Virus record (IMG/VR): IMGVR_UViG_3300044946_000220
Location: 38,035 to 102,034 of that record
DNA from: a virus
Direction: 5' to 3' (one strand)
DNA: 64,000 bases
Part shown: piece after piece, positions 1-64,000 of the stretch
Numbering within the stretch: the stretch's first letter is position 1
Layout of the letters: each line of letters begins with the position of its first letter
Notes under the pieces: model-generated
Database searches by the model: none
Told to the model about the DNA's origin: nothing
What the model saw: only the letters and a program-made list of their open reading frames with translations
Made by a program: the position numbers and the translations under genes

Positions 1-122
1 CAGAGGGTCCGATCGCCAATGCGCGCGCCGTACTTGTGCGCCGCGTCATGTTTCGGCATCGCGCCACCGAGAACTAGGCCGAACACCAGAAACCCCGTCG
101 TCTTGTCTGCTGCGTTGCTCAT
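1..122 (-). CDS. Small membrane protein, cut by the left window edge
   Basis: Leftward gene starting at ATG 122 and still open at base 1; 40 codons are visible. It begins MSNAADKTTGFLVFGLVLGG, so residues 10-22 form a hydrophobic segment that could span the membrane, followed by a charged stretch. A plausible sigma70-type promoter lies just upstream, and a terminator separates it from the previous leftward genes, so it probably starts its own transcription unit. No family recognised. Confidence 0.55.
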   Translation of the reverse strand, partial: MSNAADKTTGFLVFGLVLGGAMPKHDAAHKYGARIGDRTL

Positions 123-129
123 GTCCAGC

Positions 130-157
130 AAGATAGCAACGCCACGAAGTCTGTCAA
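130..157 (-). promoter_or_regulatory. Sigma70-like promoter for the leftward gene at 122
   Basis: On the minus strand a perfect -35 hexamer TTGACA (152-157) is followed after 16 bases by TATCTT (130-135), which matches 4 of 6 positions of the -10 consensus. It lies immediately upstream of ATG 122 and downstream of a terminator, where a new promoter would be expected. Confidence 0.5.
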
Positions 158-189
158 CCGGTGCCAAGAAAGAAAGTGCAGGCCTGAGC

Positions 190-222
190 AAAAAGGGCGG
201 GTTGACCTGGCGGTCAAGGGCC
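190..222 (-). terminator. Rho-independent terminator, leftward
   Basis: Read on the minus strand, TTGACC and GGTCAA pair around a 4-base loop, flanked by an outer GGGC/GCCC pairing and followed by a run of five T. It lies right after the stop of the gene at 227-400 and would end that transcript. Confidence 0.65.
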
Positions 223-226
223 CGGG

Positions 227-400
227 TTAGGCGGGGTCAAACGGATGCTGAATCAACCGATCGGGCAAGCGCTCCGGATGGTTGAGGCGCACGCGATGCT
301 TGCTCGGTAGCTCGCGCTTTGAATTCCACCAAGCCCAGCCCCATTCAGGCTCGTTTATGATGATGTCGAAGATCGTAGGGTAGCGGGCCAGTGTAGGCAT
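227..400 (-). CDS. Small protein of unknown function, 57 aa
   Basis: Starts at ATG 400, five bases after the stop of the preceding leftward gene. A GGAGG ribosome site lies about 12 bases upstream, inside that gene. The protein is rich in Trp and in basic residues (EWGWAWWNSK, then a basic half) with no membrane segment. A longer reading in this frame back to 598 exists, but the Shine-Dalgarno position and the separate zinc-binding gene at 406-561 favour the short form. Function unknown. Confidence 0.6.
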   Translation of the reverse strand: MPTLARYPTIFDIIINEPEWGWAWWNSKRELPSKHRVRLNHPERLPDRLIQHPFDPA

Positions 401-405
401 GTGGG

Positions 406-561
406 CTAGGGTACCTCCTGCAGGCGGTAGTGGTGCTTGCACAAGCGCGAGCCAGTTGGGTGGGCCCAATGCGCCGTACGGTGGCAAAAGTCGCACGTCA
501 GTCGGACGATGCGATACCAGCCCACGGGAGGCGTGCACGGCGGTTCGGTAGAGATAGGCAT
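406..561 (-). CDS. Miniature zinc-binding protein, 51 aa
   Basis: Leftward gene from ATG 561 to TAG 406. It encodes CDFCHRTAHW near the middle and CKHHY towards the end, a CxxC-H...C-x-HH arrangement that could bind one zinc ion. It is in a different frame from the longer open frame covering the same DNA. It is preferred because it has the Cys/His pattern of other small proteins in this operon and is followed at ribosome-coupling distance by the next gene. Function unknown. Confidence 0.55.
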   Translation of the reverse strand: MPISTEPPCTPPVGWYRIVRLTCDFCHRTAHWAHPTGSRLCKHHYRLQEVP

Positions 562-1118
562 GGTGCCCCAATGTAACGCGTAGCGTTGTGTGCGTCAATT
601 GTGGGGAGGGGGAAACCTTAAGGAAGGGGGTGGGGCGTAAGTGTGTAGGTTGGTAGTCGGTTGCGTTAGTGTCAGAGTGTTACGGTTTCTGTAACGTTCT
701 GCAGTCGCTGCAACCGATGGGAGTGCGTCAGTGTGGGTGTAGTTGCTGGGGTTGCGCTGTTCACGTGGGGTGTGTAGAAGGCGATTGTGGCGCAGTGCTT
801 TGGTGTAGGTTTGAGTGAGTCTGTTGTCTAGAAAGCGGGTGTTGCACGTTGTGCGCAACAGTGGGGTTTTAGGCAACAGTGCGGGTGTGGGTGTTTGGAG
901 CTTTTGGTTTGAGGGCGGTTGACGGTGGGCGCGGCCCCTAGCGGGTGTCTCAAACCCCGGACACTGAGCGTTCTGAAGTTTCAAAAGAAAGTGAAACATG
1001 CTTATTTGTACGCTCCGTTCGTCTCGAGCTATGCTCCGGCCGCGTACTTGGTGCACACTCGAGCGCCGGCGTCAAGCGCTAGTTGTTTCTAGCTTACGAC
1101 AAGGCCCGTTGTCGAAGG
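562..1118. other. Non-coding GT-rich stretch, candidate origin or regulatory region
   Basis: No convincing gene: reading frames here are low-complexity Thr/Pro/Arg/Asn strings. The plus strand is strikingly rich in G and T from about 600 to 900. It contains short inverted repeats: TGTTAC/GTAACG around 688-715, a dyad GTTGCACGTTGTGCGCAAC near 840-858, and a hairpin CGACAA-GGCCCG-TTGTCG at 1097-1114. GCAACAGTG is repeated near 853 and 882. Strand asymmetry plus repeats fits a replication origin, a packaging site or a small RNA gene; none is proven. Confidence 0.4.
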
Positions 1119-1439
1119 TCAGGGCACGTTTGACGCCTCACAAGCGATGCAAAGCGGCGAGTCAGTCCAAACCCGAGTACTGCAACGTATGCAGCGGTCG
1201 ATGGCGCACACCTCCGCCCTGACCGCCAGCTCGTCTTGCGGAAGCGCATAGCCCATGTCTTGGGCGTTCTGGAGTCGTCCCGTGCCGCGCCCCTGCTCCC
1301 ATCCCTCGCGGTGTATGCGGTCAAAGGCCCTTGCGAGGGCAGCCAAGGCGTGCGGCCTATCCTCGGCCACCATGTACACGTACCGATGCAGAAACGCCTT
1401 AGCGCGCCGTGTAGCGCCGGGAGAGGGTTGCTTGGCCAT
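1119..1439 (-). CDS. Zinc-ribbon protein of unknown function, 106 aa
   Basis: Leftward from ATG 1439. The first 75 residues are helical and charged; the C-terminus carries RCIRC and LCIAC, two CxxC knuckles about 14 residues apart, a likely zinc ribbon. It is separated from the operon upstream by 280 bases, and its ATG is preceded at 8 bases by the CAATCGAAC motif seen before several other genes, so it probably has its own signals. It could be a small DNA- or protein-binding regulator; the family is not recognised. Confidence 0.7.
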   Translation of the reverse strand: MAKQPSPGATRRAKAFLHRYVYMVAEDRPHALAALARAFDRIHREGWEQGRGTGRLQNAQDMGYALPQDELAVRAEVCAIDRCIRCSTRVWTDSPLCIACEASNVP

Positions 1440-1447
1440 ACCCGCCC

Positions 1448-1456
1448 GTTCGATTG
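1448..1456 (-). promoter_or_regulatory. CAATCGAAC start-associated motif (gene at 1439)
   Basis: CAATCGAAC on the minus strand, with exactly 8 bases between it and ATG 1439. The same motif at the same spacing precedes five other genes on both strands. It could be a translation-initiation or promoter element. Confidence 0.4.
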
Positions 1457-1484
1457 AGGCGGGGCGATCGAAGGCTGGGGCAGG

Positions 1485-1658
1485 ATGCTAGTTGACGTTC
1501 TCTTCGACGGTCCGCCCAGCGCCGAGGGCCCGCGGTTCGTCGAGGTCGAGTCGCCGCCAGGCCGCTCCATCCGAGCTGGCCAATGGGTCGACAGGGGCGG
1601 AGGGTACTGGGCGCTACGGCGGACGTGGCAGACTGTAAGCACGCCGCGTACAACGTAG
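1485..1658 (+). CDS. Small protein of unknown function, 57 aa, opposite to its neighbours
   Basis: Rightward frame from ATG 1485 to TAG 1656-1658, inside the 280-base gap between two leftward genes. Composition is protein-like (starts MLVDVLFDGPP, contains FVEVESPPGRSI and WALRRTW). A purine-rich GGGGCAGG precedes the ATG. It is convergent with the gene ending at 1720, with a hairpin between them. The competing minus-strand frames are Pro/Arg/Ser-rich and less likely. Function unknown. Confidence 0.5.
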   Translation: MLVDVLFDGPPSAEGPRFVEVESPPGRSIRAGQWVDRGGGYWALRRTWQTVSTPRTT

Positions 1659-1681
1659 CGGACCTTCCGCCCACGTGCGCG

Positions 1682-1699
1682 CAATGTGGTGCGACATTG
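1682..1699. terminator. Hairpin between convergent genes
   Basis: CAATGT and ACATTG pair perfectly around a 6-base loop, between the ends of the rightward frame at 1658 and the leftward gene at 1720. No T run follows on either side, so a terminator role is only suggested by position. Confidence 0.3.
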
Positions 1700-1719
1700 T
1701 ACGCGACGGTAGTCAAAAC

Positions 1720-2133
1720 CTAGGCAGGCAAGGCGCGAGCCGACAACCGCGGGCGAGACTCAGGGACGGGAATGCCGATTCCGGCGCCGTGGCGGGGTCG
1801 CCAGGCGACTTTCGAGCTCCGGACGTACTCGCGGTCGTTTTCGGAAAACGGACGCGTCCTAGGGCCTACTGGTACGGCAGAGCTTGTCCAGCCCTCAAAG
1901 TAGCACCATGTAAACGGGTGTGCGTTCTCGTAGGCTGCCTTCCAAACGGCGGTCAACGTACTGTAGTCGGCCGTCCCTGTAGCTCGCCGAAACTGCACCT
2001 CGCCTTCCGCTAGGTCAAGCCGTGCGCACGCGTCTAGCCCATCGTCTATGGCTTCGGCTAGACACTCGTCGCACGTGCCATCCGCTACGATAGCCTCGCT
2101 ACACCGGTCGCAACGGTGCGCGCGCGCTACCAT
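1720..2133 (-). CDS. N-terminal zinc-ribbon protein, 137 aa
   Basis: Last gene of a tightly packed leftward operon (4072 to 1720). Residues 8-25 carry two CxxC pairs (CDRC and CDEC), typical of a compact zinc ribbon. The middle is acidic and then aromatic (PFTWCYFEGW), and the tail is basic. ATG 2133 lies 7 bases inside the preceding gene, indicating translational coupling. Function unknown; a small nucleic-acid- or protein-binding factor is possible. Confidence 0.7.
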   Translation of the reverse strand: MVARAHRCDRCSEAIVADGTCDECLAEAIDDGLDACARLDLAEGEVQFRRATGTADYSTLTAVWKAAYENAHPFTWCYFEGWTSSAVPVGPRTRPFSENDREYVRSSKVAWRPRHGAGIGIPVPESRPRLSARALPA

Positions 2134-2423
2134 GCCGCACCGTCAAGATACCGCCGCCATCGTGCACAATCGCCCTGCAATGCATCCGCCGACGGACAGC
2201 TACACTTGGCCAGGTGAGGCAACACGCTATCCGCACGGGACGGCAGAGGCCTGCCATTGGCCAACCTAAACGCATCGGCGCCGTGACGAACGATTCGCAC
2301 GACGCTTACCGCCCGACCGTGTCCCACACCGCCGCGCCGCATGGCCGTAGCCTCGTCATCGGCAAGTGTGTTGCAGATAAAGCCGCCAGACTCCACGTCA
2401 AACACGGCGTAAGCGCCTACCAT
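2127..2423 (-). CDS. Unknown small protein, 98 aa
   Basis: ATG 2423 overlaps the end of the upstream gene by 7 bases, which chooses this start over in-frame upstream codons. Begins MVGAYAVFDVESGG, with a beta-rich opening; the C-terminal third contains KCSCPS and a further Cys. No signal peptide or membrane segment. Member of the leftward early operon; family not recognised. Confidence 0.65.
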   Translation of the reverse strand: MVGAYAVFDVESGGFICNTLADDEATAMRRGGVGHGRAVSVVRIVRHGADAFRLANGRPLPSRADSVLPHLAKCSCPSADALQGDCARWRRYLDGAAW

Positions 2424-2722
2424 GACGGGCCCGAGTAGTGGCGCGTCCCGACCGGAAACCCGCCAGGGTACGTGCTGCTGAAGTGGCACATGTTCGCGCT
2501 CAGCATTGGGTGCAGATCGTTGTCCAGCAACCGCATCGCATACTCCCGCGAGAGAACACCAGCGCTTACCAGCTGGCCTAGCTGCTCTAGCTTATGCGTC
2601 GGTTCGGGCGCATGTTCCGTCCCGCAGTAGCTGCACCGTTCCAGGCTGGCCACCGTCCCACTAGGCGCATGGCCACGGGGAGCGCCGCACCATCGGCAGG
2701 TGACGCGATCGTGCTGCCTCAC
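2417..2722 (-). CDS. Zinc-ribbon protein, 101 aa
   Basis: GTG start at 2722 overlaps the TGA of the upstream gene (GTGA). The N-terminus has CRWCGAPRG and CSYCGTEH, two CxxCG knuckles 17 residues apart: a classic rubredoxin-type zinc ribbon. A short helical region with EQLGQLVSAGVLSREYAMRLL follows. Such proteins often bind nucleic acid or polymerase, but that is inference. Leftward early operon. Confidence 0.7.
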   Translation of the reverse strand: MRQHDRVTCRWCGAPRGHAPSGTVASLERCSYCGTEHAPEPTHKLEQLGQLVSAGVLSREYAMRLLDNDLHPMLSANMCHFSSTYPGGFPVGTRHYSGPSW

Positions 2723-2889
2723 CAGCAGGGCCCCGGCCGATGCTCACGACGGCAATACTCGCAAAAACGCTCCGGCTTCTCTAGGGCCCACATTATCAGC
2801 GGGATGGACCACCATAGCGGCCAAGTCACCAAAAACCCTAGTACGGCTAGTTGCACGTACCACGGTCCAGCAGTCAGCGGTTTGCTCAT
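2719..2889 (-). CDS. Small membrane protein with Cys tail, 56 aa
   Basis: ATG 2889 overlaps the upstream stop (ATGA). Residues 12-36 form one long hydrophobic, Trp-rich segment, most simply a transmembrane helix. The tail ends with CEYC...HRPGPC, a possible metal site or disulfide. Could be an inner-membrane exclusion or host-takeover peptide; no family recognised. Confidence 0.6.
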   Translation of the reverse strand: MSKPLTAGPWYVQLAVLGFLVTWPLWWSIPLIMWALEKPERFCEYCRREHRPGPCW

Positions 2890-3161
2890 TCCGGTTCGCC
2901 TCCCCTGGCATTGTCTAGGGCCGACATGACGGCGCCCCAATCGTACAGGCCGCCATACTGAAGGCAGCGCCTTAGCGCCCTGTACAGCTCGGGCGCCGCT
3001 GCAGCCAGCGTGATTGCCGCAGGCGCGCCGCACAGGTCGTGATTGCCTTCCGACGTCGGCTCGCCATACAGCACCAGTTGGCCGGCCTCGTTCTCTACAC
3101 GCACCGAGCCGTAGTCGTCCCGCGCGATCCACGTCTCCTCCCACGGCCTGCGCCCGCTCAC
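2886..3161 (-). CDS. Unknown small protein, 91 aa
   Basis: GTG 3161 overlaps the upstream stop. The N-terminal half is beta-like (WIARDDYGSVRVENEAGQLV). The C-terminal half, beginning AITLAAAAPELYRALRRCL, resembles the small phage proteins in which a helix of the form AAxAPELYxAL is conserved. Function unknown. Part of the tightly overlapping leftward operon. Confidence 0.65.
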   Translation of the reverse strand: MSGRRPWEETWIARDDYGSVRVENEAGQLVLYGEPTSEGNHDLCGAPAAITLAAAAPELYRALRRCLQYGGLYDWGAVMSALDNARGGEPE

Positions 3162-3406
3162 GACCTACCCCGACACACCGCCACGTCATGGCACGACCCA
3201 TTAGGCAGGCCTGGCCAGCCGGTGCCAGACTGCGGCATGCGGACAGAAAGGTCCCCATTCCCGAGCCAGAGCGTCAACCCGCAGGCCTCTAGCTCTGCTT
3301 CCAGCGCATCGTAGCGCGGCCGACACATGGTAACCTCATGAATCGTAAGCCCTTCGTCACGAAGCCTGCACACGGTTGACGCCAGCCGTTCGCGCTCGCT
3401 CACCAT
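3158..3406 (-). CDS. Unknown small protein, 82 aa
   Basis: ATG 3406 overlaps the previous gene by 7 bases. Highly charged helical start (MVSERERLASTVCRLRDEG), then a CxxRYDALEAELEACG helix, suggesting a small soluble alpha-beta protein. Two in-frame ATG/GTG codons adjoin, but the first gives the coupled overlap typical of this operon. Family not recognised. Confidence 0.6.
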   Translation of the reverse strand: MVSERERLASTVCRLRDEGLTIHEVTMCRPRYDALEAELEACGLTLWLGNGDLSVRMPQSGTGWPGLPNGSCHDVAVCRGRS

Positions 3407-3678
3407 CGCATCACCGGCCCGCTAAGGTGGCTTCCGTGTCCTCCAAACGTCACCTGAACCGGCGAGGTATTGGCCGACGGATCGTGTGCCGCGTCAAGCT
3501 TGGCCTGCTCTGACTTCCCGCCCATGCTGGGATCAATCTCGTGCAGGAACACCATGGCCAGGTGGCGCTGCAGGCACTCCACCTGCTCGCGCGTCATGCC
3601 CTTGGCATTGCCCTCGTTACCGGCCTGAAACAGCTCTAGGTAGCCCTGTAGCCACCAGCAAAAGCCTTGGGAGGTCAC
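3400..3678 (-). CDS. Unknown small protein, 92 aa
   Basis: GTG 3678 overlaps the upstream TGA (GTGA). Begins VTSQGFCWWLQGYLELF and contains a helical stretch around MTREQVECLQRHLAMVF; this resembles small phage proteins with a CxWLxGxxE opening, but I cannot name a function. No membrane segment. Leftward early operon. Confidence 0.65.
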   Translation of the reverse strand: MTSQGFCWWLQGYLELFQAGNEGNAKGMTREQVECLQRHLAMVFLHEIDPSMGGKSEQAKLDAAHDPSANTSPVQVTFGGHGSHLSGPVMRW

Positions 3679-3890
3679 CGCCCCCACCGCGGCTTGCTGT
3701 CCGTCATGGCCGCAAGCAGCGCCACGCCGATGAGCAGACCGACGATGCCCAGTCCAATCCAGGCAGGCGCTAGGACCCAAACCCAAGACCAATCAATGAC
3801 ATGGCCAAGCTTTAGGCCGACGAATAGGAGCAGCAGACCGCTGCTCAGGCCGATACCGCCAGAGCCGGACGACGAGCTAGAGTCGCTCAT
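3675..3890 (-). CDS. Two-helix membrane protein, 71 aa
   Basis: ATG 3890 overlaps the preceding stop by 4 bases. After a Ser/Gly-rich start there are two hydrophobic segments, roughly residues 13-30 and 38-61, joined by a Trp-rich turn, and a short basic tail: a small integral membrane protein. Holin-like topology is possible, but its place in the early operon argues for another role such as superinfection exclusion. Confidence 0.65.
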   Translation of the reverse strand: MSDSSSSSGSGGIGLSSGLLLLFVGLKLGHVIDWSWVWVLAPAWIGLGIVGLLIGVALLAAMTDSKPRWGR

Positions 3891-4072
3891 GGCCGCTCCA
3901 TGCGCGCTCGACAGTATGCGTAGATGTCCTCTTCCGCCTCAACAGACCGCATAAGCTTGTCGCCAAGTGCGCTATCATGCTTGCCAATGTCGGCCGCCCA
4001 TTCGGCCCGCTCTTTCGGGCAGTAGCCCAGCCCCATGCTTTTCACGAACCCTCGAAACTCTTCTTTCGTCAT
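3887..4072 (-). CDS. First gene of leftward early operon, 61 aa, unknown
   Basis: ATG 4072 is the first start after the divergent region. It begins MTKEEFRGFVKSMGLGYCP and is acidic and helical, with three Cys-poor segments and no membrane helix. The CAATCGAAG motif lies 8 bases before the ATG. As first gene of the operon it may be the most strongly expressed. Function unknown. Confidence 0.65.
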   Translation of the reverse strand: MTKEEFRGFVKSMGLGYCPKERAEWAADIGKHDSALGDKLMRSVEAEEDIYAYCRARMERP

Positions 4073-4152
4073 ACCCTGCCCTTCGATTGGCCCACCTTGC
4101 GCGGGAACCTTGGCATGCTAGCGCTGTCCTGTCAACCGATGGAGGTAGGACG
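4073..4152. promoter_or_regulatory. Divergent control region between leftward and rightward operons
   Basis: Eighty bases separate ATG 4072 (leftward) from ATG 4153 (rightward). The minus strand carries TTGACA at 4131-4136 and the CAATCGAAG motif at 4081-4089. The plus strand has a GGAGGTAGGA ribosome site before ATG 4153. Promoters for both arms should lie here, although no well-matched -10 box is obvious. Confidence 0.5.
4081..4089 (-). promoter_or_regulatory. CAATCGAAG start-associated motif (gene at 4072)
   Basis: CAATCGAAG on the minus strand, 8 bases before ATG 4072, the first gene of the leftward operon. Same spacing as at 1439, 11877, 17269, 40411 and 59098. Confidence 0.4.
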
Positions 4153-4329
4153 ATGAAGCGAGAGCAGGCGGCAAAGGCAGCGTGGGACAAGGCGGCGATA
4201 ACCGTGGCGCAAGACAAGGAATATGAACGGCTTACGCGGCCGTCCATGGTGCACCCTCGGCCCGCGTGGATGGACGACAGGAGCGCGCTACCGAAGCGAC
4301 CGCCGAGCCGGCCGAGGGCAGACGGGTGA
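4153..4329 (+). CDS. First gene of the rightward programme, 58 aa
   Basis: ATG 4153 follows a strong GGAGG ribosome site by about 9 bases. The product is basic and Ala/Lys/Arg-rich (MKREQAAKAAWDKAA), with no Cys or membrane segment: a small nucleic-acid-binding or regulatory peptide is possible. It is coupled to the next gene by a GTGA overlap. Function unknown. Confidence 0.65.
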   Translation: MKREQAAKAAWDKAAITVAQDKEYERLTRPSMVHPRPAWMDDRSALPKRPPSRPRADG

Positions 4330-4826
4330 CCGCCAGCAACGTTGTGCCGATCCAGCAACCCACATGGGTTCGCATCGCTCTGCCTCGCTACGTCCGTCCG
4401 CACCGCATGATAGGTTGGCTGGGCAAGGCCGGCCTGCGGCTTCTGGCCCTTGTTATCACGCGTGAAAGCGGCGCGTGGACGTACGCCGTGTGCGCTGAGG
4501 GAGTGGACGCCTTGACCCCGCTTGTATCCGAGTGGATCGGGCTTCCGGTTTCGCCAGACGGTTTCGTCCGCCACTCCCATTGGCTCACGCATCGAACCGT
4601 CGCCGCACGTAACGACGACAGGTCGCAGCCTAAGGTATTCACGCGGTGCACACTCGCGTGCGGCTCAACCGACATAGACACACACATGCCGAACGTTGGC
4701 GTGCTGGTCATAGAGCAGGCGACGCGCACGTATAAGCCGTTGACATCTCTAGACGAAGTGGTCAAACAGAGCCCCAACGCAAGGCGGGAGCTTTGCAAGG
4801 CGTGCTTTATCGGCGGCGCGCCGTGA
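4326..4826 (+). CDS. Unknown protein, 166 aa
   Basis: GTG 4326 overlaps the previous TGA. The protein is mixed alpha-beta with five Cys, including CTLAC and CKAC pairs that may bind zinc, and an N-terminal hydrophobic stretch (WLGKAGLRLLALVI) that looks like buried core rather than a membrane helix. It overlaps the integrase start by 4 bases. Family not recognised. Confidence 0.6.
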   Translation: MTASNVVPIQQPTWVRIALPRYVRPHRMIGWLGKAGLRLLALVITRESGAWTYAVCAEGVDALTPLVSEWIGLPVSPDGFVRHSHWLTHRTVAARNDDRSQPKVFTRCTLACGSTDIDTHMPNVGVLVIEQATRTYKPLTSLDEVVKQSPNARRELCKACFIGGAP

Positions 4827-5818
4827 CCTCCGCCCTCGCCCGCCTTCCGCCGAATCAACCGCTTGCAATCGTTGACCTCATCCCACGCGCCGAGGCCTAC
4901 GCGCTGGACAGCAAAGCGTCCAACACGAGGCGAGCCTACCGCGCGGCGTGGCTGCGCTTCTCAGCCTGGTGCGCCTCGGCTGGACTGGACGCCCTGCCTG
5001 CGAATCCAGCCACATTGGCGGTATATTTGGCGGGACTGGCCGAATCCGGCCTGAAGGTAGCGACCATCGAGCTAGCCGTGGCTGCTATCGCACATGCGCA
5101 TCACCGCGCCGACGTCCCTTCGCCCCACAGGTGAGCCCGTGTAACCGAGACCATGGCTGGCATACGCCGGGCCCTCGGGTGCGCGCCAACCGTCAAGGCG
5201 CCGCTCATGGCCAGCTCGTTACGGCTCATGTGCGCTACGCAATCCGGCGCAAAGACTCATGGATCGCACGAATGTAAAAACCTACTGTATGTTCGTGACA
5301 GGGCGCTGCTTTTGCTCGGCTGGGCTGGAGCCTTCCGTCGCAGCGAGCTTGTAGCGCTAGACGTGCGTGACCTGGCGTTCACAGACGAAGGCCTCGAAGT
5401 GACCATACGTAAGAGCAAGACGGACCAGCAGCGCGTTGGGCGGAAGATAGGCATCCCGCTCAGCGCCTCTCCCAGCGTCTGCCCCGTCCAGGCTGTACGC
5501 GCATGGCTTGACCTCGCTGGAATCGCGTCAGGGCCCGTCCTACGCGCAGTAAACAGGCACGGCCAGGTGTCCTCCACGCGCCTGACGGGTCACTCGGTGG
5601 CCCTGATAGTGAAGGCTCACGCCAAACGACTCGGCTTGGACCCTACACTGTATGCCGGGCACTCCCTTCGGGCAGGCTTTGCCACCAGCGCCGCCAAGGC
5701 TGGCAAGAGCGAGGCGTCAATCGCCCTCCAAACGGGACACAAGTCCATGACAATGCTTCGCAAGTACGTTCGCAATGCCAGCCTGTTTGAGAACAATGCC
5801 GGGCGCGGCCTGTTGTGA
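4823..5818 (+). pseudogene. Tyrosine recombinase (integrase) interrupted by an in-frame TGA
   Basis: GTG 4823 opens a SAM-like core-binding domain (about 100 residues; SNTRRAYRAAWLRFSAWC) that ends at TGA 5132-5134. The same frame continues at once through VTETMAGIRRALG into a full catalytic domain to 5818. All catalytic positions are visible: Arg in FRRSELVAL, Lys in RKSKTDQQR, His-Arg in HSLRAG, His in TGHKS and Tyr in RKYVRN. Only one codon is wrong, so this is a recent nonsense mutation, a sequencing error or readthrough. A separate catalytic fragment could start at ATG 5153. Known role: strand exchange between phage and host attachment sites. Confidence 0.85.
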
Positions 5819-6156
5819 CGCAATCCAGCCTCACCGCCGCCCTCATCCGCGAGTGCTCCGCCTGCCCACACGTCGCCGTGGCCTGGGTTTCGCCCTTGTC
5901 TACCGCCTGCACCATCGAAGCTGCCCGCACCCAGCGCTGGCGCACGCACAAGATGTGGCGGACCTTGGAGGTAATCTACGCAGATTCCATGCAATGGCGC
6001 GACTGCTCGGCCGTAGCGGCCAGCATTCGCAAGGCGTTTCCGGCGGTTGACGTAAGCGTGGTGTCCTACTCGTTTCACCCTGGCGGCGGGTGGAAAGACG
6101 TCTACCGCAAAGACGCGGTCAAGGCGCCGGTTGACACCAAGCGGTCGAGGCGCTAG
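5815..6156 (+). CDS. Unknown protein, 113 aa
   Basis: GTG 5815 overlaps the integrase stop. Contains CSAC near residue 15 and further Cys, followed by a mixed alpha-beta region (ASIRKAFPAVDVSVVSYSF) and a basic tail. Position after the integrase would suit an excisionase or recombination accessory factor, but no winged-helix or homeodomain-like pattern is clear, so function stays open. Confidence 0.6.
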   Translation: MTQSSLTAALIRECSACPHVAVAWVSPLSTACTIEAARTQRWRTHKMWRTLEVIYADSMQWRDCSAVAASIRKAFPAVDVSVVSYSFHPGGGWKDVYRKDAVKAPVDTKRSRR

Positions 6157-6162
6157 GCTCAT

Positions 6163-6441
6163 GTGGTGGTACTTGACAAGACAGGGCGTAAGCGCGGGAC
6201 GGCGGCGTGGATGGGTTATACGCCATACGGGTACAAGGTGGGGCTAGTGCCGGATCACGTAGAGATGGAAACCATGGCGCGCGCGCACGAACTGAAAGAA
6301 CAAGGCCTTTCATTGCGAGACATTGCCTCTCAGCTCGCCGTTGAGGGGCGGCTCTCGCGCAAGGGCAAGCCGTTTCTGCCACAGCAGGTGAAGGTCATCC
6401 TTGGCGAAGGCACGCTCATTTCGATAAGGACGAAGAAATGA
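6163..6441 (+). CDS. Serine-recombinase DNA-binding domain fragment, 92 aa
   Basis: GTG 6163. The sequence GYTPYGYKVG, then an acidic linker, then ELKEQGLSLRDIASQLAVEG and SRKGKPFLPQQVKVIL matches the 'Recombinase' domain of large serine recombinases, in which a PYGYR motif precedes an HTH-like S-x-R-x-IA-x-x-L helix. The N-terminal catalytic resolvase domain is absent, so it cannot cut DNA itself. It may be a remnant of a second integration system, or a stand-alone DNA-binding or directionality factor acting beside the broken integrase. Confidence 0.65.
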   Translation: MVVLDKTGRKRGTAAWMGYTPYGYKVGLVPDHVEMETMARAHELKEQGLSLRDIASQLAVEGRLSRKGKPFLPQQVKVILGEGTLISIRTKK

Positions 6442-6665
6442 ACAACATCATGCGGTTCCCAAACAGCGGCCTAGCCGTTGACCTCGACGACACGTTGGCG
6501 GACCCGCCGCGCCTGACGGAGGCCCAGCTGCGCACGCTGACGGTTTACCTGAAGCGGAGGTACGGCTTTCCGCTGACGCGGTGGGAGCTTGTAACCGAGG
6601 CGTGGGGGCGGTTTGCGGCGCGAGTAAGGCTGGCGTTTCGGAAGGCGTTTACTCGTGGATGGTGA
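6438..6665 (+). CDS. Small protein with an isolated HAD-type motif, 75 aa
   Basis: ATG 6438 overlaps the preceding TGA (ATGA). Residues 12-19 read AVDLDDTLA, the DxDxT nucleophile loop of haloacid-dehalogenase phosphatases, but the protein ends after 75 residues in a basic tail and lacks the later Lys and Asp motifs. It may be a truncated phosphatase or a chance resemblance. Function unknown. Confidence 0.55.
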   Translation: MNNIMRFPNSGLAVDLDDTLADPPRLTEAQLRTLTVYLKRRYGFPLTRWELVTEAWGRFAARVRLAFRKAFTRGW

Positions 6666-6891
6666 GGATTTCGCGACGCATTGGGTGTGGGTTACGCCTG
6701 TCGGCTCGTTCGGCGACGCCTTGCTGTGTGAGCCCAGCAGTGGGCGTCTGAACCTTGTCGTCTTCAAAGAGGCTTCTGGCCAGTGGGCTCTATGGGATAA
6801 CGCGAGCCAAAGAACCGTTGCAAGCGGCCCGTTACGGAGCGCAGTCGAGGCGGCCTATAGGCTCCTCAGTGGAGGGTGCAATGTCCAGTGA
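6655..6891 (+). CDS. Unknown protein, 78 aa
   Basis: GTG 6655 overlaps the previous gene by 11 bases. The product is beta-rich (THWVWVTPVGSFGDALLCEP, then LNLVVFKEASGQWALWD), suggesting a small beta-barrel or sandwich, without signal peptide. It overlaps the next gene by 11 bases. Family not recognised. Confidence 0.55.
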   Translation: MDGEDFATHWVWVTPVGSFGDALLCEPSSGRLNLVVFKEASGQWALWDNASQRTVASGPLRSAVEAAYRLLSGGCNVQ

Positions 6892-7411
6892 AGACATAGA
6901 CTTCGCCGCGTACAACGGATTCCGCAGGCCCGGCGGTCGCGAGGTCGTGCCAACGCGGGACGTGTTTGGGTACAGGCAGGACCAGCCGGCGTTGGCGCAC
7001 CACCGGCCTGGGCGCAGCTACCTAGAGTACAGGCGAGCGCTTGAGGACGCTCAAGAACTTGAGGACGCTCAAGAAAAGGTGATGCGTCGGGCGGCGGAAG
7101 TCATCAGGGCTGCTGGGCATGAGCACAAGTGGCGTGGTGCCTATGTCTTCAATGGGGATGAAACGTCGTTTTGCGAGTGCGGAGACGTGCGTACACAGCC
7201 GGCTGCTCCCACACCTGTGACGGAAGATTCGATAGGCGATACGTGTGAAATCAATGGGCGATTGTGGGGATGGAGTCCAGGTCATGTATGCGACTGGGTG
7301 CCGCTAGCTGGTTCCGATGGCGTGGATGAGTGCAGAGGGTGCGAGTGCACTAGATTCAAGGCCGAACTTGTGTGCACGGCGCCGAGCTATGTGGGCAAGA
7401 TTACGTGGTAG
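6881..7411 (+). CDS. Unknown protein with Cys-rich C-terminus, 176 aa
   Basis: ATG 6881 is chosen because it overlaps the preceding gene slightly and follows a GGAGGG ribosome site. The N-terminal third is basic and aromatic. Residues 50-65 hold two copies of LEDAQE made by an 18-bp tandem duplication, extending a helix. The C-terminal half has seven Cys with CEC, CRGCEC and CDW patterns, and may bind zinc. Function unknown. Confidence 0.6.
   Translation: MSSEDIDFAAYNGFRRPGGREVVPTRDVFGYRQDQPALAHHRPGRSYLEYRRALEDAQELEDAQEKVMRRAAEVIRAAGHEHKWRGAYVFNGDETSFCECGDVRTQPAAPTPVTEDSIGDTCEINGRLWGWSPGHVCDWVPLAGSDGVDECRGCECTRFKAELVCTAPSYVGKITW
7040..7075 (+). repeat. 18-bp tandem duplication inside the gene at 6881
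   Basis: CTTGAGGACGCTCAAGAA occurs twice head to tail, identical in both copies, lengthening a predicted helix by six residues. Identity of the copies suggests a recent slippage event. Confidence 0.9.
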
Positions 7412-7429
7412 TGTCAAAAATCGCGGGAC

Positions 7430-7448
7430 AGCGCTGCAATGCAGCGCT
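7430..7448. promoter_or_regulatory. Perfect inverted repeat upstream of terminase
   Basis: AGCGCTGCA and TGCAGCGCT form perfect 9-base arms around one central base, between the stop at 7411 and the small terminase start. CGTTT but no real T run follows, so it could be a repressor operator or a weak terminator. Confidence 0.5.
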
Positions 7449-7479
7449 TCGTTTCCTTGGTGAAGCTGCTGGGTTGAGT

Positions 7480-7488
7480 CAATCGAAC
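7480..7488 (+). promoter_or_regulatory. CAATCGAAC motif before the terminase operon
   Basis: CAATCGAAC, 10 bases before ATG 7499. It lacks an accompanying Shine-Dalgarno sequence and belongs to the recurrent start-associated motif set. Confidence 0.35.
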
Positions 7489-7498
7489 GCCATGATGA

Positions 7499-8218
7499 AT
7501 GGCGAAAAAGAAGGATGACGGCAGCATTGTCGGCGGGTTTATCCGCGAAGGACACGGGAGCGATCGCGGGAAGCCGCACATCGAGGTGGTGGCGGACGAG
7601 CTTCCATGGCCTGTACCGGCCCAGGTGGCGGCTCCAGCCCGTCCGATCGAGCGGCTGCCAGATGGCAAGCTAGCCAGTAGCGAGGCCGCCAAGGAACTCG
7701 GTAGGCTGGGCGGCGAGGCCAAGGCCCGCAGGGTGCGCATGGTGGACGCCCTTGGGCTGTCTAAGCTCGCCGAGAGCGCCGCATTCCTACCTTATCGCAC
7801 AGCGGCCGAGGAGTTCTCAAGGCACCATCTGGAAGAGTTGGCCGAGATGTCCGGTGGTGTGGTTGGGGCTGGGCCAAGCTCCATGGTTGCCAGCGCGGCG
7901 ATCCAATTGGGAGCCTCGCGCTTCCTCTTCGACAAGGGCAGCGAGGACGGCGACCCAGACCTGTTCGCTAGTGCCTCGCGCCTGGCCGACTCGTCTAGGC
8001 AGAATCTGCTGGCCGCGTATGCCCTCGCCGTACGTGCCGCCGAGTTGCGAAACAAGAGCAAGTCGAAGACGGTTGACTTCGACGCCCTCACCCGTCAAGC
8101 GGTGGCTGAAACTGAGGCTCGCCGGGAGTCTGAAAAGAAGGCGCGCCAGAAGGCGATAGACGCTGCCGATTCGGAAGACGAGTCTACGCGCCTTCGCGTA
8201 AGCGCAGGTGCGACATGA
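7499..8218 (+). CDS. Terminase small subunit (putative), 239 aa
   Basis: Lies directly upstream of and overlaps the large terminase (ATGA), which is the main reason for the call. The product is helical and charged. A segment LASSEAAKELGRLGGEAKARR near residue 60 resembles the N-terminal helix of other phage small terminases. A central region may form the oligomerisation core, and the tail is basic. Small terminases form rings that recognise the packaging site and load the large subunit. First gene after a 88-base gap with an inverted repeat and the CAATCGAAC motif. Confidence 0.65.
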   Translation: MAKKKDDGSIVGGFIREGHGSDRGKPHIEVVADELPWPVPAQVAAPARPIERLPDGKLASSEAAKELGRLGGEAKARRVRMVDALGLSKLAESAAFLPYRTAAEEFSRHHLEELAEMSGGVVGAGPSSMVASAAIQLGASRFLFDKGSEDGDPDLFASASRLADSSRQNLLAAYALAVRAAELRNKSKSKTVDFDALTRQAVAETEARRESEKKARQKAIDAADSEDESTRLRVSAGAT

Positions 8219-9771
8219 CCGCACTGTCGTTCCGTTCGTTTCTGGAATCCAAGCACTACTGCAACCTTGAGTTGTCTCCGCTCATCGGGGCCATTGCGGA
8301 CGCAGCCGACTCGATAACGCCGACAAGCATCGATGACCTCACCTGCCAGAGGCACTTTGGGTGTCCACTTTCCGGCCTGCCCGTCACGCGTAAGCGCACA
8401 ATCGCAGTGCGGGCCGGCGGTCGCGGCGGAAAGACATCACGACTCCTGGCTCCGAAGGCCATTCACTCTGCATGGACGGTTCCTCTGCCTACCCTCAATA
8501 AGGGTGAGGTGGCCTCCTCTATTCTAGTGGCTCCAGATCTCAAGCTGGCCAAGCAGACGCTGTCGTTCGTCATCGGGTACATAGAAGACTCTCCGATCCT
8601 TCGGCCGGCGCTGGTCAAAGACCCGACTCAGGACGCCTGCACGCTCCGGCGCCCAGACGGAAAGCTGGTTCGCATAGAGATTCTGGCTGCGTCTAAGGGC
8701 GGAAAGGCCTTGCGCGCCCGCACGCTTGTATTCGCTGGGATGGACGAGGCATGCTTCTTTTTTGACGAGCACTCCGGCGCGATAAATGACGCGGACATTT
8801 TCCGAGCCGTGGCCATGCGCGTCGTGCCAGGCGGACAGGTGTGGGTTGTAAGCACTCCGTGGCTTGCGAACACTGGAATCCTAGAGACATTCGTAGACAA
8901 GGATCTTGGCATCCACAAGCACGCGCTTGTATGTACTGCCGGGACTCGTGCGCTGAATCCTACTTGGGATCCTACTGGCGAGATCGAGTCCGTCATGCGC
9001 GAGCAGGATCCGGACGCCGCGCGAAGGGAGATAGACGGAGAACCGCTCGCTGGCGCTCTAACTACGTTTTTCGATTGGAAGAGCGTTGACGACGCCGTAG
9101 ATCGGACTATGTCTTTGCCTCGCACCGCGTTGCCTGGGGAAGAGATTACGGCGGGCGGTGACTTCGCTTTCACGTCTGACTCCTCGGCCATGGTGGTGGT
9201 GCATCGCGACCATGAGAAGTACCGTGTGGCGGACATACTGGAGCTTCGGCCTCAGTCCGACAAGCCGCTGAAGCCGTCGGAAGTTGTGAGTACGTACGCC
9301 GAGCGAATGATGCGTCACGGCGGGTTGACGCGCATCACGGCCGACGGCCATTACAAGGAGACGATTCAGGAGCACCTGAACAACGCGGACATGTCGTTGA
9401 AGCTTGCTCCGCCGGGTAGCGAGGGTGTGGCCGAAACGTATCAAAAGGCCAGATCACTTTTCAGGGAGGGCAAGGTTGTATTGCCAGACAATGCTAGGCT
9501 GATAGCCCAGATCAAGTCCATCAACTGGAAGGCTAATCCAGGCGGTAGCATTTCAATAAAGAAGCCGCACGACAGGAATGGAGGCCACTGTGACATCTGC
9601 GACGCTATGGTACTAGCGTTGTGGGAGGCATGCGGGCTTGCCGTGCCGTTGCCCAGGCCAAAGGTAGGCACAGCGGAATACTTCAAGCTGGAGGAGGAGC
9701 GGATGATTGAGTCGCTCGAAGCCAAGCTTAGCGCCAGCAAGGGCGGCGAGTGGTGGGAGCAGTACAAGTGA
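8215..9771 (+). CDS. terL: Terminase large subunit, 518 aa
   Basis: DNA-packaging motor ATPase and headful/end-cutting nuclease. The Walker A is GGRGGKTS near residue 64 and the Walker B-type strand is LVFAGMDEA near residue 180 with its acidic pair. The C-terminal RNase H-like nuclease shows GGDFAF, then ITADGHY and CDICDAMV, supplying the expected three acidic residues. Length is normal for the family. ATG 8215 overlaps the small subunit by 4 bases. After packaging begins the enzyme docks on the portal encoded about 15 kb downstream; the enzymes placed between terminase and portal are unusual. Confidence 0.95.
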   Translation: MTALSFRSFLESKHYCNLELSPLIGAIADAADSITPTSIDDLTCQRHFGCPLSGLPVTRKRTIAVRAGGRGGKTSRLLAPKAIHSAWTVPLPTLNKGEVASSILVAPDLKLAKQTLSFVIGYIEDSPILRPALVKDPTQDACTLRRPDGKLVRIEILAASKGGKALRARTLVFAGMDEACFFFDEHSGAINDADIFRAVAMRVVPGGQVWVVSTPWLANTGILETFVDKDLGIHKHALVCTAGTRALNPTWDPTGEIESVMREQDPDAARREIDGEPLAGALTTFFDWKSVDDAVDRTMSLPRTALPGEEITAGGDFAFTSDSSAMVVVHRDHEKYRVADILELRPQSDKPLKPSEVVSTYAERMMRHGGLTRITADGHYKETIQEHLNNADMSLKLAPPGSEGVAETYQKARSLFREGKVVLPDNARLIAQIKSINWKANPGGSISIKKPHDRNGGHCDICDAMVLALWEACGLAVPLPRPKVGTAEYFKLEEERMIESLEAKLSASKGGEWWEQYK

Positions 9772-10415
9772 AACTCGTCCTTATATCCGACACCCACGAG
9801 CAGCACCGCAAGCTCAAGACCCTTCCGTCCGCAGACGTCATCATCCACGCCGGAGACTTCACGTACCGTGGCGAACTGAAAAAGGTAGCCGACTTCGCCG
9901 ACTGGCTCTCGCACCAACCGGCCGCCGTGAAGATCGTCATCGCTGGCAACCATGACCTGAGCTTCGAGGACGTGCGCTACGAAGCCGCCCGTCACGAACT
10001 GCAGTCCCGCGGCATCGACTACCTCGAAGGCGGCTCACTCGAAACGGGTGGCCTCAAGTTTTACGGAGCGCCTTGGCAGCCTGAGTTCTGCCAGTGGGCG
10101 TTCAACGTTCCGCGCGACTCCGAAGCCATCGCAGCGAAGTGGGCCGCCATTCCAGACGACGTTGACGTGTTGATCACTCACGGGCCGCCCAGCGGCATCC
10201 TCGACTTGTGCAGCAACGGACATGTCGGGTGCTTGCGACTCCGCGAGCGCGTTGGCGAGTTGAAACAGCTGAAGCTTCACGTGTTCGGACACGTGCATGA
10301 GGGGGCTGGAATACGCATGCCAGCCAACGGACGCAGGTTTCCAATGTTCGTAAACGCTTCCCAGTTGGACGGACAGTACCGGCACGTCCATGAACCAATC
10401 GAAGTAGATCTGTAG
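9768..10415 (+). CDS. Metallophosphoesterase, Mpped/239AB-like, 215 aa
   Basis: GTG 9768 overlaps the terL stop. All metal-binding motifs of calcineurin-like phosphoesterases are present in order: SDTHEQH, HAGDFT, GNHDLS, THGPPSG and FGHVHEG. Size and motif spacing match the compact Mpped1/2-like branch, whose members act on cyclic nucleotides and phosphodiesters. It is followed after four bases by the Thg1-like gene, so a role in trimming RNA ends (for example 2',3'-cyclic phosphates) is attractive but not shown. Confidence 0.85.
   Translation: MKLVLISDTHEQHRKLKTLPSADVIIHAGDFTYRGELKKVADFADWLSHQPAAVKIVIAGNHDLSFEDVRYEAARHELQSRGIDYLEGGSLETGGLKFYGAPWQPEFCQWAFNVPRDSEAIAAKWAAIPDDVDVLITHGPPSGILDLCSNGHVGCLRLRERVGELKQLKLHVFGHVHEGAGIRMPANGRRFPMFVNASQLDGQYRHVHEPIEVDL
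10396..10404 (+). promoter_or_regulatory. CAATCGAAG motif before the Thg1-like gene
   Basis: CAATCGAAG inside the end of the phosphoesterase gene, 15 bases before ATG 10420, which also has an AGGA ribosome site. Weaker member of the motif set. Confidence 0.25.
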
Positions 10416-10419
10416 GACC

Positions 10420-11262
10420 ATGAGCGGATCAGACAAGACAGCGTTAGGCGACCGCATGAAGGCATACGAAGACGCCTACCGCGTCTACCTGCCGAGGCGT
10501 GTGCCCATCCTTCTGCGCGTAGACGGCAAGGCTTTCCACACCCTCACGAAACATTGCGAGCGCCCGTGGTACGATCGCCTGTGTGCAGCCATGGACGCGG
10601 TGGCCCTTGCGTTGTGCGAAGAGATCCAAGGCGCACAGCTTGCCTACGTTCAGAGTGACGAGGTTTCCGTACTCATCCACGGCTACAGAACAATCACAAG
10701 CGAGCCTTGGCTGAACAATGGCCTTCAGAAGATTGTCAGCGTGTCGGCCAGCGTGGCTACGGCGGCGTTCAACGATGCGTACAGGTCGTCCGCCGTCAGG
10801 TGGCTTGTCCCTGCCGGCACAGATCTGGATGTGATGGACGGCAACATTGGTATCATTCGGTACGTGGGGCCGAACTGCGTGCCAGAGTTGGCGCCAACGA
10901 AGTCCGCACACTTCGACTCGCGCGCATTCATGATGCCGGAAGACGAGGTTGCCAACTACTTCCTATGGCGCCAGCGCGACGCTGAGCGCAACTCGATACA
11001 GATGCTGGCGCGGGCGCACTTTAGCCACACCGAATGCCACAAGAAGTCGTGCGTCGATCTGCAAGATATGCTGCACACGAAGGGTGTCAACTGGAACGAC
11101 TGTCCCACTGTGCACAAGCGCGGCAGGTGCGCCGTGCGCGCCGATTTTGAACGAGACGGCACCGTGCGCAGCGGATGGGTGATAGACAAGGAGATCCCGA
11201 TGTTCGGGCAGGATCGCGCGTACGTCGAACGCCACGTGAACGTTCACAAGGAGGCTGCGTGA
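10420..11262 (+). CDS. thg1: tRNA-His guanylyltransferase-like (Thg1/TLP) 3'-5' polymerase, 280 aa
   Basis: Adds nucleotides to the 5' end of tRNA in the reverse (3'-5') direction. The catalytic carboxylates are visible in LLRVDGKAFHTLTK near residue 33 and YVQSDEVSVLI near residue 72, and the family-typical FDSRAF and YFLWRQRDAERNS lie around residues 170-195. Full length for the family. Bacterial and phage Thg1-like proteins commonly repair 5'-truncated tRNAs rather than only adding G-1. Neighbours include a phosphoesterase and Pnkp-type kinase and phosphatase, which supports an RNA-repair role. Confidence 0.93.
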   Translation: MSGSDKTALGDRMKAYEDAYRVYLPRRVPILLRVDGKAFHTLTKHCERPWYDRLCAAMDAVALALCEEIQGAQLAYVQSDEVSVLIHGYRTITSEPWLNNGLQKIVSVSASVATAAFNDAYRSSAVRWLVPAGTDLDVMDGNIGIIRYVGPNCVPELAPTKSAHFDSRAFMMPEDEVANYFLWRQRDAERNSIQMLARAHFSHTECHKKSCVDLQDMLHTKGVNWNDCPTVHKRGRCAVRADFERDGTVRSGWVIDKEIPMFGQDRAYVERHVNVHKEAA

Positions 11263-11516
11263 GCCTCGACATTGAGCCCGGCACACTTTCCGAGGACGAG
11301 TTCCAGACGCTCATCCGGCACCTAGACGCCTTCCCTGCCGCAGAAACGTGCCCCGTATGCTCTTTCACCGAATGGGACGTCCCCGCGATGAAGGAGCACC
11401 CCGTGTACGTGGAGGCTCGCGAAAAGCGTATGACTGGTACGCTGCTCGTGTCGCTAGTGTGCTCCACGTGTGCGTACGTTAGGCAGTTTGCGTGGAGGGG
11501 GGTTTGCCGTGAGTGA
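11259..11516 (+). CDS. Zinc-ribbon protein, 85 aa
   Basis: GTG 11259 overlaps the Thg1-like stop, preceded by AAGGAGG. An acidic helical N-terminus is followed by CPVCSF and CSTCAY, two CxxC pairs about 40 residues apart, forming a zinc ribbon. It overlaps the resolvase gene by 8 bases. May be a nucleic-acid-binding partner of one of its neighbours; no direct evidence. Confidence 0.7.
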   Translation: MSLDIEPGTLSEDEFQTLIRHLDAFPAAETCPVCSFTEWDVPAMKEHPVYVEAREKRMTGTLLVSLVCSTCAYVRQFAWRGVCRE

Positions 11517-11880
11517 CGTCGTCTTTGTGTCCGTACCAATTCGCACGGTGTCCGAGGCCAACATTCGCGTTCACTGGGCTGTGCGGGCCAAACGCGTCAA
11601 GGCGCAGCGGCAGGCCGTAGCCATGACGCTGAGTGCGCGCCGCAAACATGTCCGCCAGCCTCCGTATACCGTGACGCTGTGCCGTGTTGCCCCCAGCAAG
11701 GGGCTTGACGGGGACAACCTATGCAGCTCACTCAAGGCGTCCAGGGATGCGGTAGCCGAAGTGCTGGGCATCGACGACGGGGACTCGCGCATCACATGGC
11801 GGTACCTGCAACGCCGAGGCAAACCGAAAGAGTACGCCGTGGAGATAACCGTCGAGAGCCAATCGAACCCTAGTACATGA
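11509..11880 (+). CDS. rusA: RusA-family Holliday junction resolvase, 123 aa
   Basis: GTG 11509. RusA-type dimeric endonucleases resolve four-way DNA junctions with an Asp cluster. Here KGLDGDNLCSSLKASRDAV and GIDDGDSRI give the expected DxDNL...D and DD-x-x-I signatures, and the size is typical. Probably resolves branched replicating DNA before packaging. Overlaps neighbours on both sides. Confidence 0.88.
   Translation: MSDVVFVSVPIRTVSEANIRVHWAVRAKRVKAQRQAVAMTLSARRKHVRQPPYTVTLCRVAPSKGLDGDNLCSSLKASRDAVAEVLGIDDGDSRITWRYLQRRGKPKEYAVEITVESQSNPST
11860..11868 (+). promoter_or_regulatory. CAATCGAAC start-associated motif (gene at 11877)
   Basis: CAATCGAAC, exactly 8 bases before ATG 11877, in a place where no Shine-Dalgarno sequence is seen. 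Confidence 0.4.
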
Positions 11881-12122
11881 GCCTTGACCAACTCATTCCG
11901 TGGCGAGTCAGTCCGCAGGTGCTTGCCGACTGGTGCGCCTACCAGATTCAGCACAACGGCAAGGCGGCGTCCTACTGCTCGGCGATACTCCGCATGATCG
12001 CGCACAAGAAGTGGCCGGTCGCCACGAAGGACGCGTACGGAACGGCGTGCGACTTGGGCAGCGAGTTGGGCGAAACGCTTGGGGAGACGGTGGGTGTTCC
12101 GATCGTATGGGACGAGAACTGA
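11877..12122 (+). CDS. Unknown protein, 81 aa
   Basis: ATG 11877 overlaps the resolvase stop. Helical, with a central ASYCSAILRMIAHKKWPVA and an acidic C-terminus (SELGETLGETVG). No membrane segment. No family recognised. The next gene starts 16 bases before its end. Confidence 0.6.
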   Translation: MSLDQLIPWRVSPQVLADWCAYQIQHNGKAASYCSAILRMIAHKKWPVATKDAYGTACDLGSELGETLGETVGVPIVWDEN

Positions 12123-12451
12123 TCGATGCGCTGGACAAGCTTCTCAAGCTGTACGACGACGCTTACGCGCGAGGTATCGACATTGCCATTGCAGAGGCGT
12201 GCGACGACGCAACGGGCTGGAAGATCCGGCAACTGTTTCGCGAGGAAGACGCGCGCTACGGCAAGTGCTGGCCGGAGATGCTTGGTAGTCCGGCGTGGCA
12301 GGTGGAGCTTTCGGCCGGACGGCTTGCGGTAATTCTACGACTGCGGAGACTGAAGAAGCGACTATCCAATGAGCAACGTAAACAAGCGAAAACGAGCAAC
12401 ACTCCCTGTGCTGACGGCGAAGCAAGCGGAGGAGCTGCTGCTGTACTTTGA
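12107..12451 (+). CDS. Unknown helical protein, 114 aa
   Basis: ATG 12107. Acidic, helical N-terminal part (RELIDALDKLLKLYDDAY, then IAIAEACDDATGWKIRQLF) and a basic end. It overlaps the next gene by 83 bases, more than usual here, so either the tail is non-essential or the downstream gene starts later. Function unknown. Confidence 0.55.
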   Translation: MGRELIDALDKLLKLYDDAYARGIDIAIAEACDDATGWKIRQLFREEDARYGKCWPEMLGSPAWQVELSAGRLAVILRLRRLKKRLSNEQRKQAKTSNTPCADGEASGGAAAVL

Positions 12452-12743
12452 CGGCAACCAGCCTTCGGAGCCAGGGGCCGAGTCAACGCACGGCGCTGTG
12501 GTGAAGTGGCTAGCGCGCGGGCAGTTGGAGGCTCCGGACATGCTGTCTTCGTCAGAAGACGAGATGCTTGAGTACCTGGATGCCAAGCGAGAGTGGGACA
12601 TGGTGGAGGCGAAGGTAGAGAAATGCTCAGACGCAACCCTAGGCGTTCTTGCAGCGTGGTTCGCGGCAAAAGAGGTGGATCGTCACCGAGTCGCAGACGA
12701 CGAGGTCTTGGCGGCGGCGTGCAAGGAGTACGCAGCAACATGA
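12369..12743 (+). CDS. Unknown acidic protein, 124 aa
   Basis: ATG 12369. Begins with a basic MSNVNKRKR then turns acidic and helical (LTAKQAEELLLYFDG, SEDEMLEYLDAKREWDMVE). Coupled to the kinase gene by an ATGA overlap. No recognised family. Confidence 0.6.
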   Translation: MSNVNKRKRATLPVLTAKQAEELLLYFDGNQPSEPGAESTHGAVVKWLARGQLEAPDMLSSSEDEMLEYLDAKREWDMVEAKVEKCSDATLGVLAAWFAAKEVDRHRVADDEVLAAACKEYAAT

Positions 12744-13195
12744 ACGTCATCGTCTTGAGTGGGTGCAGCGGGAGTGGGAAGTCCACATACGCCAAGAAGC
12801 TGCTGGAAGACGCCAACGGCCGCGCCACGTGCGTTAGTGCAGACCACTATTTTGAGCGTGGCGGGTACTATGATTTCAAGTCCGATGAGTTGCCACAGGC
12901 CCACGGCTACTGCTTCCGCCGGTTCATCAACGCCCTTCGCGACGGCAACGCCGGTGTGCTGGACACGATCATCATTGACAACACAAACCAGTCTGCGGCG
13001 AACATTTCGCCGTACTTCCTCGGCGCGCAAGCCTTCGGCTGGACGTCGGAGTTGGTGACGGTGCTGTGCGACGTTGAGGTGGCCGCCGCGCGCAACAAGC
13101 ACGGGGTTCCGCCGGAGAAGGTGAGACAGCAGGCCGCGCGAATTGCAAAGCGGCAGGTCCCGAAGACGTGGAAGCAAAGGACGGTGGAACTGTGA
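12740..13195 (+). CDS. P-loop polynucleotide kinase-like protein, 151 aa
   Basis: ATG 12740. Begins MNVIVLSGCSGSGKST, a textbook Walker A. It continues with the SADHYFERGGYYDF and AHGYCFRRFINAL pattern and IIDNTN, which characterise the PNKP/N4BP2-type kinase family that phosphorylates 5'-OH ends of nucleic acid. It is short and lacks a fused phosphatase; a Pnkp-type phosphatase is encoded separately 1.2 kb downstream. It likely prepares broken RNA or DNA 5' ends; the substrate is inferred. Confidence 0.8.
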   Translation: MNVIVLSGCSGSGKSTYAKKLLEDANGRATCVSADHYFERGGYYDFKSDELPQAHGYCFRRFINALRDGNAGVLDTIIIDNTNQSAANISPYFLGAQAFGWTSELVTVLCDVEVAAARNKHGVPPEKVRQQAARIAKRQVPKTWKQRTVEL

Positions 13196-14289
13196 CATTG
13201 GACATGAGTGTGTTTGGTCGAGAGCTTGGCCGTATTCTGAACGTGCCGAAGATGGCGGCCGAGGGGCATCCGCTGCTTGAGCGCGTGATGCGGAATGAAC
13301 AGTTTTACGGTAACACCCATGTGTCGCCATGCACCGACGGTCTGCCGTTGGGCAGAAGCGTCACATACACGAGCGTCCACGCGCACAAGCAGCCTCAGAT
13401 CAACTGGCTGACGCATCGCCTGAAGGACTACGAGCGCGTGGTGCTGGACTCATATCCGGAGCGCGCAATTGCGGACTGCAAGTTCGCCGTGAGATGCCTT
13501 GGCGATCGGCTGTCGCGGGCCCTGTACACGACCACCAAGTCCAAGGGTTTTGACGGAACGTTCACGACTGACAACGTGGTGGATCCGCTGAGCGACTGGG
13601 TGCCTCCGTATGCGCCGGGGAAAGGCGACTGTTGGCGCGGTGTAGATCGTACGACAGATCCCGCGCGTCTCGCTGGGCAACGACTGAACGCATCCGGCGC
13701 TGTGGCGTCAGAGGCCCTCATCCTAGCCGACCAGCTTGGCGTGCGCGAAGGGTCCGATGAAGACGAACCGTTGTACGTGAACCCGATCACGCACTGTCGC
13801 ATCCCCAAGTCGGACCGACGCGCCTCCATGGTGCTGGACTATTCGTGCCCAGAGGACACGATCTGGCGGCTGCCGGACGGATGTCTGGAGATTCTGAGCG
13901 CTTGGCACGCGCCGCAACTGCTGGACTGGGATAGTAGGCCCATTGTGCGGCGAGATGACGGCAAGATGGAGGTGCGACTGGGGTTCTACGGAAACACCGT
14001 TATGAAGAATGTGGGTAAGGTGGTACGCATTATGGGTTTGAGCCTACCGGAGGTGAAGCCCAGTGCGACGTGGGTCATCGGCAGCGGCAGACCGTTCAGC
14101 GAGTTGCCCACGCTGAAGGAGCCGGCGTCCGACGTGTGCGAATCCACAATTCTGTCCTACGGGAAGATGCCTGCGCCAGTGGTGACGCCGCCCGCAATCG
14201 CCGAGAAGGCGTGCCCCAATCCTACGTGCGGGAAGATGAATGACGTGGGCACGACTAAGTGCTGGTTCTGTACTGGGAGCTTGACGTGA
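13192..14289 (+). CDS. Unknown protein with C-terminal zinc ribbon, 365 aa
   Basis: GTG 13192 overlaps the kinase stop. It sits between the kinase and phosphatase genes, so an RNA-repair partner was considered, but no nucleotidyltransferase KxDG motif with the rest of a ligase signature is seen (KGFDG occurs once, without motif IV). The last 35 residues carry CPNPTC and CWFC, a short zinc ribbon, after a Pro-rich linker. The main domain is mixed alpha-beta and unrecognised. Confidence 0.65.
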   Translation: MTLDMSVFGRELGRILNVPKMAAEGHPLLERVMRNEQFYGNTHVSPCTDGLPLGRSVTYTSVHAHKQPQINWLTHRLKDYERVVLDSYPERAIADCKFAVRCLGDRLSRALYTTTKSKGFDGTFTTDNVVDPLSDWVPPYAPGKGDCWRGVDRTTDPARLAGQRLNASGAVASEALILADQLGVREGSDEDEPLYVNPITHCRIPKSDRRASMVLDYSCPEDTIWRLPDGCLEILSAWHAPQLLDWDSRPIVRRDDGKMEVRLGFYGNTVMKNVGKVVRIMGLSLPEVKPSATWVIGSGRPFSELPTLKEPASDVCESTILSYGKMPAPVVTPPAIAEKACPNPTCGKMNDVGTTKCWFCTGSLT

Positions 14290-14453
14290 AGCAACCCAAG
14301 AAACTGCGCCGCAAGGCATTGGCTCGCGCACGCCGCAAGCTGGCCGCACTCCAGTCGCGTAACGCGAGGCCGCGCACGATCAAGCGACAGAAGGATCGTT
14401 GGGCGAAGCGAACGGCGGCACAATTCATGTACGACAGGCTGCAAGATGGCTGA
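14286..14453 (+). CDS. Very basic peptide, 55 aa
   Basis: GTG 14286 overlaps the preceding TGA. About two fifths of residues are Lys or Arg (KQPKKLRRKALARARRK), with no acidic cluster. Ribosomal-protein-like composition suggests RNA or DNA binding. It overlaps the phosphatase gene by 8 bases and could be its nucleic-acid tether, which is inference. Confidence 0.6.
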   Translation: MKQPKKLRRKALARARRKLAALQSRNARPRTIKRQKDRWAKRTAAQFMYDRLQDG

Positions 14454-15078
14454 TCTGCCCAAAGCGATCATCTGCGACCTCGACGGCAGTCTCGCCTTGA
14501 TTGGGCCGAGAAACCCTTACGACGCCGCCAAGTGCGAGGTAGATACGCTGAACTGGCCTGTAGCCGCTACCGTGCACGCCCTTCGCAACGCAGGCTACCG
14601 TGTCATATTCATGTCTGGCCGCAAGGAGTGCGATCGAAAGCCAACCGTTGACTGGATCCGCAAGAACATGCTCAGCGGCGTGTGCGGTTGGGTTGAATGC
14701 GTAGACTACGAGCTTTTCATGCGCGAAACGGACGATAACCGTCCTGACAATGTGGTGAAAGTCGAGCTTTTTGAGAAGTACGTGAAGCCTAGGTACGACG
14801 TGCTTCTGACGTTAGACGATCGCAAAAAAGTGGTCCGCGCGTGGAGGGACGCACTGGGGCTCGTATGCCTGCAGGTCAACGACGGTCCGCTAGAGAAAAC
14901 GGACTGCATTCATTGCGGAGGAAGCGGCACCAGTAAGGCCCTTGTAGGCGATGAGCAAGAAGCCGCGTTGGCGCTATGCGATCTGGTGGGTAAGCCGTCC
15001 TGGGAGCCGCACCTGCGTGAAGCCGAGTATGCAATCAAGTCGATTATCAAGGCTGTGAGCAAAGGGAGAGCGAGATGA
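14446..15078 (+). CDS. Pnkp-type polynucleotide 3'-phosphatase (HAD family), 210 aa
   Basis: ATG 14446. Motif by motif this follows the C-terminal phosphatase of T4 polynucleotide kinase: ICDLDGSLA (nucleophile), NPYDAAKCEVDTLN, VIFMSGR, a DNRPDNVVKVELF segment, and LTLDDRKKVVRAWR. The last 60 residues add CIHCGGSG and a helical tail not found in T4. It probably removes 3'-phosphates or 2',3'-cyclic phosphates from broken RNA, complementing the separate kinase. Acts in the cytoplasm. Confidence 0.85.
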   Translation: MADLPKAIICDLDGSLALIGPRNPYDAAKCEVDTLNWPVAATVHALRNAGYRVIFMSGRKECDRKPTVDWIRKNMLSGVCGWVECVDYELFMRETDDNRPDNVVKVELFEKYVKPRYDVLLTLDDRKKVVRAWRDALGLVCLQVNDGPLEKTDCIHCGGSGTSKALVGDEQEAALALCDLVGKPSWEPHLREAEYAIKSIIKAVSKGRAR

Positions 15079-15794
15079 TTTATGCACTGTGTTTGTGTCT
15101 TACGGCGGCCCTGATCGTCAGTCGAGTGCTTGCGCGACTCGGGCGCCTTAGACTAGCGGATGAAAACGAACTGCAGGCAAGCCGGTTACAGGTGGCCAAC
15201 AATGTTATCAACGCCGAGCGAATGCTACACAAAGAGTTGCGCGCCGAGCGAGACGGTTTGCGCGCCGAGCTTGCCGCAAAGGCCAATACGGTTGCGGTCG
15301 CCCCAAAGTGGGAGACGTGGCACAAGAGCGGCAATTGGCCGTCGTTTCGCGAGCGAGAAGAAGCTGGAGATCCGTGGGTGTCCACCCTAAATCAGTTGCG
15401 AAAAGAGCTGAGCGCCCTACAAAACCACGAGCGAACTATCTCCGATTTGCGAACGAAACAAAACGCTCTCGTGACGGAGATGCACTACGTGTCTGGTGCC
15501 ATGTTGAAGTCAGAGAAGGTGGCCGAGGAGTTGCGCTTCAGGTTGAAGCGCAGGGATGTGCGAATCAGGGTGCTGGAGGCCGAGGCTGTGCTTTACGGGC
15601 GCAAGCCGCCTGTGGCAAGGTTCGCCACACCCAAGGGCTGGGATGCGTGGGACGACAAGAAGCAAAATAAGTGGCTGCTTGACAACATGAAGCCGCTACT
15701 TGCGGCTCATCCGCCCTATCCGCTCGGCCGCCCACCGGAAGACGACAAGTCTCAATCGAAACCCAGTACAAGGAAGGCAAAGGCCAAGAAATGA
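15075..15794 (+). CDS. Membrane-anchored coiled-coil protein, 239 aa
   Basis: ATG 15075 overlaps the phosphatase stop. Residues 3-18 are hydrophobic (an N-terminal membrane anchor), followed by a long heptad-like region about 28-185 rich in Glu/Arg/Leu. Near the C-terminus is GWDAWDDKKQNKWL, strikingly like WPDKKQNAWL at the end of the scaffold protein at 27862. A basic tail ends the protein. Possibly an assembly or membrane-associated factor; function unknown. Confidence 0.65.
   Translation: MIYALCLCLTAALIVSRVLARLGRLRLADENELQASRLQVANNVINAERMLHKELRAERDGLRAELAAKANTVAVAPKWETWHKSGNWPSFREREEAGDPWVSTLNQLRKELSALQNHERTISDLRTKQNALVTEMHYVSGAMLKSEKVAEELRFRLKRRDVRIRVLEAEAVLYGRKPPVARFATPKGWDAWDDKKQNKWLLDNMKPLLAAHPPYPLGRPPEDDKSQSKPSTRKAKAKK
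15753..15761 (+). promoter_or_regulatory. CAATCGAAA motif upstream of 15791
   Basis: CAATCGAAA followed by CCCAGTACA, very similar to the site before 11877, but here 29 bases before the ATG and followed by a normal AAGGAAGG ribosome site. Confidence 0.25.
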
Positions 15795-16099
15795 CGATCA
15801 ATAACAACAGCAACACCAATCGCAACGTCGACGTGAACAACGACACCCTCGCTTCGGCGATGCGGACGATTATCAACGATCGGCTGACGATTGATACGCA
15901 TACGCCGACCAACAACAACGTGAATGCCACCCAGAACGACGACTTCGAGCCCACGCACGTCATTGTCAGCGGCTTCGGCGTCACGATCAGCGAGTTTCTG
16001 GATCCGGACGAGTACACCAATAACGCGATCTACGGCGAGACGCTGGTGCGCATGGTGGCTGCGTACAACTCGGCGGACAAGGTGCTGACGGGAACGTGA
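15791..16099 (+). CDS. Asn-rich protein, 102 aa
   Basis: ATG 15791. The first 25 residues are nearly all Asn/Thr/Asp/Arg (TINNNSNTNRNVDVNND), then a beta-rich core (PTHVIVSGFGVTISEFL) and an acidic helical end. Low-complexity Asn stretches often mark disordered linkers in virion or assembly proteins. No Cys or membrane segment. Function unknown. Confidence 0.6.
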   Translation: MTINNNSNTNRNVDVNNDTLASAMRTIINDRLTIDTHTPTNNNVNATQNDDFEPTHVIVSGFGVTISEFLDPDEYTNNAIYGETLVRMVAAYNSADKVLTGT

Positions 16100-16386
16100 T
16101 CGGGGACGGCGCCATCTTCGCCGAGGAGCTTGGTAGGCACTTGAAAATGTCTACCAAGCGCGCGCGAAGGCTGATGTGGGAAGTGTTTGCCAGATACGGC
16201 GAGACGGTTGTTTCCGCCGTGCCTGGCAAGCGCGGGTTCAGGCCTTGGACCACCTGGGCGGCGTGGGAAAGCAGGTTGCCTTCCCTTAGGTCTGGCGGAA
16301 AGGACATTTTTGACAGAGTTTCTACACTGGAGACTGAGATCGCTAGGCTAAAGGCCCACTTAGGGCCACAAGGTGGAGGAATCTAA
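16096..16386 (+). CDS. Putative small DNA-binding protein with coiled-coil tail, 96 aa
   Basis: GTG 16096 overlaps the previous TGA. FAEELGRHLKMSTKRARRLM looks like a helix-turn-helix, followed by a basic loop (PGKRGFRPW). The last 25 residues (FDRVSTLETEIARLKAHLG) form a clear heptad coiled coil for dimerisation. It lies just before a long non-coding region and could regulate it; this is inference. Confidence 0.55.
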   Translation: MIGDGAIFAEELGRHLKMSTKRARRLMWEVFARYGETVVSAVPGKRGFRPWTTWAAWESRLPSLRSGGKDIFDRVSTLETEIARLKAHLGPQGGGI

Positions 16387-16857
16387 CCTTATAGGTAGGA
16401 GCATGTCGCAACAGGAACTGACTGGATCTCGCGCTTCTGCGCCTCCCAGCCTGTGCACGAAATGTGCGCCGCCCCAAACGGGACATCGGCGCGTCTTGCT
16501 CAGCTTTTCGACTAGTGCCAGCCGCGTTACGCTTGAGCCGGGCATCGACCCTCGCTCTGACGCTTTGTCCAACGCGGCGCGCACTAACCGGCCCGGGAAT
16601 GGGGGAACACCCCAGATGGGCCATTTTGCGGTCGCTACCCGTCTCGCTAGGTGCACGCGCTGGTCGCGTCCACTGGTACCCTGCGTGCGGTCGGCCGTTG
16701 CCGGTTATGTTCGGGTAGCTCCCGACTCCGGCGTGCAGTCGGCGGCGGTAAAGGGCCGCGCGACGTCCCCCAGTTCGACTCTGGGCGTCTGCACCGGGCG
16801 GCCACGGCCAGGACGATGGGCGCTTGCCTGTGGCGGGCAGCGCAGCGGTTGCGGGCG
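16387..16857. other. Probable non-coding region with structured-RNA features
   Basis: No convincing gene: the longest rightward frame (ATG 16403 to 16861) is Ser/Arg/Pro/Thr/Cys-rich with few acidic residues and looks non-coding, though it would end in an ATGA overlap. The DNA holds several stems: GGGG-GAACA-CCCC near 16603, TCGGG-TAGCT-CCCGA at 16711-16725, TGCACGC/GCGTGCA (16652 and 16731), and a tRNA-like fold at 16733-16794. A tRNA-Asn gene follows 300 bases on. Likely carries small RNA or degenerate tRNA genes. Confidence 0.4.
16733..16794 (+). ncRNA. tRNA-like three-stem fold lacking a normal D arm
   Basis: GTGCAG pairs with CTGCAC as an outer stem. Inside are a GCGGC/GCCGC-type hairpin and a perfect T-arm look-alike, CCCAG-TTCGACT-CTGGG, at 16769-16785. 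The piece is only 62 bases and no anticodon arm can be assigned, so it is at best a degenerate or mimic tRNA. Confidence 0.25.
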
Positions 16858-17112
16858 ATGAGGCGGCACTACGTCTTTTCGGCGATTGTGGCCGTCCTGG
16901 CCATCGCCTTCACTGTTTTCTCGTGTGGCGGCATCCTTGCGACACCATACTGCCTTGCGGGGCACCACTACTGCGGCGGAATCGCCGAAGGCGCCGCTGT
17001 TTGCTGCCCCAACACTGCGGTGTGCGGGACCGATGTAAATCGGTGTCCACGGGGCGAATGTTGTCCCCTGGCCGACGCCCCTCCCGGCACCAAGCCGGAC
17101 GGCGACTTTTGA
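16858..17112 (+). CDS. Small Cys-rich lipoprotein, 84 aa
   Basis: ATG 16858. A basic start (MRRHYVF) leads into a hydrophobic segment ending TVFSCGG, a plausible lipobox, so the mature protein may be lipid-anchored at Cys 23. The mature part has ten further Cys in 60 residues (YCLAGHHYCGG, VCCPNTAVC, RCPRGECCP), suggesting a disulfide knot outside the cytoplasm. Resembles other secreted Cys-rich products in this phage (32879-34151, 57002). Possibly a surface or superinfection-exclusion factor. Confidence 0.65.
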   Translation: MRRHYVFSAIVAVLAIAFTVFSCGGILATPYCLAGHHYCGGIAEGAAVCCPNTAVCGTDVNRCPRGECCPLADAPPGTKPDGDF

Positions 17113-17168
17113 TCACGCAGGCCGTTCCCGTGACCCTCCTCCACGCGTGGGACGGCCGAACTCTTCGA

Positions 17169-17241
17169 TGCGAGGTAGCACAATTGGCAGTGCTTTCGTC
17201 TGTTACACGAAATTATACAGGTCCGAATCCTGTCTTCGCAG
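17169..17241 (+). tRNA. tRNA-Asn (GTT)
   Basis: A complete cloverleaf: acceptor TGCGAGG/CTTCGCA (one G-T pair), D arm GCAC-AATTGGCA-GTGC, anticodon arm TTCGT-CTGTTAC-ACGAA with anticodon GTT, a 4-base variable loop, and T arm ACAGG-TCCGAAT-CCTGT. The discriminator base is G and no CCA is encoded. The T loop starts TCC instead of the usual TTC. Could supply Asn decoding or replace a host tRNA cleaved by anti-phage nucleases. Confidence 0.93.
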
Positions 17242-17251
17242 CCGACATCGC

Positions 17252-17260
17252 CAATCGATA
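17252..17260 (+). promoter_or_regulatory. CAATCGATA start-associated motif (gene at 17269)
   Basis: CAATCGATA exactly 8 bases before ATG 17269, just after the tRNA. No Shine-Dalgarno sequence is visible here. Confidence 0.4.
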
Positions 17261-17268
17261 CAAGTAGT

Positions 17269-17724
17269 ATGCCTACCCGCAATCAGCCGATCTACCAGCA
17301 ACTCGTTGACGCCGTCATTGAGCGAGACGCGTCCTGCGGCGTGCAGTCGCTGCCTAGCGCGCGCGATCTGGCGATCAAAAGCTGCCTTGCGTCTACGGAC
17401 TTCTCGCTGTACTTTGCCTCTTCGGCTGCGGCCAAGTTTGGGGGCGACTACCGAGCTTCGTGCGACGGCCTCAACGTAACTGGCCTTCCTGGCCTTCCTG
17501 TTTCGCGCCACGGCCTTGAGCTGACCGCCCTTGTGCTGGCCGACGTGCGCGCACGCGAGGGCAACGGCTCGCCCGACGGTGGCCACCCTACGTTCAACAT
17601 CGACGACTACCTGACTGATCAACCGCACCTGGTGCCTGATCGTTCTAACTGGCGCAACCCAGACCCAGGCGGCGGCGCTGGCGCGGCACGCCCAGTTGAG
17701 TACGAGTACCGGAAGGCGGCATAG
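17269..17724 (+). CDS. Unknown protein, 151 aa
   Basis: ATG 17269, the first gene after the tRNA. Mixed composition with a helical start, a Gly/Asp-rich middle (EGNGSPDGGHPTFNIDDYL) and a Pro/Gly/Ala-rich tail that looks disordered. Its stop TAG overlaps the GTG of the methyltransferase. No family recognised. Confidence 0.6.
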   Translation: MPTRNQPIYQQLVDAVIERDASCGVQSLPSARDLAIKSCLASTDFSLYFASSAAAKFGGDYRASCDGLNVTGLPGLPVSRHGLELTALVLADVRAREGNGSPDGGHPTFNIDDYLTDQPHLVPDRSNWRNPDPGGGAGAARPVEYEYRKAA

Positions 17725-18359
17725 TGGTTACGGCCGCCAAGCTACCGCATGGGTTCCGGTGCCACAGTTCCCTCGTGCACGGCCTAGAGCTTGTCTTCGG
17801 CGGCCTATACGAAGTGGACATGGAGCCGCACCCCGGCACCGTGCTGGACATCGGCGGCAACGCTGGCGCATTCACGATGTGGGCCCTTGGCCGCTGGCCG
17901 GGCGCGAGGATCACAACGTATGAGCCATCGGCAGCCACGCTGAGGAACCTGTACGAAAACGTAAAACCGGAGACGCGCAACGGCTTAGTCACAATCGTTG
18001 GCAAGGCCGTCACATCATTGCCGGGGCCGTACGCGTTTCTTCACGACGGACGCCAGAACACCGGTGAACGGTCTCTGTATGACATGGGCGACCAGCTTGT
18101 CACTGGCGAAAGTGTTGCCGTGGAGCACCCCGAGGACTTGCCGCAAGCGGACTTCCTCAAGCTGGATTGCGAAGGCGCTGAGCTGGACATACTGACCCAC
18201 TACCCGCTGCTGGACAAGTGCCGCGCCGTCGCGTTGGAGTGGCACATCCCCGAGCAGTTGCCGGACATCATCACGACGCTCGCGAAGGCTGGACTGCGCA
18301 TCTGCGCGCAAGACCGCCAAGAGCGTATGTTGAAATTCAAGCACCACACCGAACTGTGA
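17724..18359 (+). CDS. FkbM-family methyltransferase, 211 aa
   Basis: GTG 17724. SAM-dependent O-methyltransferase fold: motif I VLDIGGNAGAFTMWA (residues 42-56), the acidic ribose-binding YEPSAATLRNLYENV, and the FkbM hallmark DFLKLDCEGAELDIL near residue 147. FkbM enzymes methylate hydroxyls of sugars or polyketides. Here it begins a block with an acetyltransferase and a double glycosyltransferase, so the likely substrate is a glycan on virion protein, DNA or host surface; the exact target is unknown. Confidence 0.88.
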   Translation: MVTAAKLPHGFRCHSSLVHGLELVFGGLYEVDMEPHPGTVLDIGGNAGAFTMWALGRWPGARITTYEPSAATLRNLYENVKPETRNGLVTIVGKAVTSLPGPYAFLHDGRQNTGERSLYDMGDQLVTGESVAVEHPEDLPQADFLKLDCEGAELDILTHYPLLDKCRAVALEWHIPEQLPDIITTLAKAGLRICAQDRQERMLKFKHHTEL

Positions 18360-18610
18360 TTGTGACAAAGCTTATCTCCGTCACGAACGCGCAGTGGACG
18401 CTGTTGCAGCGTATTGTTCGCGGGATCCGGCTTCCGCTGAAACGGTATAGCCACGTGACGAGCGCGCAGGTCCGCGCCCTTTCGCGCAAGCACTGCATTG
18501 CCCATGTCGGCCATGCCCACTGGGTTATCACCCGCTTCGGCCGCGAGCTAATCGCTGGCAAGGGCAAGGCCCTGTATTCGGATGCGGAGCACGGCGGCAA
18601 GTTCTTCTAG
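18356..18610 (+). CDS. Unknown basic protein, 84 aa
   Basis: GTG 18356 overlaps the methyltransferase TGA. Basic and helical first half (NAQWTLLQRIVRGIRLPLKRY) and a compact second half (HCIAHVGHAHWVITRFGRELI) that resembles a small winged-helix. It may bind DNA or be an adaptor; not recognised. Confidence 0.55.
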   Translation: MIVTKLISVTNAQWTLLQRIVRGIRLPLKRYSHVTSAQVRALSRKHCIAHVGHAHWVITRFGRELIAGKGKALYSDAEHGGKFF

Positions 18611-19021
18611 ATGGCGATCACTTCGACAATTGCGGTTACGGTGGACGTAAACGGTGATGGACAGGTCAGTGGGCCTGAATCCATTGGTACCGTTGCGAAT
18701 CCGGCCAGTCCCGCATCACTGCAGCAATATCAGCTTGTGCTCGGCAACATCGCCCTGGTGCTTCCACTTGGCTTTGCGGTGAACTACCTGATGATCGACG
18801 CGAACACCACGACGTCCGGACAGACCCTTACAATCAAGGGCAACTCAGGAGATGTTGGCGTGACGCTGTCCAGCTCGATGCCGAGCCTGATCCCGGTGTC
18901 CAATGTAAACCCGTTCGTGACGTTTTTCAACCCAGACTTCGACTTCCCAGAGCCAACGCCGGTTGGCCAGGTTTGGCTTGAGGCGACCGGGCCCGGGCTT
19001 CTTGGCGTTGGCTGGTTCTGA
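18611..19021 (+). CDS. Beta-rich protein, first of a tandem paralogue pair, 136 aa
   Basis: ATG 18611 immediately follows the previous stop. All-beta, Thr/Val/Ser-rich composition without Cys, like small virion decoration or fibre-base proteins. TLTIKGNSGDVGVTLSSSMP corresponds to KLLMGNAADVGVSLVPNLP in the next gene, and both end with short aromatic strands (GVGWF, CDWWVI), so the two are paralogues. Probably structural. Confidence 0.6.
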   Translation: MAITSTIAVTVDVNGDGQVSGPESIGTVANPASPASLQQYQLVLGNIALVLPLGFAVNYLMIDANTTTSGQTLTIKGNSGDVGVTLSSSMPSLIPVSNVNPFVTFFNPDFDFPEPTPVGQVWLEATGPGLLGVGWF

Positions 19022-19425
19022 TGTCTCGTTACGCGAATTTGCAAATCAACATCCAGTGCGTTGGCGGCACTGGGCGCCGCGACACGATTTGCCGCACGCC
19101 GCTGGCGTTGGTTTCGCAGACGCTCACCACGAACCCGTCAGCGCTCAGCAGCAACACGCCAAGTGAGCTTTCGTACATTCAATTTCAGGCCGGCTACAAC
19201 ACCGTCGCGCTGCCGAACTCGTTCACGCAGAACTTCCCCATCCTCTACGTCGTCATTGCGCCGCCCACTACGTCCACCAACGGCAAACTGCTGATGGGCA
19301 ACGCCGCTGACGTGGGCGTTAGCCTTGTGCCCAATCTTCCGATGGTGCTGGCCGTTGGGCCACAGGTGACGAGCTTTGGTATTCAAAGCCAATTCAGCGA
19401 GAATTGTGACTGGTGGGTGATCTAA
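19021..19425 (+). CDS. Beta-rich protein, second of a tandem paralogue pair, 134 aa
   Basis: ATG 19021 overlaps the TGA of its paralogue. Shares the GN-x-x-DVGV-x-L core and overall length with it, but has a Cys-containing N-terminal strand (QCVGGTGRRDTICR). A likely structural protein; the pair may form a hetero-oligomer. Exact virion location unknown. Confidence 0.6.
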   Translation: MSRYANLQINIQCVGGTGRRDTICRTPLALVSQTLTTNPSALSSNTPSELSYIQFQAGYNTVALPNSFTQNFPILYVVIAPPTTSTNGKLLMGNAADVGVSLVPNLPMVLAVGPQVTSFGIQSQFSENCDWWVI

Positions 19426-19643
19426 TGGAAGCCGATGCGCCGTGCCTTAGCTGCATGTCTCTGACTGAGAAGATCAAGAGGCTGGAGCACAACCTGAAGC
19501 GCACGCAGGCCGACTTGGCGCACCAGAAGCACCTCAACAGCGGGCTTCGCGAAGAGCTTACCGAGAATCTGCCCGAGCCGGACACGGTTGCCGAGCCTGT
19601 GGATCCCACGCGCCGCTTCGTTCCGCGTCCGCCACTTTTCTAG
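19425..19643 (+). CDS. Short coiled-coil protein, 72 aa
   Basis: ATG 19425 overlaps the previous TAA. After a CLSC pair, residues 13-50 form heptads (LTEKIKRLEHNLKRTQADLAH), then an acidic Pro-rich tail. Possibly a dimeric linker or chaperone for the upstream structural proteins. Function unknown. Confidence 0.6.
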   Translation: MEADAPCLSCMSLTEKIKRLEHNLKRTQADLAHQKHLNSGLREELTENLPEPDTVAEPVDPTRRFVPRPPLF

Positions 19644-19648
19644 ACACT

Positions 19649-20074
19649 TTGACTCAACTCGACACACTTGAAGGCGTGCTGAAGATCCGCCCCGGGCAAC
19701 CTGGCGATCGAAGCTATGTGCTTAGGAGCTGGATCTCCAGCTTCAACAAGAGCCCACTGGCCAGAGCCCTGGGCGAGAACTACTACAAGGTGTACTCGCC
19801 CGTTGTTGAGCGCCAGTACGCGCGCAGCCAGATCCGCATTGCTTGCATGTCGGACGAGCCTGGGGCAATCGTTGGCTTCGCCGTGCTGGAGCCAGAGCGT
19901 TCCACGGTACATTTCGTGTGCGTTCGCGAGAAGTGGAGACGCAAAGGCGTTGCCTCACTTCTGCTTGCTAACGAGCTAAAGCAAACCGGCATTCAGTACA
20001 CGCACTCCGCGCCACCGTACATTCGCGCGCCTCAGGTGTGGTCGTACATGCCACTATCAGGAGCATTCAGTTGA
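19649..20074 (+). CDS. GNAT-family acetyltransferase, 141 aa
   Basis: TTG 19649 is the only start that keeps the N-terminal strand. IVGFAVLEPE and then VHFVCVREKWRRKGVASLLL form the beta4-beta5 and acetyl-CoA pyrophosphate loop (R-x-x-G-x-A) of GNAT enzymes. Such enzymes transfer acetyl from acetyl-CoA to amines of sugars or proteins. It directly precedes the glycosyltransferase fusion, hinting at sugar modification. Confidence 0.75.
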   Translation: MTQLDTLEGVLKIRPGQPGDRSYVLRSWISSFNKSPLARALGENYYKVYSPVVERQYARSQIRIACMSDEPGAIVGFAVLEPERSTVHFVCVREKWRRKGVASLLLANELKQTGIQYTHSAPPYIRAPQVWSYMPLSGAFS

Positions 20075-20087
20075 CAGGAGCAACAGT

Positions 20088-22568
20088 TTGAACTGCAGCG
20101 AAGTCTACCCGAACCTTTGGATCGGCGCCCATCCGCAAACGCTTGGAGGCAGCGTCAGCGAGATCAAGGAGGCCGGCTTTACGCTGCACCTCGATTGTCG
20201 CGGAGAATGTCCGCCAGTAGCCACGGCGCGCACTGAGATTCAGACGGCGTATCTGCCGCTTTGGGACGACGGCTCAACGCCGCTTACGCAGGACGTGATT
20301 GCGCGCGTCCGCCAGGCTGGGAAAAACATAGCCGCATGCGTGCGGGCTGGGCGCAAGACGCTGATCACCTGCATGGGCGGCTTCAACCGAAGTGCGCTTG
20401 TGGCGGCGTTCGCCTTGCACGAGCTTACCGGGAAGTCTGGCGCTGAGGTGACGGAGATCATCCGCGAAGCGCGCGGGCTCCCTACGCCGGAACTTGTCAA
20501 GGCCGCTGGCATCACCCACGATCCGCCGCGCCGTGCACTGAACAATCCACAATTCGTGGCCGCAATCTTGGCGCTAGAGACGAAGACTTACGACGCCGAC
20601 TGCCTCATCTACGACGCGGTTGGTGGGGCGTACACCGCGGCTGACGCCGACGGAAGCTTCGCGCTGGGCGGTAGCGAGCTTGAGGTGACGCAGATTGCGC
20701 GTGCCCTCGCCGCTAAGGGGCACAAGGTTACGGTTGCCACCGGCGCCACTGAGGCGAAGGAAATCGAAGGCGTCCGGTACGTCCCGCTCAAGCAAGCCGT
20801 GGGACAGCGCGTCAAGACTCTGTACGTCCAGCGCCACAGCCCCATGCCACAAGTGGATGCGGATCACACGATCATCCGCTCCACGGACATGAATGAGGCC
20901 GGCTATCGCACCCATGACGCGATTCTGGCAAGCGGCAACGCCGAGCTTCTGTGTGTGAGCAAGTGGCAGGCCGGCCAATTCCAGCATGCCATCCGCCGTG
21001 CCATCGTACCGTCCCCGCTTGGCGCCATGCCGAAGGTCGACAAGGTGCCCGGGCGCTTCGTATTCGCGTCCTCGGCGGCCAAGGGTCTGGAGCCCACGCT
21101 GGGCGTCTGGATGCACATGAAGGCCGCCTACGGCCAGGAGCTGGCGTCCGCAAAGCTGCTTGTCACGGCCCCCAGCTACAAGTTTGGCAGAGCCCCCACG
21201 CTAACGCAGTCCATGAAGGATGCGGGCGTTGAGTACGTGCCGGCCAAGTCGATGGCGCACTACCGCGAACTGATCGCCAGCGCCCGGGGTGTTTTCTACG
21301 CCTGCTGCTACCAGGAAACGGCGTGCATGATTGCCGCCATGTGCGAGCGAAGTCACACACGCTTCCACTTCTGGCCCATGACGGGCCTCGGCGGTGTGCC
21401 GGAGATGCTGACGAACAGTCGCCTCACCGCCGACAGTCAGGACAAGTTTGAGTCCGACTTTATGGCCGCCTGGCGTGAGCCGGACAGAGCCGAGTGGTAT
21501 GCCGCCGGCAAGCTGAAGGATCTCAGCGTGGACGCCGTGCTTCCGATCTGGGAGCACGCCCTCCATTTGGCGGATCACTCCGCGCACGAAGATAAACTGC
21601 CGCTTTACATTGCCGCAGACTCTATGGCGTCACGCCCCGGGATGCCACAACCGTTTATCGCCACGCCGGCCTACGGCGGCATGCTGACGATGCCGTACAC
21701 GACTTCGCTTGTGTCGCTCATGTGCGGCATGCAGAAGCTGGGGCTAGATCCAACCCTCCACCTTCTCGGCAACGAGTCGCTGATCACGCGCGCCCGCAAC
21801 AACTGCGTGGCAGACTTCCTCGCCTCCAGGTGCACGCACCTGTTTTTCATTGACTCTGACATTGGCTTCACGGCACAGCACGCCGTTGACATGATGACGT
21901 CCGGATTGGACGTTGTCTTCGGTGCGTACCCCAAGAAGTCCATCGAGTGGAACAACGTGCTTCGCGCGGCGCAGGAAGGCATCGCGAAGACGCCCGAAGA
22001 CTTGGCACAGTACATGGCCGGGTTCGCGCTGAACTTCACCGAGGACTCCGTCAAGACCGGCGAGTTCAAGGTGTTGGAGCGTGGCGGCCTGGCGTTCATG
22101 CCCGTCAAGGAAGCCTCCACCGGCTTCTGCTGCATTTCGCGCGCGGCGATTGAGCGCATGATTGAGGCGTATGGCAGCGAGCTTGAGTACGTCAGCGATT
22201 CCAACCTGGGATACGGCGAGAAGCGCTACGCCCTGTTTGATTGCCCCATCTGCCCAGAAGGCGACAGCGACGCGCCACTGATTGCGTTGCGCAAGGCAGC
22301 AAAGGCATACGCGATCAGTAGAGATGACGTCACCTCCAACGCCGTGCTGGATGCGGCAAGTGCGTTTGCGACGGCGACAGCTGCTGGCGCATCTCGCTAC
22401 TTATCAGAGGATTACGGATTCTCGCGTCGGTGGGCTAGCCTTGGCGGCGAAGTGTATGTCTACGTTGGGGCGGCGCTAACGCACACCGGTACGCACACCT
22501 TCTACGGCGACTTCCGAAAGATGTTCACCGCAAGTGTGGATGACGCCTCAACTTACACAGCTCCTTAG
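20088..22568 (+). CDS. Phosphatase - glycosyltransferase B - glycosyltransferase A fusion, 826 aa
   Basis: TTG 20088 with an AGGAG site 7 bases upstream. Three domains in one chain: residues 1-125, a dual-specificity phosphatase-like domain with the C-x5-R signature CMGGFNRSAL (the usual His before Cys is Thr); about 160-470, a GT-B type region (LGGSELEVTQIARALAAKGH, VVFASSAAKGLEPTLGVW-like core); about 515-826, a GT-A type region starting ATPAYGGM, with LITRARNNCVADFL and the acidic FFIDSDIGF, DxD-like. The substrate is unknown; a glycan on virion, DNA or lipid is inferred. I know of no standard family with this architecture. Confidence 0.8.
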   Translation: MNCSEVYPNLWIGAHPQTLGGSVSEIKEAGFTLHLDCRGECPPVATARTEIQTAYLPLWDDGSTPLTQDVIARVRQAGKNIAACVRAGRKTLITCMGGFNRSALVAAFALHELTGKSGAEVTEIIREARGLPTPELVKAAGITHDPPRRALNNPQFVAAILALETKTYDADCLIYDAVGGAYTAADADGSFALGGSELEVTQIARALAAKGHKVTVATGATEAKEIEGVRYVPLKQAVGQRVKTLYVQRHSPMPQVDADHTIIRSTDMNEAGYRTHDAILASGNAELLCVSKWQAGQFQHAIRRAIVPSPLGAMPKVDKVPGRFVFASSAAKGLEPTLGVWMHMKAAYGQELASAKLLVTAPSYKFGRAPTLTQSMKDAGVEYVPAKSMAHYRELIASARGVFYACCYQETACMIAAMCERSHTRFHFWPMTGLGGVPEMLTNSRLTADSQDKFESDFMAAWREPDRAEWYAAGKLKDLSVDAVLPIWEHALHLADHSAHEDKLPLYIAADSMASRPGMPQPFIATPAYGGMLTMPYTTSLVSLMCGMQKLGLDPTLHLLGNESLITRARNNCVADFLASRCTHLFFIDSDIGFTAQHAVDMMTSGLDVVFGAYPKKSIEWNNVLRAAQEGIAKTPEDLAQYMAGFALNFTEDSVKTGEFKVLERGGLAFMPVKEASTGFCCISRAAIERMIEAYGSELEYVSDSNLGYGEKRYALFDCPICPEGDSDAPLIALRKAAKAYAISRDDVTSNAVLDAASAFATATAAGASRYLSEDYGFSRRWASLGGEVYVYVGAALTHTGTHTFYGDFRKMFTASVDDASTYTAP

Positions 22569-22576
22569 GATTCAAT

Positions 22577-22825
22577 ATGCCCGCAGTCAAACCCAAAAAA
22601 GACGTTGACTATACCGACACAGGCCTCCCGCCGCAGACTGACGATAAGGGCAAGCGCAAGCTGAGCCCCAGCGTGCAGAAACAGGTGAAGGCGGCCACCG
22701 GTGAACTGCCGAATTCGGTCGGTCAGCCCAAGGTTACTGGCGACGTCGAAGATGAGGCGTTCAAGAAGGCATACGAGCGCATTGAGCAGCTGAAGAAAGA
22801 CAAGTCTGGCGAGCAGTATTTCTGA
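22577..22825 (+). CDS. Lys-rich small protein, 82 aa
   Basis: ATG 22577 follows an AGGA site. Highly charged and probably disordered (MPAVKPKKDVDYTDTG) with a helical C-terminal part (EDEAFKKAYERIEQLKKDK) ending GEQYF. The next gene ends with the similar GDSYF, suggesting a shared C-terminal peptide. Possibly head-associated. Function unknown. Confidence 0.6.
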   Translation: MPAVKPKKDVDYTDTGLPPQTDDKGKRKLSPSVQKQVKAATGELPNSVGQPKVTGDVEDEAFKKAYERIEQLKKDKSGEQYF

Positions 22826-22843
22826 TCAGACTAACGCGTCCAG

Positions 22844-23101
22844 TTGGGCGTAAAGAAAGCGATTGATAACATGGGAGCACCCAGCGTTGCGAAGCCGTCC
22901 GGTCAGCCGGACTTCAAAGAACCCAAGGTCAAGGTTGGACCGCAGTCCCCTGGCACGAAGGTGCCCAAGAGTGGCACTAATGATTTTGAGGCTGGCGGTG
23001 GCAAGAAGCAAGTCGGCTCGGCTGGCGGAGACGCCAGTGACGCGACTGATGCGTACAAGCACGAGCGTCAGGCGCAGGAAACAGGGGACTCATATTTCTG
23101 A
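22844..23101 (+). CDS. Gly/Lys-rich small protein, 85 aa
   Basis: TTG 22844 is used; ATG 22871 (starting MGAPSVAKPS) is an alternative, with no clear ribosome site for either. Disordered Gly/Pro/Lys-rich sequence with the tail ETGDSYF matching the tail of the gene before it. Its TGA overlaps the next ATG. Function unknown. Confidence 0.5.
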   Translation: MGVKKAIDNMGAPSVAKPSGQPDFKEPKVKVGPQSPGTKVPKSGTNDFEAGGGKKQVGSAGGDASDATDAYKHERQAQETGDSYF

Positions 23102-23262
23102 TGCCGCTCAAGAATGGCTCTGATCCGGATACGGTCAGAAAGAACATCAAAGAGATGCGGTCTGCCGGCCACCCTCTTGACCAAAGCATTGCGGCGGCGC
23201 TGCGACAGGCGCGCGAAGATCACAACAAAGACAAGAAGAAAAAGAAGAAGGACGACAAGTGA
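23101..23262 (+). CDS. Small phage protein of the NI-x-x-M-x-x-G-x-P-x-x-Q-AIA type, 53 aa
   Basis: ATG 23101 overlaps the preceding TGA. RKNIKEMRSAGHPLDQSIAA is followed by a Lys/Asp-rich tail. Many phages encode a near-equivalent peptide close to head genes, in which a short helix-turn-helix of this pattern repeats; its job is unknown. Coupled to the GroES-like gene by GTGA. Confidence 0.7.
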   Translation: MPLKNGSDPDTVRKNIKEMRSAGHPLDQSIAAALRQAREDHNKDKKKKKKDDK

Positions 23263-23591
23263 CCACAGGCGAACGGCACGTTTTCGACGACATTCAGGCC
23301 ATCAGCGACGTTACCATCGCAGAGATGCTTGACCCCGAAAAGAACACCAAGGGCGGGCTCATTCTGCCAGACACGGTGGCGAAGTCTCCGATCTGGTGGA
23401 AGGTGATCAGCGTTGGACCCAAGGTAACAGACGTGAAGGTGGGGCAGCGAATCCTGTTCTCCGCCAACGTGCCTCGCATTGAGCACGAAGGGCGCACCAT
23501 CATCTCGCTCAAGCCGGATCACATCATCGGCACGCTTCCTCCGCCCAAAGAGGCGGTTGTAGAGCGCGTGTTCGATCCTACTCGATACTAA
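23259..23591 (+). CDS. GroES-like co-chaperonin, 110 aa
   Basis: GTG 23259. NTKGGLILPDTVAKSPIWWKVISVGP and VKVGQRILFS correspond to the mobile loop, the roof-proximal strand and the VKVGD-x-V-x-F core of GroES. Phage GroES-like proteins replace the host cap of GroEL to fold the capsid protein; this gene lies upstream of portal and capsid genes, as would fit. It is slightly longer than bacterial GroES at its C-terminus. Confidence 0.8.
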   Translation: MTTGERHVFDDIQAISDVTIAEMLDPEKNTKGGLILPDTVAKSPIWWKVISVGPKVTDVKVGQRILFSANVPRIEHEGRTIISLKPDHIIGTLPPPKEAVVERVFDPTRY

Positions 23592-23642
23592 TACAGGCGA
23601 ACGAATCCAGGCCAGGCGCCGCTTTGCACAGGTGATTGATAA

Positions 23643-24032
23643 GTGTCAGACCACAAAGAATCTCGACTTACCCGCATCAGCTTCCCGGCTCAAGACGCGG
23701 TTTCCCTTTTCTTCCAGCCGACGTCTTCGGCAGCCACGGGATGGGATCCGGTTTACGAGGCGGACGCGTGTGGATCTCCAGGCAAGAAGGCATGGGAGAT
23801 GTGGCTCTTTGAGAGCAGTCCCGGCGTGGGATACGTAAAGGTATATCACAAGGATAGGCCCACTGGTGCCGTCAAGGTGCCGCTGTCGTCGATCAAGTCC
23901 TATGAGGAACGTTGGGCTGAAGAGCCATACAAGTCCCTTTTGCTTCGCGAGGCCGCTGCCGCCAAGGCCGGCAAAGAGGCCAGGGAAGCGGCGGCGCTGA
24001 CTGAGGCGGACAAGGCTACTGCCAAGAAGTAA
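23643..24032 (+). CDS. Unknown protein, 129 aa
   Basis: GTG 23643. Beta-rich N-terminal domain (FPAQDAVSLFF, WEMWLFESSPGVGYVKVYH) followed by an Ala/Lys/Glu helical tail of about 40 residues. No catalytic motif. Possibly head-associated. Function unknown. Confidence 0.55.
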   Translation: MSDHKESRLTRISFPAQDAVSLFFQPTSSAATGWDPVYEADACGSPGKKAWEMWLFESSPGVGYVKVYHKDRPTGAVKVPLSSIKSYEERWAEEPYKSLLLREAAAAKAGKEAREAAALTEADKATAKK

Positions 24033-24041
24033 CGGTGTGAC

Positions 24042-24656
24042 GTGGGGCATCTTGTCGAAATAAGGCACGGTCATACGGCTTTGAACGCCGGTGGTGAGAG
24101 TGCCGAAAAAATACGTGGGTGGGCAGATGTGCCACTTGACGTAGAAGGCCGTAACGAAGCGACCAGACTTGCTCACCGTTTTGCCAAAGACAAGGTCGTA
24201 GAGATCTACTGCAGTCCTCTTGATCGTGCACAAGAAACCGCACGCGCAATCGCCAAGTCAACCGGCGCTCCGCTGCACATAAACTTCGCGCTTATGCCGT
24301 GGCATCTGGGCTACATGACTGGCGAGCCCGTAAAGAGCGTCTTACCGATCATGAACTACCACGTGGAGCATGAGGATGAACCCGTGCGCGGAGGAGAGCC
24401 GTTCTCCGTGTACCGAAAGCGCTTCCTCGGCTTCTTGAAGCGCAAAGCGGAAGAGTCGAGTCAACTGTACGACGGCAACTTCATCCTGCTTGTCACGCAT
24501 TCTCGAGGGCTTCAGATCACTAAGTCGTGGCTGAAGGCCGGATCGCCGGATGACCTGTCAATATCGGTCCCCAGGATGCTCGATTACAAAGACGAGACCA
24601 AAACTGGCGGCGAGCTGAGTCTATACGTCAAGTCTGGCAGGGCTGAGTCGGCATGA
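24042..24656 (+). CDS. Histidine phosphatase (phosphoglycerate mutase-like), 204 aa
   Basis: GTG 24042. The phospho-acceptor motif IRHGHTALN at residues 7-15 and the second His in LLVTHSRGL near residue 155 are both present, with CSPLDRAQETA between them, defining the branch-1 histidine phosphatase family. Members remove phosphate from sugars, nucleotides or proteins. In this location it may process a phosphorylated sugar intermediate of the glycosyltransferase block. It overlaps the next gene (ATGA). Confidence 0.85.
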   Translation: MGHLVEIRHGHTALNAGGESAEKIRGWADVPLDVEGRNEATRLAHRFAKDKVVEIYCSPLDRAQETARAIAKSTGAPLHINFALMPWHLGYMTGEPVKSVLPIMNYHVEHEDEPVRGGEPFSVYRKRFLGFLKRKAEESSQLYDGNFILLVTHSRGLQITKSWLKAGSPDDLSISVPRMLDYKDETKTGGELSLYVKSGRAESA

Positions 24657-24931
24657 ATGTGAACGACTTGGTAGCGTTAGCAGATCTCTCCGGGGTCATG
24701 CGAAGCAACGGCATTCGCCGCGCTTGCTTTGCGACAGATGGCAGCGTTTCTGAGTGTGAGCTGGATCCGAAGTATGAGCCGCCGCCAGAGCCCGAGCGGG
24801 CGTTGACCCCTGAAGAGCAGGCGGTCGCCAAGGTGGAGCGAATGAAAGCCGCCGAGCGACAGAAACGAATTGACGACGCCCTGATGTTTGCTGCCGCAGA
24901 GGGGTTCCCAAGGGAGCTTATTGAGTCATAA
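24653..24931 (+). CDS. Unknown protein, 92 aa
   Basis: ATG 24653. Acidic start, a Pro/Glu-rich middle (PPPEPERALTPEEQ) and a helical end (RQKRIDDALMFAAAEGF). It lies directly before the portal gene, a common place for small head or scaffold-related proteins. Function unknown. Confidence 0.55.
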   Translation: MNVNDLVALADLSGVMRSNGIRRACFATDGSVSECELDPKYEPPPEPERALTPEEQAVAKVERMKAAERQKRIDDALMFAAAEGFPRELIES

Positions 24932-24932
24932 T

Positions 24933-25114
24933 ATGAGCCATAGAGTGGCCCGCAAAACTGCACACCCGGCATAGCGTCAGTAGTCGAATACACTCCTTCT
25001 AACGACTCCAGGGATCTTCGCTGGTGGGGCCGCGATGTCAAGGACGCCGAACGGTACACTAAGCTGATCGGGGCCGTCTCGCGGATCCGACAGAATCAGG
25101 TCGGCCGCAAGGAG
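24933..25114 (+). other. Portal gene 5' extension without a standard start codon (frame break)
   Basis: The portal frame stays open back to 24944 and encodes convincing portal N-terminal sequence (VVEYTPSNDSRDLRWW, then KLIGAVSRIRQNQVG), yet has no ATG, GTG or TTG before 25115. An ATG at 24933, one base after the upstream stop, reads MSHRVARKTAHPA and stops at 24972. A -1 shift at the AAAA run (24954-24957) would join it to the portal frame. This is either an error in the sequence or a true frameshift or non-standard start. Confidence 0.65.
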
Positions 25115-26959
25115 ATGGATCTGCGCAACATGCGCCTGTACGGCAACGCGCCGACTATGGGCCTTGGGCTGATGAACTACTCGCGCTCCAGCGTGTTCGG
25201 CGAGTCTAAGGTTGGCCTCAACGTAGTCAAGAATTGCAGCGACGCCTTCGTTGCCAAGATTACGAAAGACAAGCCCAAGGTAACGTTCGTCACTAGTGGC
25301 GGAGACTGGGACCTACAGAACCGCGCGCGCGAGCTGGAGAAGTTCGTTGACGGCCAGTTCTACGAGCTTGACATCTACACCCAGTTCACGCGCTCCGTAC
25401 TGGATTCGTGCATATGGGGTACCGGATTCCTCAAGTTCTACATTGCCGGTGAAGGCAAGGAAACGCGGCTCAAGTGCAACCGAGTCTTCCCGTGGGAGAT
25501 GACGGTTGACGATCAGGAGGGCCTCTACGGAGAGCCGCGCAACCTGTATCAGTCCCGCTGGATTGACAGGCTGGTTGTGCTGGCCACGTACGGGGCGGAT
25601 GACGAGGAGTTGGCCAAGAAGATTCGTGCGGCCAAGCGCGACACGGACGAAACGGACGGCATCGGCTACAACGCCACGGCCGATCAGCTTCTCGTGCGCG
25701 AGGCGTGGCACTTACCTAGCAAGTCCGGCGACACGGACGCGGCCACCACGGACGGCAGACACACGATCGCCATTGAGAACGCAACGCTCTTCGATGAGCC
25801 GTATCTCTGCGACCATTACCCATTCGTCATCTACCGGCGCCTATACCCGCCCACTGGCTTCTGGGGCGTGGGGCTAGCCGAGGAGCTTACGGGACTTCAG
25901 ATTGAGCTGAACGTCCTCATGCAGAAGGTGCAGCGGTCGTTCCACCTGCTCGGCTTTGGCCACTGGTTCGTTGAGAACTCAAGCAAGGTCAATACGCAGA
26001 AGCTGGACAACGACATCTCGATCGTCCGCTTCACCGGCACTCAACCGAAGATTGAGGCTGCAGACCCCATTTCTGAGCAGATATTCCAGCATATCGATCG
26101 CATCAAAGCCAACTGCTACGAGATCACCGGCATCAGTCAGCTTGAGGCGCAAAGCCAAAAGCCGAAGGGCCTCGACAGCGGCAAGGCGATTGACTCGTAC
26201 CTGGACATCACAACGGAGCGGTTCAACGTCTCACTGCGCATCTTCCAGGACTGCTTCCTACAGGCCGCAAAGCTTGTGCTGGAGTTGTCACGCGTCATAA
26301 CCGACAAGTACAATCCAGACTTCGACGTCATGGCGCCAGACAAGGGTGGCCGCGCATCTCACGTTCACTTCAAGAAGAACGAGCTGCGTGACGACGAGTA
26401 CCTGCTCCAACTGTTCCTGACGAACAAGCTGTCCGATGAACCCGCGGAACGCATGGCGCAAGTACAGTCCATGGCGGAAGCCGGCTGGATTGACGCACAA
26501 GACGCAAAGAGGCTGCTTGACTTCCCGGATCTTGAGAGAGCGGCTGACCTAGATAACGCCTCGTACGATTGCGTAGAGCAATGTGTGTCGATCATGTTGA
26601 AAGAGGGTCGATACAAAACTCCGCAACCGTTTCTAAACTTGGCGCAGGGTATGCGTCAAGTCCAGCAACACCTGATAAAGGGGTGGATCGACAACGTCCC
26701 GGAAGACCGACTCGCCTTGCTGAGAAACTGGATCTTGGATGCGCAGGAACTAATGACCAGAGCGTTGCCAGCTCCACCGGTACCGTCTATGCCGGGGCTT
26801 GATCCGTCTATGCCTGGCGCCCCCGGCGGCGTCCAGCCAGGCTTGCCCGGCACTATGCAGTACGCGCCCGCGCCAGTAGCTCCCGCGCCTCAGATGGGCC
26901 CTCCAGCGCTGCCGACGGTGTCTATGCCTTCGCCGGCCGCTCCGCAGTTGCCCGCATGA
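25115..26959 (+). CDS. Portal protein, at least 614 aa
   Basis: Dodecameric portal through which DNA enters and leaves the head. Long helical and beta wing regions, the motif-like NVLMQKVQRSFHLLG and a Pro-rich disordered tail (last 65 residues) fit podoviral portals, and the gene precedes scaffold and capsid as expected. ATG 25115 is only the first standard start; about 50 further codons upstream are evidently coding (see the preceding entry). The 3' end overlaps an antisense HNH gene by 38 bases. Confidence 0.88.
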   Translation: MDLRNMRLYGNAPTMGLGLMNYSRSSVFGESKVGLNVVKNCSDAFVAKITKDKPKVTFVTSGGDWDLQNRARELEKFVDGQFYELDIYTQFTRSVLDSCIWGTGFLKFYIAGEGKETRLKCNRVFPWEMTVDDQEGLYGEPRNLYQSRWIDRLVVLATYGADDEELAKKIRAAKRDTDETDGIGYNATADQLLVREAWHLPSKSGDTDAATTDGRHTIAIENATLFDEPYLCDHYPFVIYRRLYPPTGFWGVGLAEELTGLQIELNVLMQKVQRSFHLLGFGHWFVENSSKVNTQKLDNDISIVRFTGTQPKIEAADPISEQIFQHIDRIKANCYEITGISQLEAQSQKPKGLDSGKAIDSYLDITTERFNVSLRIFQDCFLQAAKLVLELSRVITDKYNPDFDVMAPDKGGRASHVHFKKNELRDDEYLLQLFLTNKLSDEPAERMAQVQSMAEAGWIDAQDAKRLLDFPDLERAADLDNASYDCVEQCVSIMLKEGRYKTPQPFLNLAQGMRQVQQHLIKGWIDNVPEDRLALLRNWILDAQELMTRALPAPPVPSMPGLDPSMPGAPGGVQPGLPGTMQYAPAPVAPAPQMGPPALPTVSMPSPAAPQLPA

Positions 26960-27776
26960 CGCCTATGGCCGGCCACTCTGCCGTCGCGGCATCGCGCAGG
27001 CCTCTCGCCTCAATCTCCCGCTCCTTCCAGTCGGCCACCGCGCGAAGCTCCTGTGGAGACGCGTCCGAAGAAATTCGGTTCGTCCTGTGATTTACCACCA
27101 CCACATTGTTCGGCACGTACCCCAGGGACGGAATCAGCTTGTCCAGAGACGGGGAATCTCCACACGGGCCCCCGCTGTTGACTCTGTATGGTCTGCCGGA
27201 GACAGGGTCCTCTCCTCCTATGAGTATGTCCTTGGCGCAAATGAAGTACGGCACACCATCCCTTCGGGATCTAGATTTCGCATGCTGGAGCATGTTCTTC
27301 CGCGGATCGCTTGCGTGAGCGGATCGCTTGTCGTTGCCAGTGCACGGCTTACACACGCGAGATGTGGCACCGGATCTGCTGGTGTAAAATTCGGATCGCG
27401 CAAGTGTCTCCCCGCAGTCTACGCACGTGCGCATGCCGTCCGGATCTTGGTCAACAACGCGCACGCCAAGCTTCGCGGCCCTGAGTCTGCAAGCTTGCCT
27501 CGTCCTACCAGGCAGAAGCGAGCACGTGTCGCTACCCATCTTCGCGTACACGGACAGAAGCAACTCATCCTCCTCAGCGGACCACTTGCAACAGAGGTTT
27601 CTCCTGGGTCCGGAACCGGGGCCGCCAAGCTTTCTCAAGCCAAGCACGAGCGCCCTGGCCTTCACGCTGTGGTCTGCCCTATTCGGCAGCAGCGTACCAG
27701 CCAGTGCCCCACCAAGTTCCGGGTAGCTTGAGCGCAGGATCTCGTCCTCTTCGCGTGTCCACAACCTGCCTCCCAT
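26922..27776 (-). CDS. SANT/Myb-HNH homing-type endonuclease, 284 aa
   Basis: Leftward, ATG 27776 with GAGGTG before it. Residues 4-45 and 62-105 are two Myb/SANT-like repeats (WTREEDEILRSSY and WSAEEDELLLSVY). Then a zinc pair CVDC...CKPC and an HNH core: the SPSLDKLIPSLGYVPNNVVV segment with later HRTNRISSDAS, typical of phage HNH nucleases. The N-terminal repeats probably give DNA site recognition. It sits between portal and scaffold, antisense, overlapping the portal 3' end: a selfish homing gene inserted at a junction. Confidence 0.8.
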   Translation of the reverse strand: MGGRLWTREEDEILRSSYPELGGALAGTLLPNRADHSVKARALVLGLRKLGGPGSGPRRNLCCKWSAEEDELLLSVYAKMGSDTCSLLPGRTRQACRLRAAKLGVRVVDQDPDGMRTCVDCGETLARSEFYTSRSGATSRVCKPCTGNDKRSAHASDPRKNMLQHAKSRSRRDGVPYFICAKDILIGGEDPVSGRPYRVNSGGPCGDSPSLDKLIPSLGYVPNNVVVVNHRTNRISSDASPQELRAVADWKEREIEARGLRDAATAEWPAIGVMRATAERPAKA

Positions 27777-27861
27777 CCTACACCTCTAAGCTTCACATCT
27801 TACCAGATCTCCACAGGAAAGCGAGATCTTTCTTCCCAGGCGTAACTCCAGGTGAGTTGAC

Positions 27862-28977
27862 TTGACCATCCAGACAGCAGCACCCGCAGCACCCGTAGAG
27901 ACACCCGCGCCGGCAGGAGCCGAGGCGCCCGTTACTGAAGCGCCCGTTGAAGGCGCACACGCAATCGAAGCTCCCGCCACACCGGAGCCCACCGCCGAGG
28001 AGCTTGCCGCGAAAGCCGCGGACGAAGCGAAGGCAGCCAAAGAGGCCGAGGACAAGGCAGAGAAGGCAGCCCGACTTGCCGAGGTAAGGCGCCTCGCGGC
28101 CCAGACCAGGGCTCAGTATCTTGAAACGGACGCCGCCAAGCGGGCCCGTGCCCAGGCTGAGCAGGCTATTGCCGAAGCTCAGAAGTCCAGGGCCGACACG
28201 TCCGCCGAACTTGCGGAACTGAAGGCGCGCCTTGCGGAGGCCGAAAAGAACCCGTGGGCCTGGGCGAAGGGCAAGGGCCTTACCGCCCAACAGGTGGCCG
28301 AGCAGGAACTGTCCGAGAATACGGACGACGCGAAGCTGAAGGAGCTTAGCGAGCGAATCTCCGCCGCCGACAAGAGGGCTGAGGAAGCTGAGAAAAAGGC
28401 GCAAGCCATTCTCGATGCCAATCAGGCCCGCGCTGAGCGAGCTGCCCGAGTTGAGGCATGGGAAACCGCCAAGGCTGCGGCCATTGAGACCTTCGACGGT
28501 GCAAAAGAGAAGCTTGCTGACCTGCACGCATTCGTTGACAAGCAGGCTGCACGCAGCGGCGGCAAGCGCGCAGACATTCTCGTAGACGAGATGCTCGTTG
28601 CCGTCCAGAGAATCAAAAGCAATCCCGTCACGGCACCCTTCGCTGATCAGTACACGGACGCAGAGATTCTTGAGGCCGTGAACGCGAGATACGACGGCTA
28701 CGCAAAGCTAAACGCTCCTGCCGCAGCCGCAACCACCACTTCAATCGCGAGCGCTACCCAGGTGACGGCGCCGTCAACAACCCAGGCGAAAGATCCAAAA
28801 CCAGGCGCAACGCAAGCGAGCACCGGGACAGCTCCGAAGCCGCCACCTACGCTCACCAATGCGCAGTCATCGCAGACCGCAACCGGTTATCCGACCGACT
28901 TCGATCTGTGGCCAGACAAGAAGCAGAACGCTTGGCTGGCAGAGCAACTTCGCAACGGCACTCTGCCCAAGGGTTAG
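27862..28977 (+). CDS. Capsid scaffold protein, 371 aa
   Basis: TTG 27862. Located between portal and major capsid protein, very rich in Ala, Glu and Lys, with long coiled-coil regions (about 50-230): the standard character of assembly scaffolds. The tail after a Thr/Ala/Pro linker ends DLWPDKKQNAWL and a few more residues; this conserved end probably docks on capsid or portal, as scaffold C-termini do. A similar end occurs in the coiled-coil protein at 15075. Confidence 0.78.
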   Translation: MTIQTAAPAAPVETPAPAGAEAPVTEAPVEGAHAIEAPATPEPTAEELAAKAADEAKAAKEAEDKAEKAARLAEVRRLAAQTRAQYLETDAAKRARAQAEQAIAEAQKSRADTSAELAELKARLAEAEKNPWAWAKGKGLTAQQVAEQELSENTDDAKLKELSERISAADKRAEEAEKKAQAILDANQARAERAARVEAWETAKAAAIETFDGAKEKLADLHAFVDKQAARSGGKRADILVDEMLVAVQRIKSNPVTAPFADQYTDAEILEAVNARYDGYAKLNAPAAAATTTSIASATQVTAPSTTQAKDPKPGATQASTGTAPKPPPTLTNAQSSQTATGYPTDFDLWPDKKQNAWLAEQLRNGTLPKG

Positions 28978-29110
28978 TCCCTAGGGGCACATAGAGCCAA
29001 CAGAGCGTCAGGCGCGCGCGGCTCAAAACTGACTTGTTACCGACGGCCAATAAGGGTCGCCGAGTGAGCGAGTCAGGGCATTTCCCGCTTACACGCGGAA
29101 CGAAAGCGCT
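28978..29110 (+). promoter_or_regulatory. Leader of the major capsid gene
   Basis: 133 bases without a gene before ATG 29111, unusually long for this region. Contains CCCTAGGGG, GGCGCGCGCGGC and the small stem CCGC-TTACAC-GCGG shortly before the start. High capsid expression may use its own promoter or mRNA-stabilising structure here; no clear -35/-10 pair is seen. Confidence 0.4.
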
Positions 29111-30370
29111 ATGGCTACTACACTTGATACGACCGCACTCGCTGCGGTTCTGAAGCAGAAGTACACCCAGAGGAAGTTCAATCTCCTCTGCTACAAGAAA
29201 AACCCGTTCTACGCCCTGGTCAACAAGATTACCGACTTCGGCGGCAGCAACAAGCGTATTGGCGTGCGTAACGCCTCGCCGCAGGGTCGTGGTCCGACCA
29301 TCGCGGTGGCGCAGGGCAACAAGACGTCCAGCGCGTACCAGGGGTTCGTTGTCACCCGTACGTCGGACTACGCGACCGCGTCGATTACCGGAGAGGCCAT
29401 CAAGGCGTCAAAGGGCGATGAGAACTCGCTGATCGAGGGCCTCACCAAGGAGATCGACGGCAGCATTCACACCTGCATGCGCAACCTTGCCATCTGCATG
29501 TACCGCAACGGCGGTGGGCAGCGCGGGCAGATTGCCACCGTCAGCAACGTTGCCAGCACGGTGATCACGCTCGCCAATCTCGGCGACGTTGTGGATTTCG
29601 AGCAGGGCATGACCGTCGCGCTTGCGGCGGACGACGGCTACAACAACGGCGGCGCGCTTCTGGGCCTTCGTGGCGGCGGCGGCACTACGCTGCAGATCAC
29701 CGGCATCGACCGGGATCTCGGCACGCTGACGGCGGGACAGGTTTGGAGCACCATCTCTGGCGCCTCCACCGGCGACTACATCTTCCAGGCGGCTGCTGGC
29801 GTTGGCTCTGACTACGCCTCGATGGTTCGCGGTCTCGCAGCGTGGCTCCCCACGACTGCCCCGATCACGACCGACAACTTCTTCGGTGTGAACCGATCCA
29901 ACGACGTGACCCGCCTCGGCGGCATTCGCGTTGTGGGCTCGGGCGCCGACTACCAGGACACCCTCACCGACGCGGCCACCCGCATCTCGCGTGAAGGTGG
30001 CGAAGCAAGCCACGTCTTCATGAACCCGCTCGACTGGGCGAAGCTCGTGAAAGCCCTGGGCGCGAAGGTGGTCTACGACCGCGCTGCGCCGCTGGACATG
30101 CCGGAGTTTGCCTTCAAGGCAGTGCAGCTTGAGGGGCCCGACGGCCCGGTCAAGGTCATCGCGGATCTCAACTGTCCTCTCGGCACCGGCTATATGGTGC
30201 AACTGGATACCCTGAACTTCGAGTCTCTTGGTGAGGCTCCGATGATTCTGGACCTGGATGGCATGACCATCCTGCGTAACCCCACTACTGACTCGTACGA
30301 TGTGCGAATTGGCTACTACGGTCAGCTGACCTGTGAAGCCCCGGGGTGGAACTGCGTGATCTCGTTCTGA
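29111..30370 (+). CDS. Major capsid protein, HK97-like, 419 aa
   Basis: ATG 29111. Order (scaffold then this gene), size and composition fit. The N-terminal arm, the TSDYATASITGEAIKAS region and the HVFMNPLDWAKLV segment match the E-loop/P-domain type layout of HK97-fold capsid proteins of podoviruses. Gly/Thr-rich surface loops and no Cys cluster. A 447-codon antisense frame covers it but is a base-composition shadow. Confidence 0.88.
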   Translation: MATTLDTTALAAVLKQKYTQRKFNLLCYKKNPFYALVNKITDFGGSNKRIGVRNASPQGRGPTIAVAQGNKTSSAYQGFVVTRTSDYATASITGEAIKASKGDENSLIEGLTKEIDGSIHTCMRNLAICMYRNGGGQRGQIATVSNVASTVITLANLGDVVDFEQGMTVALAADDGYNNGGALLGLRGGGGTTLQITGIDRDLGTLTAGQVWSTISGASTGDYIFQAAAGVGSDYASMVRGLAAWLPTTAPITTDNFFGVNRSNDVTRLGGIRVVGSGADYQDTLTDAATRISREGGEASHVFMNPLDWAKLVKALGAKVVYDRAAPLDMPEFAFKAVQLEGPDGPVKVIADLNCPLGTGYMVQLDTLNFESLGEAPMILDLDGMTILRNPTTDSYDVRIGYYGQLTCEAPGWNCVISF

Positions 30371-30403
30371 TTTTAGCGAAAGGACAAGGAAAGGAATAAC
30401 ACC

Positions 30404-30877
30404 ATGTACTCTCGCGACGCACACCCGAGCTACGCCTCGGTCATCAATCTCCGTAGCGCTTACTTCCAGCTCAAGCTGCCGGCCGCCAACGCGGCCCCTA
30501 CACTCGTGTACGGCGGCAACTGGATCGCCGGTACGGTTTATGGTCCTGGACAAGCTGTCCCGGCGACAGGGAACTTCGCCGCTACGACTCTGGCCAACAA
30601 TCAGATCGCATTCATCTCCAAAGACAACTTCTTTGGCATCATCGACGGCAGCGCGGACTGGCGCGACGCGGGGGCCAACGGTGCATACTGCACCATCTCC
30701 TACACGTCCAACTCCACCGCTGCGACTAACGAGGCCACTTCTAATCCTCAAGTCTTCATGCTCAACTTCTTCACGTCCGGGGGGTCGGCGGTAACGCCAT
30801 CCTCCAACCTCGTGGGGGTGGTTGGTGGGTTCATTGAGATCAACAACGGCAACATCACCACGCCGGGAGGCAACTGA
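30404..30877 (+). CDS. Head decoration or head-fibre protein (putative), 157 aa
   Basis: ATG 30404 with a strong AAGGAAAGG ribosome site, suggesting high expression. Beta-rich, Asn/Thr/Gly-rich, no Cys cluster. It follows the capsid gene directly, the usual place for decoration proteins. The stop overlaps the next ATG. Role inferred from position and composition only. Confidence 0.6.
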   Translation: MYSRDAHPSYASVINLRSAYFQLKLPAANAAPTLVYGGNWIAGTVYGPGQAVPATGNFAATTLANNQIAFISKDNFFGIIDGSADWRDAGANGAYCTISYTSNSTAATNEATSNPQVFMLNFFTSGGSAVTPSSNLVGVVGGFIEINNGNITTPGGN

Positions 30878-31152
30878 TGGCCAAGCCCTCTCTCATGGGG
30901 GCTCTCGCAAGTCAAGACCCTCCCGATTCGGCTCCCGCGGATGGCGATGATGCCGCCACAAAGGATCCGGGCGTTCAGGCCGCACAAAGCGTTCTGGATG
31001 CCGTTCAGGACGGCGACGCCGAGTCCCTCTACGACGCGCTTTGCTCGCTCATCGACATGCACACCAGCAAGTCCAGTGACGGCGGCATGGGCGCGCCAGA
31101 ACCCAAACCCAAGCTCGTGATCGCCTTCGGCGGACACGGGCCGAGCAAGTAA
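30877..31152 (+). CDS. Acidic small protein, 91 aa
   Basis: ATG 30877 overlaps the previous TGA. Acidic, disordered start (PPDSAPADGDDAATKD), a helical middle (AQSVLDAVQDGDAESLYDALCSLIDMH) and a Gly/Pro-rich end. Possibly a minor head protein. Unrecognised. Confidence 0.6.
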   Translation: MAKPSLMGALASQDPPDSAPADGDDAATKDPGVQAAQSVLDAVQDGDAESLYDALCSLIDMHTSKSSDGGMGAPEPKPKLVIAFGGHGPSK

Positions 31153-31177
31153 CTCAAAGGCTCCACAAGGATTTTCA

Positions 31178-32059
31178 ATGGCTCTCACTACTACAATTTC
31201 GGTTCAGGACGGCGCCTCCGCCGCAGTGAACCTTGCGGCGAACGTCTCGGCGAATGTTACGCCGGGCAACACTCTGGTCATCGCGCCCCAGGTGTCCACT
31301 GGATTCATTCAGTGGACCGTCACTCTTCAGAGTGACTACGGGCCCCTCAATGGGTTTACGCAGACCTTCCCCGGCCCGCTGTTTTCTCTCAGCCTGCCGC
31401 TTCCGCAACAGCCCTGTCGGCTGATCGTCACCAGCGAAGCGACGGACGGGAACAACATCTGGCAGACCACCAACATCCTTTACAACTACGCGCGCACCGG
31501 CGTTACCTCGCACTCGGCCCGACTCGTCGGGACTCTTGCGGTGACGATCGCCAATGCGAACGTTGTGTTCGACGGCGTTGCCGCAGCGCAGGGCGACGAG
31601 GTTCTGCTTGTGAACCAAGCGAACGGCGTGCAAAACGGTTTGTACGTCGTTGGCGTGCCCACGTCCAACGTCGCAGCGCTCACGCGTCCTGCTGATTACG
31701 GCAGCGGCCAGGTGCTCAAGGCGCCGGTTGTTTTCGAGATCAGCGAAGGCTCCTCCTTCTCCAATAGCACTTGGAAGATTACGTCTGCCAACGCTGTCAC
31801 GGTCGATACGTCGAACGTGCAGATCTACCCGCGTATGCTCAAGGGAGCCATTGCCAACGTCGCTTCGGCCAACGCCGCTGCGAACGTCACCGGCCTGTGG
31901 ATCCTGTCGAACACGTCCGTTGTTCTCGTGCAGTCCAACACGGCCGCCAACGCGGCCACGTACGTGAGTGCGAACGTCGGAAATGCGGCCAACGCCGGGT
32001 ACTTTACTGTACTCAGCACGGCAAACGCGGCCGGCACATGGCTGCTTATGAATTGGTAG
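31178..32059 (+). CDS. Beta-rich structural protein, 293 aa
   Basis: ATG 31178 with an AAGGA site. Contains LTRPADYGSGQVLKAPVVFE and, earlier, VVFDGVAAAQGDEVLLVNQ followed by QNGLYVVG: a motif found in many phage virion proteins near heads and tails. The C-terminal third is Ala/Asn-rich repeats (NVASANAAANV). Probably a virion protein, perhaps a head fibre or decoration; location not shown. Confidence 0.65.
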   Translation: MALTTTISVQDGASAAVNLAANVSANVTPGNTLVIAPQVSTGFIQWTVTLQSDYGPLNGFTQTFPGPLFSLSLPLPQQPCRLIVTSEATDGNNIWQTTNILYNYARTGVTSHSARLVGTLAVTIANANVVFDGVAAAQGDEVLLVNQANGVQNGLYVVGVPTSNVAALTRPADYGSGQVLKAPVVFEISEGSSFSNSTWKITSANAVTVDTSNVQIYPRMLKGAIANVASANAAANVTGLWILSNTSVVLVQSNTAANAATYVSANVGNAANAGYFTVLSTANAAGTWLLMNW

Positions 32060-32132
32060 GGTGATGTAGGTAAACACACTGCGTGGTCGCAAGACTGCGC
32101 AGTAGTTTGCTTCCAACTTCGTCAGGTAATCG

Positions 32133-32882
32133 ATGCCCGCTACCGTAAGCCTAGATTCAATGATGACGTCCGCCATACAGCGGGCAGGCATTGAAAACTT
32201 AGTGGCAGAGACAAACAGCGTCATCACCAAGCCAGAGCTGCGCGGGTACTTCAACGAGGCTTTGGCTGAGACGTATGACCTTCTGATTGCTGCGCGTGCA
32301 CAGGAGTTCTATCGCAAAGACTTCGTCTTCACCACGACCGGCAACCAGGCGGTATACCCGCTTCCGTCTGACTTCTACGAGCTTCTGTCCGTAGACATAC
32401 AGCTGGGCGCCAACGTTGTGCTGTCCGCGAAGCCGTACATGGAGAGCGAGCGAAACGCGTATAGGGTATATAGTGGCTGGTTCTACTATACCCCCGTCAT
32501 GTTTCGTTTGCTTGGAAACCCAGATACGACTGGCGCAACCCTGCAGGCGCCGATGATCTCATTCATACCTGCACCGAGCACCCTTACCGAGGTGGTCCTC
32601 CACTACATGCCCGCGTTCCGCGTGTTCCTCACCGACGGTTCCGAGGATAAGAACGTCTTCGACGGAGTGAACGCGTGGGAGGGCCACGCCATCTGGAACG
32701 TCGCCGCCATGTGCCTTGAGAAGCTAAAGCAGGACTCCGGTTTCGCTCGCGCACAGGTGGAGCGGTACACGAAGCGCATTGAAGCACTCGCACCAGATCG
32801 CCACGCCGGAGATCCAGAGCGAGTCCACGACTCGCTAAGCGACATCGACGGCGGTGCGTTCGGCTGGAACGGTTTGGCCTAG
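32133..32882 (+). CDS. Head-tail adaptor (T7 gp11-like), 249 aa
   Basis: ATG 32133. Alpha-helical ends with a beta core: FNEALAETYDLLIAARAQEF, QAVYPLPSDFYELLSVDI and EGHAIWNVAAMCLEKL follow the pattern of podoviral adaptor or gatekeeper proteins that bind below the portal. Lies between capsid and the long tail protein as expected. Its stop shares the tetranucleotide CTAG with the stop of the convergent leftward gene. Confidence 0.75.
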   Translation: MPATVSLDSMMTSAIQRAGIENLVAETNSVITKPELRGYFNEALAETYDLLIAARAQEFYRKDFVFTTTGNQAVYPLPSDFYELLSVDIQLGANVVLSAKPYMESERNAYRVYSGWFYYTPVMFRLLGNPDTTGATLQAPMISFIPAPSTLTEVVLHYMPAFRVFLTDGSEDKNVFDGVNAWEGHAIWNVAAMCLEKLKQDSGFARAQVERYTKRIEALAPDRHAGDPERVHDSLSDIDGGAFGWNGLA

Positions 32883-33070
32883 ATCGGCGTCGCGGCCACC
32901 TTGCACGTCCACCAGCAGCCGACGCCTTGATCGCACACGCAAACGGCCTTGGCCTTTGCGCCGCACGCAGGCGGATTGTCGTCGCAACCCGTTGCCGCTC
33001 CATCGGCTCTACTTGACAGCGTAACGAAGCCCAACACGGCCAACGCAAGCACTACAGCAATCTTCTTCAT
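32879..33070 (-). CDS. Secreted protein with one Cys module, 63 aa
   Basis: Leftward, ATG 33070. Signal peptide MKKIAVVLALAVLGFVTLSS, cleaved near Ala-Asp-Gly-Ala. The mature part has one module C-x6-C-x7-C-x-C-x5-C-x3-C, ending VGCWWTC, likely three disulfides. The adjacent gene has three more copies. Export to the periplasm or cell surface is expected. Function unknown; part of a moron-like cassette opposite to the late genes. Confidence 0.7.
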   Translation of the reverse strand: MKKIAVVLALAVLGFVTLSSRADGAATGCDDNPPACGAKAKAVCVCDQGVGCWWTCKVAATPI

Positions 33071-33084
33071 GGACGCATCCTCCA

Positions 33085-33534
33085 TTACAACGGGCACTCC
33101 CACGAACAGCCAGCCTTCTCGCTGCATGAGCACGACGGGTGCAGTCCAGCGAAGCACTTCACGCTGGGCGCCTCTCGGCATGTCTTGTACACCGGCGGCG
33201 ATGGCGGCGGCTTCGGACAGGCCCACCAGCAACCCACACTTGGATCGCATTCGCAGTTGGCCGGCTTCGTGAACTGGTCATCGCAATACGGGCGCGTCGT
33301 TCCGCACGTAAACTCGGCGGTGGTCATGCACGCCCACTTACAGCCAGCCCCCGGCAGGCAATCGCAAAGCGGTTTTTCGTCACGCCAGCACTTGGCCTTT
33401 GGCTTCCCGGCACACTGGCCATACTCGTCGTTCGGGTCTTTTCCGCCAGCAGCGTAAGCCGTCGCCTCCTCTCCTGACGTAGCGAACGCCAGCCCGACCG
33501 CCGCCAGCGCCGCCGCAACCACTAGCTTCTTCAT
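33085..33534 (-). CDS. Secreted protein with three Cys modules, 149 aa
   Basis: Leftward, ATG 33534. Signal peptide MKKLVVAAALAAVGLAFATS. Three modules with the spacing C-x6/7-C-x7/9-C-x-C-x5-C-x3-C, whose ends read AGCKWAC, VGCWWAC and AGCSWEC; a Pro-rich linker separates modules 2 and 3. Each module probably folds with three disulfides. It may bind a surface ligand or block a receptor. No known family comes to mind. Confidence 0.72.
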   Translation of the reverse strand: MKKLVVAAALAAVGLAFATSGEEATAYAAGGKDPNDEYGQCAGKPKAKCWRDEKPLCDCLPGAGCKWACMTTAEFTCGTTRPYCDDQFTKPANCECDPSVGCWWACPKPPPSPPVYKTCREAPSVKCFAGLHPSCSCSEKAGCSWECPL

Positions 33535-33547
33535 GATCCGTCTCCCT

Positions 33548-33949
33548 CTACCTGCAGATAGCGCTGTTCGGTGCGGTCAATCCAGACGCGCAGGTTGTTC
33601 CACGCGCACAGACGCAAATCGCCTCGCCTGGCTCAAACCTGACGTTCAATTCGTCCTGAGTGGCGCCGTCAATGGTTGTTACGGCAAACACAGCGCCTGC
33701 GGCGGACATGGGCTCGTCGTTCGGGGCGGCATCGGTAGGCACTGCCCCAACGAATTCCTTGGTGGCAACAATGGTCGCGTTTTCGCAAGTAAACCAGTCG
33801 CCATACACAGCGTAAGACGGGCAGGTTCCCGCGTAGATCCCGCTGTCCCCGTACTCGGGATCGAAGCCCGCAGGCTGAGCGGAAAACTCGCTGGTGCATC
33901 CGGCAGACATGAGCGCGATGAGCGCAATGGCAATGCGTTTCATGTTCAT
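33548..33949 (-). CDS. Small lipoprotein, 133 aa
   Basis: Leftward, ATG 33949 (ATG 33943 also possible). Lipobox LMSAGC with Cys 18 as lipid anchor. The mature part is acidic and beta-like with Cys pairs (GTCPSYAVYGDWFTCEN, CVCARGTTC, ICR). Likely attached to an outer-surface or periplasmic membrane leaflet. Together with its neighbours it fits a lysogenic-conversion or superinfection-exclusion cassette. Confidence 0.7.
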   Translation of the reverse strand: MNMKRIAIALIALMSAGCTSEFSAQPAGFDPEYGDSGIYAGTCPSYAVYGDWFTCENATIVATKEFVGAVPTDAAPNDEPMSAAGAVFAVTTIDGATQDELNVRFEPGEAICVCARGTTCASGLTAPNSAICR

Positions 33950-33956
33950 TCTCCCG

Positions 33957-34151
33957 TTATCGTTGCCAGCTTACGACACATCCCCAGTGTGGCGGGTTCC
34001 CGTGCGCCGTATCGAAAATGCACATGAGTTCCGTTTTGGGCGGACACTTGGGCTCCGGCTCCCAGCACCAGCCGCCCGCCGCCGCGTCCTCGGTTGACGC
34101 CAGCACGCAAACCACCAGCGCCAGCACCACGGTCGCCACCATCTTCTTCAT
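33957..34151 (-). CDS. Small secreted Cys-containing protein, 64 aa
   Basis: Leftward, ATG 34151. A signal peptide of the same MKKxVAxxxLAL type as its neighbours is followed by GGWCWEPEPKCPP and a short mature part with four Cys in all. It is the first gene of the leftward cassette, so its promoter should lie in 34152-34205, between it and the divergent late gene. Function unknown. Confidence 0.65.
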   Translation of the reverse strand: MKKMVATVVLALVVCVLASTEDAAAGGWCWEPEPKCPPKTELMCIFDTAHGNPPHWGCVVSWQR

Positions 34152-34205
34152 GTCGTCCACCGCCTTCTACACGCAGTCTAAGCACGTGCTTGGCTCTGTC
34201 AACTG

Positions 34206-34922
34206 GTGCGCGTGACTTCTGTCGTAAAAGCTACGCCGCGGGCCAGGACCAGCATCCTGACGCCACAGACGTCCACGGCGCCTCGCGCCAACGGGCAGGT
34301 GGGTTCCAAGGACACTGCTTTCTCTAACGAGCTGCAGCCTGTCCCGCCGCTTCACCTGGATCCGCAGGAGATCACGCCGGAAAACCTGCAAAAGCAGTTT
34401 ATGGACGCGTACGAGACGCTTCGGCGCGCTACGCTTCCCATGCGGCAGAACCCGGCTTCGGCGCCTAGCCACAGCCGCGGTATTCAGTGCACCGGCACGC
34501 CGGCACAGCCACAGATCATCCTTGTCCCCCATGCGCTCGGTCGCCCGTACACCGGCGCACATCCGGTGCGAAACCAGGGCGCCCCCTTTGTTGGCTCTGA
34601 AACGGTCCCTGGCGCGGTTGCGCACATCACCCTGGCCAACGGGGGCTCCGGCTACACGACGCCTCCAACGGTCTCTGTAAGCGGCGGCGGAGGCAATGGC
34701 GTCACGGCCGAGGCGGTGCTGGCCGACGGCGCGGTGTCCTACGTGAAGCTCAACGGCGCCGGGCAGAATCACACAAGCCCTCCGCAGGTTTCTTTCAGCG
34801 GTGGAGGCGGAACTGGAGCGGTGGCGAATGCCGTGCTGCCGCCCAGTTTTGACGCAACCAAGTTCGCTCAGTTCAGCACGACGAGTACCACGACGGCAGA
34901 CTTCCAACTTTTCGGAGATTAG
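34206..34922 (+). CDS. Virion protein with GSGYT/SGGGG beta repeats, 238 aa
   Basis: GTG 34206 (GTG 34212 possible). The N-terminal half is Pro/Gln-rich and helical (ITPENLQKQFMDAYETLRRA). The C-terminal half has two copies of a Gly-rich unit (GGSGYTTPPTVSVSGGGGNG, and HTSPPQVSFSGGGGTG). Such repeats are frequent in phage tail and fibre proteins, and the next tail protein carries the same unit. Likely structural. Its stop overlaps the HNH gene start. Confidence 0.6.
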   Translation: MRVTSVVKATPRARTSILTPQTSTAPRANGQVGSKDTAFSNELQPVPPLHLDPQEITPENLQKQFMDAYETLRRATLPMRQNPASAPSHSRGIQCTGTPAQPQIILVPHALGRPYTGAHPVRNQGAPFVGSETVPGAVAHITLANGGSGYTTPPTVSVSGGGGNGVTAEAVLADGAVSYVKLNGAGQNHTSPPQVSFSGGGGTGAVANAVLPPSFDATKFAQFSTTSTTTADFQLFGD

Positions 34923-35593
34923 TGGCCGCCGCGAAGCCAAAGATATCCGAAGAGGAGCGACTTCAGAAGAATCGCGAATACCAGGCCGCATGGTACGCGA
35001 AGCTGACGCCCGAAAAGAAGGCGGAGCGCTTTGAGGCCAGCTACGCACGCAAACGCGCCAAGGGCGGCAGATCTGCCGAGGAGAAGGCTGCGCGGCGCGA
35101 ATATGAGCGCAAAGCTGCTGCTGAGCGTACCGCGGAAGAGAGGGCCAGGCGGGCGGCAAAGTCCAGAGAGTACTACCCGCGTTACCCGAAGCGCACGCGC
35201 AAGCTTAGCCCAGAGCAAAGAGAAAAGAACAACAGTCTGGCTCGCGCGCGCGGACGAACGTACACCGCCGAACAGAAGGAACGAAAGGCCGCGTACTTGA
35301 AGGAGTACCTTGCTAGCAAGAAGGAGAAAACCTACGCAGGTCATCTTGCGCGCAAATACGGCATGACCGCCAGCGACTATGCCAAGGCGCTAGAGGCGCA
35401 GGGCGGTGTGTGCGCGCTGTGCGGTGGGGTGAACTCTGACGGCAAACGTATTTTCGTAGACCACTCTCACGAAACGGGCAAAGTGCGCGCACTGCTGTGC
35501 AGGCTGTGTAATCTGGCCATCGGCTCAATGAGAGAAGACCCGGCTCTGATGCGCAGGGCGGCGGACTACGTAGAGAGCTGGGCAAAACTGTGA
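34922..35593 (+). CDS. Endonuclease VII-type HNH nuclease, 223 aa
   Basis: GTG 34922 overlaps the previous TAG. The first 120 residues are extremely basic and helical. The C-terminal domain has the endonuclease VII pattern: CALCGG, VDHSHETGKVRALLCRLCN and a final helix with AIGSMREDPALM. The two Cys pairs bind zinc; His/Asn/Asp cut DNA. Unlike the other HNH genes it is in the late-gene orientation, overlapping both neighbours, so it may serve the phage (debranching DNA during packaging) or be a homing gene adapted to the operon. Confidence 0.85.
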   Translation: MAAAKPKISEEERLQKNREYQAAWYAKLTPEKKAERFEASYARKRAKGGRSAEEKAARREYERKAAAERTAEERARRAAKSREYYPRYPKRTRKLSPEQREKNNSLARARGRTYTAEQKERKAAYLKEYLASKKEKTYAGHLARKYGMTASDYAKALEAQGGVCALCGGVNSDGKRIFVDHSHETGKVRALLCRLCNLAIGSMREDPALMRRAADYVESWAKL

Positions 35594-38500
35594 GTAAGTC
35601 CCCGGCGGCGCCGGAATTTAGTATCATTGATATAAGCCTGGGGACAGGCCTCTCCCAGAAGTGGGACCCTCGGCTGCTGCCTTTGGGCCAAAGCGCTACT
35701 GCCACCAACCTTCTGGCATCCAAGCAGGGTAGCTTCAACAAGACGCAAGGATTTTCGACTCTCTCCTCCACCGATCCCGAAACCTCCGTCTCCGCCCTCG
35801 GCATCTCCCGCCTTACCTCGAAGGACTACGGCCTCGTAGCGGTTGCGGACGCCAACCCAGGCGGCGAATCGTGCGTTTGGTCTTACGACGAAGCTGGCAA
35901 CAACCTCTTCCTGAATGACAGGATCAGCGAAGTCTACATCCCGCCGACGGACACGGTGCTCGCTCAGAGCGACACGCCTGATGAACTGGACACGTGCGTC
36001 TGCCAGCTTCCAGGTTCGCCGTACGAACTACACGTGGGCCTCTTTGCCGACGGCCTGATCTACTACTCGGTCACACAAGCTACGGTGGAGGTTGGTACCA
36101 CTTCGGTTTCCCGCTCCTTCGTAGTGCCTACTTCCGGCGTTACCGTCCTCGATTCGCTGGGCCACACGTACGCCGCACCCAAGGTCATTCTCGTTGACAA
36201 CCAGGCCGTGCTTACGGTTGCGGACGCTGCCGGGGGCACAATCTACGGCACGAGCCTAGACATGCTGCAGCCGTGGCAGGGCTGGACGATTGCACGGACG
36301 CTCACCACGACAGCCGCGCAGCCAGCGTTTCCAGGCATCTCATTCGGCAACAACCCGACCGGCGTCTACGACACGTGCACGATCGACGACACGCCTTCCA
36401 GCGCGATCTTCCTTCTGGCGTACTTCAACACCAGCAACCTCTTCGTCATACAGCAGTTTGACAACACCTTCGGCGCGCTGTCCGTAGGCACGATCGCCGA
36501 TGCCGCCCTGTCCGGTAAGCTGCCAACGGCTATTGCGGTGCGTGCCAACATTTCGGACGGCGCCGCCTGGATTGCCTACGCGTACTGGTCCAACGGCTCG
36601 ACGACGCAGCCCACGACGACGGTCAACGCCGCCGCGCTGGTGTACCCGAGCCTTGCCGCGTCCTTCTCCACGCCATGCGTACTTGCCGGTGGCCTGACGA
36701 ACGGCAACAACTTCTACCCGCCGCCGCAGCTGATCGATATCAAGCCGGTTCCTGGCACGGTCAACGGCTTCGGCGACACGCAACAGGTTGTCTGGAGTCC
36801 GCCCCCGCTGCCGCGCTCTGGTGTGACGTCATACGCCTCTCCGGTAACGATCGGCGCCAACGAGTACAACAGCGACATCAGCTTTCCTTCCTCCTTCAAC
36901 ACGCCATGCGCCGCCATATTCCAGGCGGCCTGTTACCCGTTCTTCGGCGCCACCCAGCTGCACCATAACCAGCCGCGCTGGACGAACGGTGCCACGCTGG
37001 CCTCGCGCATGGCGGTGATTACGGATCCGCTGGGGGCCGCACACGCGTACCTAGCCGGCTGGATCCCGAGCAGCAACCTGATCCCAGGCGCCGACTCGCT
37101 ACAAAACTTCCAGGTGACTAATCCTGGTGGCGGGTACGCTATCAACGTCAACACCTCGTCAAACACTACACCGAATATCATTCAGGTTGCCTATCCGCCT
37201 CAGATCATATTCGACAACGCCGGCACGGGCGGCAGCGGCGCACAGGCTACGGTTGCCGTCAGCACTACGCCTGGCGCCACGTTTGGGCAAATCGTTGGGG
37301 TCGACGAAATCAGTGGCGGCTCAGGCTACACGTCGAAGCCTACCGTAAATGGTGGCTTCTCCGGCACGTTGGGCGCCGGTACGGCATCGTTTGGGACCGG
37401 GTTCTCTGGGACCGTAACCTATGGGTCGCTGGGCAACTTTATCGACGCCGCCGTTGTCTCCGGGGGCACCGGCTACAACACCGTGCCGAACTCCGTGCCG
37501 ATCATCCTAACGGCGCTGTCGGCACTCGACGTGACTGGGTTTTTCGGATATGCCGTAGTGAACGCTGCCGGCGTGATCGCTGGCATCAGCGTCGTGTCAC
37601 AGGGAGTGGCGGACGCGCCTGGGACATACTCCATTACGGACGCCACTGGCGGATTCTCTGGCACGATTTCATACGACCTTGCCGAAGTCACTTCGCAGGA
37701 CATCCAGGGCACCTTCTACCTGTTCTGTATGGACACGTTTTCGGACGCGACCTCGCCGAACGGGCTTGGCGGTACCGGCAACGTACCGCTTCGCATGTGC
37801 GGCCTCTGGCGCCCCCGCCTCGGCAAGATCGGCATGTTTGCGACGGCTCATGTCCTGCCACACCTGGTGGCAAACCCCAACGCCAGCGCTACGGGCAACC
37901 TATTCCAGACGGACTTGCCGATCGACGTCTCCTCCCTGGAGGCCGTAGGCACTGCGTGCAGCGCGGACTTTGGCAACGAGTACAGCTACCATGCCGACGA
38001 GCTGGGCGGCCTTGTGGGCTTCGCTGGCGGCCTCCCGTGCCTCTACGACGGTTGCCGCACCGCCGACTACGCCTTCCCTTACTACCCAGAGAACGTCGTC
38101 CAGGCGCCCAACTCGCCCAGCACGGTGGCCATTGGCGCCAACATACCGTCAGGCACGTACCAGTACATCGCGATCTATACGCGCAAGGACTCGCAAGGAA
38201 ACATCCATCGGTCCGGCCGCAGCGTAGCCGCAACCGTCTCGCTTCCCACAGGCGCGGGGCCGTACCTGGTCACGCTGAACGTCCCGACGATGGGCTACAG
38301 CACAGCTCAGCGAGGGCTTTCCGCCGAGGACGTAGCGCTGGGCATCCCGCTGGGGCCTGCCGAGACGGTGGAACTTTACCGCACGGAAAACGGTGGCACC
38401 AACTTCCACAGCATTCGCCCATGGACTGTGCCAGGTCAGTTGCCCGTTACGACGTTCCCAGCCAACAGCCTGTCTGTTCCATTCGTCCAGATCCAGGACG

Positions 38501-39699
38501 GCATCACCGACGCAGACCTCGTCAACAACCCGCTCCTGTACGGAGACGGAAGCGACGGAATCACCCCCGGCAGCATCGTTGACAACCTTTGCCCTCCTCC
38601 GCTTCAGGGCCTCATCACACACAAGCAGCGCTGGTGGGGCTACGACGGCAATCAGGTTTGGTACACCAAGGCCTGGACGGACGGCGAAGGCCCCGGCTGG
38701 AATGAGCTGTTCGCTTTCTCCGTAGACGACGGGCCCGGCAACATCACCGCGCTTGCCACGATGGACGAGCGTCTGTTCATCTTCAAGCGAGACCGTATCT
38801 TTTATGTTACGGGTGACGGGCCAGACGACAACGGAAGCCAGCAAGACCTGCAGCCGCCACAGCGCGTGCAAAGCGACGTTGGTTGTATCAACTGGCGCAG
38901 CGTTATCGGAACGCCCGCGGGCCTGTGGTTCCAGTCGGACAACGGCCTGTACGTCATGACGCGCAAGCTGGAAGTGCAGCCCTCCGGCAAGTTCGTAGAG
39001 GACACGCTTGCGGCGTATCCGGACATCACTTCTGCCACGCTGGACATGCGCAACGGACTGGTGGTTTTCACAGCCAACGGACCTTCGCCAACCGTGCCGG
39101 GAGATACGATTGGGACTCTGATCCTTTACAGCTGGGTCCTCGACACCTGGTCCACTGGCGTCCTGAACTCCGGAGATTCACTAGCTCCCGAGTTGGAGAG
39201 TGCGGTTCTTTCTGGCCCAAGCTTGGCGTATACCACGACGGATGGTGTTTCAGCTATATACCGTCAGACCACAGGCACTGGCGCTGGCTCCTACTTTGTG
39301 AACGGACAGTATCAATCTCTGGACTGGGTCTCGCCGTGGACACACTCTCCATCGCCACAGGGCTGGATGCGAGCGGAGATGATCAACCTTCTGTGGGACG
39401 ATCCGGATCCTCACGCACTTACGGTTCAGGTGGCGTACAATTATTCCAACGTGTGGGTAGATTCATGGACCGTTGGTGCCACGTCGCAGGCCGCAAGGAC
39501 GACGCCGTTGGTTCAATGGCAGTTCCAGCCGACGGTCACTCAGATAGAAAGCCTCAGAATACGAGTAACAGACGCAGCTGACGCTACGGTACCACCCATA
39601 TCCGGTGAAGGCCCCACGCTTATTGGCGTGTCGCTTCAGTACGTTGACTTGGGCGGAAATATGCGCTTCTCGATCAGTCAGAGAGGCTCTGCTCCATGA
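35590..39699 (+). CDS. Tail tubular/nozzle protein, T7 gp12-like, 1369 aa
   Basis: GTG 35590. Opening IIDISLGTGLSQKWDPRLLP resembles the start of podoviral tail-tube B proteins, and the C-terminal third (QRWWGYDGNQVWYTKAW, LATMDERLFIFKRDRIFYVTGDG, VIGTPAGLWFQSDNGLYVMTR) has the repeated strands of their beta-propeller. Much longer than T7 gp12 (about 800): residues about 500-760 carry an insertion with Gly-rich GGSGYTS repeats. It forms the channel below the adaptor. Its 3' end overlaps an antisense HNH gene. Confidence 0.8.
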   Translation: MSKSPAAPEFSIIDISLGTGLSQKWDPRLLPLGQSATATNLLASKQGSFNKTQGFSTLSSTDPETSVSALGISRLTSKDYGLVAVADANPGGESCVWSYDEAGNNLFLNDRISEVYIPPTDTVLAQSDTPDELDTCVCQLPGSPYELHVGLFADGLIYYSVTQATVEVGTTSVSRSFVVPTSGVTVLDSLGHTYAAPKVILVDNQAVLTVADAAGGTIYGTSLDMLQPWQGWTIARTLTTTAAQPAFPGISFGNNPTGVYDTCTIDDTPSSAIFLLAYFNTSNLFVIQQFDNTFGALSVGTIADAALSGKLPTAIAVRANISDGAAWIAYAYWSNGSTTQPTTTVNAAALVYPSLAASFSTPCVLAGGLTNGNNFYPPPQLIDIKPVPGTVNGFGDTQQVVWSPPPLPRSGVTSYASPVTIGANEYNSDISFPSSFNTPCAAIFQAACYPFFGATQLHHNQPRWTNGATLASRMAVITDPLGAAHAYLAGWIPSSNLIPGADSLQNFQVTNPGGGYAINVNTSSNTTPNIIQVAYPPQIIFDNAGTGGSGAQATVAVSTTPGATFGQIVGVDEISGGSGYTSKPTVNGGFSGTLGAGTASFGTGFSGTVTYGSLGNFIDAAVVSGGTGYNTVPNSVPIILTALSALDVTGFFGYAVVNAAGVIAGISVVSQGVADAPGTYSITDATGGFSGTISYDLAEVTSQDIQGTFYLFCMDTFSDATSPNGLGGTGNVPLRMCGLWRPRLGKIGMFATAHVLPHLVANPNASATGNLFQTDLPIDVSSLEAVGTACSADFGNEYSYHADELGGLVGFAGGLPCLYDGCRTADYAFPYYPENVVQAPNSPSTVAIGANIPSGTYQYIAIYTRKDSQGNIHRSGRSVAATVSLPTGAGPYLVTLNVPTMGYSTAQRGLSAEDVALGIPLGPAETVELYRTENGGTNFHSIRPWTVPGQLPVTTFPANSLSVPFVQIQDGITDADLVNNPLLYGDGSDGITPGSIVDNLCPPPLQGLITHKQRWWGYDGNQVWYTKAWTDGEGPGWNELFAFSVDDGPGNITALATMDERLFIFKRDRIFYVTGDGPDDNGSQQDLQPPQRVQSDVGCINWRSVIGTPAGLWFQSDNGLYVMTRKLEVQPSGKFVEDTLAAYPDITSATLDMRNGLVVFTANGPSPTVPGDTIGTLILYSWVLDTWSTGVLNSGDSLAPELESAVLSGPSLAYTTTDGVSAIYRQTTGTGAGSYFVNGQYQSLDWVSPWTHSPSPQGWMRAEMINLLWDDPDPHALTVQVAYNYSNVWVDSWTVGATSQAARTTPLVQWQFQPTVTQIESLRIRVTDAADATVPPISGEGPTLIGVSLQYVDLGGNMRFSISQRGSAP

Positions 39700-40411
39700 C
39701 CGCTATGAGCGACCCTATTTCCCGCAACGCTTCGTCCGTCATGCCGCGCTTACGGATTGCATACTTGGCCACACGTAGTAGCGCTGCGGCGTCATCGGAA
39801 ACCTGTCCGATGGCCCTATTACACGCCGAGTGCAGCAATCCTCGTACGCAATTCCCGCAGGTTTTCCTCTTTGAGTCACAGCACGAGTGGTCATGATCGA
39901 CCTCAACAGTCATCGGGCCCCTGCCTCCCGCAATCATCGGCAGGTGGCAGGCGTCGCAGAGGCCCATCTGACGCTTCCACATGGCGTCTATGTCCAGTCC
40001 AAATCGGGACCTGTATCTGTTGCTGCGTTCCTTTTTCAACACGGCGGCCCGCTCCTTATCGTTGCGCCTCGCCGTCTGCGCAACGCTGGAGCATTGTTTA
40101 CACCAACACTCAAGACCAGAAGCCGTGCCTATGTTTTTTCCGAAGTCGTCTGATGACTTCGTTTCCCCGCACTTGGGGCATAACTTCTCTTTTACGGTGA
40201 CGCCAGGCAGTTCACCGGCCAGCCTCTTCGCTTTCACCACCTGCCGCCACTCCCTTGTTCTCTCGCTTGCATGCTTTCGGCAGTAGTGAGCGCGGCCAAA
40301 TTCGCCGCCACGCTGTGGACTGAACTCTTCTACTGGTTTACGGAAACCGCACATGTTGCACATCTTCAGAACCGGCGTCGACTCACCGAACAAGTCTGTT
40401 TGCTCCGTCAT
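39674..40411 (-). CDS. Endonuclease VII-type HNH nuclease, antisense, 245 aa
   Basis: Leftward, ATG 40411, preceded at 8 bases by CAATCGAAC. An in-frame GTG 40417 would leave only two bases after the motif. Three Cys clusters (CNMCGF, CPKCGETKSSDDFG, CDACHL), then VEVDHDHSC...CVRGLLHSACNRAIG: a full endonuclease VII HNH core with zinc sites, preceded by zinc-ribbon DNA-binding units. It overlaps the tail gene end by 26 bases. Probably a free-standing homing endonuclease. Confidence 0.85.
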   Translation of the reverse strand: MTEQTDLFGESTPVLKMCNMCGFRKPVEEFSPQRGGEFGRAHYCRKHASERTREWRQVVKAKRLAGELPGVTVKEKLCPKCGETKSSDDFGKNIGTASGLECWCKQCSSVAQTARRNDKERAAVLKKERSNRYRSRFGLDIDAMWKRQMGLCDACHLPMIAGGRGPMTVEVDHDHSCCDSKRKTCGNCVRGLLHSACNRAIGQVSDDAAALLRVAKYAIRKRGMTDEALREIGSLIAVMEQSLSD

Positions 40412-40419
40412 AAACACGC

Positions 40420-40428
40420 GTTCGATTG
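40420..40428 (-). promoter_or_regulatory. CAATCGAAC start-associated motif (HNH gene at 40411)
   Basis: CAATCGAAC on the minus strand, exactly 8 bases before ATG 40411, with no Shine-Dalgarno sequence between. Confidence 0.4.
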
Positions 40429-40449
40429 ACGCGACCCAGGTATACTGAC

Positions 40450-42996
40450 ATGCCCAACATTGCTAGCGGGTTCAACTTACTTCCGCAAAACCAGGGTTTG
40501 CAGGGCGTTAGCCAGCAGGGCATTGCCGGCACTGGCGCTCAGAATAACGCTCTCGGCTTGGCGCAGCTTGCGGCCACAGGTCAGGTCCCGAGCGCCGCAG
40601 ACATGCAGATGCGGAGCGGACTTCAGCAGGCCCAGCAGGCCGCTGGCGCTCAAGCCGCCTCCACGCGAGGTTCCCTGGGTCTTGCCGGGGCCCAACGAGC
40701 TGCCATGGCAACTCAAGCCGGCCTTGCCCAGCAAGCAGTCAACGCGGGCGCAGCGCAGCGCGCGCAAGAGCAACAGGCAGCGCTGTCCCAATACGGGCAA
40801 CTGGCTGGACAGCAGCGCTCGCAAGATCTTCAGGGCGACACCAACACCCTTCAGCAGGCCCAGGCCAACGCTCAGTTGGCGCAACAGCAGCAGCTGGCCA
40901 ACCAGGGCATGAGCAGCAACATCCTCGGCGGCGTTGCTGGTCTCGCAATGAAGGCGGCGCCCGCGCTTGCGATGATGTCCGACGCAAACGCCAAGACTGA
41001 GCTGTCCTACGGCGACATGCCGGTTGGCACCTCCTACCTTCAGGAGCCTGGCGGCCCCCACGACGGGCATACTCCGGCCAGTTTCGCCTTCCGCGAGGAA
41101 AGCGCCGGCCCTGGCCACGAAGGCTTTGTCGCGCTGATCGATCACCAGAGCGGCAGGATCGGAAAGGTCCCGCAGGTGCCTCTTACGCGCTCAGAAGCAG
41201 CCCAGGTGATGGCCCCGCATGGCGCCGGCCCAATAGGCCGTCACGGTGACATGGCGCTCGGCGTTGCCGGCGTGGCTCCCGCTATGAAACAGCGGTACGG
41301 AGACATGCCCGTTGGCGAGCCCGATCACCAGCCGATTGGCAACGTCTCCACCTACCAAAACGCAGATGGAACCTGGGGACGTGACGAGCCTCAGTCCTCC
41401 AGCGGGCCTGCGCCTATGGGCATGGCCAACGCCAAGAATCCTGCGGACGAAGCTTCCGACGCATCTCTCCGCGCCATGACCGCTCCCGGAGGCTTCGCTG
41501 GTGGCTACCGTCCCGACAGGGGCAGCCTCACCTTCAGCGGCCCCTCCGAAGCGGCCGACGCGCAGAAGCCTGTGTCCTGGCTGGACAAGCCGCCGCCCGA
41601 AGGCATTAGCTCCGACGCCGCCTTGCAAAAGCTCGGCTTCTCTCTTGGCGTTGGCGGCGCACTCGGCTCCAGCGACAAGGGCCCCCGCTCAACTTGGGGC
41701 GCTGCCGACTACGGCATGAAGCCGCCCAGTCCTGGCATCGCCCGCTTCACCGGCCAGGAAGACCCTTCGGCCAACCAGACCTTTGACGAACTCGCACAGT
41801 CTCACGCGGGGCAAGGCGGCACCGTAAACCAGGCCGCGCTTGACGATCGCATGACGTCCGACGCTGGCGCAAAGGACGAAGCGCATTACCAGGGCTACCT
41901 GCGAGGAATCAAGGAAGCCACCGCTCCGGACAGCATCGCGAAGGTAAGCCACCTAGCCCCATACATGGATGCAGGACGTCCTGGCGACTCTTTCGTCATG
42001 AGCCCGCACGGCTATGTACCAGCCGAACCGCCTCAGCCCACGCAACCGCTTCTTGCTCCGTACAAGCCGGCTTCTGGCGACCAGCCAGCGCAGGTGCTTT
42101 CGCCCACTGGATACGTGCGCGCAGATCCGCCACCGCCTCCGCAGGAAGGGCCCGTCAGGTACGCGGATCGCATTTACAACGACGAGCCCATCGGCCCGCA
42201 ACCTTCTGCGCCCGCCCAAGACTATCGCGGCATGCAGATCCCTGCCGGCCAAGAAGGTGGCTGGTCCACGGGAGCACCGGCACCGGAAACGAACCCAATC
42301 CAAGCTGGCTTCGGCGCCGCGGTTGACAAGATGGATGCGGCACAGAAAAGCTATGCCAATTGGCGTAACGCGGCTTCGGTGGCGGACAGGCAGATCGCAC
42401 AAGATCAGCGCGCGCAGCCATCTCTACTGAAGACGGTTGGCAACAGCCACGCTTCCAACGCGGAAAAACCGTCCGGTTTCGCGTCTGCGTCCGGCACTGC
42501 ATTCAAGGATGCCTCCGGAACCGGGTACTACGTACCTAACGGCGGCCACCGTGCCCTCGAAATGCTTGCTGGGCCGACCGGAGTCGTACCCGCAGAAGGT
42601 CAGTTCCGAGGCATTGTGCGCCCAACAGCGGAACCTGATGCCGTTACATCCGACGCGCGCGCGAAGCAGATGGAGGCTTCGCATCCTGGGTTTGCGGCGG
42701 CTAGCCAATTCATGGATGCGCTCGAACCTCATGCCTATACATGGAGGGACAAGTCGGTTGCGCCCAATTCTGGAGCGGCCAACTCGCCGAACATCGGAGT
42801 GTTTGCGCAGGACGTAGAAAAGACCCCGTTTGGCGCCTCTATTGTACAGCGCGACCCGCACACCGGGTACCGCACGATGGACAAGTCAGCGCTGCTTGGA
42901 GCGCTTGCGGCCAGTGTTGGTGCAACCAAGAAGCTGAGCGACGATCACGCGATGCGAATCGAGCAACTTGAGCGCGCCATGGGCACGAGGCGATAA
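40450..42996 (+). CDS. Internal virion / ejection protein with S74-like domain, 848 aa
   Basis: ATG 40450. The N-terminal 170 residues are Ala/Gln/Gly-rich helices typical of podoviral ejection proteins. The C-terminus (from residue about 734) matches the peptidase S74 intramolecular chaperone: SDARAK gives the Ser-Lys dyad, then FMDALEPHAYTW and NIGVFAQDVEKTPFG. Two more SDAxAK motifs occur at residues 177 and 470. The S74 domain normally cleaves itself off after trimer folding. The middle is Pro/Ala/Gly-rich and probably disordered. Confidence 0.75.
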   Translation: MPNIASGFNLLPQNQGLQGVSQQGIAGTGAQNNALGLAQLAATGQVPSAADMQMRSGLQQAQQAAGAQAASTRGSLGLAGAQRAAMATQAGLAQQAVNAGAAQRAQEQQAALSQYGQLAGQQRSQDLQGDTNTLQQAQANAQLAQQQQLANQGMSSNILGGVAGLAMKAAPALAMMSDANAKTELSYGDMPVGTSYLQEPGGPHDGHTPASFAFREESAGPGHEGFVALIDHQSGRIGKVPQVPLTRSEAAQVMAPHGAGPIGRHGDMALGVAGVAPAMKQRYGDMPVGEPDHQPIGNVSTYQNADGTWGRDEPQSSSGPAPMGMANAKNPADEASDASLRAMTAPGGFAGGYRPDRGSLTFSGPSEAADAQKPVSWLDKPPPEGISSDAALQKLGFSLGVGGALGSSDKGPRSTWGAADYGMKPPSPGIARFTGQEDPSANQTFDELAQSHAGQGGTVNQAALDDRMTSDAGAKDEAHYQGYLRGIKEATAPDSIAKVSHLAPYMDAGRPGDSFVMSPHGYVPAEPPQPTQPLLAPYKPASGDQPAQVLSPTGYVRADPPPPPQEGPVRYADRIYNDEPIGPQPSAPAQDYRGMQIPAGQEGGWSTGAPAPETNPIQAGFGAAVDKMDAAQKSYANWRNAASVADRQIAQDQRAQPSLLKTVGNSHASNAEKPSGFASASGTAFKDASGTGYYVPNGGHRALEMLAGPTGVVPAEGQFRGIVRPTAEPDAVTSDARAKQMEASHPGFAAASQFMDALEPHAYTWRDKSVAPNSGAANSPNIGVFAQDVEKTPFGASIVQRDPHTGYRTMDKSALLGALAASVGATKKLSDDHAMRIEQLERAMGTRR

Positions 42997-44933
42997 TGGC
43001 CGATCCCAAGCCCGTAGTCGACATCGACAGCCCGAACCTCGAAGGACTTTCCGAGCCTGACGCATACGAGATGATGCGCAAGGGCAAGCTTGCCGAGTCT
43101 GACTACAACGCCGTTGTTATGGCCAACAAGGCGGCTCCAGCACCCGCCGCTGCGCCAGTTCCCGATCAGGAGGCGCCACCCGAGCCGGCGCCGGACGTAT
43201 TCAATGGCGTCTCCTCGCCGGAACCGATGGCGAATCCGCAGGCTGGCGGCGACGCGCCAACGCAGGCGTACAACAAGGAAACGGGCCGCTGGGATCTTAC
43301 TCCCGCCGGCAAAGAAGAGCGCTGGCGCAACCTTGCGGACGAAGAGATCGCAAAAGACAACGCCCGGCGCGTAGAGTCCGGAGAACGCCTCTCCGGCTCC
43401 GTTGGGTACGACAAGTCTCGCGACACAGAGGCCAGCGCCCCGGCGACTCCGCCACAGCAGACTATCAACGTCCCCGCAGGAAGCGTTGCCCGCGTTTCTC
43501 CTCGCATCGGCGAGTTGATTCGGCGCGGCGAAGGCGACCAGTACACCGGCGTTGGCGAGCAGGAAGAAGCGGAGTCCGATCAGGCCCAGGAGCTTGCCGC
43601 AGCCAAGGCGCAGGCCGCCGAGGACATGCGCGTCCGTCAGCTTCAGGACGAGCAGGATCGCTCCAGGGCTAAGGACACGCTGGATGCGCACCTCGCGCAG
43701 ATACAGGCACGCTCCGACGCCGTAGCCTCCAAGAAGGTTGACCCTGAAGCGTATTTCAAGGGCCTCAGCACTGGCCAGCGCATTCTTGACATCATCGGCA
43801 TGACGCTCAGCGGCGGCCTTGAGGGCTTCCAGGGGCGCGCCAACACGGGTGCAGACTTCATCAACAAGGGCATCAACGACAGCATCGAGGCCCAGAAGTC
43901 AAACCTGGAAAACGAGCGCCACGGCATCGACACAGACAAGGACATCTACGCACGCAAGCTAGAGATGTTTGGCGACACGGAGAAGGCGAAAGCCGCCGCA
44001 CGCCAGGACGCACTTGCCGCCTCCATTCAAGCAATCGACGCCCTTGCAGCCAAGTACAACTCGCCCATCATTCGCGCCCGCGCCGACCAGCTAAAGGGTC
44101 AGTTGCTCCAGCAATTCGGCCACGACCAAGCCACCCTGGAAACGTGGGTTCCGGCGCATACGGTTACCACTGGCGGCCCTGGCAGCGAAGGCATCATCTC
44201 CGACATAAAGCGCGAGCAGGTAATCAATCTCCCAACAGGTGAAGCTGTGGCCATTTCAGACACGGCTCAACGCGAGAAGGTTGATGGGGCGCTTACGGTG
44301 GCCAACGCAGTTAGCGACTCTATGGGCAAGATCAAGTCGCTGCTTGATCAGCCGGCTACCGCGCGCCTCACGCCCAGTTGGCAGCATGCGTACAGCGCGG
44401 CCACGAAGGTGTTCACCAGCCCTGAGATTCAGATGGGCGCAGGCAAGGGTGGCATCGGCACGTTCAAGGTGTTCGCCGATCCGCTCAAGCTCACATGGGG
44501 CGTCCTCGGCAAGAGCGGCGCGCTTGAGGCGGCTAACACGATTGTGGACGCCAAGCACAGGGAGGCCGAGGAGCTCCTGAAGCGCGCCAATCCGATCTCC
44601 GTAAAAGAGGTCTCACACCTGAACCCGAAGACCAAGGAGTATGAACAGAAGTTCATAGTTCTTGGCAAGCGCACCGGTTCTGCGTTTCCCGGCGGTGGCG
44701 CAGACGCTAGTGACGCCATTCGCAGCATGGGGGCTACGCCTGGCAACGACGCGCCTGTTGCGTTCACGCCAACGTCTCCCGGTGCCGGCGTCAACGTGAA
44801 GCCGTTTGACGTTGTAAAGCCGCCGCCCAAGGCGTCCGGTGGCGCCGCCGTTGCGCCCAAGGGCAAGGCGGCGGGTAAGGGCTCCGTACCGAAAGCTCCG
44901 GCAGACACATTTAGACTTCCGGCGCCACGCTAA
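42996..44933 (+). CDS. Internal virion / ejection protein, 645 aa
   Basis: ATG 42996 overlaps the previous TAA. A long Ala/Glu/Lys-rich helical protein with disordered Pro/Ala ends; an IIGMTLSGGLEGFQGRANTG segment near residue 270 is followed by extended heptads (about 290-370). Place and character match the second ejection protein of podoviruses, which enters the cell envelope ahead of the DNA. No enzyme motif seen. Confidence 0.65.
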   Translation: MADPKPVVDIDSPNLEGLSEPDAYEMMRKGKLAESDYNAVVMANKAAPAPAAAPVPDQEAPPEPAPDVFNGVSSPEPMANPQAGGDAPTQAYNKETGRWDLTPAGKEERWRNLADEEIAKDNARRVESGERLSGSVGYDKSRDTEASAPATPPQQTINVPAGSVARVSPRIGELIRRGEGDQYTGVGEQEEAESDQAQELAAAKAQAAEDMRVRQLQDEQDRSRAKDTLDAHLAQIQARSDAVASKKVDPEAYFKGLSTGQRILDIIGMTLSGGLEGFQGRANTGADFINKGINDSIEAQKSNLENERHGIDTDKDIYARKLEMFGDTEKAKAAARQDALAASIQAIDALAAKYNSPIIRARADQLKGQLLQQFGHDQATLETWVPAHTVTTGGPGSEGIISDIKREQVINLPTGEAVAISDTAQREKVDGALTVANAVSDSMGKIKSLLDQPATARLTPSWQHAYSAATKVFTSPEIQMGAGKGGIGTFKVFADPLKLTWGVLGKSGALEAANTIVDAKHREAEELLKRANPISVKEVSHLNPKTKEYEQKFIVLGKRTGSAFPGGGADASDAIRSMGATPGNDAPVAFTPTSPGAGVNVKPFDVVKPPPKASGGAAVAPKGKAAGKGSVPKAPADTFRLPAPR

Positions 44934-47900
44934 TTGGACCTTATAAATAGGCAATCGGGCGAACTCGAAGCCCTTCCGGACGACGGAGCCGCCGTTGAAA
45001 GCGCGTTTCGATCGGGAACGCACGCTTTCAAGCCAAACCAGCTCGTCCCAATCAAGGCGCCAGACGGTAGTCTTGTACAAGTACCGGCAGCACACGCGCA
45101 GAAGGCGCTGGAGCTTGGCGGCACCATTGCCAGCGAAGCTGAGTGGCAAAAGGCGGATGACGAGGCAAGGTACGGCGGTATTGGCGGTGGCTTAGCTGCC
45201 GCTGGTGAGGGCTTCGTCCGCGGGCTCAGCGTCGGCACGTCTGATATGGCCGCCATCGAGGCGGCACGGGCAGCCAAGGGCGACGAAGCCGCCGAAGCTG
45301 TCCGGAAGCACCTTGCCGGCGTCAAACGCGCGCACCCGTGGATTTCCACAGGCACGGAGGTTGGCGGTGCGGTTGTTCCAACGCTTCTCAGCGAAGGCGC
45401 CGCAGCACCCGAAGAGGCCGCGCTCATTGGCGGCGAGAAGCTTGCTGGTGCTGGGCTAGAAGCGGGTGCTGAGCGGGCCGCAGCAGAAGGCGTTGAGGGC
45501 GCTGGAGCCACTGCTGAAGGGACAGGCCTCGGCGCCGACGGCCTTGGCGGAACCCCGCCCAACGTTCCAAGCAAACCCCCTCTCGTAGCCGATCCCGCCC
45601 TCGAAGCCGCTCAGGCTGCCGAAGCCGCTCCCACAATCGCCCCCAAGGGCCATAGCTTCGTCTCCCAGGCGCTTCAGTACACTCCAGCGGGCCTTACCTC
45701 AAAGCTGGGCCTGGCCGCTGAGCACGCCGCTGGGCAGGTTCTAGGGGCCACTTCCGCCCGTGGGGCCATTGGCCGCATCATCGGTGCCGGCGTCCGCGCA
45801 GCCGCCTCTGGGGCGGTGGAGGGCCCCATCTACGGGGCCGGGGACTACCTTTCCGAAAGCGCGCTGGGGGACGAAGACCTCAACGGCGAGAAGTTCGTTG
45901 CGGCCCTTGGGCACGGGCTGGCTTACGGCCTACTTGCCGGCGGCGTTGGCGGGGCCTCCCTTCACGGCCTTGGTGAGGTTGGCCAGGCGCTCCTCCGGCG
46001 CGCCAGCCCGTACATTATGAAGTCCGCTGGCGAGGAGGCATTTCGCGCCACCGGCGCTGTGCTCAGCCAGTCAAAACGAGCGGAAGGTTTTGGCGGCATA
46101 GCAGACGCCGGGCAAACCTTTCTGAAGCACGGCATCATAGGAGACACGCTTTCCGCGGCTTATGATGCTTCTCCAGAGAACCTGGTCCCACGATTTGAAG
46201 TTGCGATTGAAGGCCTGCGCAAAGACATTGAAAACATCAGGCGAGTAAACAACCTCAATCGCCCAGCGGAAGTTACGGCGCAGGAGCTACACGATGCCAT
46301 TGACGCACACATATCCTCCCTGCGCAGAAGCGTAATCGGCAAGGATGATGCGAAGGCAGTAGAGAGTTTCAGAGACGATTTGCTGGAACACTTTGGTGCA
46401 CTTCAGCGAGACGTCGTTGCGCCTACGGAAGCTCCCGAGCGTCGCATGTGGAAGTCTCTGGAGCCTAATTCCAGAGCCACAGCCGAGGCTGAGAAGAGGG
46501 CAGGTGGCGTCGATGCCGTTGGCAAGTCGCTTCTGGACGCCGGGATAAAGCCGCTGGAGCCTGGCGCATCGTACGAGGACTTTTTCAACGAAATCGATAA
46601 GGCTACCGACGCTGCCGGCGCTCATGTCGGCAACCTTGCCACGCAGGCCAACGTTGCTGGGCGAGTGCCAGCGCAGAGCGTGCTCAACGCGGTTGACAGC
46701 GTCATTGACGAAGTGCGCGGCAAGGCTGGCCACGAGGGCATCGTATCAAGCCTTGAAGACGCAAAAATGTCTATCGCCGAGAGGCTTGGCATAAGGGTAG
46801 ACCGCGCTGGTGCGCACGACGATGCTGTGCGTGCCCTGCGTCTCAACATCGAAAAAACAGGCATTGAGCCTGGTACGGCACGCTGGCGGGAAGCCGTGAG
46901 TAACCTGGAAAAGTACAACATCTCCAGCCAGATAAAGAAGCAGGCCGCTTCAGACATTTCATTTGCCACGTTGCGCGGGGCGCGCCAGGACATCGACCAG
47001 ATTGCCTTTAGGGAGGCCAAGGCGCTTGATCCTAAGCTGCGCGTTGAGTACCTGCGCAACATCCGCAGCAAGCTAGCTGACGTTGAGCTGTCGATGATCG
47101 ACGATGCCCACCTCGGCGAGGAGTACAAGGCGGCCAAGAAGCAGTACCAGAGACTTCTGATCGCGCAAGAATCCGCAGACAACGCCAGGATGAAGCGCCT
47201 TCGCGGATTCTCTCCGAAGGTAAAGGGGCCAGAATTTGGACCGGCCAAGCTGATCGGCGACAAGACCATCTCCTTCAACGCCCTTGAAGAGCAGCGACTT
47301 TTGATGGGCAAGAAGCTGTACCCGCGAGGAATGCCGGACTCTGGGCACCTATATCCGGACAAGTCGCCTCGCACAATGGCAATGCGTGGAATCCACGAGT
47401 CTCTTGGCGACCTAACGCTAAAGGCGATGGATAATGCCGCCAAGGGCACTAAGCTTGAGGGCGTAAGCAGCGCGATAAAGAAAAAAATGCTGGAGTACGC
47501 ACAGCTCCAGATTGGAAGGGACGCTGCAGAGCATTCCCTAGCCAGGACAGCTACCAACAGGAAGCTGTCTCTAACAGATTACCTTTCACATAGTGGAGGC
47601 GGCGCCGCTGGACTAGTTGTTGGTCTGGCCACCGGACACGTTGGCGCAGGAATCATTGCGGGGCACGCGGCCAATTGGTTTGGCAGATATGCACACAAAA
47701 CCATACGAGAGCACGGTAACGCGCTCGCCGCATATAGCCTTGCCAAAATATCTAACCTGGACATGATCGCCCGCGCCACCAAGAGCGTAGACAGCGAACT
47801 GGACGCCAGTATCGCCTCGCTTACCGGCCGCGCAAAACCCCGTGCACGTGTACACCGCTTCTCCGGCCCAGACGACAAGGCGTCACCCGAGAAGAAGTAC

Positions 47901-48545
47901 GAAGATGCGCACCAGCAGATCAGCCCTTACCGTGACATCGCCGAGCAGCACGTGGAAGACGCGCTACCTGGCATGACGCAGCACGCGCCGAAGACGTCCA
48001 GCGCCGTTGTGCGCGCCGTCAACACGGGTGCCGTGTACCTCAAGTCCAAGCAGCCCACCGCCCTCAATGCGCCGTCTATCGTTGACCCGAATCCGAAGCC
48101 GCGCACAGACGACGTGTCCGCCGAGGAGTTCCACCAGGTGCGCAAGGCCGTGGACGATCCGGTTGGAGTGCTTCGTGACGGCATTGAGAACGGCAAGATT
48201 ACGCGCGCGCAGGTAGACGCGATCAAAGACACGAAGCCGGCGCTTCTGGCGGACGTGCAGCGCAAGCTTGTGACTGAGCTTTCCAAGCCGCGCAAAGAGC
48301 AGATCCCGTACGAGAAGCTGACAAGCCTGAGCCTCATCTTCGGCGTCGCCGCAGACCCCACACTGGACCCCGCGCACGTGCAGGTTTACCAGGCCTCGTA
48401 CCCGCCGCAGAAGGATCCGCTTGCGCCAGACGCCAGTAGCGGCGGCGCAATGAAGCCGTCTAGTTCTCCGGCGAAGCTGGGCGGTACCAAGGTTTTCTCG
48501 CAAAGCGCAATGACTGGGCTCGATAGAGCCTCCATGGCGCACTGA
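44934..48545 (+). CDS. Large internal virion / ejection protein, 1203 aa
   Basis: TTG 44934 directly after the previous stop. Very large and mostly helical. Ala/Gly-rich stretches, some amphipathic or membrane-active (YGLLAGGVGGASLHGLGEVG, GGGAAGLVVGLATGHVGAG), are separated by charged coiled coils. This is the hallmark of the largest podoviral ejection protein, which forms a trans-envelope channel. No transglycosylase motif was found. Confidence 0.68.
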   Translation: MDLINRQSGELEALPDDGAAVESAFRSGTHAFKPNQLVPIKAPDGSLVQVPAAHAQKALELGGTIASEAEWQKADDEARYGGIGGGLAAAGEGFVRGLSVGTSDMAAIEAARAAKGDEAAEAVRKHLAGVKRAHPWISTGTEVGGAVVPTLLSEGAAAPEEAALIGGEKLAGAGLEAGAERAAAEGVEGAGATAEGTGLGADGLGGTPPNVPSKPPLVADPALEAAQAAEAAPTIAPKGHSFVSQALQYTPAGLTSKLGLAAEHAAGQVLGATSARGAIGRIIGAGVRAAASGAVEGPIYGAGDYLSESALGDEDLNGEKFVAALGHGLAYGLLAGGVGGASLHGLGEVGQALLRRASPYIMKSAGEEAFRATGAVLSQSKRAEGFGGIADAGQTFLKHGIIGDTLSAAYDASPENLVPRFEVAIEGLRKDIENIRRVNNLNRPAEVTAQELHDAIDAHISSLRRSVIGKDDAKAVESFRDDLLEHFGALQRDVVAPTEAPERRMWKSLEPNSRATAEAEKRAGGVDAVGKSLLDAGIKPLEPGASYEDFFNEIDKATDAAGAHVGNLATQANVAGRVPAQSVLNAVDSVIDEVRGKAGHEGIVSSLEDAKMSIAERLGIRVDRAGAHDDAVRALRLNIEKTGIEPGTARWREAVSNLEKYNISSQIKKQAASDISFATLRGARQDIDQIAFREAKALDPKLRVEYLRNIRSKLADVELSMIDDAHLGEEYKAAKKQYQRLLIAQESADNARMKRLRGFSPKVKGPEFGPAKLIGDKTISFNALEEQRLLMGKKLYPRGMPDSGHLYPDKSPRTMAMRGIHESLGDLTLKAMDNAAKGTKLEGVSSAIKKKMLEYAQLQIGRDAAEHSLARTATNRKLSLTDYLSHSGGGAAGLVVGLATGHVGAGIIAGHAANWFGRYAHKTIREHGNALAAYSLAKISNLDMIARATKSVDSELDASIASLTGRAKPRARVHRFSGPDDKASPEKKYEDAHQQISPYRDIAEQHVEDALPGMTQHAPKTSSAVVRAVNTGAVYLKSKQPTALNAPSIVDPNPKPRTDDVSAEEFHQVRKAVDDPVGVLRDGIENGKITRAQVDAIKDTKPALLADVQRKLVTELSKPRKEQIPYEKLTSLSLIFGVAADPTLDPAHVQVYQASYPPQKDPLAPDASSGGAMKPSSSPAKLGGTKVFSQSAMTGLDRASMAH

Positions 48546-48577
48546 TTCGTCACGACAACTTACGTTACAGGACACGC

Positions 48578-49057
48578 ATGTCACAGAGCCTTTTTAGTAA
48601 ACTTTCGGACGAAATAACAGCGCCTACCGTTGGGACTATTTCGGTGCTCGTTGCCAACACGACGGCGCAGATAATCGACCTCGGGTCGCTCGGCAATCAG
48701 TCGCTTGATATGCGCAACGCAGACGCGCTTCCGGTTGCTGGAGATTATGCTTCGCCGGGCAGTGCAACAATCGCCAACCAGGGACAGTCTCAGGGTGGCG
48801 TCATCGGCCGTTTCGTAGAATTCTACTGTGACTCAATTGATGTTGGTCTCATCTTCGGGGCCAACGCTGCGGTGTTGGGTGGCGCAAATGCCGCCTCACT
48901 TTCTGCTGTTGGAACCAACGGCGCGGGCTGTTGCGCGCGCGTACCGGGAGCCAGTTTTCGCACGTATTTCGTACATCCAGCAGCTAGATTCATGAGTTAC
49001 ATCGCGGCCAACACTACGTCGAATATTCGTATCATGGCCACCTCCCGCACCGGCTGA
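48578..49057 (+). CDS. Small beta-rich structural protein, 159 aa
   Basis: ATG 48578 after a 32-base gap with a CAGGA site. Beta-rich, with strands QIIDLGSLGNQSLDM and VEFYCDSIDVGLIFG and a CCAR pair. It resembles short fibre-associated or decoration proteins. It sits between ejection proteins and fibres, so it is probably part of the tail tip. Unrecognised family. Confidence 0.55.
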   Translation: MSQSLFSKLSDEITAPTVGTISVLVANTTAQIIDLGSLGNQSLDMRNADALPVAGDYASPGSATIANQGQSQGGVIGRFVEFYCDSIDVGLIFGANAAVLGGANAASLSAVGTNGAGCCARVPGASFRTYFVHPAARFMSYIAANTTSNIRIMATSRTG

Positions 49058-49060
49058 TCC

Positions 49061-50383
49061 GTGTCACTTCGCAGAAACGCACGCGGCGGCGACCGCAGGC
49101 TGAGTGGACTGCCGGCATTTGGGGCCGGCGGTGGACTGCCGTTTACGCCTGCCTCCATTGCTGGACTTGCGCTATGGCTCAGGGCCGACTCCGGCATCAC
49201 TACTGTCAACGGCGTTGTCACACAGTGGGTTGACAAAAGCTCAAACGGCTACGTCTTTACCGGCCAAGGCACTGCCGTAATTGCGTTTCTTGGAACCGGC
49301 TCTGCCACAAGCACAACGGTTACCGTTTCTGAGGCTGTGAACGCTGGCGACACCATACTCGTAGGCGTGGCCGGTGTGACGGCACCAACAGATAACGCGG
49401 TTGGCGGATCAAACGCGTACGTTGCGATTGAAACAGCGCTTGGCGGTACATTGAGCGTGTACGGATGCGTTTCGGCGAAGGCCGCGAGTGCGGGAGCACT
49501 TGTGATCACCGGAGGCGGCGCATCTCTCGTTACGTATGCCCACTATTCTGGCGTTGGCTCGTTTGACACGGCCGTCAGCGCCAACACCGGCGCGGCATCC
49601 AATCCAGACCCAGGAAACGTTACCCCAACAGCCGCTGGCGAGACAATTGTCGCCGTAACGATAGCGGCAACCGTAGAAACCGCCGGCTCTGGCTACGCTC
49701 TACGCGCTGCTGGATCGGCAACCGCGCCGGCTTGGCAGGACAAGATTGGTGCAGGAACCGGATCGACATCTGCGGCTTTCGGAACGTCCGCAACCTCCTG
49801 GTCTGCGGCGGCGGTCACGATGATACCGGCCAGTTCCCCGCCGTCTTTCAACGCCAGTGACGCTAACTACAATGGCACGCCTACGATCTCGTTCCTGTCT
49901 GCCAATAAGCAGCGACTGTCCGTTGGATCTCTTGCGTACACACAGCCAATAACGTACCTCGCCGTTTTCGAGGTCACAAACGCCAACGGGTCACTATTGG
50001 ACGGATCTTCGTCCAACTACAACAACCTTTACTTCGGCCCGGTAGTCACACCGCAGGTGCCGCGCATGTTCGCCCCCGCTCCTGCATTTGACTGGACCAG
50101 TGGTCCAAACTGCTCAACGAAGTCCGCGATTGCGGCGCTGTTCAATGCTGGTGGTTCCAAAATGTGGCAAGGGACTGTCGGCTCGGCGTCCCCGCTGAGT
50201 GGCTCATGTGGCGGACATGGCGTGGCCACATGGAGCATAGGTGGCGCAACCGGCGGCTCTGGCGATCCGTTTATGACCGGCAAGGTCGCGGAGTTCATCG
50301 CATACAACACGGCACTCACCAACGCTAATGTAGCGCAACTGTTTGCGTACTTCGCTGCTAGGTACGCAGTAACTGCCTCGTAA
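49061..50383 (+). CDS. Lectin-like (LamG/ConA-type) tail protein, 440 aa
   Basis: GTG 49061. The PASIAGLALWLRADSGI...WVDKSSNGY opening and the GKVAEFIAYNTALTNANVAQL ending are typical of concanavalin A/LamG-like beta-sandwich domains found in phage adhesins. An inserted domain (about residues 75-270, Thr/Val/Ala-rich, DTILVGVAGVTAPTD) looks Ig-like. Probably binds a surface polysaccharide. Precedes the tail spike and fibre genes. Confidence 0.75.
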   Translation: MSLRRNARGGDRRLSGLPAFGAGGGLPFTPASIAGLALWLRADSGITTVNGVVTQWVDKSSNGYVFTGQGTAVIAFLGTGSATSTTVTVSEAVNAGDTILVGVAGVTAPTDNAVGGSNAYVAIETALGGTLSVYGCVSAKAASAGALVITGGGASLVTYAHYSGVGSFDTAVSANTGAASNPDPGNVTPTAAGETIVAVTIAATVETAGSGYALRAAGSATAPAWQDKIGAGTGSTSAAFGTSATSWSAAAVTMIPASSPPSFNASDANYNGTPTISFLSANKQRLSVGSLAYTQPITYLAVFEVTNANGSLLDGSSSNYNNLYFGPVVTPQVPRMFAPAPAFDWTSGPNCSTKSAIAALFNAGGSKMWQGTVGSASPLSGSCGGHGVATWSIGGATGGSGDPFMTGKVAEFIAYNTALTNANVAQLFAYFAARYAVTAS

Positions 50384-50393
50384 GGTCACTCCC

Positions 50394-52679
50394 ATGGCTA
50401 CAAACGGATTCGTTGTTTTTGGCGGCCAGGCTGTCCCGGTCAGCAACAGCCTTAGCATCGCCTTCGATGTCACCACGTTCGGGGCTGCTGGCAACGGCGT
50501 ATCTGACGACACGGCCGCCGTCAATTTAGCGGCAGCAGCGGTGACGTCTGCGGGCGGAGGGTTCCTGCACTTTCCGGCAACAACGTCGTTCTACAAACTA
50601 TCGTCCGCCATATCTATACCATCAAACACAACCGTTTTGGTAGAAGGTACCGTATCACAAACATCTGTAGGCAAGCACCTTTTCACGGCCACTGGCCAGA
50701 GCAACATAAAGGTGTCTGGTTCTGGGAAACTGCAGGGCTTGGGCGGCGCAACATTCCTGTCCACAGAACATGCACTTTTTTTCACGAACTGTCAGTTCGT
50801 GTCTATCGACAGCGGACTAGACATCAACACATTCGCAGGACACGGGATTTACCTAGTAGGCTGCTCTGACGTACAGATTGGCGCAGTCACCATATACAAC
50901 ATTGCGGGCGGCGTAAGGCTACAGGGCAACACGCGCGTATCCATCGTTGGTGCCACTCTTAGAGACCCATCTACAGCCCCATCAACGTTCACTGGCGGAT
51001 TCTTCCTCGACTCCACTGATGGGAACACTTATCCTCCAAATTCAGACGTCACATTCGTTGGGTGTCGATGTAAAGGCTACATCAACGCACAGAGCTTTGA
51101 GGCGCATGCTGGTGTTAGGGTAAATTACGTTGGCTGCACGGCCGAAAACTCAAACATAGGATTTTCAATAAATCCGTATTCGCCGGCCGCGACAGGCTAT
51201 TGTGTTCTGTCGTCCGGGTTTACCATGCCGCCCGTTGGACAAAGCGTTACGATTGGCTTCGGAACCGGTGCAGGCCCAACCGTAGGCCAGTATGTCATTG
51301 CCGCAAACGGAGTTCTTTCTGGTACCATAAGCGCCGCCTTCGGATCTACTTCCGTCACGTTCTCGAACTCGCAGAGTCTCGCCGCAGGTACGCTTCTAAA
51401 CATAAATGGCGTTGTGTACACGCTCGCCAGTATGGTGTCCAGTTCAACAACCGGTACGCTAGTTACTCCATATTCGTCAAGCACGGCTTCTGGTCTTTCC
51501 GTCACAACCTACGGCGGCTACATGCAGGCGACTGCGGTTGGTGGCGGCAACATAACGCTTCTCAACGTAGGTGACGAGTACAATGCCGCTGCCGGCGCCA
51601 CCGTGGCGTCCGGCGCCTACATTTTGCCTGGTGACATAGCTAGAAATATAAACTACACTGGATGTAGTTACCAGGGGCAGTCTACAACAACCGCTTACTC
51701 AGACTTAGTACAGCACGGATTTTTTGCCGGCGGTGATCCAAACAATCCTGTCAGAAACGTCTCTATCACCGGCGGCACCGTAGACAACGCTGGATATGGT
51801 AGCGCGGACATACCCGGTGCTGGGGTCTATACAACGAACGCACAGAAGGTCACGCTTACAGGCGTTACGTTTGACAACTGTTGGGGGAGTGCCGTTTACC
51901 TGGACTCAGGAACGCTTGACTTAGATGCATCAGCGTTCAACGTGTCCAATGTACAGACTGTGCTCGGATACGCTGCCGGAGTTTTTGTTGCTGCGCCAGG
52001 GATCACCGGACACGTCCACGATTTCACGGTTGACACTGCAATATACGGAGTGGAATTTTATTCTAGCGCAAATCCATTATCCCCATGGTTGTCAATAGAT
52101 CGCTTTTCGTCGATCGGCTGTTCTTCCGGAAGGGCTGGCGCCCCACAGTTTGGGGTTGTGGATGGAGTGCTTTATAAGCCAACAAACTCGACCACTGTTA
52201 CGCTGTCTCCGTACGTGAGCACTGTTCGACTAAACGATAACACGGCGACCACAATTACGCAGCCCATGGGTGGGGCGTTCAATGGACAGGAAATTGTATT
52301 CCAAGACATTAGCGGCAATTCCACGATAAACCGCGCGACCGCGTACCTGTCTGGAGAGACAGTATGGTCCGGAGCCGTGCCGCCGTCTCTGTCTGGAACG
52401 GCGAACGTTGTTACAGGATCTGCCAATGTTATGTTCTCTACGGTGCAGACACTTGCCGCCAATTCCCCGATCGTGTTTTCCGTACAGCAGCAGAAAGTGT
52501 ATAGGATACTGAACTCAATAAGCGCAAACACGGCCGCGCAACTGACAGAAACTTTTAGCGGTCAATCCAACCTTACATCTTCTATGGTCGGCTATCAAGT
52601 TGGTACCGGCGTATTGCGTCTAAAGTATAGTTCCGACTTGGGCGCGGCCGTGGAGCTTTTCAGAAACGTGAGTGGTTGA
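50394..52679 (+). CDS. Tail spike with beta-helix (pectate lyase-like) fold, 761 aa
   Basis: ATG 50394. The FDVTTFGAAGNGVSDDTAAV motif is the classic start of pectate-lyase-3-type right-handed beta-helix tail spikes, followed by many short Asn/Ser/Val/Ile strands. Such spikes bind and often depolymerise host capsule or O-antigen. The first 16 residues (TNGFVVFGGQAVPV) match those of the next protein, so both probably attach to the tail by the same peptide. Catalytic residues cannot be assigned. Confidence 0.82.
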   Translation: MATNGFVVFGGQAVPVSNSLSIAFDVTTFGAAGNGVSDDTAAVNLAAAAVTSAGGGFLHFPATTSFYKLSSAISIPSNTTVLVEGTVSQTSVGKHLFTATGQSNIKVSGSGKLQGLGGATFLSTEHALFFTNCQFVSIDSGLDINTFAGHGIYLVGCSDVQIGAVTIYNIAGGVRLQGNTRVSIVGATLRDPSTAPSTFTGGFFLDSTDGNTYPPNSDVTFVGCRCKGYINAQSFEAHAGVRVNYVGCTAENSNIGFSINPYSPAATGYCVLSSGFTMPPVGQSVTIGFGTGAGPTVGQYVIAANGVLSGTISAAFGSTSVTFSNSQSLAAGTLLNINGVVYTLASMVSSSTTGTLVTPYSSSTASGLSVTTYGGYMQATAVGGGNITLLNVGDEYNAAAGATVASGAYILPGDIARNINYTGCSYQGQSTTTAYSDLVQHGFFAGGDPNNPVRNVSITGGTVDNAGYGSADIPGAGVYTTNAQKVTLTGVTFDNCWGSAVYLDSGTLDLDASAFNVSNVQTVLGYAAGVFVAAPGITGHVHDFTVDTAIYGVEFYSSANPLSPWLSIDRFSSIGCSSGRAGAPQFGVVDGVLYKPTNSTTVTLSPYVSTVRLNDNTATTITQPMGGAFNGQEIVFQDISGNSTINRATAYLSGETVWSGAVPPSLSGTANVVTGSANVMFSTVQTLAANSPIVFSVQQQKVYRILNSISANTAAQLTETFSGQSNLTSSMVGYQVGTGVLRLKYSSDLGAAVELFRNVSG

Positions 52680-54157
52680 TGTCCACCATACCTGGTTTCG
52701 TGATCTTTGGCGGAGAGGCCGTCCCCATCGGCGTCGGATCCGCCCCTTCCGTCGTCGGCTCCGGCCTCTGGCACTCAACGCTGTCCGCGCTGGACTCGCT
52801 CGCTTACATCGGCGCGAACAACCAGATCCTGGTTACCAACAGCGCCGGGACTGACACCACGTGGATCACAGCTGCTGGCGACATAAAGTACGCTGCCAAC
52901 GTATGGACCGTCACCGGCCTGCAGGGCCGCGCGGTGTCCAATGCTGCGCCGAGCAATGCTCAAGTGCTTACTTGGAGCACCTCGGCCAACGCGTGGGGCC
53001 CAGCGTCTTCCGTAGGTGGCGCCCTCAACGCCTACGGCGGCGACATCTCGAGCACGTCCACGTCTAACGTCCAGTTCATCCAGTCTCTGAGCGCAAACGC
53101 TTCCGGCTTCGGGCACGGCGCTGTAGCGCCCATCGCCGTCAACGGCAGCGGTGCGGCACTAAACTGGGTGGACACGCAGGTCAAGCTACAGGATTCCAAT
53201 ACGACGGTGCTTCAACTCGGCGCGGCGGCGACGGACTACATCGCCCTCGGCGCCTCTGGACCCAACGCAGGTTTGGTACGCGTGGGTACCGGCACGCTTC
53301 CGATCAACATTATCGAAACCACGCTCTCTGGCGGCGCAACCCCGTTGATGACGCTGGACGGTAGCGGAAACCTAGACATCGGCCCCACAACAGCCGGCAC
53401 TGGCGTTGGCGTCAACACGAACATTTTCGCTCAGGGCGCGGGTGGCAGCGCTAACCCAGGCGGCAACATCGGCCTATTCCCTGGCGACGGCACTACCACC
53501 GGCACGCCAGGATCTGTTCTCGTCAGCCTTTCCCCTCCTCCCGGCGCAGGCAACAACCCACAGGGGCTCGTCATTGAGATGGGGGCCACTACTGACATTC
53601 AACTGGGACCGCTTGCTGGCACCAGCCTAACGCAGTCCGCGCTGTACATGTCGTACGGGTTCACCGCGAACACGTTTGCCAACACCACCAACTACACGCT
53701 CAAGGGCAACTCTTTCAACACCGTTCTGTCTGGGCCAAGCGAGGTTGACATTGCGGTTGCCGGTGGCGCGAAGATCGTAGAAGTCAACTCACTTGGCGTA
53801 TTCCTGGGCCAGCCGCTTGGCGGACTGCCCACGTCTAACGCGGCCACCTCTGCGCTTGCGTACCAGTTCGGCTCTGTGCCCATCACGGCAGGCGCCAACA
53901 ACGTGCTGACCAACGTACAGGTGGCCAACCCGATACTTCTCTTCACTGGAGCCTGCAACGCAAGCGCTACAGCCATCACGCTTCCTGGGGTGCGCACTGA
54001 GTGGATTGCAGACTTCACGCAATGCACTGGTCTTGGGTCCAACACGTTTACAGTGCAATGCCCTACGGCAACCAAGACCATCACCATCAGCAGCAACGTT
54101 GTTCATCGCCTCTACTCTGACGGCGTCTCCTCCGTGTACAACCTGACTTACTCTTGA
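52679..54157 (+). CDS. Tail fibre protein, 492 aa
   Basis: ATG 52679 overlaps the previous TGA by one base (an in-frame TTG at 52676 is possible). N-terminus STIPGFVIFGGEAVPIG repeats the tail-attachment peptide of the spike. A beta-rich, Asn/Gly/Thr-rich shaft of repeats follows, then a compact C-terminal domain (CNASATAITLPGVRTEW, CTGLGSNTFTVQCPTATK) that probably binds the receptor. No chaperone domain seen. Confidence 0.75.
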   Translation: MSTIPGFVIFGGEAVPIGVGSAPSVVGSGLWHSTLSALDSLAYIGANNQILVTNSAGTDTTWITAAGDIKYAANVWTVTGLQGRAVSNAAPSNAQVLTWSTSANAWGPASSVGGALNAYGGDISSTSTSNVQFIQSLSANASGFGHGAVAPIAVNGSGAALNWVDTQVKLQDSNTTVLQLGAAATDYIALGASGPNAGLVRVGTGTLPINIIETTLSGGATPLMTLDGSGNLDIGPTTAGTGVGVNTNIFAQGAGGSANPGGNIGLFPGDGTTTGTPGSVLVSLSPPPGAGNNPQGLVIEMGATTDIQLGPLAGTSLTQSALYMSYGFTANTFANTTNYTLKGNSFNTVLSGPSEVDIAVAGGAKIVEVNSLGVFLGQPLGGLPTSNAATSALAYQFGSVPITAGANNVLTNVQVANPILLFTGACNASATAITLPGVRTEWIADFTQCTGLGSNTFTVQCPTATKTITISSNVVHRLYSDGVSSVYNLTYS

Positions 54158-54201
54158 TCCCTTAGCTTCGCTTTTCGCTTACGCCCGAAAGAACGCCGGC
54201 C

Positions 54202-54747
54202 ATGTCTGACGTGTCCACGCTAGAGTTGAAGTCCCTGCTTGAGCAGGCGGCTGTACGCGACGATCGCCGAAGGGAGGCGGACGTTGAATGGCGCACGCGC
54301 CTGGAGGGCGTGGTCAAGTCTCTAGCTGACGAGATGAGTAACTTTCGTAAGCGGCAGGATAGACTTGAGCACAAGACCGAGCAGATCGAAGCGGAGCTGC
54401 ATGGTGTTTCCGCCAAGGCCAGTTCCGCCCTGGACGCCACGGACCACCTTGAGGGCAGGCTAATTGGGGCGGTTGGGTCCATGGCTACCAAGATGTCGCT
54501 GAATGTTGACTCTAAAATGTCGCAGGTTGGCGCGCGCCTTGACGCACAAGACCGTGATATTCTCCATATCCGCAAGGAGACCGACAAGCAGACGCCAATC
54601 CTCACGTCCCTCCAGCTTCACATGGCCGGCACGGAGTCTACGTTCCACTTTCTCAAGTTCGCCGTCCCGCTCATCGGCGCCGCGCTCACCGTCCTGGTGC
54701 CAGCCCTCTGGTGGCTATTCTCCACCATCTATGCAGTACATCACTGA
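54202..54747 (+). CDS. Coiled-coil protein with C-terminal membrane helix, 181 aa
   Basis: ATG 54202. Residues 5-135 are continuous heptads (RREADVEWRTRLEGVVKSL, MSNFRKRQDRLEHKTEQIEAEL). Residues about 152-176 (LKFAVPLIGAALTVLVPALWW) form a single transmembrane helix with a tiny tail. This tail-anchored coiled-coil layout matches some phage pinholins/holins and spanin-like proteins. It lies at the start of the lysis block, so a lysis role is likely. Confidence 0.65.
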   Translation: MSDVSTLELKSLLEQAAVRDDRRREADVEWRTRLEGVVKSLADEMSNFRKRQDRLEHKTEQIEAELHGVSAKASSALDATDHLEGRLIGAVGSMATKMSLNVDSKMSQVGARLDAQDRDILHIRKETDKQTPILTSLQLHMAGTESTFHFLKFAVPLIGAALTVLVPALWWLFSTIYAVHH

Positions 54748-54795
54748 CGCGCGTCGATCGATCGCGCTGTCGTAACCCAAACTCTAAGGATCTAC

Positions 54796-55371
54796 ATGCT
54801 CTCGTCTTTGAAACTGCCGCACTGGTTGCAGATCGTTGTAAGCGCGCTCGTTGTTCTCACCGCCTGGGCCATGCAGCAGGAGTCGTCCGGAAGCCTTGTG
54901 CTCCCCGCCGCCGCTGTTTCCGCGCTCACCGTTGTTTCCACACTGTTGGGGCTGTTTAGTCCTGCCGCTGGGGCGCCTTCTGGCCCGAGTGCGTTTAGCC
55001 GCGGGTTTTCGTCCGTGCGGGCGCTTGCAGTGGCCTCGGTCATTGGGCTTGCCGCGCTTGTCGGTTGCTCTTGGTTCTCAGCGAACAAGCCCGTGGTTGT
55101 GTCCGATTTGGGCGCAACTGCGGCGTGCGTGCTGACACAGGTTCTGTCTGGCGACGAAGACCCGCTCGCCGTTACTGCTGCGTGTGCTCCGGCCACACTG
55201 GCTGACGTGGTAGAGATCGTTGAAAGCCTGCTCGCTTTCTACACCCAGCCGGCCGCTGATGCCGGAGTTGACGCTGCGCCGCACGTTTCTTCTGCCAATG
55301 TCGCGCTTGTGGGCCACCTCCAGGCGCTGCACCTTCGGGCTGCGCAGCTCCAGGCGGCGGGCAAGAAGTAG
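54796..55371 (+). CDS. Membrane protein / holin candidate with internal lipobox, 191 aa
   Basis: ATG 54796 after an AAGGA site. Two hydrophobic helices (about 8-26 and 31-53) are followed by a third segment ending LAALVGCS at residue 92, which looks like a lipobox. An in-frame GTG at 55015 (residue 74) would start a self-contained lipoprotein with that signal. The gene may encode a holin plus a nested lipoprotein. Its stop abuts the stop of an antisense HNH gene. Confidence 0.6.
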   Translation: MLSSLKLPHWLQIVVSALVVLTAWAMQQESSGSLVLPAAAVSALTVVSTLLGLFSPAAGAPSGPSAFSRGFSSVRALAVASVIGLAALVGCSWFSANKPVVVSDLGATAACVLTQVLSGDEDPLAVTAACAPATLADVVEIVESLLAFYTQPAADAGVDAAPHVSSANVALVGHLQALHLRAAQLQAAGKK

Positions 55372-56040
55372 CTACCGCCTAATGCACGGCGGACCAGCTG
55401 GAGTGGACAGTGTGCGTTCTGCTGACCATCCACGTCGAAGTCGACCTTTCAGAAGCGACACTTTGAATCCAAGCTCTCGCGCCCATTCGGCCATTGTCAG
55501 GCTCTTCCCGCGAAACAGTAGAATGCGGTTGTCTCTGCGGTTATTGGACTGAGTCTTCTTAGTGGCCCACCGGCAGTTTGCTGGCTCGTAGTTGCCGTTC
55601 ACGTTTATCCGATCAATGGACAGATCTGATGAAGTTCTTTCACCCATGTCTGCCATGAATCGCGCGAGTCCGTTGGGCCCCATCCACTCTTCGCATACTA
55701 GAATCCCGCGTCCGCCGTACCTGTCCCAACTGGGATCGTATTCTTGAGTGCATCGGCAGACCATTGCATACCAACTGTTCCAGGTGAGCCTGTGCTCGCG
55801 TTTTCTACTGGGCCCGTAAACGCGAACGACATTGTGGCCCACAATCCTTGCCTTTTGTCCGGGTGCCAAGTCTTTGGGACACCGTCTAGGCCCGTTTCTT
55901 CGCAAATCGTTGCCTGCAACAACGACCTCCTCTCCGCACTTGCACCTGCACAACCACGTTGCAAAGCCCCATCTATAGCCGTGTCTTCGGACTACTGTAA
56001 CATCGCCGATCACCGCATTGGTCATATCCACCAGTCGCAT
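55372..56040 (-). CDS. HNH endonuclease, antisense, about 222 aa
   Basis: Leftward; ATG 56040 and 56025 are possible starts (the frame is open to 56091). CRCKCGEE and CRC zinc-type pairs precede YGGRGILVCEEWMGPNGLARFMADMG and SIDRINVNGNYEPANCRWAT, the HNH core of a family of phage/homing nucleases. The C-terminal SLTMAEWARELGFKVSLLKGRLRRG is a DNA-binding helix of the NUMOD type. It is homologous to the gene at 62130. Its stop abuts the upstream gene's stop exactly. Confidence 0.85.
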   Translation of the reverse strand: MRLVDMTNAVIGDVTVVRRHGYRWGFATWLCRCKCGEEVVVAGNDLRRNGPRRCPKDLAPGQKARIVGHNVVRVYGPSRKREHRLTWNSWYAMVCRCTQEYDPSWDRYGGRGILVCEEWMGPNGLARFMADMGERTSSDLSIDRINVNGNYEPANCRWATKKTQSNNRRDNRILLFRGKSLTMAEWARELGFKVSLLKGRLRRGWSAERTLSTPAGPPCIRR

Positions 56041-56049
56041 TTGCGACTG
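56032..56049. repeat. 8-base inverted repeat at the HNH start
   Basis: CAGTCGCA and TGCGACTG are perfect inverted arms around TT, lying over the probable start codon of the HNH gene and 30 bases before the papain-like gene. May hide the HNH start in late read-through mRNA, as in other homing genes, or act as an operator. Confidence 0.4.
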
Positions 56050-56078
56050 CGTATCACAACCGAACATAGGAGTCAAGC

Positions 56079-57005
56079 TTGACGTTTGCATGTAGGCCAG
56101 TCACTGGGGCCAAGCCGTCTCACCAGGCGAAACTGGATCGGCGCGTGCCGCTGGAGCACCACCCAGCCGTCATGTCGGCGCTACTGTCCGACAGATACGG
56201 GTCGACAGCGCTGCCAGCGGCCTTCGACTTGGCGCCGCATCGTCCCGGCGTGTTCGATCAAGGGTCGTGCGGATCCTGCGAGCCTCATAGCGGATCTGCG
56301 GCGGCCTACACGGCGTTTTCTGCTGCAGGTAAGCCACTGGGTTTCGTTCCCAGCATGCGAGTTCTTTACGCAGCTGCGCGCGCGCGTGAACGGGCTGCGG
56401 CCACGCAAGTTGGCAGCCCTTTGCAACCACTGACAGACACTGGCCTGGAAACTGCCGATCTGGTCGCCGTGTTTTCCGAATACGGCGTAATGGACAGGCT
56501 ATCCACGCCTGGACTTGTCGGCGGGCTCACGCCAGACGGAAGATTTAGCGACATCTGGGGACCTCAGGACGTGTCGTCCGTGTCTCCGTCTGTTCCGCCC
56601 AACGTGAACGACGAGTCGAACCTGAAGGACCTGGAGGCGTCGGGGCGGCGTCTGATCGTTGGACAGTACGGGATCAATCTGTCCGGCGACAATTCTGAGG
56701 ATTTGCTGGCGGCTGCCATCGCGAACAACATCCCGGTTCAAATGGCGTTCTTCTGCGACACGGCGTTCCAGCAGTTGCAGCCAGGACAAGTCGCGGCGCC
56801 ACCCAACATGAACGACTCTAACGGTGGCGGTCACGCGGTGTATCTGTCTGGTTACCAAACACAAACTGATGGCTCGCGCGTCTTTACGCTGAGCAACAGT
56901 TGGGGGTTGGGGTGGTGCAACAAGGGGACGTGCCTTGTTGGCTCAGCATGGCTGAAGGCCGCCTGGGAAGCTTGGCCGTACGCAATCGTAGGAGCTTCGT
57001 CATGA
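56079..57005 (+). CDS. Papain-like (C1A) cysteine peptidase, 308 aa
   Basis: TTG 56079 with AGGAG 7 bases before it. All catalytic positions of the papain family are in order: Gln-Cys in FDQGSCGSCEPHS (residues 60-72; the usual Trp after the Cys is Glu), His in GGGHAVYLSGYQ near residue 250, and Asn in LSNSWGLGWCNKG near 270. The N-terminus is basic, with no signal peptide or clear prodomain. Position in the lysis block suggests cutting of host or virion protein; target unknown. Confidence 0.85.
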   Translation: MTFACRPVTGAKPSHQAKLDRRVPLEHHPAVMSALLSDRYGSTALPAAFDLAPHRPGVFDQGSCGSCEPHSGSAAAYTAFSAAGKPLGFVPSMRVLYAAARARERAAATQVGSPLQPLTDTGLETADLVAVFSEYGVMDRLSTPGLVGGLTPDGRFSDIWGPQDVSSVSPSVPPNVNDESNLKDLEASGRRLIVGQYGINLSGDNSEDLLAAAIANNIPVQMAFFCDTAFQQLQPGQVAAPPNMNDSNGGGHAVYLSGYQTQTDGSRVFTLSNSWGLGWCNKGTCLVGSAWLKAAWEAWPYAIVGASS

Positions 57006-57403
57006 TTCGTTTCTCCATCTCCGTGCCTGCAATCGCCAGATCCGCCTTCTTCCTGCTGCTCGCGGTTGTCTTCGCTGGGTGGCTTGGCGGATGCCCATCC
57101 TCGCCGCCCGTAAGCCCCGTGGACGCGTCCGACGCCGCTGCCTTGGGGTTGCCCGACATGGCCCCCATCCCGCCCTCTACGCCCGCCTGCCAAAGCGCGT
57201 GCGCCAACCTGCAGCGCTGGTGCAAGGAAGGCTCAGATCCGCTCTGCCCGACCACGCTGGCAAAGGAAGAGGCTGATCGTCTCGTTGTGCCAACAGACTG
57301 TCCTGCCGGCGCTGGGTGCTCCATGACGTGCGCGTACTGCGCGAAGGCGTCTACGGCGGCAGAGGCCGTGGCTAGATGTGCAACATCTTGTCAGCCTCAG
57401 TAA
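57002..57403 (+). CDS. Cys-rich lipoprotein, 133 aa
   Basis: ATG 57002 overlaps the peptidase TGA. Hydrophobic signal SAFFLLLAVVFAGWLGGC with lipobox GGC, then a Pro/Ser/Asp/Ala-rich linker (SSPPVSPVDASDAAALG) and a Cys-rich domain (CQSACANL, CSMTCAYC, CATSC). An outer-membrane-anchored protein is likely. The linker is typical of Myxococcota lipoproteins. Could be a spanin partner or exclusion factor. Confidence 0.65.
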   Translation: MIRFSISVPAIARSAFFLLLAVVFAGWLGGCPSSPPVSPVDASDAAALGLPDMAPIPPSTPACQSACANLQRWCKEGSDPLCPTTLAKEEADRLVVPTDCPAGAGCSMTCAYCAKASTAAEAVARCATSCQPQ

Positions 57404-57576
57404 CATCAGCAAAGCAGCTGCTCCTGAGCGCCTCCGAAGACTTGGAGGCCTTGCGCCCGCAGTTCAGCATGTGCATTGGCGGTGACTGTCCAGAAGACGA
57501 GCCTATCCGGCAGTCATGGATCTTGGCACTGGACCGCTTCCGTGCCGCGTGCGCCGCATATGTAGACGCCGGCTGA
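57376..57576 (+). CDS. Small helical protein, 66 aa
   Basis: ATG 57376 lies 28 bases inside the previous gene. Two helices (TSAKQLLLSASEDLEALRP and RQSWILALDRFRAACAAYV) around a Cys pair (MCIGGDC). No membrane segment. Function unknown. Confidence 0.55.
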   Translation: MCNILSASVTSAKQLLLSASEDLEALRPQFSMCIGGDCPEDEPIRQSWILALDRFRAACAAYVDAG

Positions 57577-57578
57577 CT

Positions 57579-57587
57579 CAATCGAAC
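57579..57587 (+). promoter_or_regulatory. CAATCGAAC motif upstream of 57600
   Basis: CAATCGAAC, 12 bases before ATG 57600, which also has an AGGA site. Looser member of the motif set. Confidence 0.3.
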
Positions 57588-57599
57588 CGTAGGACAGAC

Positions 57600-58145
57600 A
57601 TGCTTCGCTGGATCAAGGAGAACTTCGTGGTGTCAGACAAGCTCAAGGATCTCTTCGGTGCGGGGTGTTTCACGGTAGCCAGGTACCTTCTGGCTGCGAT
57701 CGTGCTGCTTGTGGCCGCGGTCGTGGCCTGCGGGTGCGCCAGCGGCGGCAAGGCAGCTGCGTATCCGGAGCGAAGCGACGTGCATGCTGCGCTGTTCGCC
57801 AGTGTGTGGGGTTTGAAAGTGCTCAACTCCCAGTGCTTCACCGCGGCGATGGCGTTGAGCCGAACGGGCGACCAAGAGAAGGCTTCCTGGCTCGCGCAGT
57901 CGTGCGACGATAGGCTCGTTGCCGCGCAAGCCGAGCTGGAGCCGGCGCTGGAGGAGATCTCCATCTACCGTCCAGACTCGTACGTGCGCATTGGGTGCCA
58001 CCTGAAGGACACCATGCTTGCATACAAGGACTTGCGCTTGGCCATGGAGTCGCGTGGACTGTATGACGCGGACATTGCGGACGGGCAAACGCAGACGGAG
58101 AAGTTGGTCAAGCTGGCAACGGTTGGCGGAGATTGTGGGAAGTGA
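57600..58145 (+). CDS. Membrane or lipoprotein of the lysis block, 181 aa
   Basis: ATG 57600. A hydrophobic segment, residues 28-46 (ARYLLAAIVLLVAAVVACGC), ends with a lipobox-like ACGC and is preceded by a basic amphipathic stretch. The rest is helical (AALFASVWGLKVLNSQC, AAQAELEPALEEISIY). Could be an outer-membrane spanin or holin-like protein. No family recognised. Confidence 0.6.
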   Translation: MLRWIKENFVVSDKLKDLFGAGCFTVARYLLAAIVLLVAAVVACGCASGGKAAAYPERSDVHAALFASVWGLKVLNSQCFTAAMALSRTGDQEKASWLAQSCDDRLVAAQAELEPALEEISIYRPDSYVRIGCHLKDTMLAYKDLRLAMESRGLYDADIADGQTQTEKLVKLATVGGDCGK

Positions 58146-58510
58146 GCCGCGGTTCTCCCCAAGATATGCGAGCGCCGCACCTGAAGCATGATCGAAAACT
58201 GTCTACTCCTAACTCGTTCCGCTGCGTGAAGTTTGGACCAGCGTGGGCTGAGTTTGAGATGATCGTACAGATGACGGATCAGTCTAAGCCAGTGACGGCA
58301 ACGGTGCTTGTTTCAAACGTGAGAGGGCACGGCGTGCGCGGTGCTGGTACGCGCTTCGGTTTCAGGCTAGACGAAGAGCGTTTTTGCGTTGAGTCTGGCG
58401 ACTTCTTTGGCGAAGACGGAAAGCAATTGAACCTGCCTCGCACGGGCCTTGTGCTCGTGGACGTGCCGGCGTGCGCGTGGGTGAAGCGCTTCGAGGAGCC
58501 GGCAAAGTGA
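58142..58510 (+). CDS. Unknown beta-rich protein, 122 aa
   Basis: GTG 58142 overlaps the previous TGA. Contains FEMIVQMTDQSKPVTATVLV and a beta-rich core (FGFRLDEERFCVESGDFFG), like small beta-barrels such as PilZ-type or OB-type folds, but not assignable. Soluble. In the accessory part of the late operon. Confidence 0.55.
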   Translation: MSRGSPQDMRAPHLKHDRKLSTPNSFRCVKFGPAWAEFEMIVQMTDQSKPVTATVLVSNVRGHGVRGAGTRFGFRLDEERFCVESGDFFGEDGKQLNLPRTGLVLVDVPACAWVKRFEEPAK

Positions 58511-58517
58511 GTTGACA

Positions 58518-58823
58518 ATGATCTACTGTACCTGCGAAGATCCTGGCTGCGATTATTGCCCACTGCATGCGCCTGAGCGGCACGACACAGCGCCTGGCAT
58601 GCCGGCGTTTCGCGAAGTTGTGGCGCACGACGATGAGGACGATCGATGGATCGTGCCGGCGGACATATTTGCCAGTTGGCTTGCCCTTCAGGAGCCGCGC
58701 ATTCCGTTGCGAGCTTACGTCGAGATGTTTGCCGAGATTGGCGAGGAGCTTCCAACCGTGCCGGAGACTCCGATTGCGATAGCCAGCGAGCACGACACGG
58801 ACCCGCCGCCTAGTGGACCATGA
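58518..58823 (+). CDS. Unknown acidic protein with N-terminal Cys cluster, 101 aa
   Basis: ATG 58518. IYCTCEDPGCDYCPLH gives four Cys and a His in 14 residues, a likely zinc knuckle, followed by an acidic mixed domain and a Pro-rich tail. It overlaps the next gene by 4 bases. Function unknown. Confidence 0.6.
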   Translation: MIYCTCEDPGCDYCPLHAPERHDTAPGMPAFREVVAHDDEDDRWIVPADIFASWLALQEPRIPLRAYVEMFAEIGEELPTVPETPIAIASEHDTDPPPSGP

Positions 58824-59101
58824 CGCTAGGGCCGGACGACCGGACCCCTACCGAGGGCTGGGGAGCGAAAGAGCTGCGATTGGCTCGGTTCAAGGCGATC
58901 AACATTGCTGACGACGAGCCCACTGGACGGCAGTGCCCCTGCTGCGATGGTCAAGGTCTTTTGTACGAGTCTACCGGAGTGTCTTACAGGGCTCTGGCAT
59001 GCCCTCTTTGTGAGCAAAATGGATGGGTTTCTGCAGAAGTAGCCCGCGAGTGGAGCATACGCAACTTGTCCAGTAAGGCCCAATCGATAGAGGCAGTATG
59101 A
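58820..59101 (+). CDS. Zinc-finger protein, DnaJ-type CxxCxGxG-like, 93 aa
   Basis: ATG 58820. CPCCDGQGLLY and CPLCEQNGWV form a pair of CxxC-x-G-x-G units like one DnaJ zinc repeat. Helical tails on both sides. May bind unfolded protein or nucleic acid. Overlaps neighbours on both sides by 4 bases. Confidence 0.65.
   Translation: MTLGPDDRTPTEGWGAKELRLARFKAINIADDEPTGRQCPCCDGQGLLYESTGVSYRALACPLCEQNGWVSAEVAREWSIRNLSSKAQSIEAV
59081..59089 (+). promoter_or_regulatory. CAATCGATA start-associated motif (gene at 59098)
   Basis: CAATCGATA exactly 8 bases before ATG 59098, inside the preceding coding region; GAGG also lies in the spacer. Confidence 0.35.
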
Positions 59102-59601
59102 CGAAGACTCTCGCACTGGTATGGGCCCTCGTTGCGGCGATTCATCCAGGCGCCGCTCACACCGGCCAGGTCGGTACCGTGGCGCCCGCGATTGCGTACG
59201 TGGTGGATGCGGACCCTTTGCCTGACACGTGGGATAAGCCGCAAGCCGCCGCTGCGCTGGTGTCCATGGCGTGGAACGAGAGCAGGTTCGGGGCGAATCC
59301 GGTCGGCCCAGCGCGCTGCGACTCTCATGGAGACTGTCACGCATACGGCGTTTGGCAGGCAGAGCACAGGCCGTGGCTTGTAAAGGACGTCGTTGGTGCC
59401 GCTCGCTTCGCCTACAGCATGCTCCGCGTCGGCGTGCGCGACTGCCCCGAAGCGCCGCTGGCACCGATGATCGGCGGATGTTACTTCGCCGGGACGAAGA
59501 AGCCGAATTGGACGGCGCGGGCGATTAGCGACAAGAGGCTCACCGAGGCTGGGCGCATTCTTGACGAGGCGGAAGGCAACGAAACACAGGAGAACTTCTA
59601 A
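59098..59601 (+). CDS. Lytic transglycosylase-like endolysin candidate, 167 aa
   Basis: ATG 59098. A signal sequence (MTKTLALVWALVAAIHPGAAH) suggests Sec export. Then MAWNESRFGANPVG with the probable catalytic Glu, and AYGVWQAEHRPW, matching the E-S-x-F-x-x-x-x-x and G-x-W/M-Q motifs of soluble lytic transglycosylases. Four Cys in the mature part may form disulfides. It would cut peptidoglycan in the periplasm at lysis. Confidence 0.7.
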   Translation: MTKTLALVWALVAAIHPGAAHTGQVGTVAPAIAYVVDADPLPDTWDKPQAAAALVSMAWNESRFGANPVGPARCDSHGDCHAYGVWQAEHRPWLVKDVVGAARFAYSMLRVGVRDCPEAPLAPMIGGCYFAGTKKPNWTARAISDKRLTEAGRILDEAEGNETQENF

Positions 59602-59602
59602 C

Positions 59603-60295
59603 GTGATCCACGTAGATTTAGCCCCCCAGATCCGATGGGCAAAAGACGGTAGCGTAGTCGCCACTCCGCGCGAAGTATATGTGTCCAGCTTTTCGCAGTC
59701 AGCCGTGCGCAAGTTCCGAGAGGATGTGGCCGAGGCTGCGGGGTCTGGGCAACCTGTGATTCCACTGCACGTCCAAAGCTACGGGGGATCTGCGCATGGC
59801 CTGCTAGCCATGGTGGACATTTTGGACTCAATTAGAGGTCAGATAGGCATTGCGACTATCGCTACTGGTAACGCCATGAGTGCCGCCTGTGCACTGCTGT
59901 CCTGTGGCGACGAGGGCCTGCGCTTTTGCGCACCAAATGTCACGCTCATGGTGCACGAGGTAAGCTCTTTTTCTGCTGGCAAGACGATCGACATTCAGTC
60001 CGACGCTCGTGAAACGGCGCGGCTCAATCAATCCGTGCTTTCCGTCATGGACCGCGGCTGCGGGCATCCGCCCGGATATTTTAGTCAGCTCATTCACAGC
60101 AAGGGCCACGCTGACGTCTTCCTGTCTGCGAAACAAGCGCTCAAACACAACCTATGCAACGTCATCGGCCTGCCGCACTTGGCCCTCCAAGTCACGGCCG
60201 AGTACGCGTTTGGTGTGCCCGCGGTGCCGAAGCCGCACAAGCATAGCGCCGCCTGTAAACATGGGGGGCCGAAGTCGGGCAAGGCTGCCAAGTGA
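59603..60295 (+). CDS. ClpP-like serine protease, 230 aa
   Basis: GTG 59603. QSYGGSAHGL is the oxyanion loop. IATGNAMSAACALLSCGDEGLRF carries the nucleophile Ser in the Clp-type G-x-A-x-S-A, and LMVHEVSS the His. These match ClpP or its phage head-maturation derivatives. The Lys/His-rich C-terminus is unusual. A head protease normally lies beside the portal and scaffold; here it is 30 kb away among lysis genes, so a host-directed or late role is possible. Confidence 0.82.
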   Translation: MIHVDLAPQIRWAKDGSVVATPREVYVSSFSQSAVRKFREDVAEAAGSGQPVIPLHVQSYGGSAHGLLAMVDILDSIRGQIGIATIATGNAMSAACALLSCGDEGLRFCAPNVTLMVHEVSSFSAGKTIDIQSDARETARLNQSVLSVMDRGCGHPPGYFSQLIHSKGHADVFLSAKQALKHNLCNVIGLPHLALQVTAEYAFGVPAVPKPHKHSAACKHGGPKSGKAAK

Positions 60296-61266
60296 GTCTC
60301 GATCCGCAGACCCTGTCTCGCCTTCGCTCCGAGTGGGACGGCCGCCGCAACTCCTCGCTGCCGCCAGCCGCGCCGAGCATGCCGCCGCCGATTGACGAGG
60401 ACCTGCTGGACTTCTACGTGCAGCGCGCGCTCAAGAAGGCGATGCCGCATAAGGATAGTGGGGCTAGGGAGTTGCGGTTGCCTCCGCTGGCACCTGTCGG
60501 GCTTCCGGAACGCAAGTCCAGCATGGACGCGTGGCTCATCTTCAGTGACGCCCACATTCCCTTCGAGAAGAAGGAGTACCTGGACCTAGTTATTGAGATA
60601 GGCCGCACGCTTCGCCCGCACGGCATCGCAATCATTGGCGACTGGGGAGACTTGCTGAGTGTTTCGTCGCACCCCAAGCTGCCTCACCAACTGCAGTGGC
60701 AACTCAAAGACGAGTGCGAGGCTGTCAACGAACGCCTGGATCAGGTGGACGCAATTGGCGCGAAGGACCGACGGTTTTTCACTGGCAACCACGACATTCG
60801 CGGGCAACGTACGGCGTTGCGCCAGATGGTTGGCCTGTACGAGTCGCTAGACCCTGCTTATCTGTACAACCTCAAGAAGCGCGGCTGGATCTCATATCCG
60901 TATCAGCAGCATGCGCTTGTGGGTAAGCTGAATTTGGTGCACGATTGTGGGCACTCGGGCAAATACGCGGTTTGGCAAAACGCCGATGCATTCGGCGCAA
61001 GCACCGTGCAAGGACACGTGCACAACGCAGGCGTGCAATACTTCGGCAGCGTCCTGGGAGATCGCCACATTTCCGCGACCGTGGGCTGGTTGGGTGACGA
61101 TAAGTACGCGGAGTACATGGCGCCGATCAAGCGTACGCGCAACTGGCAGCACGCTTTCGGGTGGGCCTACGTTGAGCGAGACACGCAGAACACTCACATG
61201 CAGGTTGTGCCGATTATCGAGGGGCGCGCAGTGGTAGAGGGACAACTGTTTGAGGCAGCCAAGTGA
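60292..61266 (+). CDS. Metallophosphoesterase (calcineurin-like), 324 aa
   Basis: GTG 60292 overlaps the protease TGA. After a Pro-rich, basic N-terminus, the metal motifs appear in order: FSDAHIPF, GDWGDLLS, TGNHDIRG, VHDCGHSG and QGHVHNAG. Larger and different from the phosphoesterase at 9768. Similar stand-alone enzymes are frequent in phages near replication or lysis genes; the substrate is unknown (phosphodiester or phosphoprotein). Confidence 0.85.
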   Translation: MSLDPQTLSRLRSEWDGRRNSSLPPAAPSMPPPIDEDLLDFYVQRALKKAMPHKDSGARELRLPPLAPVGLPERKSSMDAWLIFSDAHIPFEKKEYLDLVIEIGRTLRPHGIAIIGDWGDLLSVSSHPKLPHQLQWQLKDECEAVNERLDQVDAIGAKDRRFFTGNHDIRGQRTALRQMVGLYESLDPAYLYNLKKRGWISYPYQQHALVGKLNLVHDCGHSGKYAVWQNADAFGASTVQGHVHNAGVQYFGSVLGDRHISATVGWLGDDKYAEYMAPIKRTRNWQHAFGWAYVERDTQNTHMQVVPIIEGRAVVEGQLFEAAK

Positions 61267-61658
61267 TTCAACCCACGTGTAACTGCGCCGACGGGTCTGG
61301 CAGTCAGGTGGCCTCGTGTCAACTACACATGGGCGGTCTACTCCCACGTAACCGGCCCAACTACGATCCGCCCAACCTTACGCAACAGTCGCTGGCCGGT
61401 CAGGGTAGCCTCTCCCAAGCCGGACTCCAGTCGTACGCCTTCACCTGCGAAGGCTGCGGCACGAGCGTCCCCACCATGATGAACGGCCCCGTTCACCGCG
61501 TGGCCGAGTGCATCGCGTATCACAAGGGGTACCAGGACGGGTTGGAGGCCTCCCGCAGCCTCGCCTCCCAGGGCGCGCTCAACCAAAACGAGACGTACGC
61601 GTCCCAGGTACCGCAACGCCAGGCCTACCACGGCCAGCGGCTCGGGTGCATTCAGTGA
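61263..61658 (+). CDS. Unknown protein with Cys clusters, 131 aa
   Basis: GTG 61263 overlaps the previous TGA. CNCADGSG...ASCQLH and later CEGCGTSVP...CIAYH suggest one or two zinc sites; the rest is Gln/Ser/Asn-rich and disordered (LTQQSLAGQGSLSQAGLQ). Overlaps the next gene (GTGA). Function unknown. Confidence 0.55.
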   Translation: MIQPTCNCADGSGSQVASCQLHMGGLLPRNRPNYDPPNLTQQSLAGQGSLSQAGLQSYAFTCEGCGTSVPTMMNGPVHRVAECIAYHKGYQDGLEASRSLASQGALNQNETYASQVPQRQAYHGQRLGCIQ

Positions 61659-62266
61659 CCGCCTCACCGCTCACAACCTTCGCGCTCATCGTCGGCGAAT
61701 CCAAAGGCGAACGTCTAGCGCGCATCGTGCGCTCATTCGATGGCTGTAGCCTCAGCAACCGCCGCCAGGAGCTTGGCGAGCTTGTTGCGCGTGGCGTGGA
61801 TTCCGCGGACGAAGTGGTCGCGATTCGCACAAATTGCGGAACGTTTTCCCTAGGCATCCTAGCCTCCGCCTGCGCCACTACCTCTGTAGACGAAGCCAGA
61901 GCCGCTCACCCGCTCCTTGCGACGCCTTACGTCACCGGCATGGCCTTCGCTTGGCTTGAGACCATCGGCCGCTCCTGGGGCGCCTGGCGAGCCGCAAAGC
62001 CCGGTGACATCGTTCCGGTAGGCGCGCTCATGCACTACGGTATTGTCGGCAGAACGGTGGACCACGCCGAGTGGCTCCTCTCAGAGCCGGACGAACATGG
62101 CGGCGGCGGACGGACGAACAACGCTGTGTCTATTGGCCATGGGGATCCGCATTGGTCTCTCGGGCGCCCACTACTGGAGTGGATGGATCCTGAGCTAATG
62201 CCAATCCCGACGGTGGACACTCAGGTGCAGGTTTCCGACGCGGCTTCTGGGCGGGCACCTGCGTAA
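61655..62266 (+). CDS. NlpC/P60- or CHAP-like cysteine amidase (putative), 203 aa
   Basis: GTG 61655. RTNCGTFSLGILASA places a Cys at the start of a helix, and KPGDIVPVGALMHYGIVG places a His after a Gly-Asp turn, the order and spacing of NlpC/P60-like and CHAP peptidoglycan amidases. No export signal. It would act as a second cell-wall enzyme. Its last 137 bases lie opposite the 3' end of an HNH gene, so the C-terminal 45 residues are overlapped. Confidence 0.55.
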   Translation: MTASPLTTFALIVGESKGERLARIVRSFDGCSLSNRRQELGELVARGVDSADEVVAIRTNCGTFSLGILASACATTSVDEARAAHPLLATPYVTGMAFAWLETIGRSWGAWRAAKPGDIVPVGALMHYGIVGRTVDHAEWLLSEPDEHGGGGRTNNAVSIGHGDPHWSLGRPLLEWMDPELMPIPTVDTQVQVSDAASGRAPA

Positions 62267-62927
62267 GCGCCCGATCCACGCTCCATTTACTAACGTTTAG
62301 CCTGCTGGAGATCGTATACCGGCTGATGCCGGTTTTTGCCTCCCAGTCAGCTATGCACATAGTCTCGCCGTTGTGCGTAAGCAGCGTGTTGGCCGACCTG
62401 TTTCTAGCCTGTTCGCCTCGTGTCGCCCAGCGCACGTTCCCCGGCTCGTAATTGCCGGATTGGTTTGGGTATCTGTCCAAGGAATGTTGCGGTGTAGGCC
62501 GAGGCCCCATGTCACGCAGAAACTCAGCGAAGTCCTCGCGCCACGGGCCGTGTATGGTTATCCCGGCACCACCGTAGCGGCTATAAGCATCGTGCTTTTC
62601 GTTGCAACACCTAGCCACCATCGCCCGCCAGCAACGATACTCCGAAGACGCCCTCCGCCTATCCCCGTCTGTTGAGACGTTCGTGTGCCCGTGCCTCCAG
62701 TACGGAGCGCGTGGGTTGTACGGGAGCGGCGACGTTGCTGTGTACGTTGGCGGCGACTTTGGCGCGCAACCGCACGACCTAGAGTGGCCAGACAGCAGGC
62801 TGGGCACCAGAACGTTTCGCTCGGTCCCGCACGCGCACTTGCACGACACGCGCTTGCCGATCCTGACGCCGTTGACCGTCCATAGACCGAAAGCGTCACC
62901 CAGGGATATAGCCGTCCGCTTGCTCAC
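62130..62927 (-). CDS. HNH endonuclease, antisense, 265 aa
   Basis: Leftward, GTG 62927 with AAGGAG 5 bases before it. CKCACGTERN and a CGC zinc pair, then YGGAGITIHGPWREDFAEFLRDMG and SLDRYPNQSGNYEPGNVRWAT (HNH core), and a C-terminal DNA-binding helix region (AKTGISRYTISSRLNVSKW). Clearly related to the gene at 55372. It lies between the last late gene and the late terminator and overlaps the late gene by 137 bases: an inserted homing gene. Confidence 0.85.
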   Translation of the reverse strand: MSKRTAISLGDAFGLWTVNGVRIGKRVSCKCACGTERNVLVPSLLSGHSRSCGCAPKSPPTYTATSPLPYNPRAPYWRHGHTNVSTDGDRRRASSEYRCWRAMVARCCNEKHDAYSRYGGAGITIHGPWREDFAEFLRDMGPRPTPQHSLDRYPNQSGNYEPGNVRWATRGEQARNRSANTLLTHNGETMCIADWEAKTGISRYTISSRLNVSKWSVDRALTQVPAQKPRRKPAPECPPSGLALAQDPSTPVVGARETNADPHGQ

Positions 62928-62961
62928 CAACGCTCCTTAGTTACTGCCACCCACCATTCCT

Positions 62962-62997
62962 AGCCCTCCCGGCCTTACGGCTCGGAGGGCTTTTTTT
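62962..62997 (+). terminator. Rho-independent terminator of the rightward late operon
   Basis: AGCCCTCC pairs with GGAGGGCT around a short GC-rich loop, followed by seven T. It ends the rightward transcription that begins near 4153. The HNH gene lies between the last late gene and this terminator. Confidence 0.85.
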
Positions 62998-63205
62998 ATT
63001 GTCCCTCAGCCCGCGCATACTGCCCGCACTCGCCGCACTTCGTCACAACGCAACCCTCCTGCCAGTTCGGGTGAATCTCGTCCCAGTACGCCTTGGCCTT
63101 TGCGAACGTCGCATACGGGCCCGCGTACGTCCAAGGCTGATCGGGCGGACGGTACCCGCTGCCGCTAGTTTCCTGGAACGTCCTATGCTTGACGAAGTAG
63201 TTCAT
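62996..63205 (-). CDS. Small protein, 69 aa
   Basis: Leftward, ATG 63205 with GGGAGAGAAG before it. The sequence has YFVKHRTFQETSGSGYRPPD, an aromatic-rich core and a final CGECGQY zinc-like pair. It converges on the late terminator. Longer forms upstream lack a ribosome site. Function unknown. Confidence 0.6.
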   Translation of the reverse strand: MNYFVKHRTFQETSGSGYRPPDQPWTYAGPYATFAKAKAYWDEIHPNWQEGCVVTKCGECGQYARAEGQ

Positions 63206-63255
63206 CTCTTCTCTCCCGGCCCTCTCCCCGGCTTGTACTCCGCGCACCACGTATG

Positions 63256-63423
63256 CTACACCAGCGCGTCACGGCCTTGATCGTCAACCTTCGGCGCCTC
63301 AATCTCACCCTGCCCGCACGCTTTGCATTGCAGCACCACGTATCCCGTGTGCGTCACGAAAACAGGCACAATGCGGTGCTCCGAACACGGGATTGGGTTG
63401 CAGCCTACGCCGGGAACGTACAT
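63256..63423 (-). CDS. Miniature zinc-ribbon protein, 55 aa
   Basis: Leftward, ATG 63423 preceded by GGAGGA. It carries CNPIPCSEH near the start and LQCKACGQGE later: two CxxC-type pairs framing a small beta domain, a typical compact zinc ribbon like those in the leftward region at the left end. Function unknown. Confidence 0.6.
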   Translation of the reverse strand: MYVPGVGCNPIPCSEHRIVPVFVTHTGYVVLQCKACGQGEIEAPKVDDQGRDALV

Positions 63424-63430
63424 CTCATCC

Positions 63431-63595
63431 TCATCTCCTCCGGTGGACCCACGCGTCTGTGTCGAAGCACACCACGCCAATCACCACGGCGTTGATCAGC
63501 ACGCCGAACGTGTACCCAATGGCGCACGAATACGCTATCGCGATTGCGCACCAAAACACGCCCACCACGCACCCCATGCGCTCGAATCGATTCAT
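63431..63595 (-). CDS. Small membrane protein, 54 aa
   Basis: Leftward, ATG 63595 to TGA 63431. After a basic start (MNRFERMG), residues 9-29 and 31-43 are hydrophobic (CVVGVFWCAIAIAYSC, VLINAVVIGVV), giving one or two membrane spans, then a basic tail (VHRRR). Too short for standard gene tables, but it has a proper ATG and is packed between neighbours. Function unknown. Confidence 0.55.
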   Translation of the reverse strand: MNRFERMGCVVGVFWCAIAIAYSCAIGYTFGVLINAVVIGVVCFDTDAWVHRRR

Positions 63596-63621
63596 ATTCT
63601 AACTTTCGCTAATCGGCCTTG

Positions 63622-64000
63622 TCAAACGTCAGCCTTCACAAGCTTGCCGTTTTGAGACTTGTACCAAGTGTCTTTGAGTATCCCGTACTCGCCGACGTTC
63701 CCCACGCAGGCCCGATACCGCTTCTCGTCCGGTACCCAATACGTCACGATGACGAGACCGTTCTCTCCGGCTTTCGCCATCCCGTTGTTGCCTATCGACG
63801 CAGCGATACCGGACGCACCATCGGACGCCGCCTTCGAGTAGTCGCCGCTGGACGCCGCCGTCGAGGAGTCGCCGCTGGACGCCGCCGTCGAGGAGTCGCC
63901 GCTGGACGCCGCCGTCGAGGAGTAGCCGCTGGACGCCGCCGTCGAGGAGTAGCCGCTGGACGCCGCCGTCGAGGAGTCGCCGCTGGACGCCGCCGTCGAG
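63622..64000 (-). CDS. AASSGD-repeat protein (DUF7666-like C-terminus), cut by the right edge
   Basis: Leftward, open at base 64000, ending at TGA 63622. The visible N-terminal part is nine-residue repeats of the type SSTAASSGD or SSTAASSGY encoded by a 27-bp minisatellite, then degenerate repeats, then GMAKAGENGLVIVTYWVPDE and GNVGEYGILKDTWY to the end. This matches the C-terminus of the repeat proteins with A-S-x-G repeats followed by AKAGE and I-x-x-DTWY, common in phages and bacteria. Repeats probably form a beta-solenoid. Function unknown. Confidence 0.7.
   Translation of the reverse strand, partial: STAASSGDSSTAASSGYSSTAASSGYSSTAASSGDSSTAASSGDSSTAASSGDYSKAASDGASGIAASIGNNGMAKAGENGLVIVTYWVPDEKRYRACVGNVGEYGILKDTWYKSQNGKLVKADV
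63841..64000 (-). repeat. 27-bp tandem repeat, about six units, running off the window
   Basis: Six in-register units of 27 bp (63841, 63868, 63895, 63922, 63949, 63976), the last cut after 25 bases by the edge. Units differ only at one position (GTC or GTA, giving Asp or Tyr). A degenerate unit precedes them. Near-identity means recent expansion or ongoing homogenisation. Confidence 0.95.

Follow-up and report, generated by a model that had tools for sequence, protein, structure and literature searches.

The stretch of DNA described here is a window of 64,000 nucleotides, i.e., positions 38035-102034 of a 102,034-bp IMG/VR virus record. It raises the question whether this phage carries a set of enzymes repairing RNA, in particular tRNA, and whether these form a single compact module, as a preliminary description had proposed. 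The genes noted in the window, encoding a metallophosphoesterase, a Thg1-like protein (TLP), a kinase, a phosphatase and a tRNA-Asn, are real and correctly delimited, according to their open reading frames and family matches. The features are listed below, in window positions unless stated otherwise.

8215..9771, plus strand: large terminase subunit (phrog_2, 2.6e-18), heading the coupled gene string
9768..10415, plus strand: MPPED2-like calcineurin-family metallophosphoesterase, 215 aa (PF00149, 3rl4, PDC-S10)
10420..11262, plus strand: TLP, 280 aa (PF04446, phrog_4717, BtTLP 4kgk, motifs)
12740..13195, plus strand: stand-alone P-loop kinase, 151 aa, candidate 5′-OH polynucleotide kinase (AAA_33, phrog_2071)
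13192..14289, plus strand: 365-aa protein with a C-terminal zinc-ribbon-like CPNPTCGKMND..CWFC, no family match
14446..15078, plus strand: stand-alone PNKP-type HAD 3′-phosphatase, 210 aa (PF25109; Pnkp1, T4 Pnkp)
17169..17243, plus strand: tRNA-Asn (GUU), CCA not encoded (ARAGORN; RF00005)
record 16996-18105, outside the window, minus strand: divergent T4-Rnl1-like RNA ligase (PF09511, KVDG)
record 19518-20705, outside the window, plus strand: DRB0094/Rnl5-type RNA ligase (TIGR02306, PF21189, PF09414)

The protein genes of the kit in the window sit in a single tightly coupled string, of which the large terminase is the first gene. As checked, this string spans 8215-16386, with neighboring starts and stops that overlap or nearly do so; the phosphoesterase start, for example, overlaps the terminase stop (GTGA). 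Catalytic motifs are intact in the TLP, the HAD phosphatase and the metallophosphoesterase, as is the P-loop in the kinase. Searches of IMG/VR and INPHARED with the terminase, capsid protein or DnaB yielded no close relatives of the phage, one distant terminase excepted.

The Thg1-like protein and the tRNA gene

Members of the TLP family are 3′-5′ nucleotidyltransferases. The phage protein was assigned to the Thg1/TLP superfamily based on a palm domain scoring above the curated cut-off (PF04446, 5.9e-23, 81.7 bits; cut-off 29.2) and on the DG, SDE and FDxRxF catalytic motifs. These are present as VDGKAFH, QSDE and FDSRAF, and are conserved in an alignment with nine phage homologs; the protein also matches phrog_4717 (3.3e-83). 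Its nearest structure match is the Bacillus thuringiensis TLP (BtTLP, 4kgk; 1.3e-69), with Candida albicans Thg1 reaching only 3.7e-8. The eukaryotic tRNA-His motif HINNLYN, as defined in PMC6471195, is absent, with WRQRDAERNSIQ standing where eukaryotes have WRQ.D.HINNLYN. Judged by its sequence, the protein is of the repair type and not of the eukaryotic Thg1 type. The BtTLP family favors the repair of 5′-truncated tRNAs (PMC3701042, PMC6471195).

Alternatively, the TLP could work independently of the healing enzymes, in G-1 addition to or proofreading of tRNA-His or in general tidying of 5′ ends, its neighbors being unrelated cargo. Phage Thg1 genes are indeed mostly annotated as tRNA-His guanylyltransferase, the authors describing phage CBB linked their Thg1 to a phage tRNA gene (PMC5259590), and BtTLP is able to substitute for yeast Thg1 (PMC6471195). 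However, this explanation seems unlikely in view of the absence of HINNLYN, the similarity to repair-type TLPs and the preference of bacterial TLPs for 5′-truncated tRNAs. Moreover, tRNA-Asn (RF00005, 59.4 bits; cloverleaf fold of -21.9 kcal/mol) is the only tRNA gene found in the record, which has no tRNA-His.

Healing enzymes and RNA ligases

The phosphatase was predicted to be T4 Pnkp-like, and this is confirmed by its membership of the HAD_PNKP family (PF25109, 1.1e-43, 149 bits; cut-off 27.6) and by structure-sequence matches to Pnkp1 (4xrp, 8e-31) and T4 Pnkp (1ltq, 5.5e-23). Its HAD motifs are DLDG and LDDR. The kinase, which had been called PNKP-type, is a P-loop kinase (GCSGSGKST), but its likeness to Pnkp is only distant: it matches AAA_33 (9.3e-14), phrog_2071 (2e-21) and phrog_505 (Pnk; 7.7e-11), and scores 22.9 bits against a Pnkp-kinase HMM built in this analysis. 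Where T4-like Pnkp has NRDDxR, the phage kinase has SADHYF, and this lack of an RDDxR-type motif was counted against the repair reading. A single-sequence structure prediction of the kinase was unusable (pLDDT 38). Kinase and phosphatase are encoded by two genes rather than by a T4-type fusion, whereas the eight HAD_PNKPs of other Thg1 phages are frames of 294-354 aa, each containing an AAA_33 domain. AAA_33 kinases have varied substrates, and DNA is also a possible substrate of Pnkp-type enzymes.

The metallophosphoesterase (motifs SDTH, GD, GNHD and GHVH) matches PF00149 (2.8e-15), MPPED2 in the PDB (3rl4, 3.9e-39) and the PADLOC candidate family PDC-S10 (3e-76), for which a literature search gave no match. 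No homolog was seen beside Thg1 among the relative loci checked, and membership of this enzyme in the repair kit is among the least certain elements of the reading.

That no ligase is visible holds true for the window but not for the phage, as two RNA ligases are encoded upstream of it. The 365-aa protein, in which a ligase had been expected, did not prove to be one: profile searches and ligase HMMs gave no ligase match, and a motif search found no KxDG. Profile and PDB searches returned no family or structure match for this protein either, and full-length relatives were found neither in INPHARED phages nor in the genomes searched. A single IMG/VR match is confined to the 27-residue zinc-ribbon-like tail, and a single-sequence fold prediction was unusable (pLDDT 32).

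The first of the upstream ligases matches RNA_lig_T4_1 (PF09511, 1.7e-10, 41.6 bits; cut-off 28.3) and has the KxDG nucleotidyl motif (motif I) as KVDG at residue 102. It is divergent, scoring 44 bits and thus below the T4 RnlA equivalog cut-off of 242. The second matches TIGR02306 (153.7 bits; cut-off 151.15), combines an N-terminal OB domain (PF21189) with an RNA_ligase domain (PF09414, 4.2e-26), has KLHG as motif I and contains a hydrophobic insert. Because both lie about 27-31 kb from the window genes, the kit is not the single compact module that had been proposed. The ligases adjoin early or replication-type genes, whereas the repair genes of the window come after the terminase; this distant location was also counted against the repair reading.

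Since the kinase, phosphatase and phosphoesterase belong to the terminase gene string, they could instead act on DNA ends or nucleotides, in packaging, recombination or counter-signaling, leaving only the upstream ligases to act on RNA. The direct coupling with the large terminase and the position of the kinase outside the classical T4 Pnkp subtype agree with this, and the metallophosphoesterase may degrade cyclic nucleotides, as it matches MPPED2 and the predicted bacterial defense family PDC-S10. Yet the phosphatase is nearest to Pnkp1, which is part of the RNA-repair complex of bacteria, and to T4 Pnkp, the string also holds Thg1, which is an RNA enzyme, and the two RNA ligases on the contig are of families requiring 3′-OH and 5′-phosphate ends. 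Altogether, action on DNA or nucleotides appears improbable.

Recurrence in other phages and proposed role

When the same gene set was sought in other phages, it was found to recur in unrelated ones, most clearly in Vibrio phage D69 (OZ195729). There, a phosphoesterase, Pnkp, Rnl1, Thg1, an RlaP-type nucleotidyltransferase and a CCA enzyme lie within 12 kb on one strand. Among 31 other Thg1-phage records, HAD_PNKP is present in 8, Rnl1 in 14, RlaP in 15 and RtcB in 5; Thg1, HAD_PNKP and Rnl1 occur together in six. The count covers Thg1 phages only, and part of the co-occurrence may merely reflect large genomes. The distance between Thg1 and Pnkp is 0.9 kb in Mycobacterium phage KashFlow, and that between Thg1 and Rnl1 about 4 kb in Stenotrophomonas phage RAS14. 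Of 22 records, 7 have a repair gene less than 5 kb from Thg1, compared to 2.6 expected under random placement (P = 0.009; P = 0.03 after dropping one related phage); at 3 kb, the clustering is not significant in the same comparison. For a TLP acting independently, these data cut both ways: Pnkp and Rnl1 are both absent from a large number of Thg1 phages (Bacillus BSP38 and Eldridge, Staphylococcus PMBT8, Aeromonas 2L372D, Vibrio 1.170.O and others), which also counts against the repair reading, but the set recurs at short distances in phages as unrelated as D69 and KashFlow.

The RNA/tRNA-repair reading is thus supported by the two RNA ligases, the repair-type Thg1 homolog and the recurrence of the set in unrelated phages. 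Both predicted healing activities share one contig with the ligases, and we consider it probable that a dispersed RNA-repair kit keeps tRNAs usable while the host cuts them to stop translation. What is directly established is that the genes are present, which families they belong to, that their catalytic motifs are intact and that the set recurs; we infer that the enzymes act on RNA, that they cooperate and that counter-defense is their purpose.

According to the repair reading, the HAD phosphatase would take off the 3′ or 2′,3′-cyclic phosphate and the kinase would phosphorylate the 5′-OH ends produced by metal-independent RNases, after which the Rnl1-like and DRB0094-type ligases would seal the healed break. 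If 5′ nucleotides of the acceptor strand were lost, the TLP could rebuild them from a 5′-phosphorylated end, templated by the intact 3′ strand of the acceptor, while the phage tRNA-Asn would be a source of one undamaged tRNA. The kit may thereby counter nucleases cutting tRNA near the 5′ end or acceptor, acceptor-side 5′ damage as the selected target being, like the role of the phosphoesterase, least certain. It is quite doubtful that the TLP is coupled with the non-T4-type kinase, and possibly the MPPED2-like phosphoesterase, in a ligase-independent pathway of 5′-end resynthesis, in which the kinase would prime a 5′-OH cut end and the TLP rewrite the lost 5′ strand. Such a pathway would be directed at an undescribed host nuclease removing the tRNA 5′ side, and be separate from the mending of anticodon breaks by phosphatase, kinase and ligase.

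Comparison with known systems

The kit shares with T4 Pnkp-Rnl1 repair a HAD 3′-phosphatase of the same family, a P-loop kinase and an Rnl1-family ligase (PF09511). It differs in that kinase and phosphatase are unfused and the kinase belongs to a different AAA_33 subtype; its Rnl1 has diverged, and a TLP and a second ligase are added.

The concept of such a kit is not new. The RNA-repair complement of jumbo phages has been described as a whole, sporadic Thg1 included, and a counter-defense role was already proposed for it (Iyer et al., 2021, PMC7824862). The two sets have in common ATP-grasp RNA ligases, PNK-HAD phosphatase, kinase, calcineurin-like phosphatase, Thg1 and phage tRNAs. Here, however, the record is 102 kb, the phosphatase stands alone, an MPPED2-like enzyme adjoins Thg1 and the DRB0094-type ligase has a hydrophobic insert; RlaP, RtcB and a CCA enzyme were looked for in the phage record and not found, an absence counted against the repair reading as well.

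An association of Thg1 with a polynucleotide kinase and an RNA ligase has been described from bacterial gene neighborhoods (Anantharaman, Iyer and Aravind, 2010, PMC2904730). The phage shares the proximity of Thg1 to a P-loop kinase, proposed as supplier of the 5′-phosphate, and the association with RNA ligase, but its genes follow a terminase and the ligases are distant instead of sharing an operon with it.

Vibrio phage D69 has the same combination of phosphoesterase, Pnkp, Rnl1 and Thg1, although its Pnkp is fused, its phosphoesterase is no detectable relative of the one described here, and RlaP-type and CCA nucleotidyltransferases are added. The present phage is another, quite complete example of the kit, with separate kinase and phosphatase, and suggests that the kit is not limited to jumbo phages. 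Together with the D69 cluster, it provides concrete gene sets that bear on the question whether TLPs repair tRNAs cut in defense.

Healing and sealing genes

The phage carries a genuine and rather complete RNA-repair complement. Both end-healing and sealing enzymes are encoded, not in a single module. A single virus record of 102,034 bp contains the window as its final 64 kb (38035-102034); the 38 kb upstream were retrieved and genes called there. The genes named in the preliminary description are all real, their families being matched by profile, PDB or tRNA searches. Coordinates below are those of the window, of the full record (contig) or of the upstream contig stretch L009.

Repair genes and associated features
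8215-9771, +, large terminase
9768-10415, +, metallophosphoesterase (calcineurin-like, PF00149; closest PDB match MPPED2)
10420-11262, +, Thg1-like protein (PF04446 and phrog_4717)
12740-13195, +, P-loop kinase (AAA_33, phrog_2071)
14446-15078, +, phosphatase (HAD_PNKP, PF25109; closest structures Pnkp1 4xrp and T4 Pnkp)
17169-17243, tRNA-Asn(GUU), G73, CCA not encoded
contig 16996-18105, -, divergent Rnl1 (PF09511, 41.6 bits against a 28.3-bit cut-off)
contig 19518-20705, +, DRB0094/Rnl5-type ligase (OB and RNA_ligase domains; TIGR02306 above cut-off)

From the terminase to 16386, + strand genes follow in succession, most with short overlaps, and are therefore probably co-expressed. The metallophosphoesterase matches PDC-S10, a predicted defence candidate family (PADLOC), at 3e-76, so it may have a job separate from RNA repair, e.g., defence or counter-signalling. 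The T loop of the tRNA-Asn reads UCCGAAU, with C at the position where most tRNAs have U55.

A compact module at 9768-17241 had been proposed, with the 365-aa ORF at 13192-14289 as the possible ligase; the two RNA ligases found instead lie outside the window, upstream on the contig. The Rnl1 matches T4 Rnl1 structures at ~1e-7 and has KVDG as motif I, with only 44 bits against the T4 RnlA equivalog cut-off of 242 bits. The DRB0094-type ligase matches Naegleria RNA ligase structures at ~1e-13, with motif I KLHG. Between its OB and catalytic domains, this protein (L009:518-1705) contains a hydrophobic insert, AWLFAGAAVCFLFAIWPPLGLLFPIPLLVARYL (residues ~149-186), possibly a membrane hairpin; its maximum 19-residue hydropathy is 2.03, against at most 1.43 in the phage homologue frames checked, from which the insert is absent.

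The 365-aa ORF gave no family or structure match in profile and structure database searches, did not match any of the HMMs that this analysis derived from phage ligases, and lacks KxDG. The only feature recognised in it is a zinc-ribbon-like sequence at the C-terminus, CPNPTCGKMND..CWFC (14205-14286). The tail C.NPTCGKMND...CW.C is shared with an otherwise unrelated protein of a 406-kb phage record (L010:7461-8087), and both records encode Thg1.

Other genes
4802-5818, tyrosine recombinase, with N-terminal (4802-5134) and catalytic (5312-5818) domains in separate ORFs, which suggests a broken or split integrase
17724-18359, FkbM-type methyltransferase
19718-20074, GNAT acetyltransferase
20088-22568, 826-aa protein with a dual-specificity-phosphatase and a weak glycosyltransferase match
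24129-24656, histidine phosphatase
L009:5482-6750, UDP-sugar dehydrogenase

The last five form a possible surface-modification or metabolic set.

Type of the Thg1-like protein and of the kinase

The top PDB match of the Thg1-like protein is Bacillus thuringiensis TLP (1.3e-69), with eukaryotic Thg1 at 3.7e-8 or weaker. The phage protein lacks HINNLYN, the tRNA-His anticodon-recognition motif described as eukaryote-specific; for TLPs from bacteria and archaea, the preferred reaction is the templated repair of 5'-truncated tRNAs, with a wide variety of tRNAs accepted (PMC6471195, PMC3701042). Judged from its sequence, repair is therefore a likelier role than tRNA-His maturation.

In all eight other HAD_PNKP-bearing Thg1 phages, HAD_PNKP and the AAA_33 kinase domain share one frame of 294-354 aa; here, phosphatase and kinase are separate genes. 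Moreover, the kinase has SADHYF at the site of NRDDxR in T4-like Pnkp. Its separate position and replaced motif indicate that it probably belongs to a different AAA_33 lineage and is not a split Pnkp, although it still scores 22.9 bits with a Pnkp-kinase HMM. The phrog_415 profile spans just 218 positions, so PNKP-type phosphatases that stand alone probably have precedents.

Recurrence in other phages

Thg1 occurs in 120 INPHARED phage records and is thus unremarkable in a phage by itself. The repair families were searched in 31 other Thg1-phage records, yielding HAD_PNKP in 8, Rnl1 in 14, RlaP above cut-off in 15 and RtcB in 5; PF09414 is less telling as a marker, as cellular genomes matched too. 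The same set in other phages, suggested as a check in the preliminary description, does recur: Thg1, HAD_PNKP and Rnl1 occur together in 6 of the 31 (IMG/VR record G001, Vibrio CoeS_P1, Xanthomonas XaC1, Pectobacterium CBB, Caulobacter CcrSC and Vibrio D69). No close sequenced relative of the phage lineage was found.

The clearest independent case is Vibrio phage D69 (OZ195729.1 69707-81765), with phosphoesterase (69707), Pnkp (71110), Rnl1 (73292), Thg1 (75136), a nucleotidyltransferase (77012; RlaP by profile search) and a CCA enzyme (80491) on a single strand. This compact cluster is a better model for the repair hypothesis than the window itself. Pnkp lies 0.9 kb from Thg1 in KashFlow and Rnl1 ~4 kb from it in RAS14; in Variovorax phage V45v66, a kinase belonging to the window kinase's family lies ~6 kb from Thg1. 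A repair gene within 5 kb of Thg1 was observed in 7 records against 2.6 expected under random Thg1 placement (P = 0.009; P = 0.03 if CBB, an apparent relative of XaC1, is left out), with no excess at 3 kb. As the threshold was not fixed beforehand and there was no size-matched control, this is moderate evidence.

Proposed repair and known systems

In T4 and jumbo phages, tRNAs are cut by host effectors, phosphatase and kinase restore 3'-OH and 5'-P, and ATP-grasp ligases seal (PMC7824862). Neighbourhood analysis indicates that a kinase can supply the 5'-phosphate substrate of Thg1 (PMC2904730). From the gene content and motifs observed here, we infer substrate, cooperation and purpose along these lines: anticodon breaks would be healed and then sealed, and missing 5' nucleotides would be rewritten by the TLP, copied from the 3' acceptor strand. 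Both the link between Thg1, PNK and ligase and the counter-defence reading have already been published.
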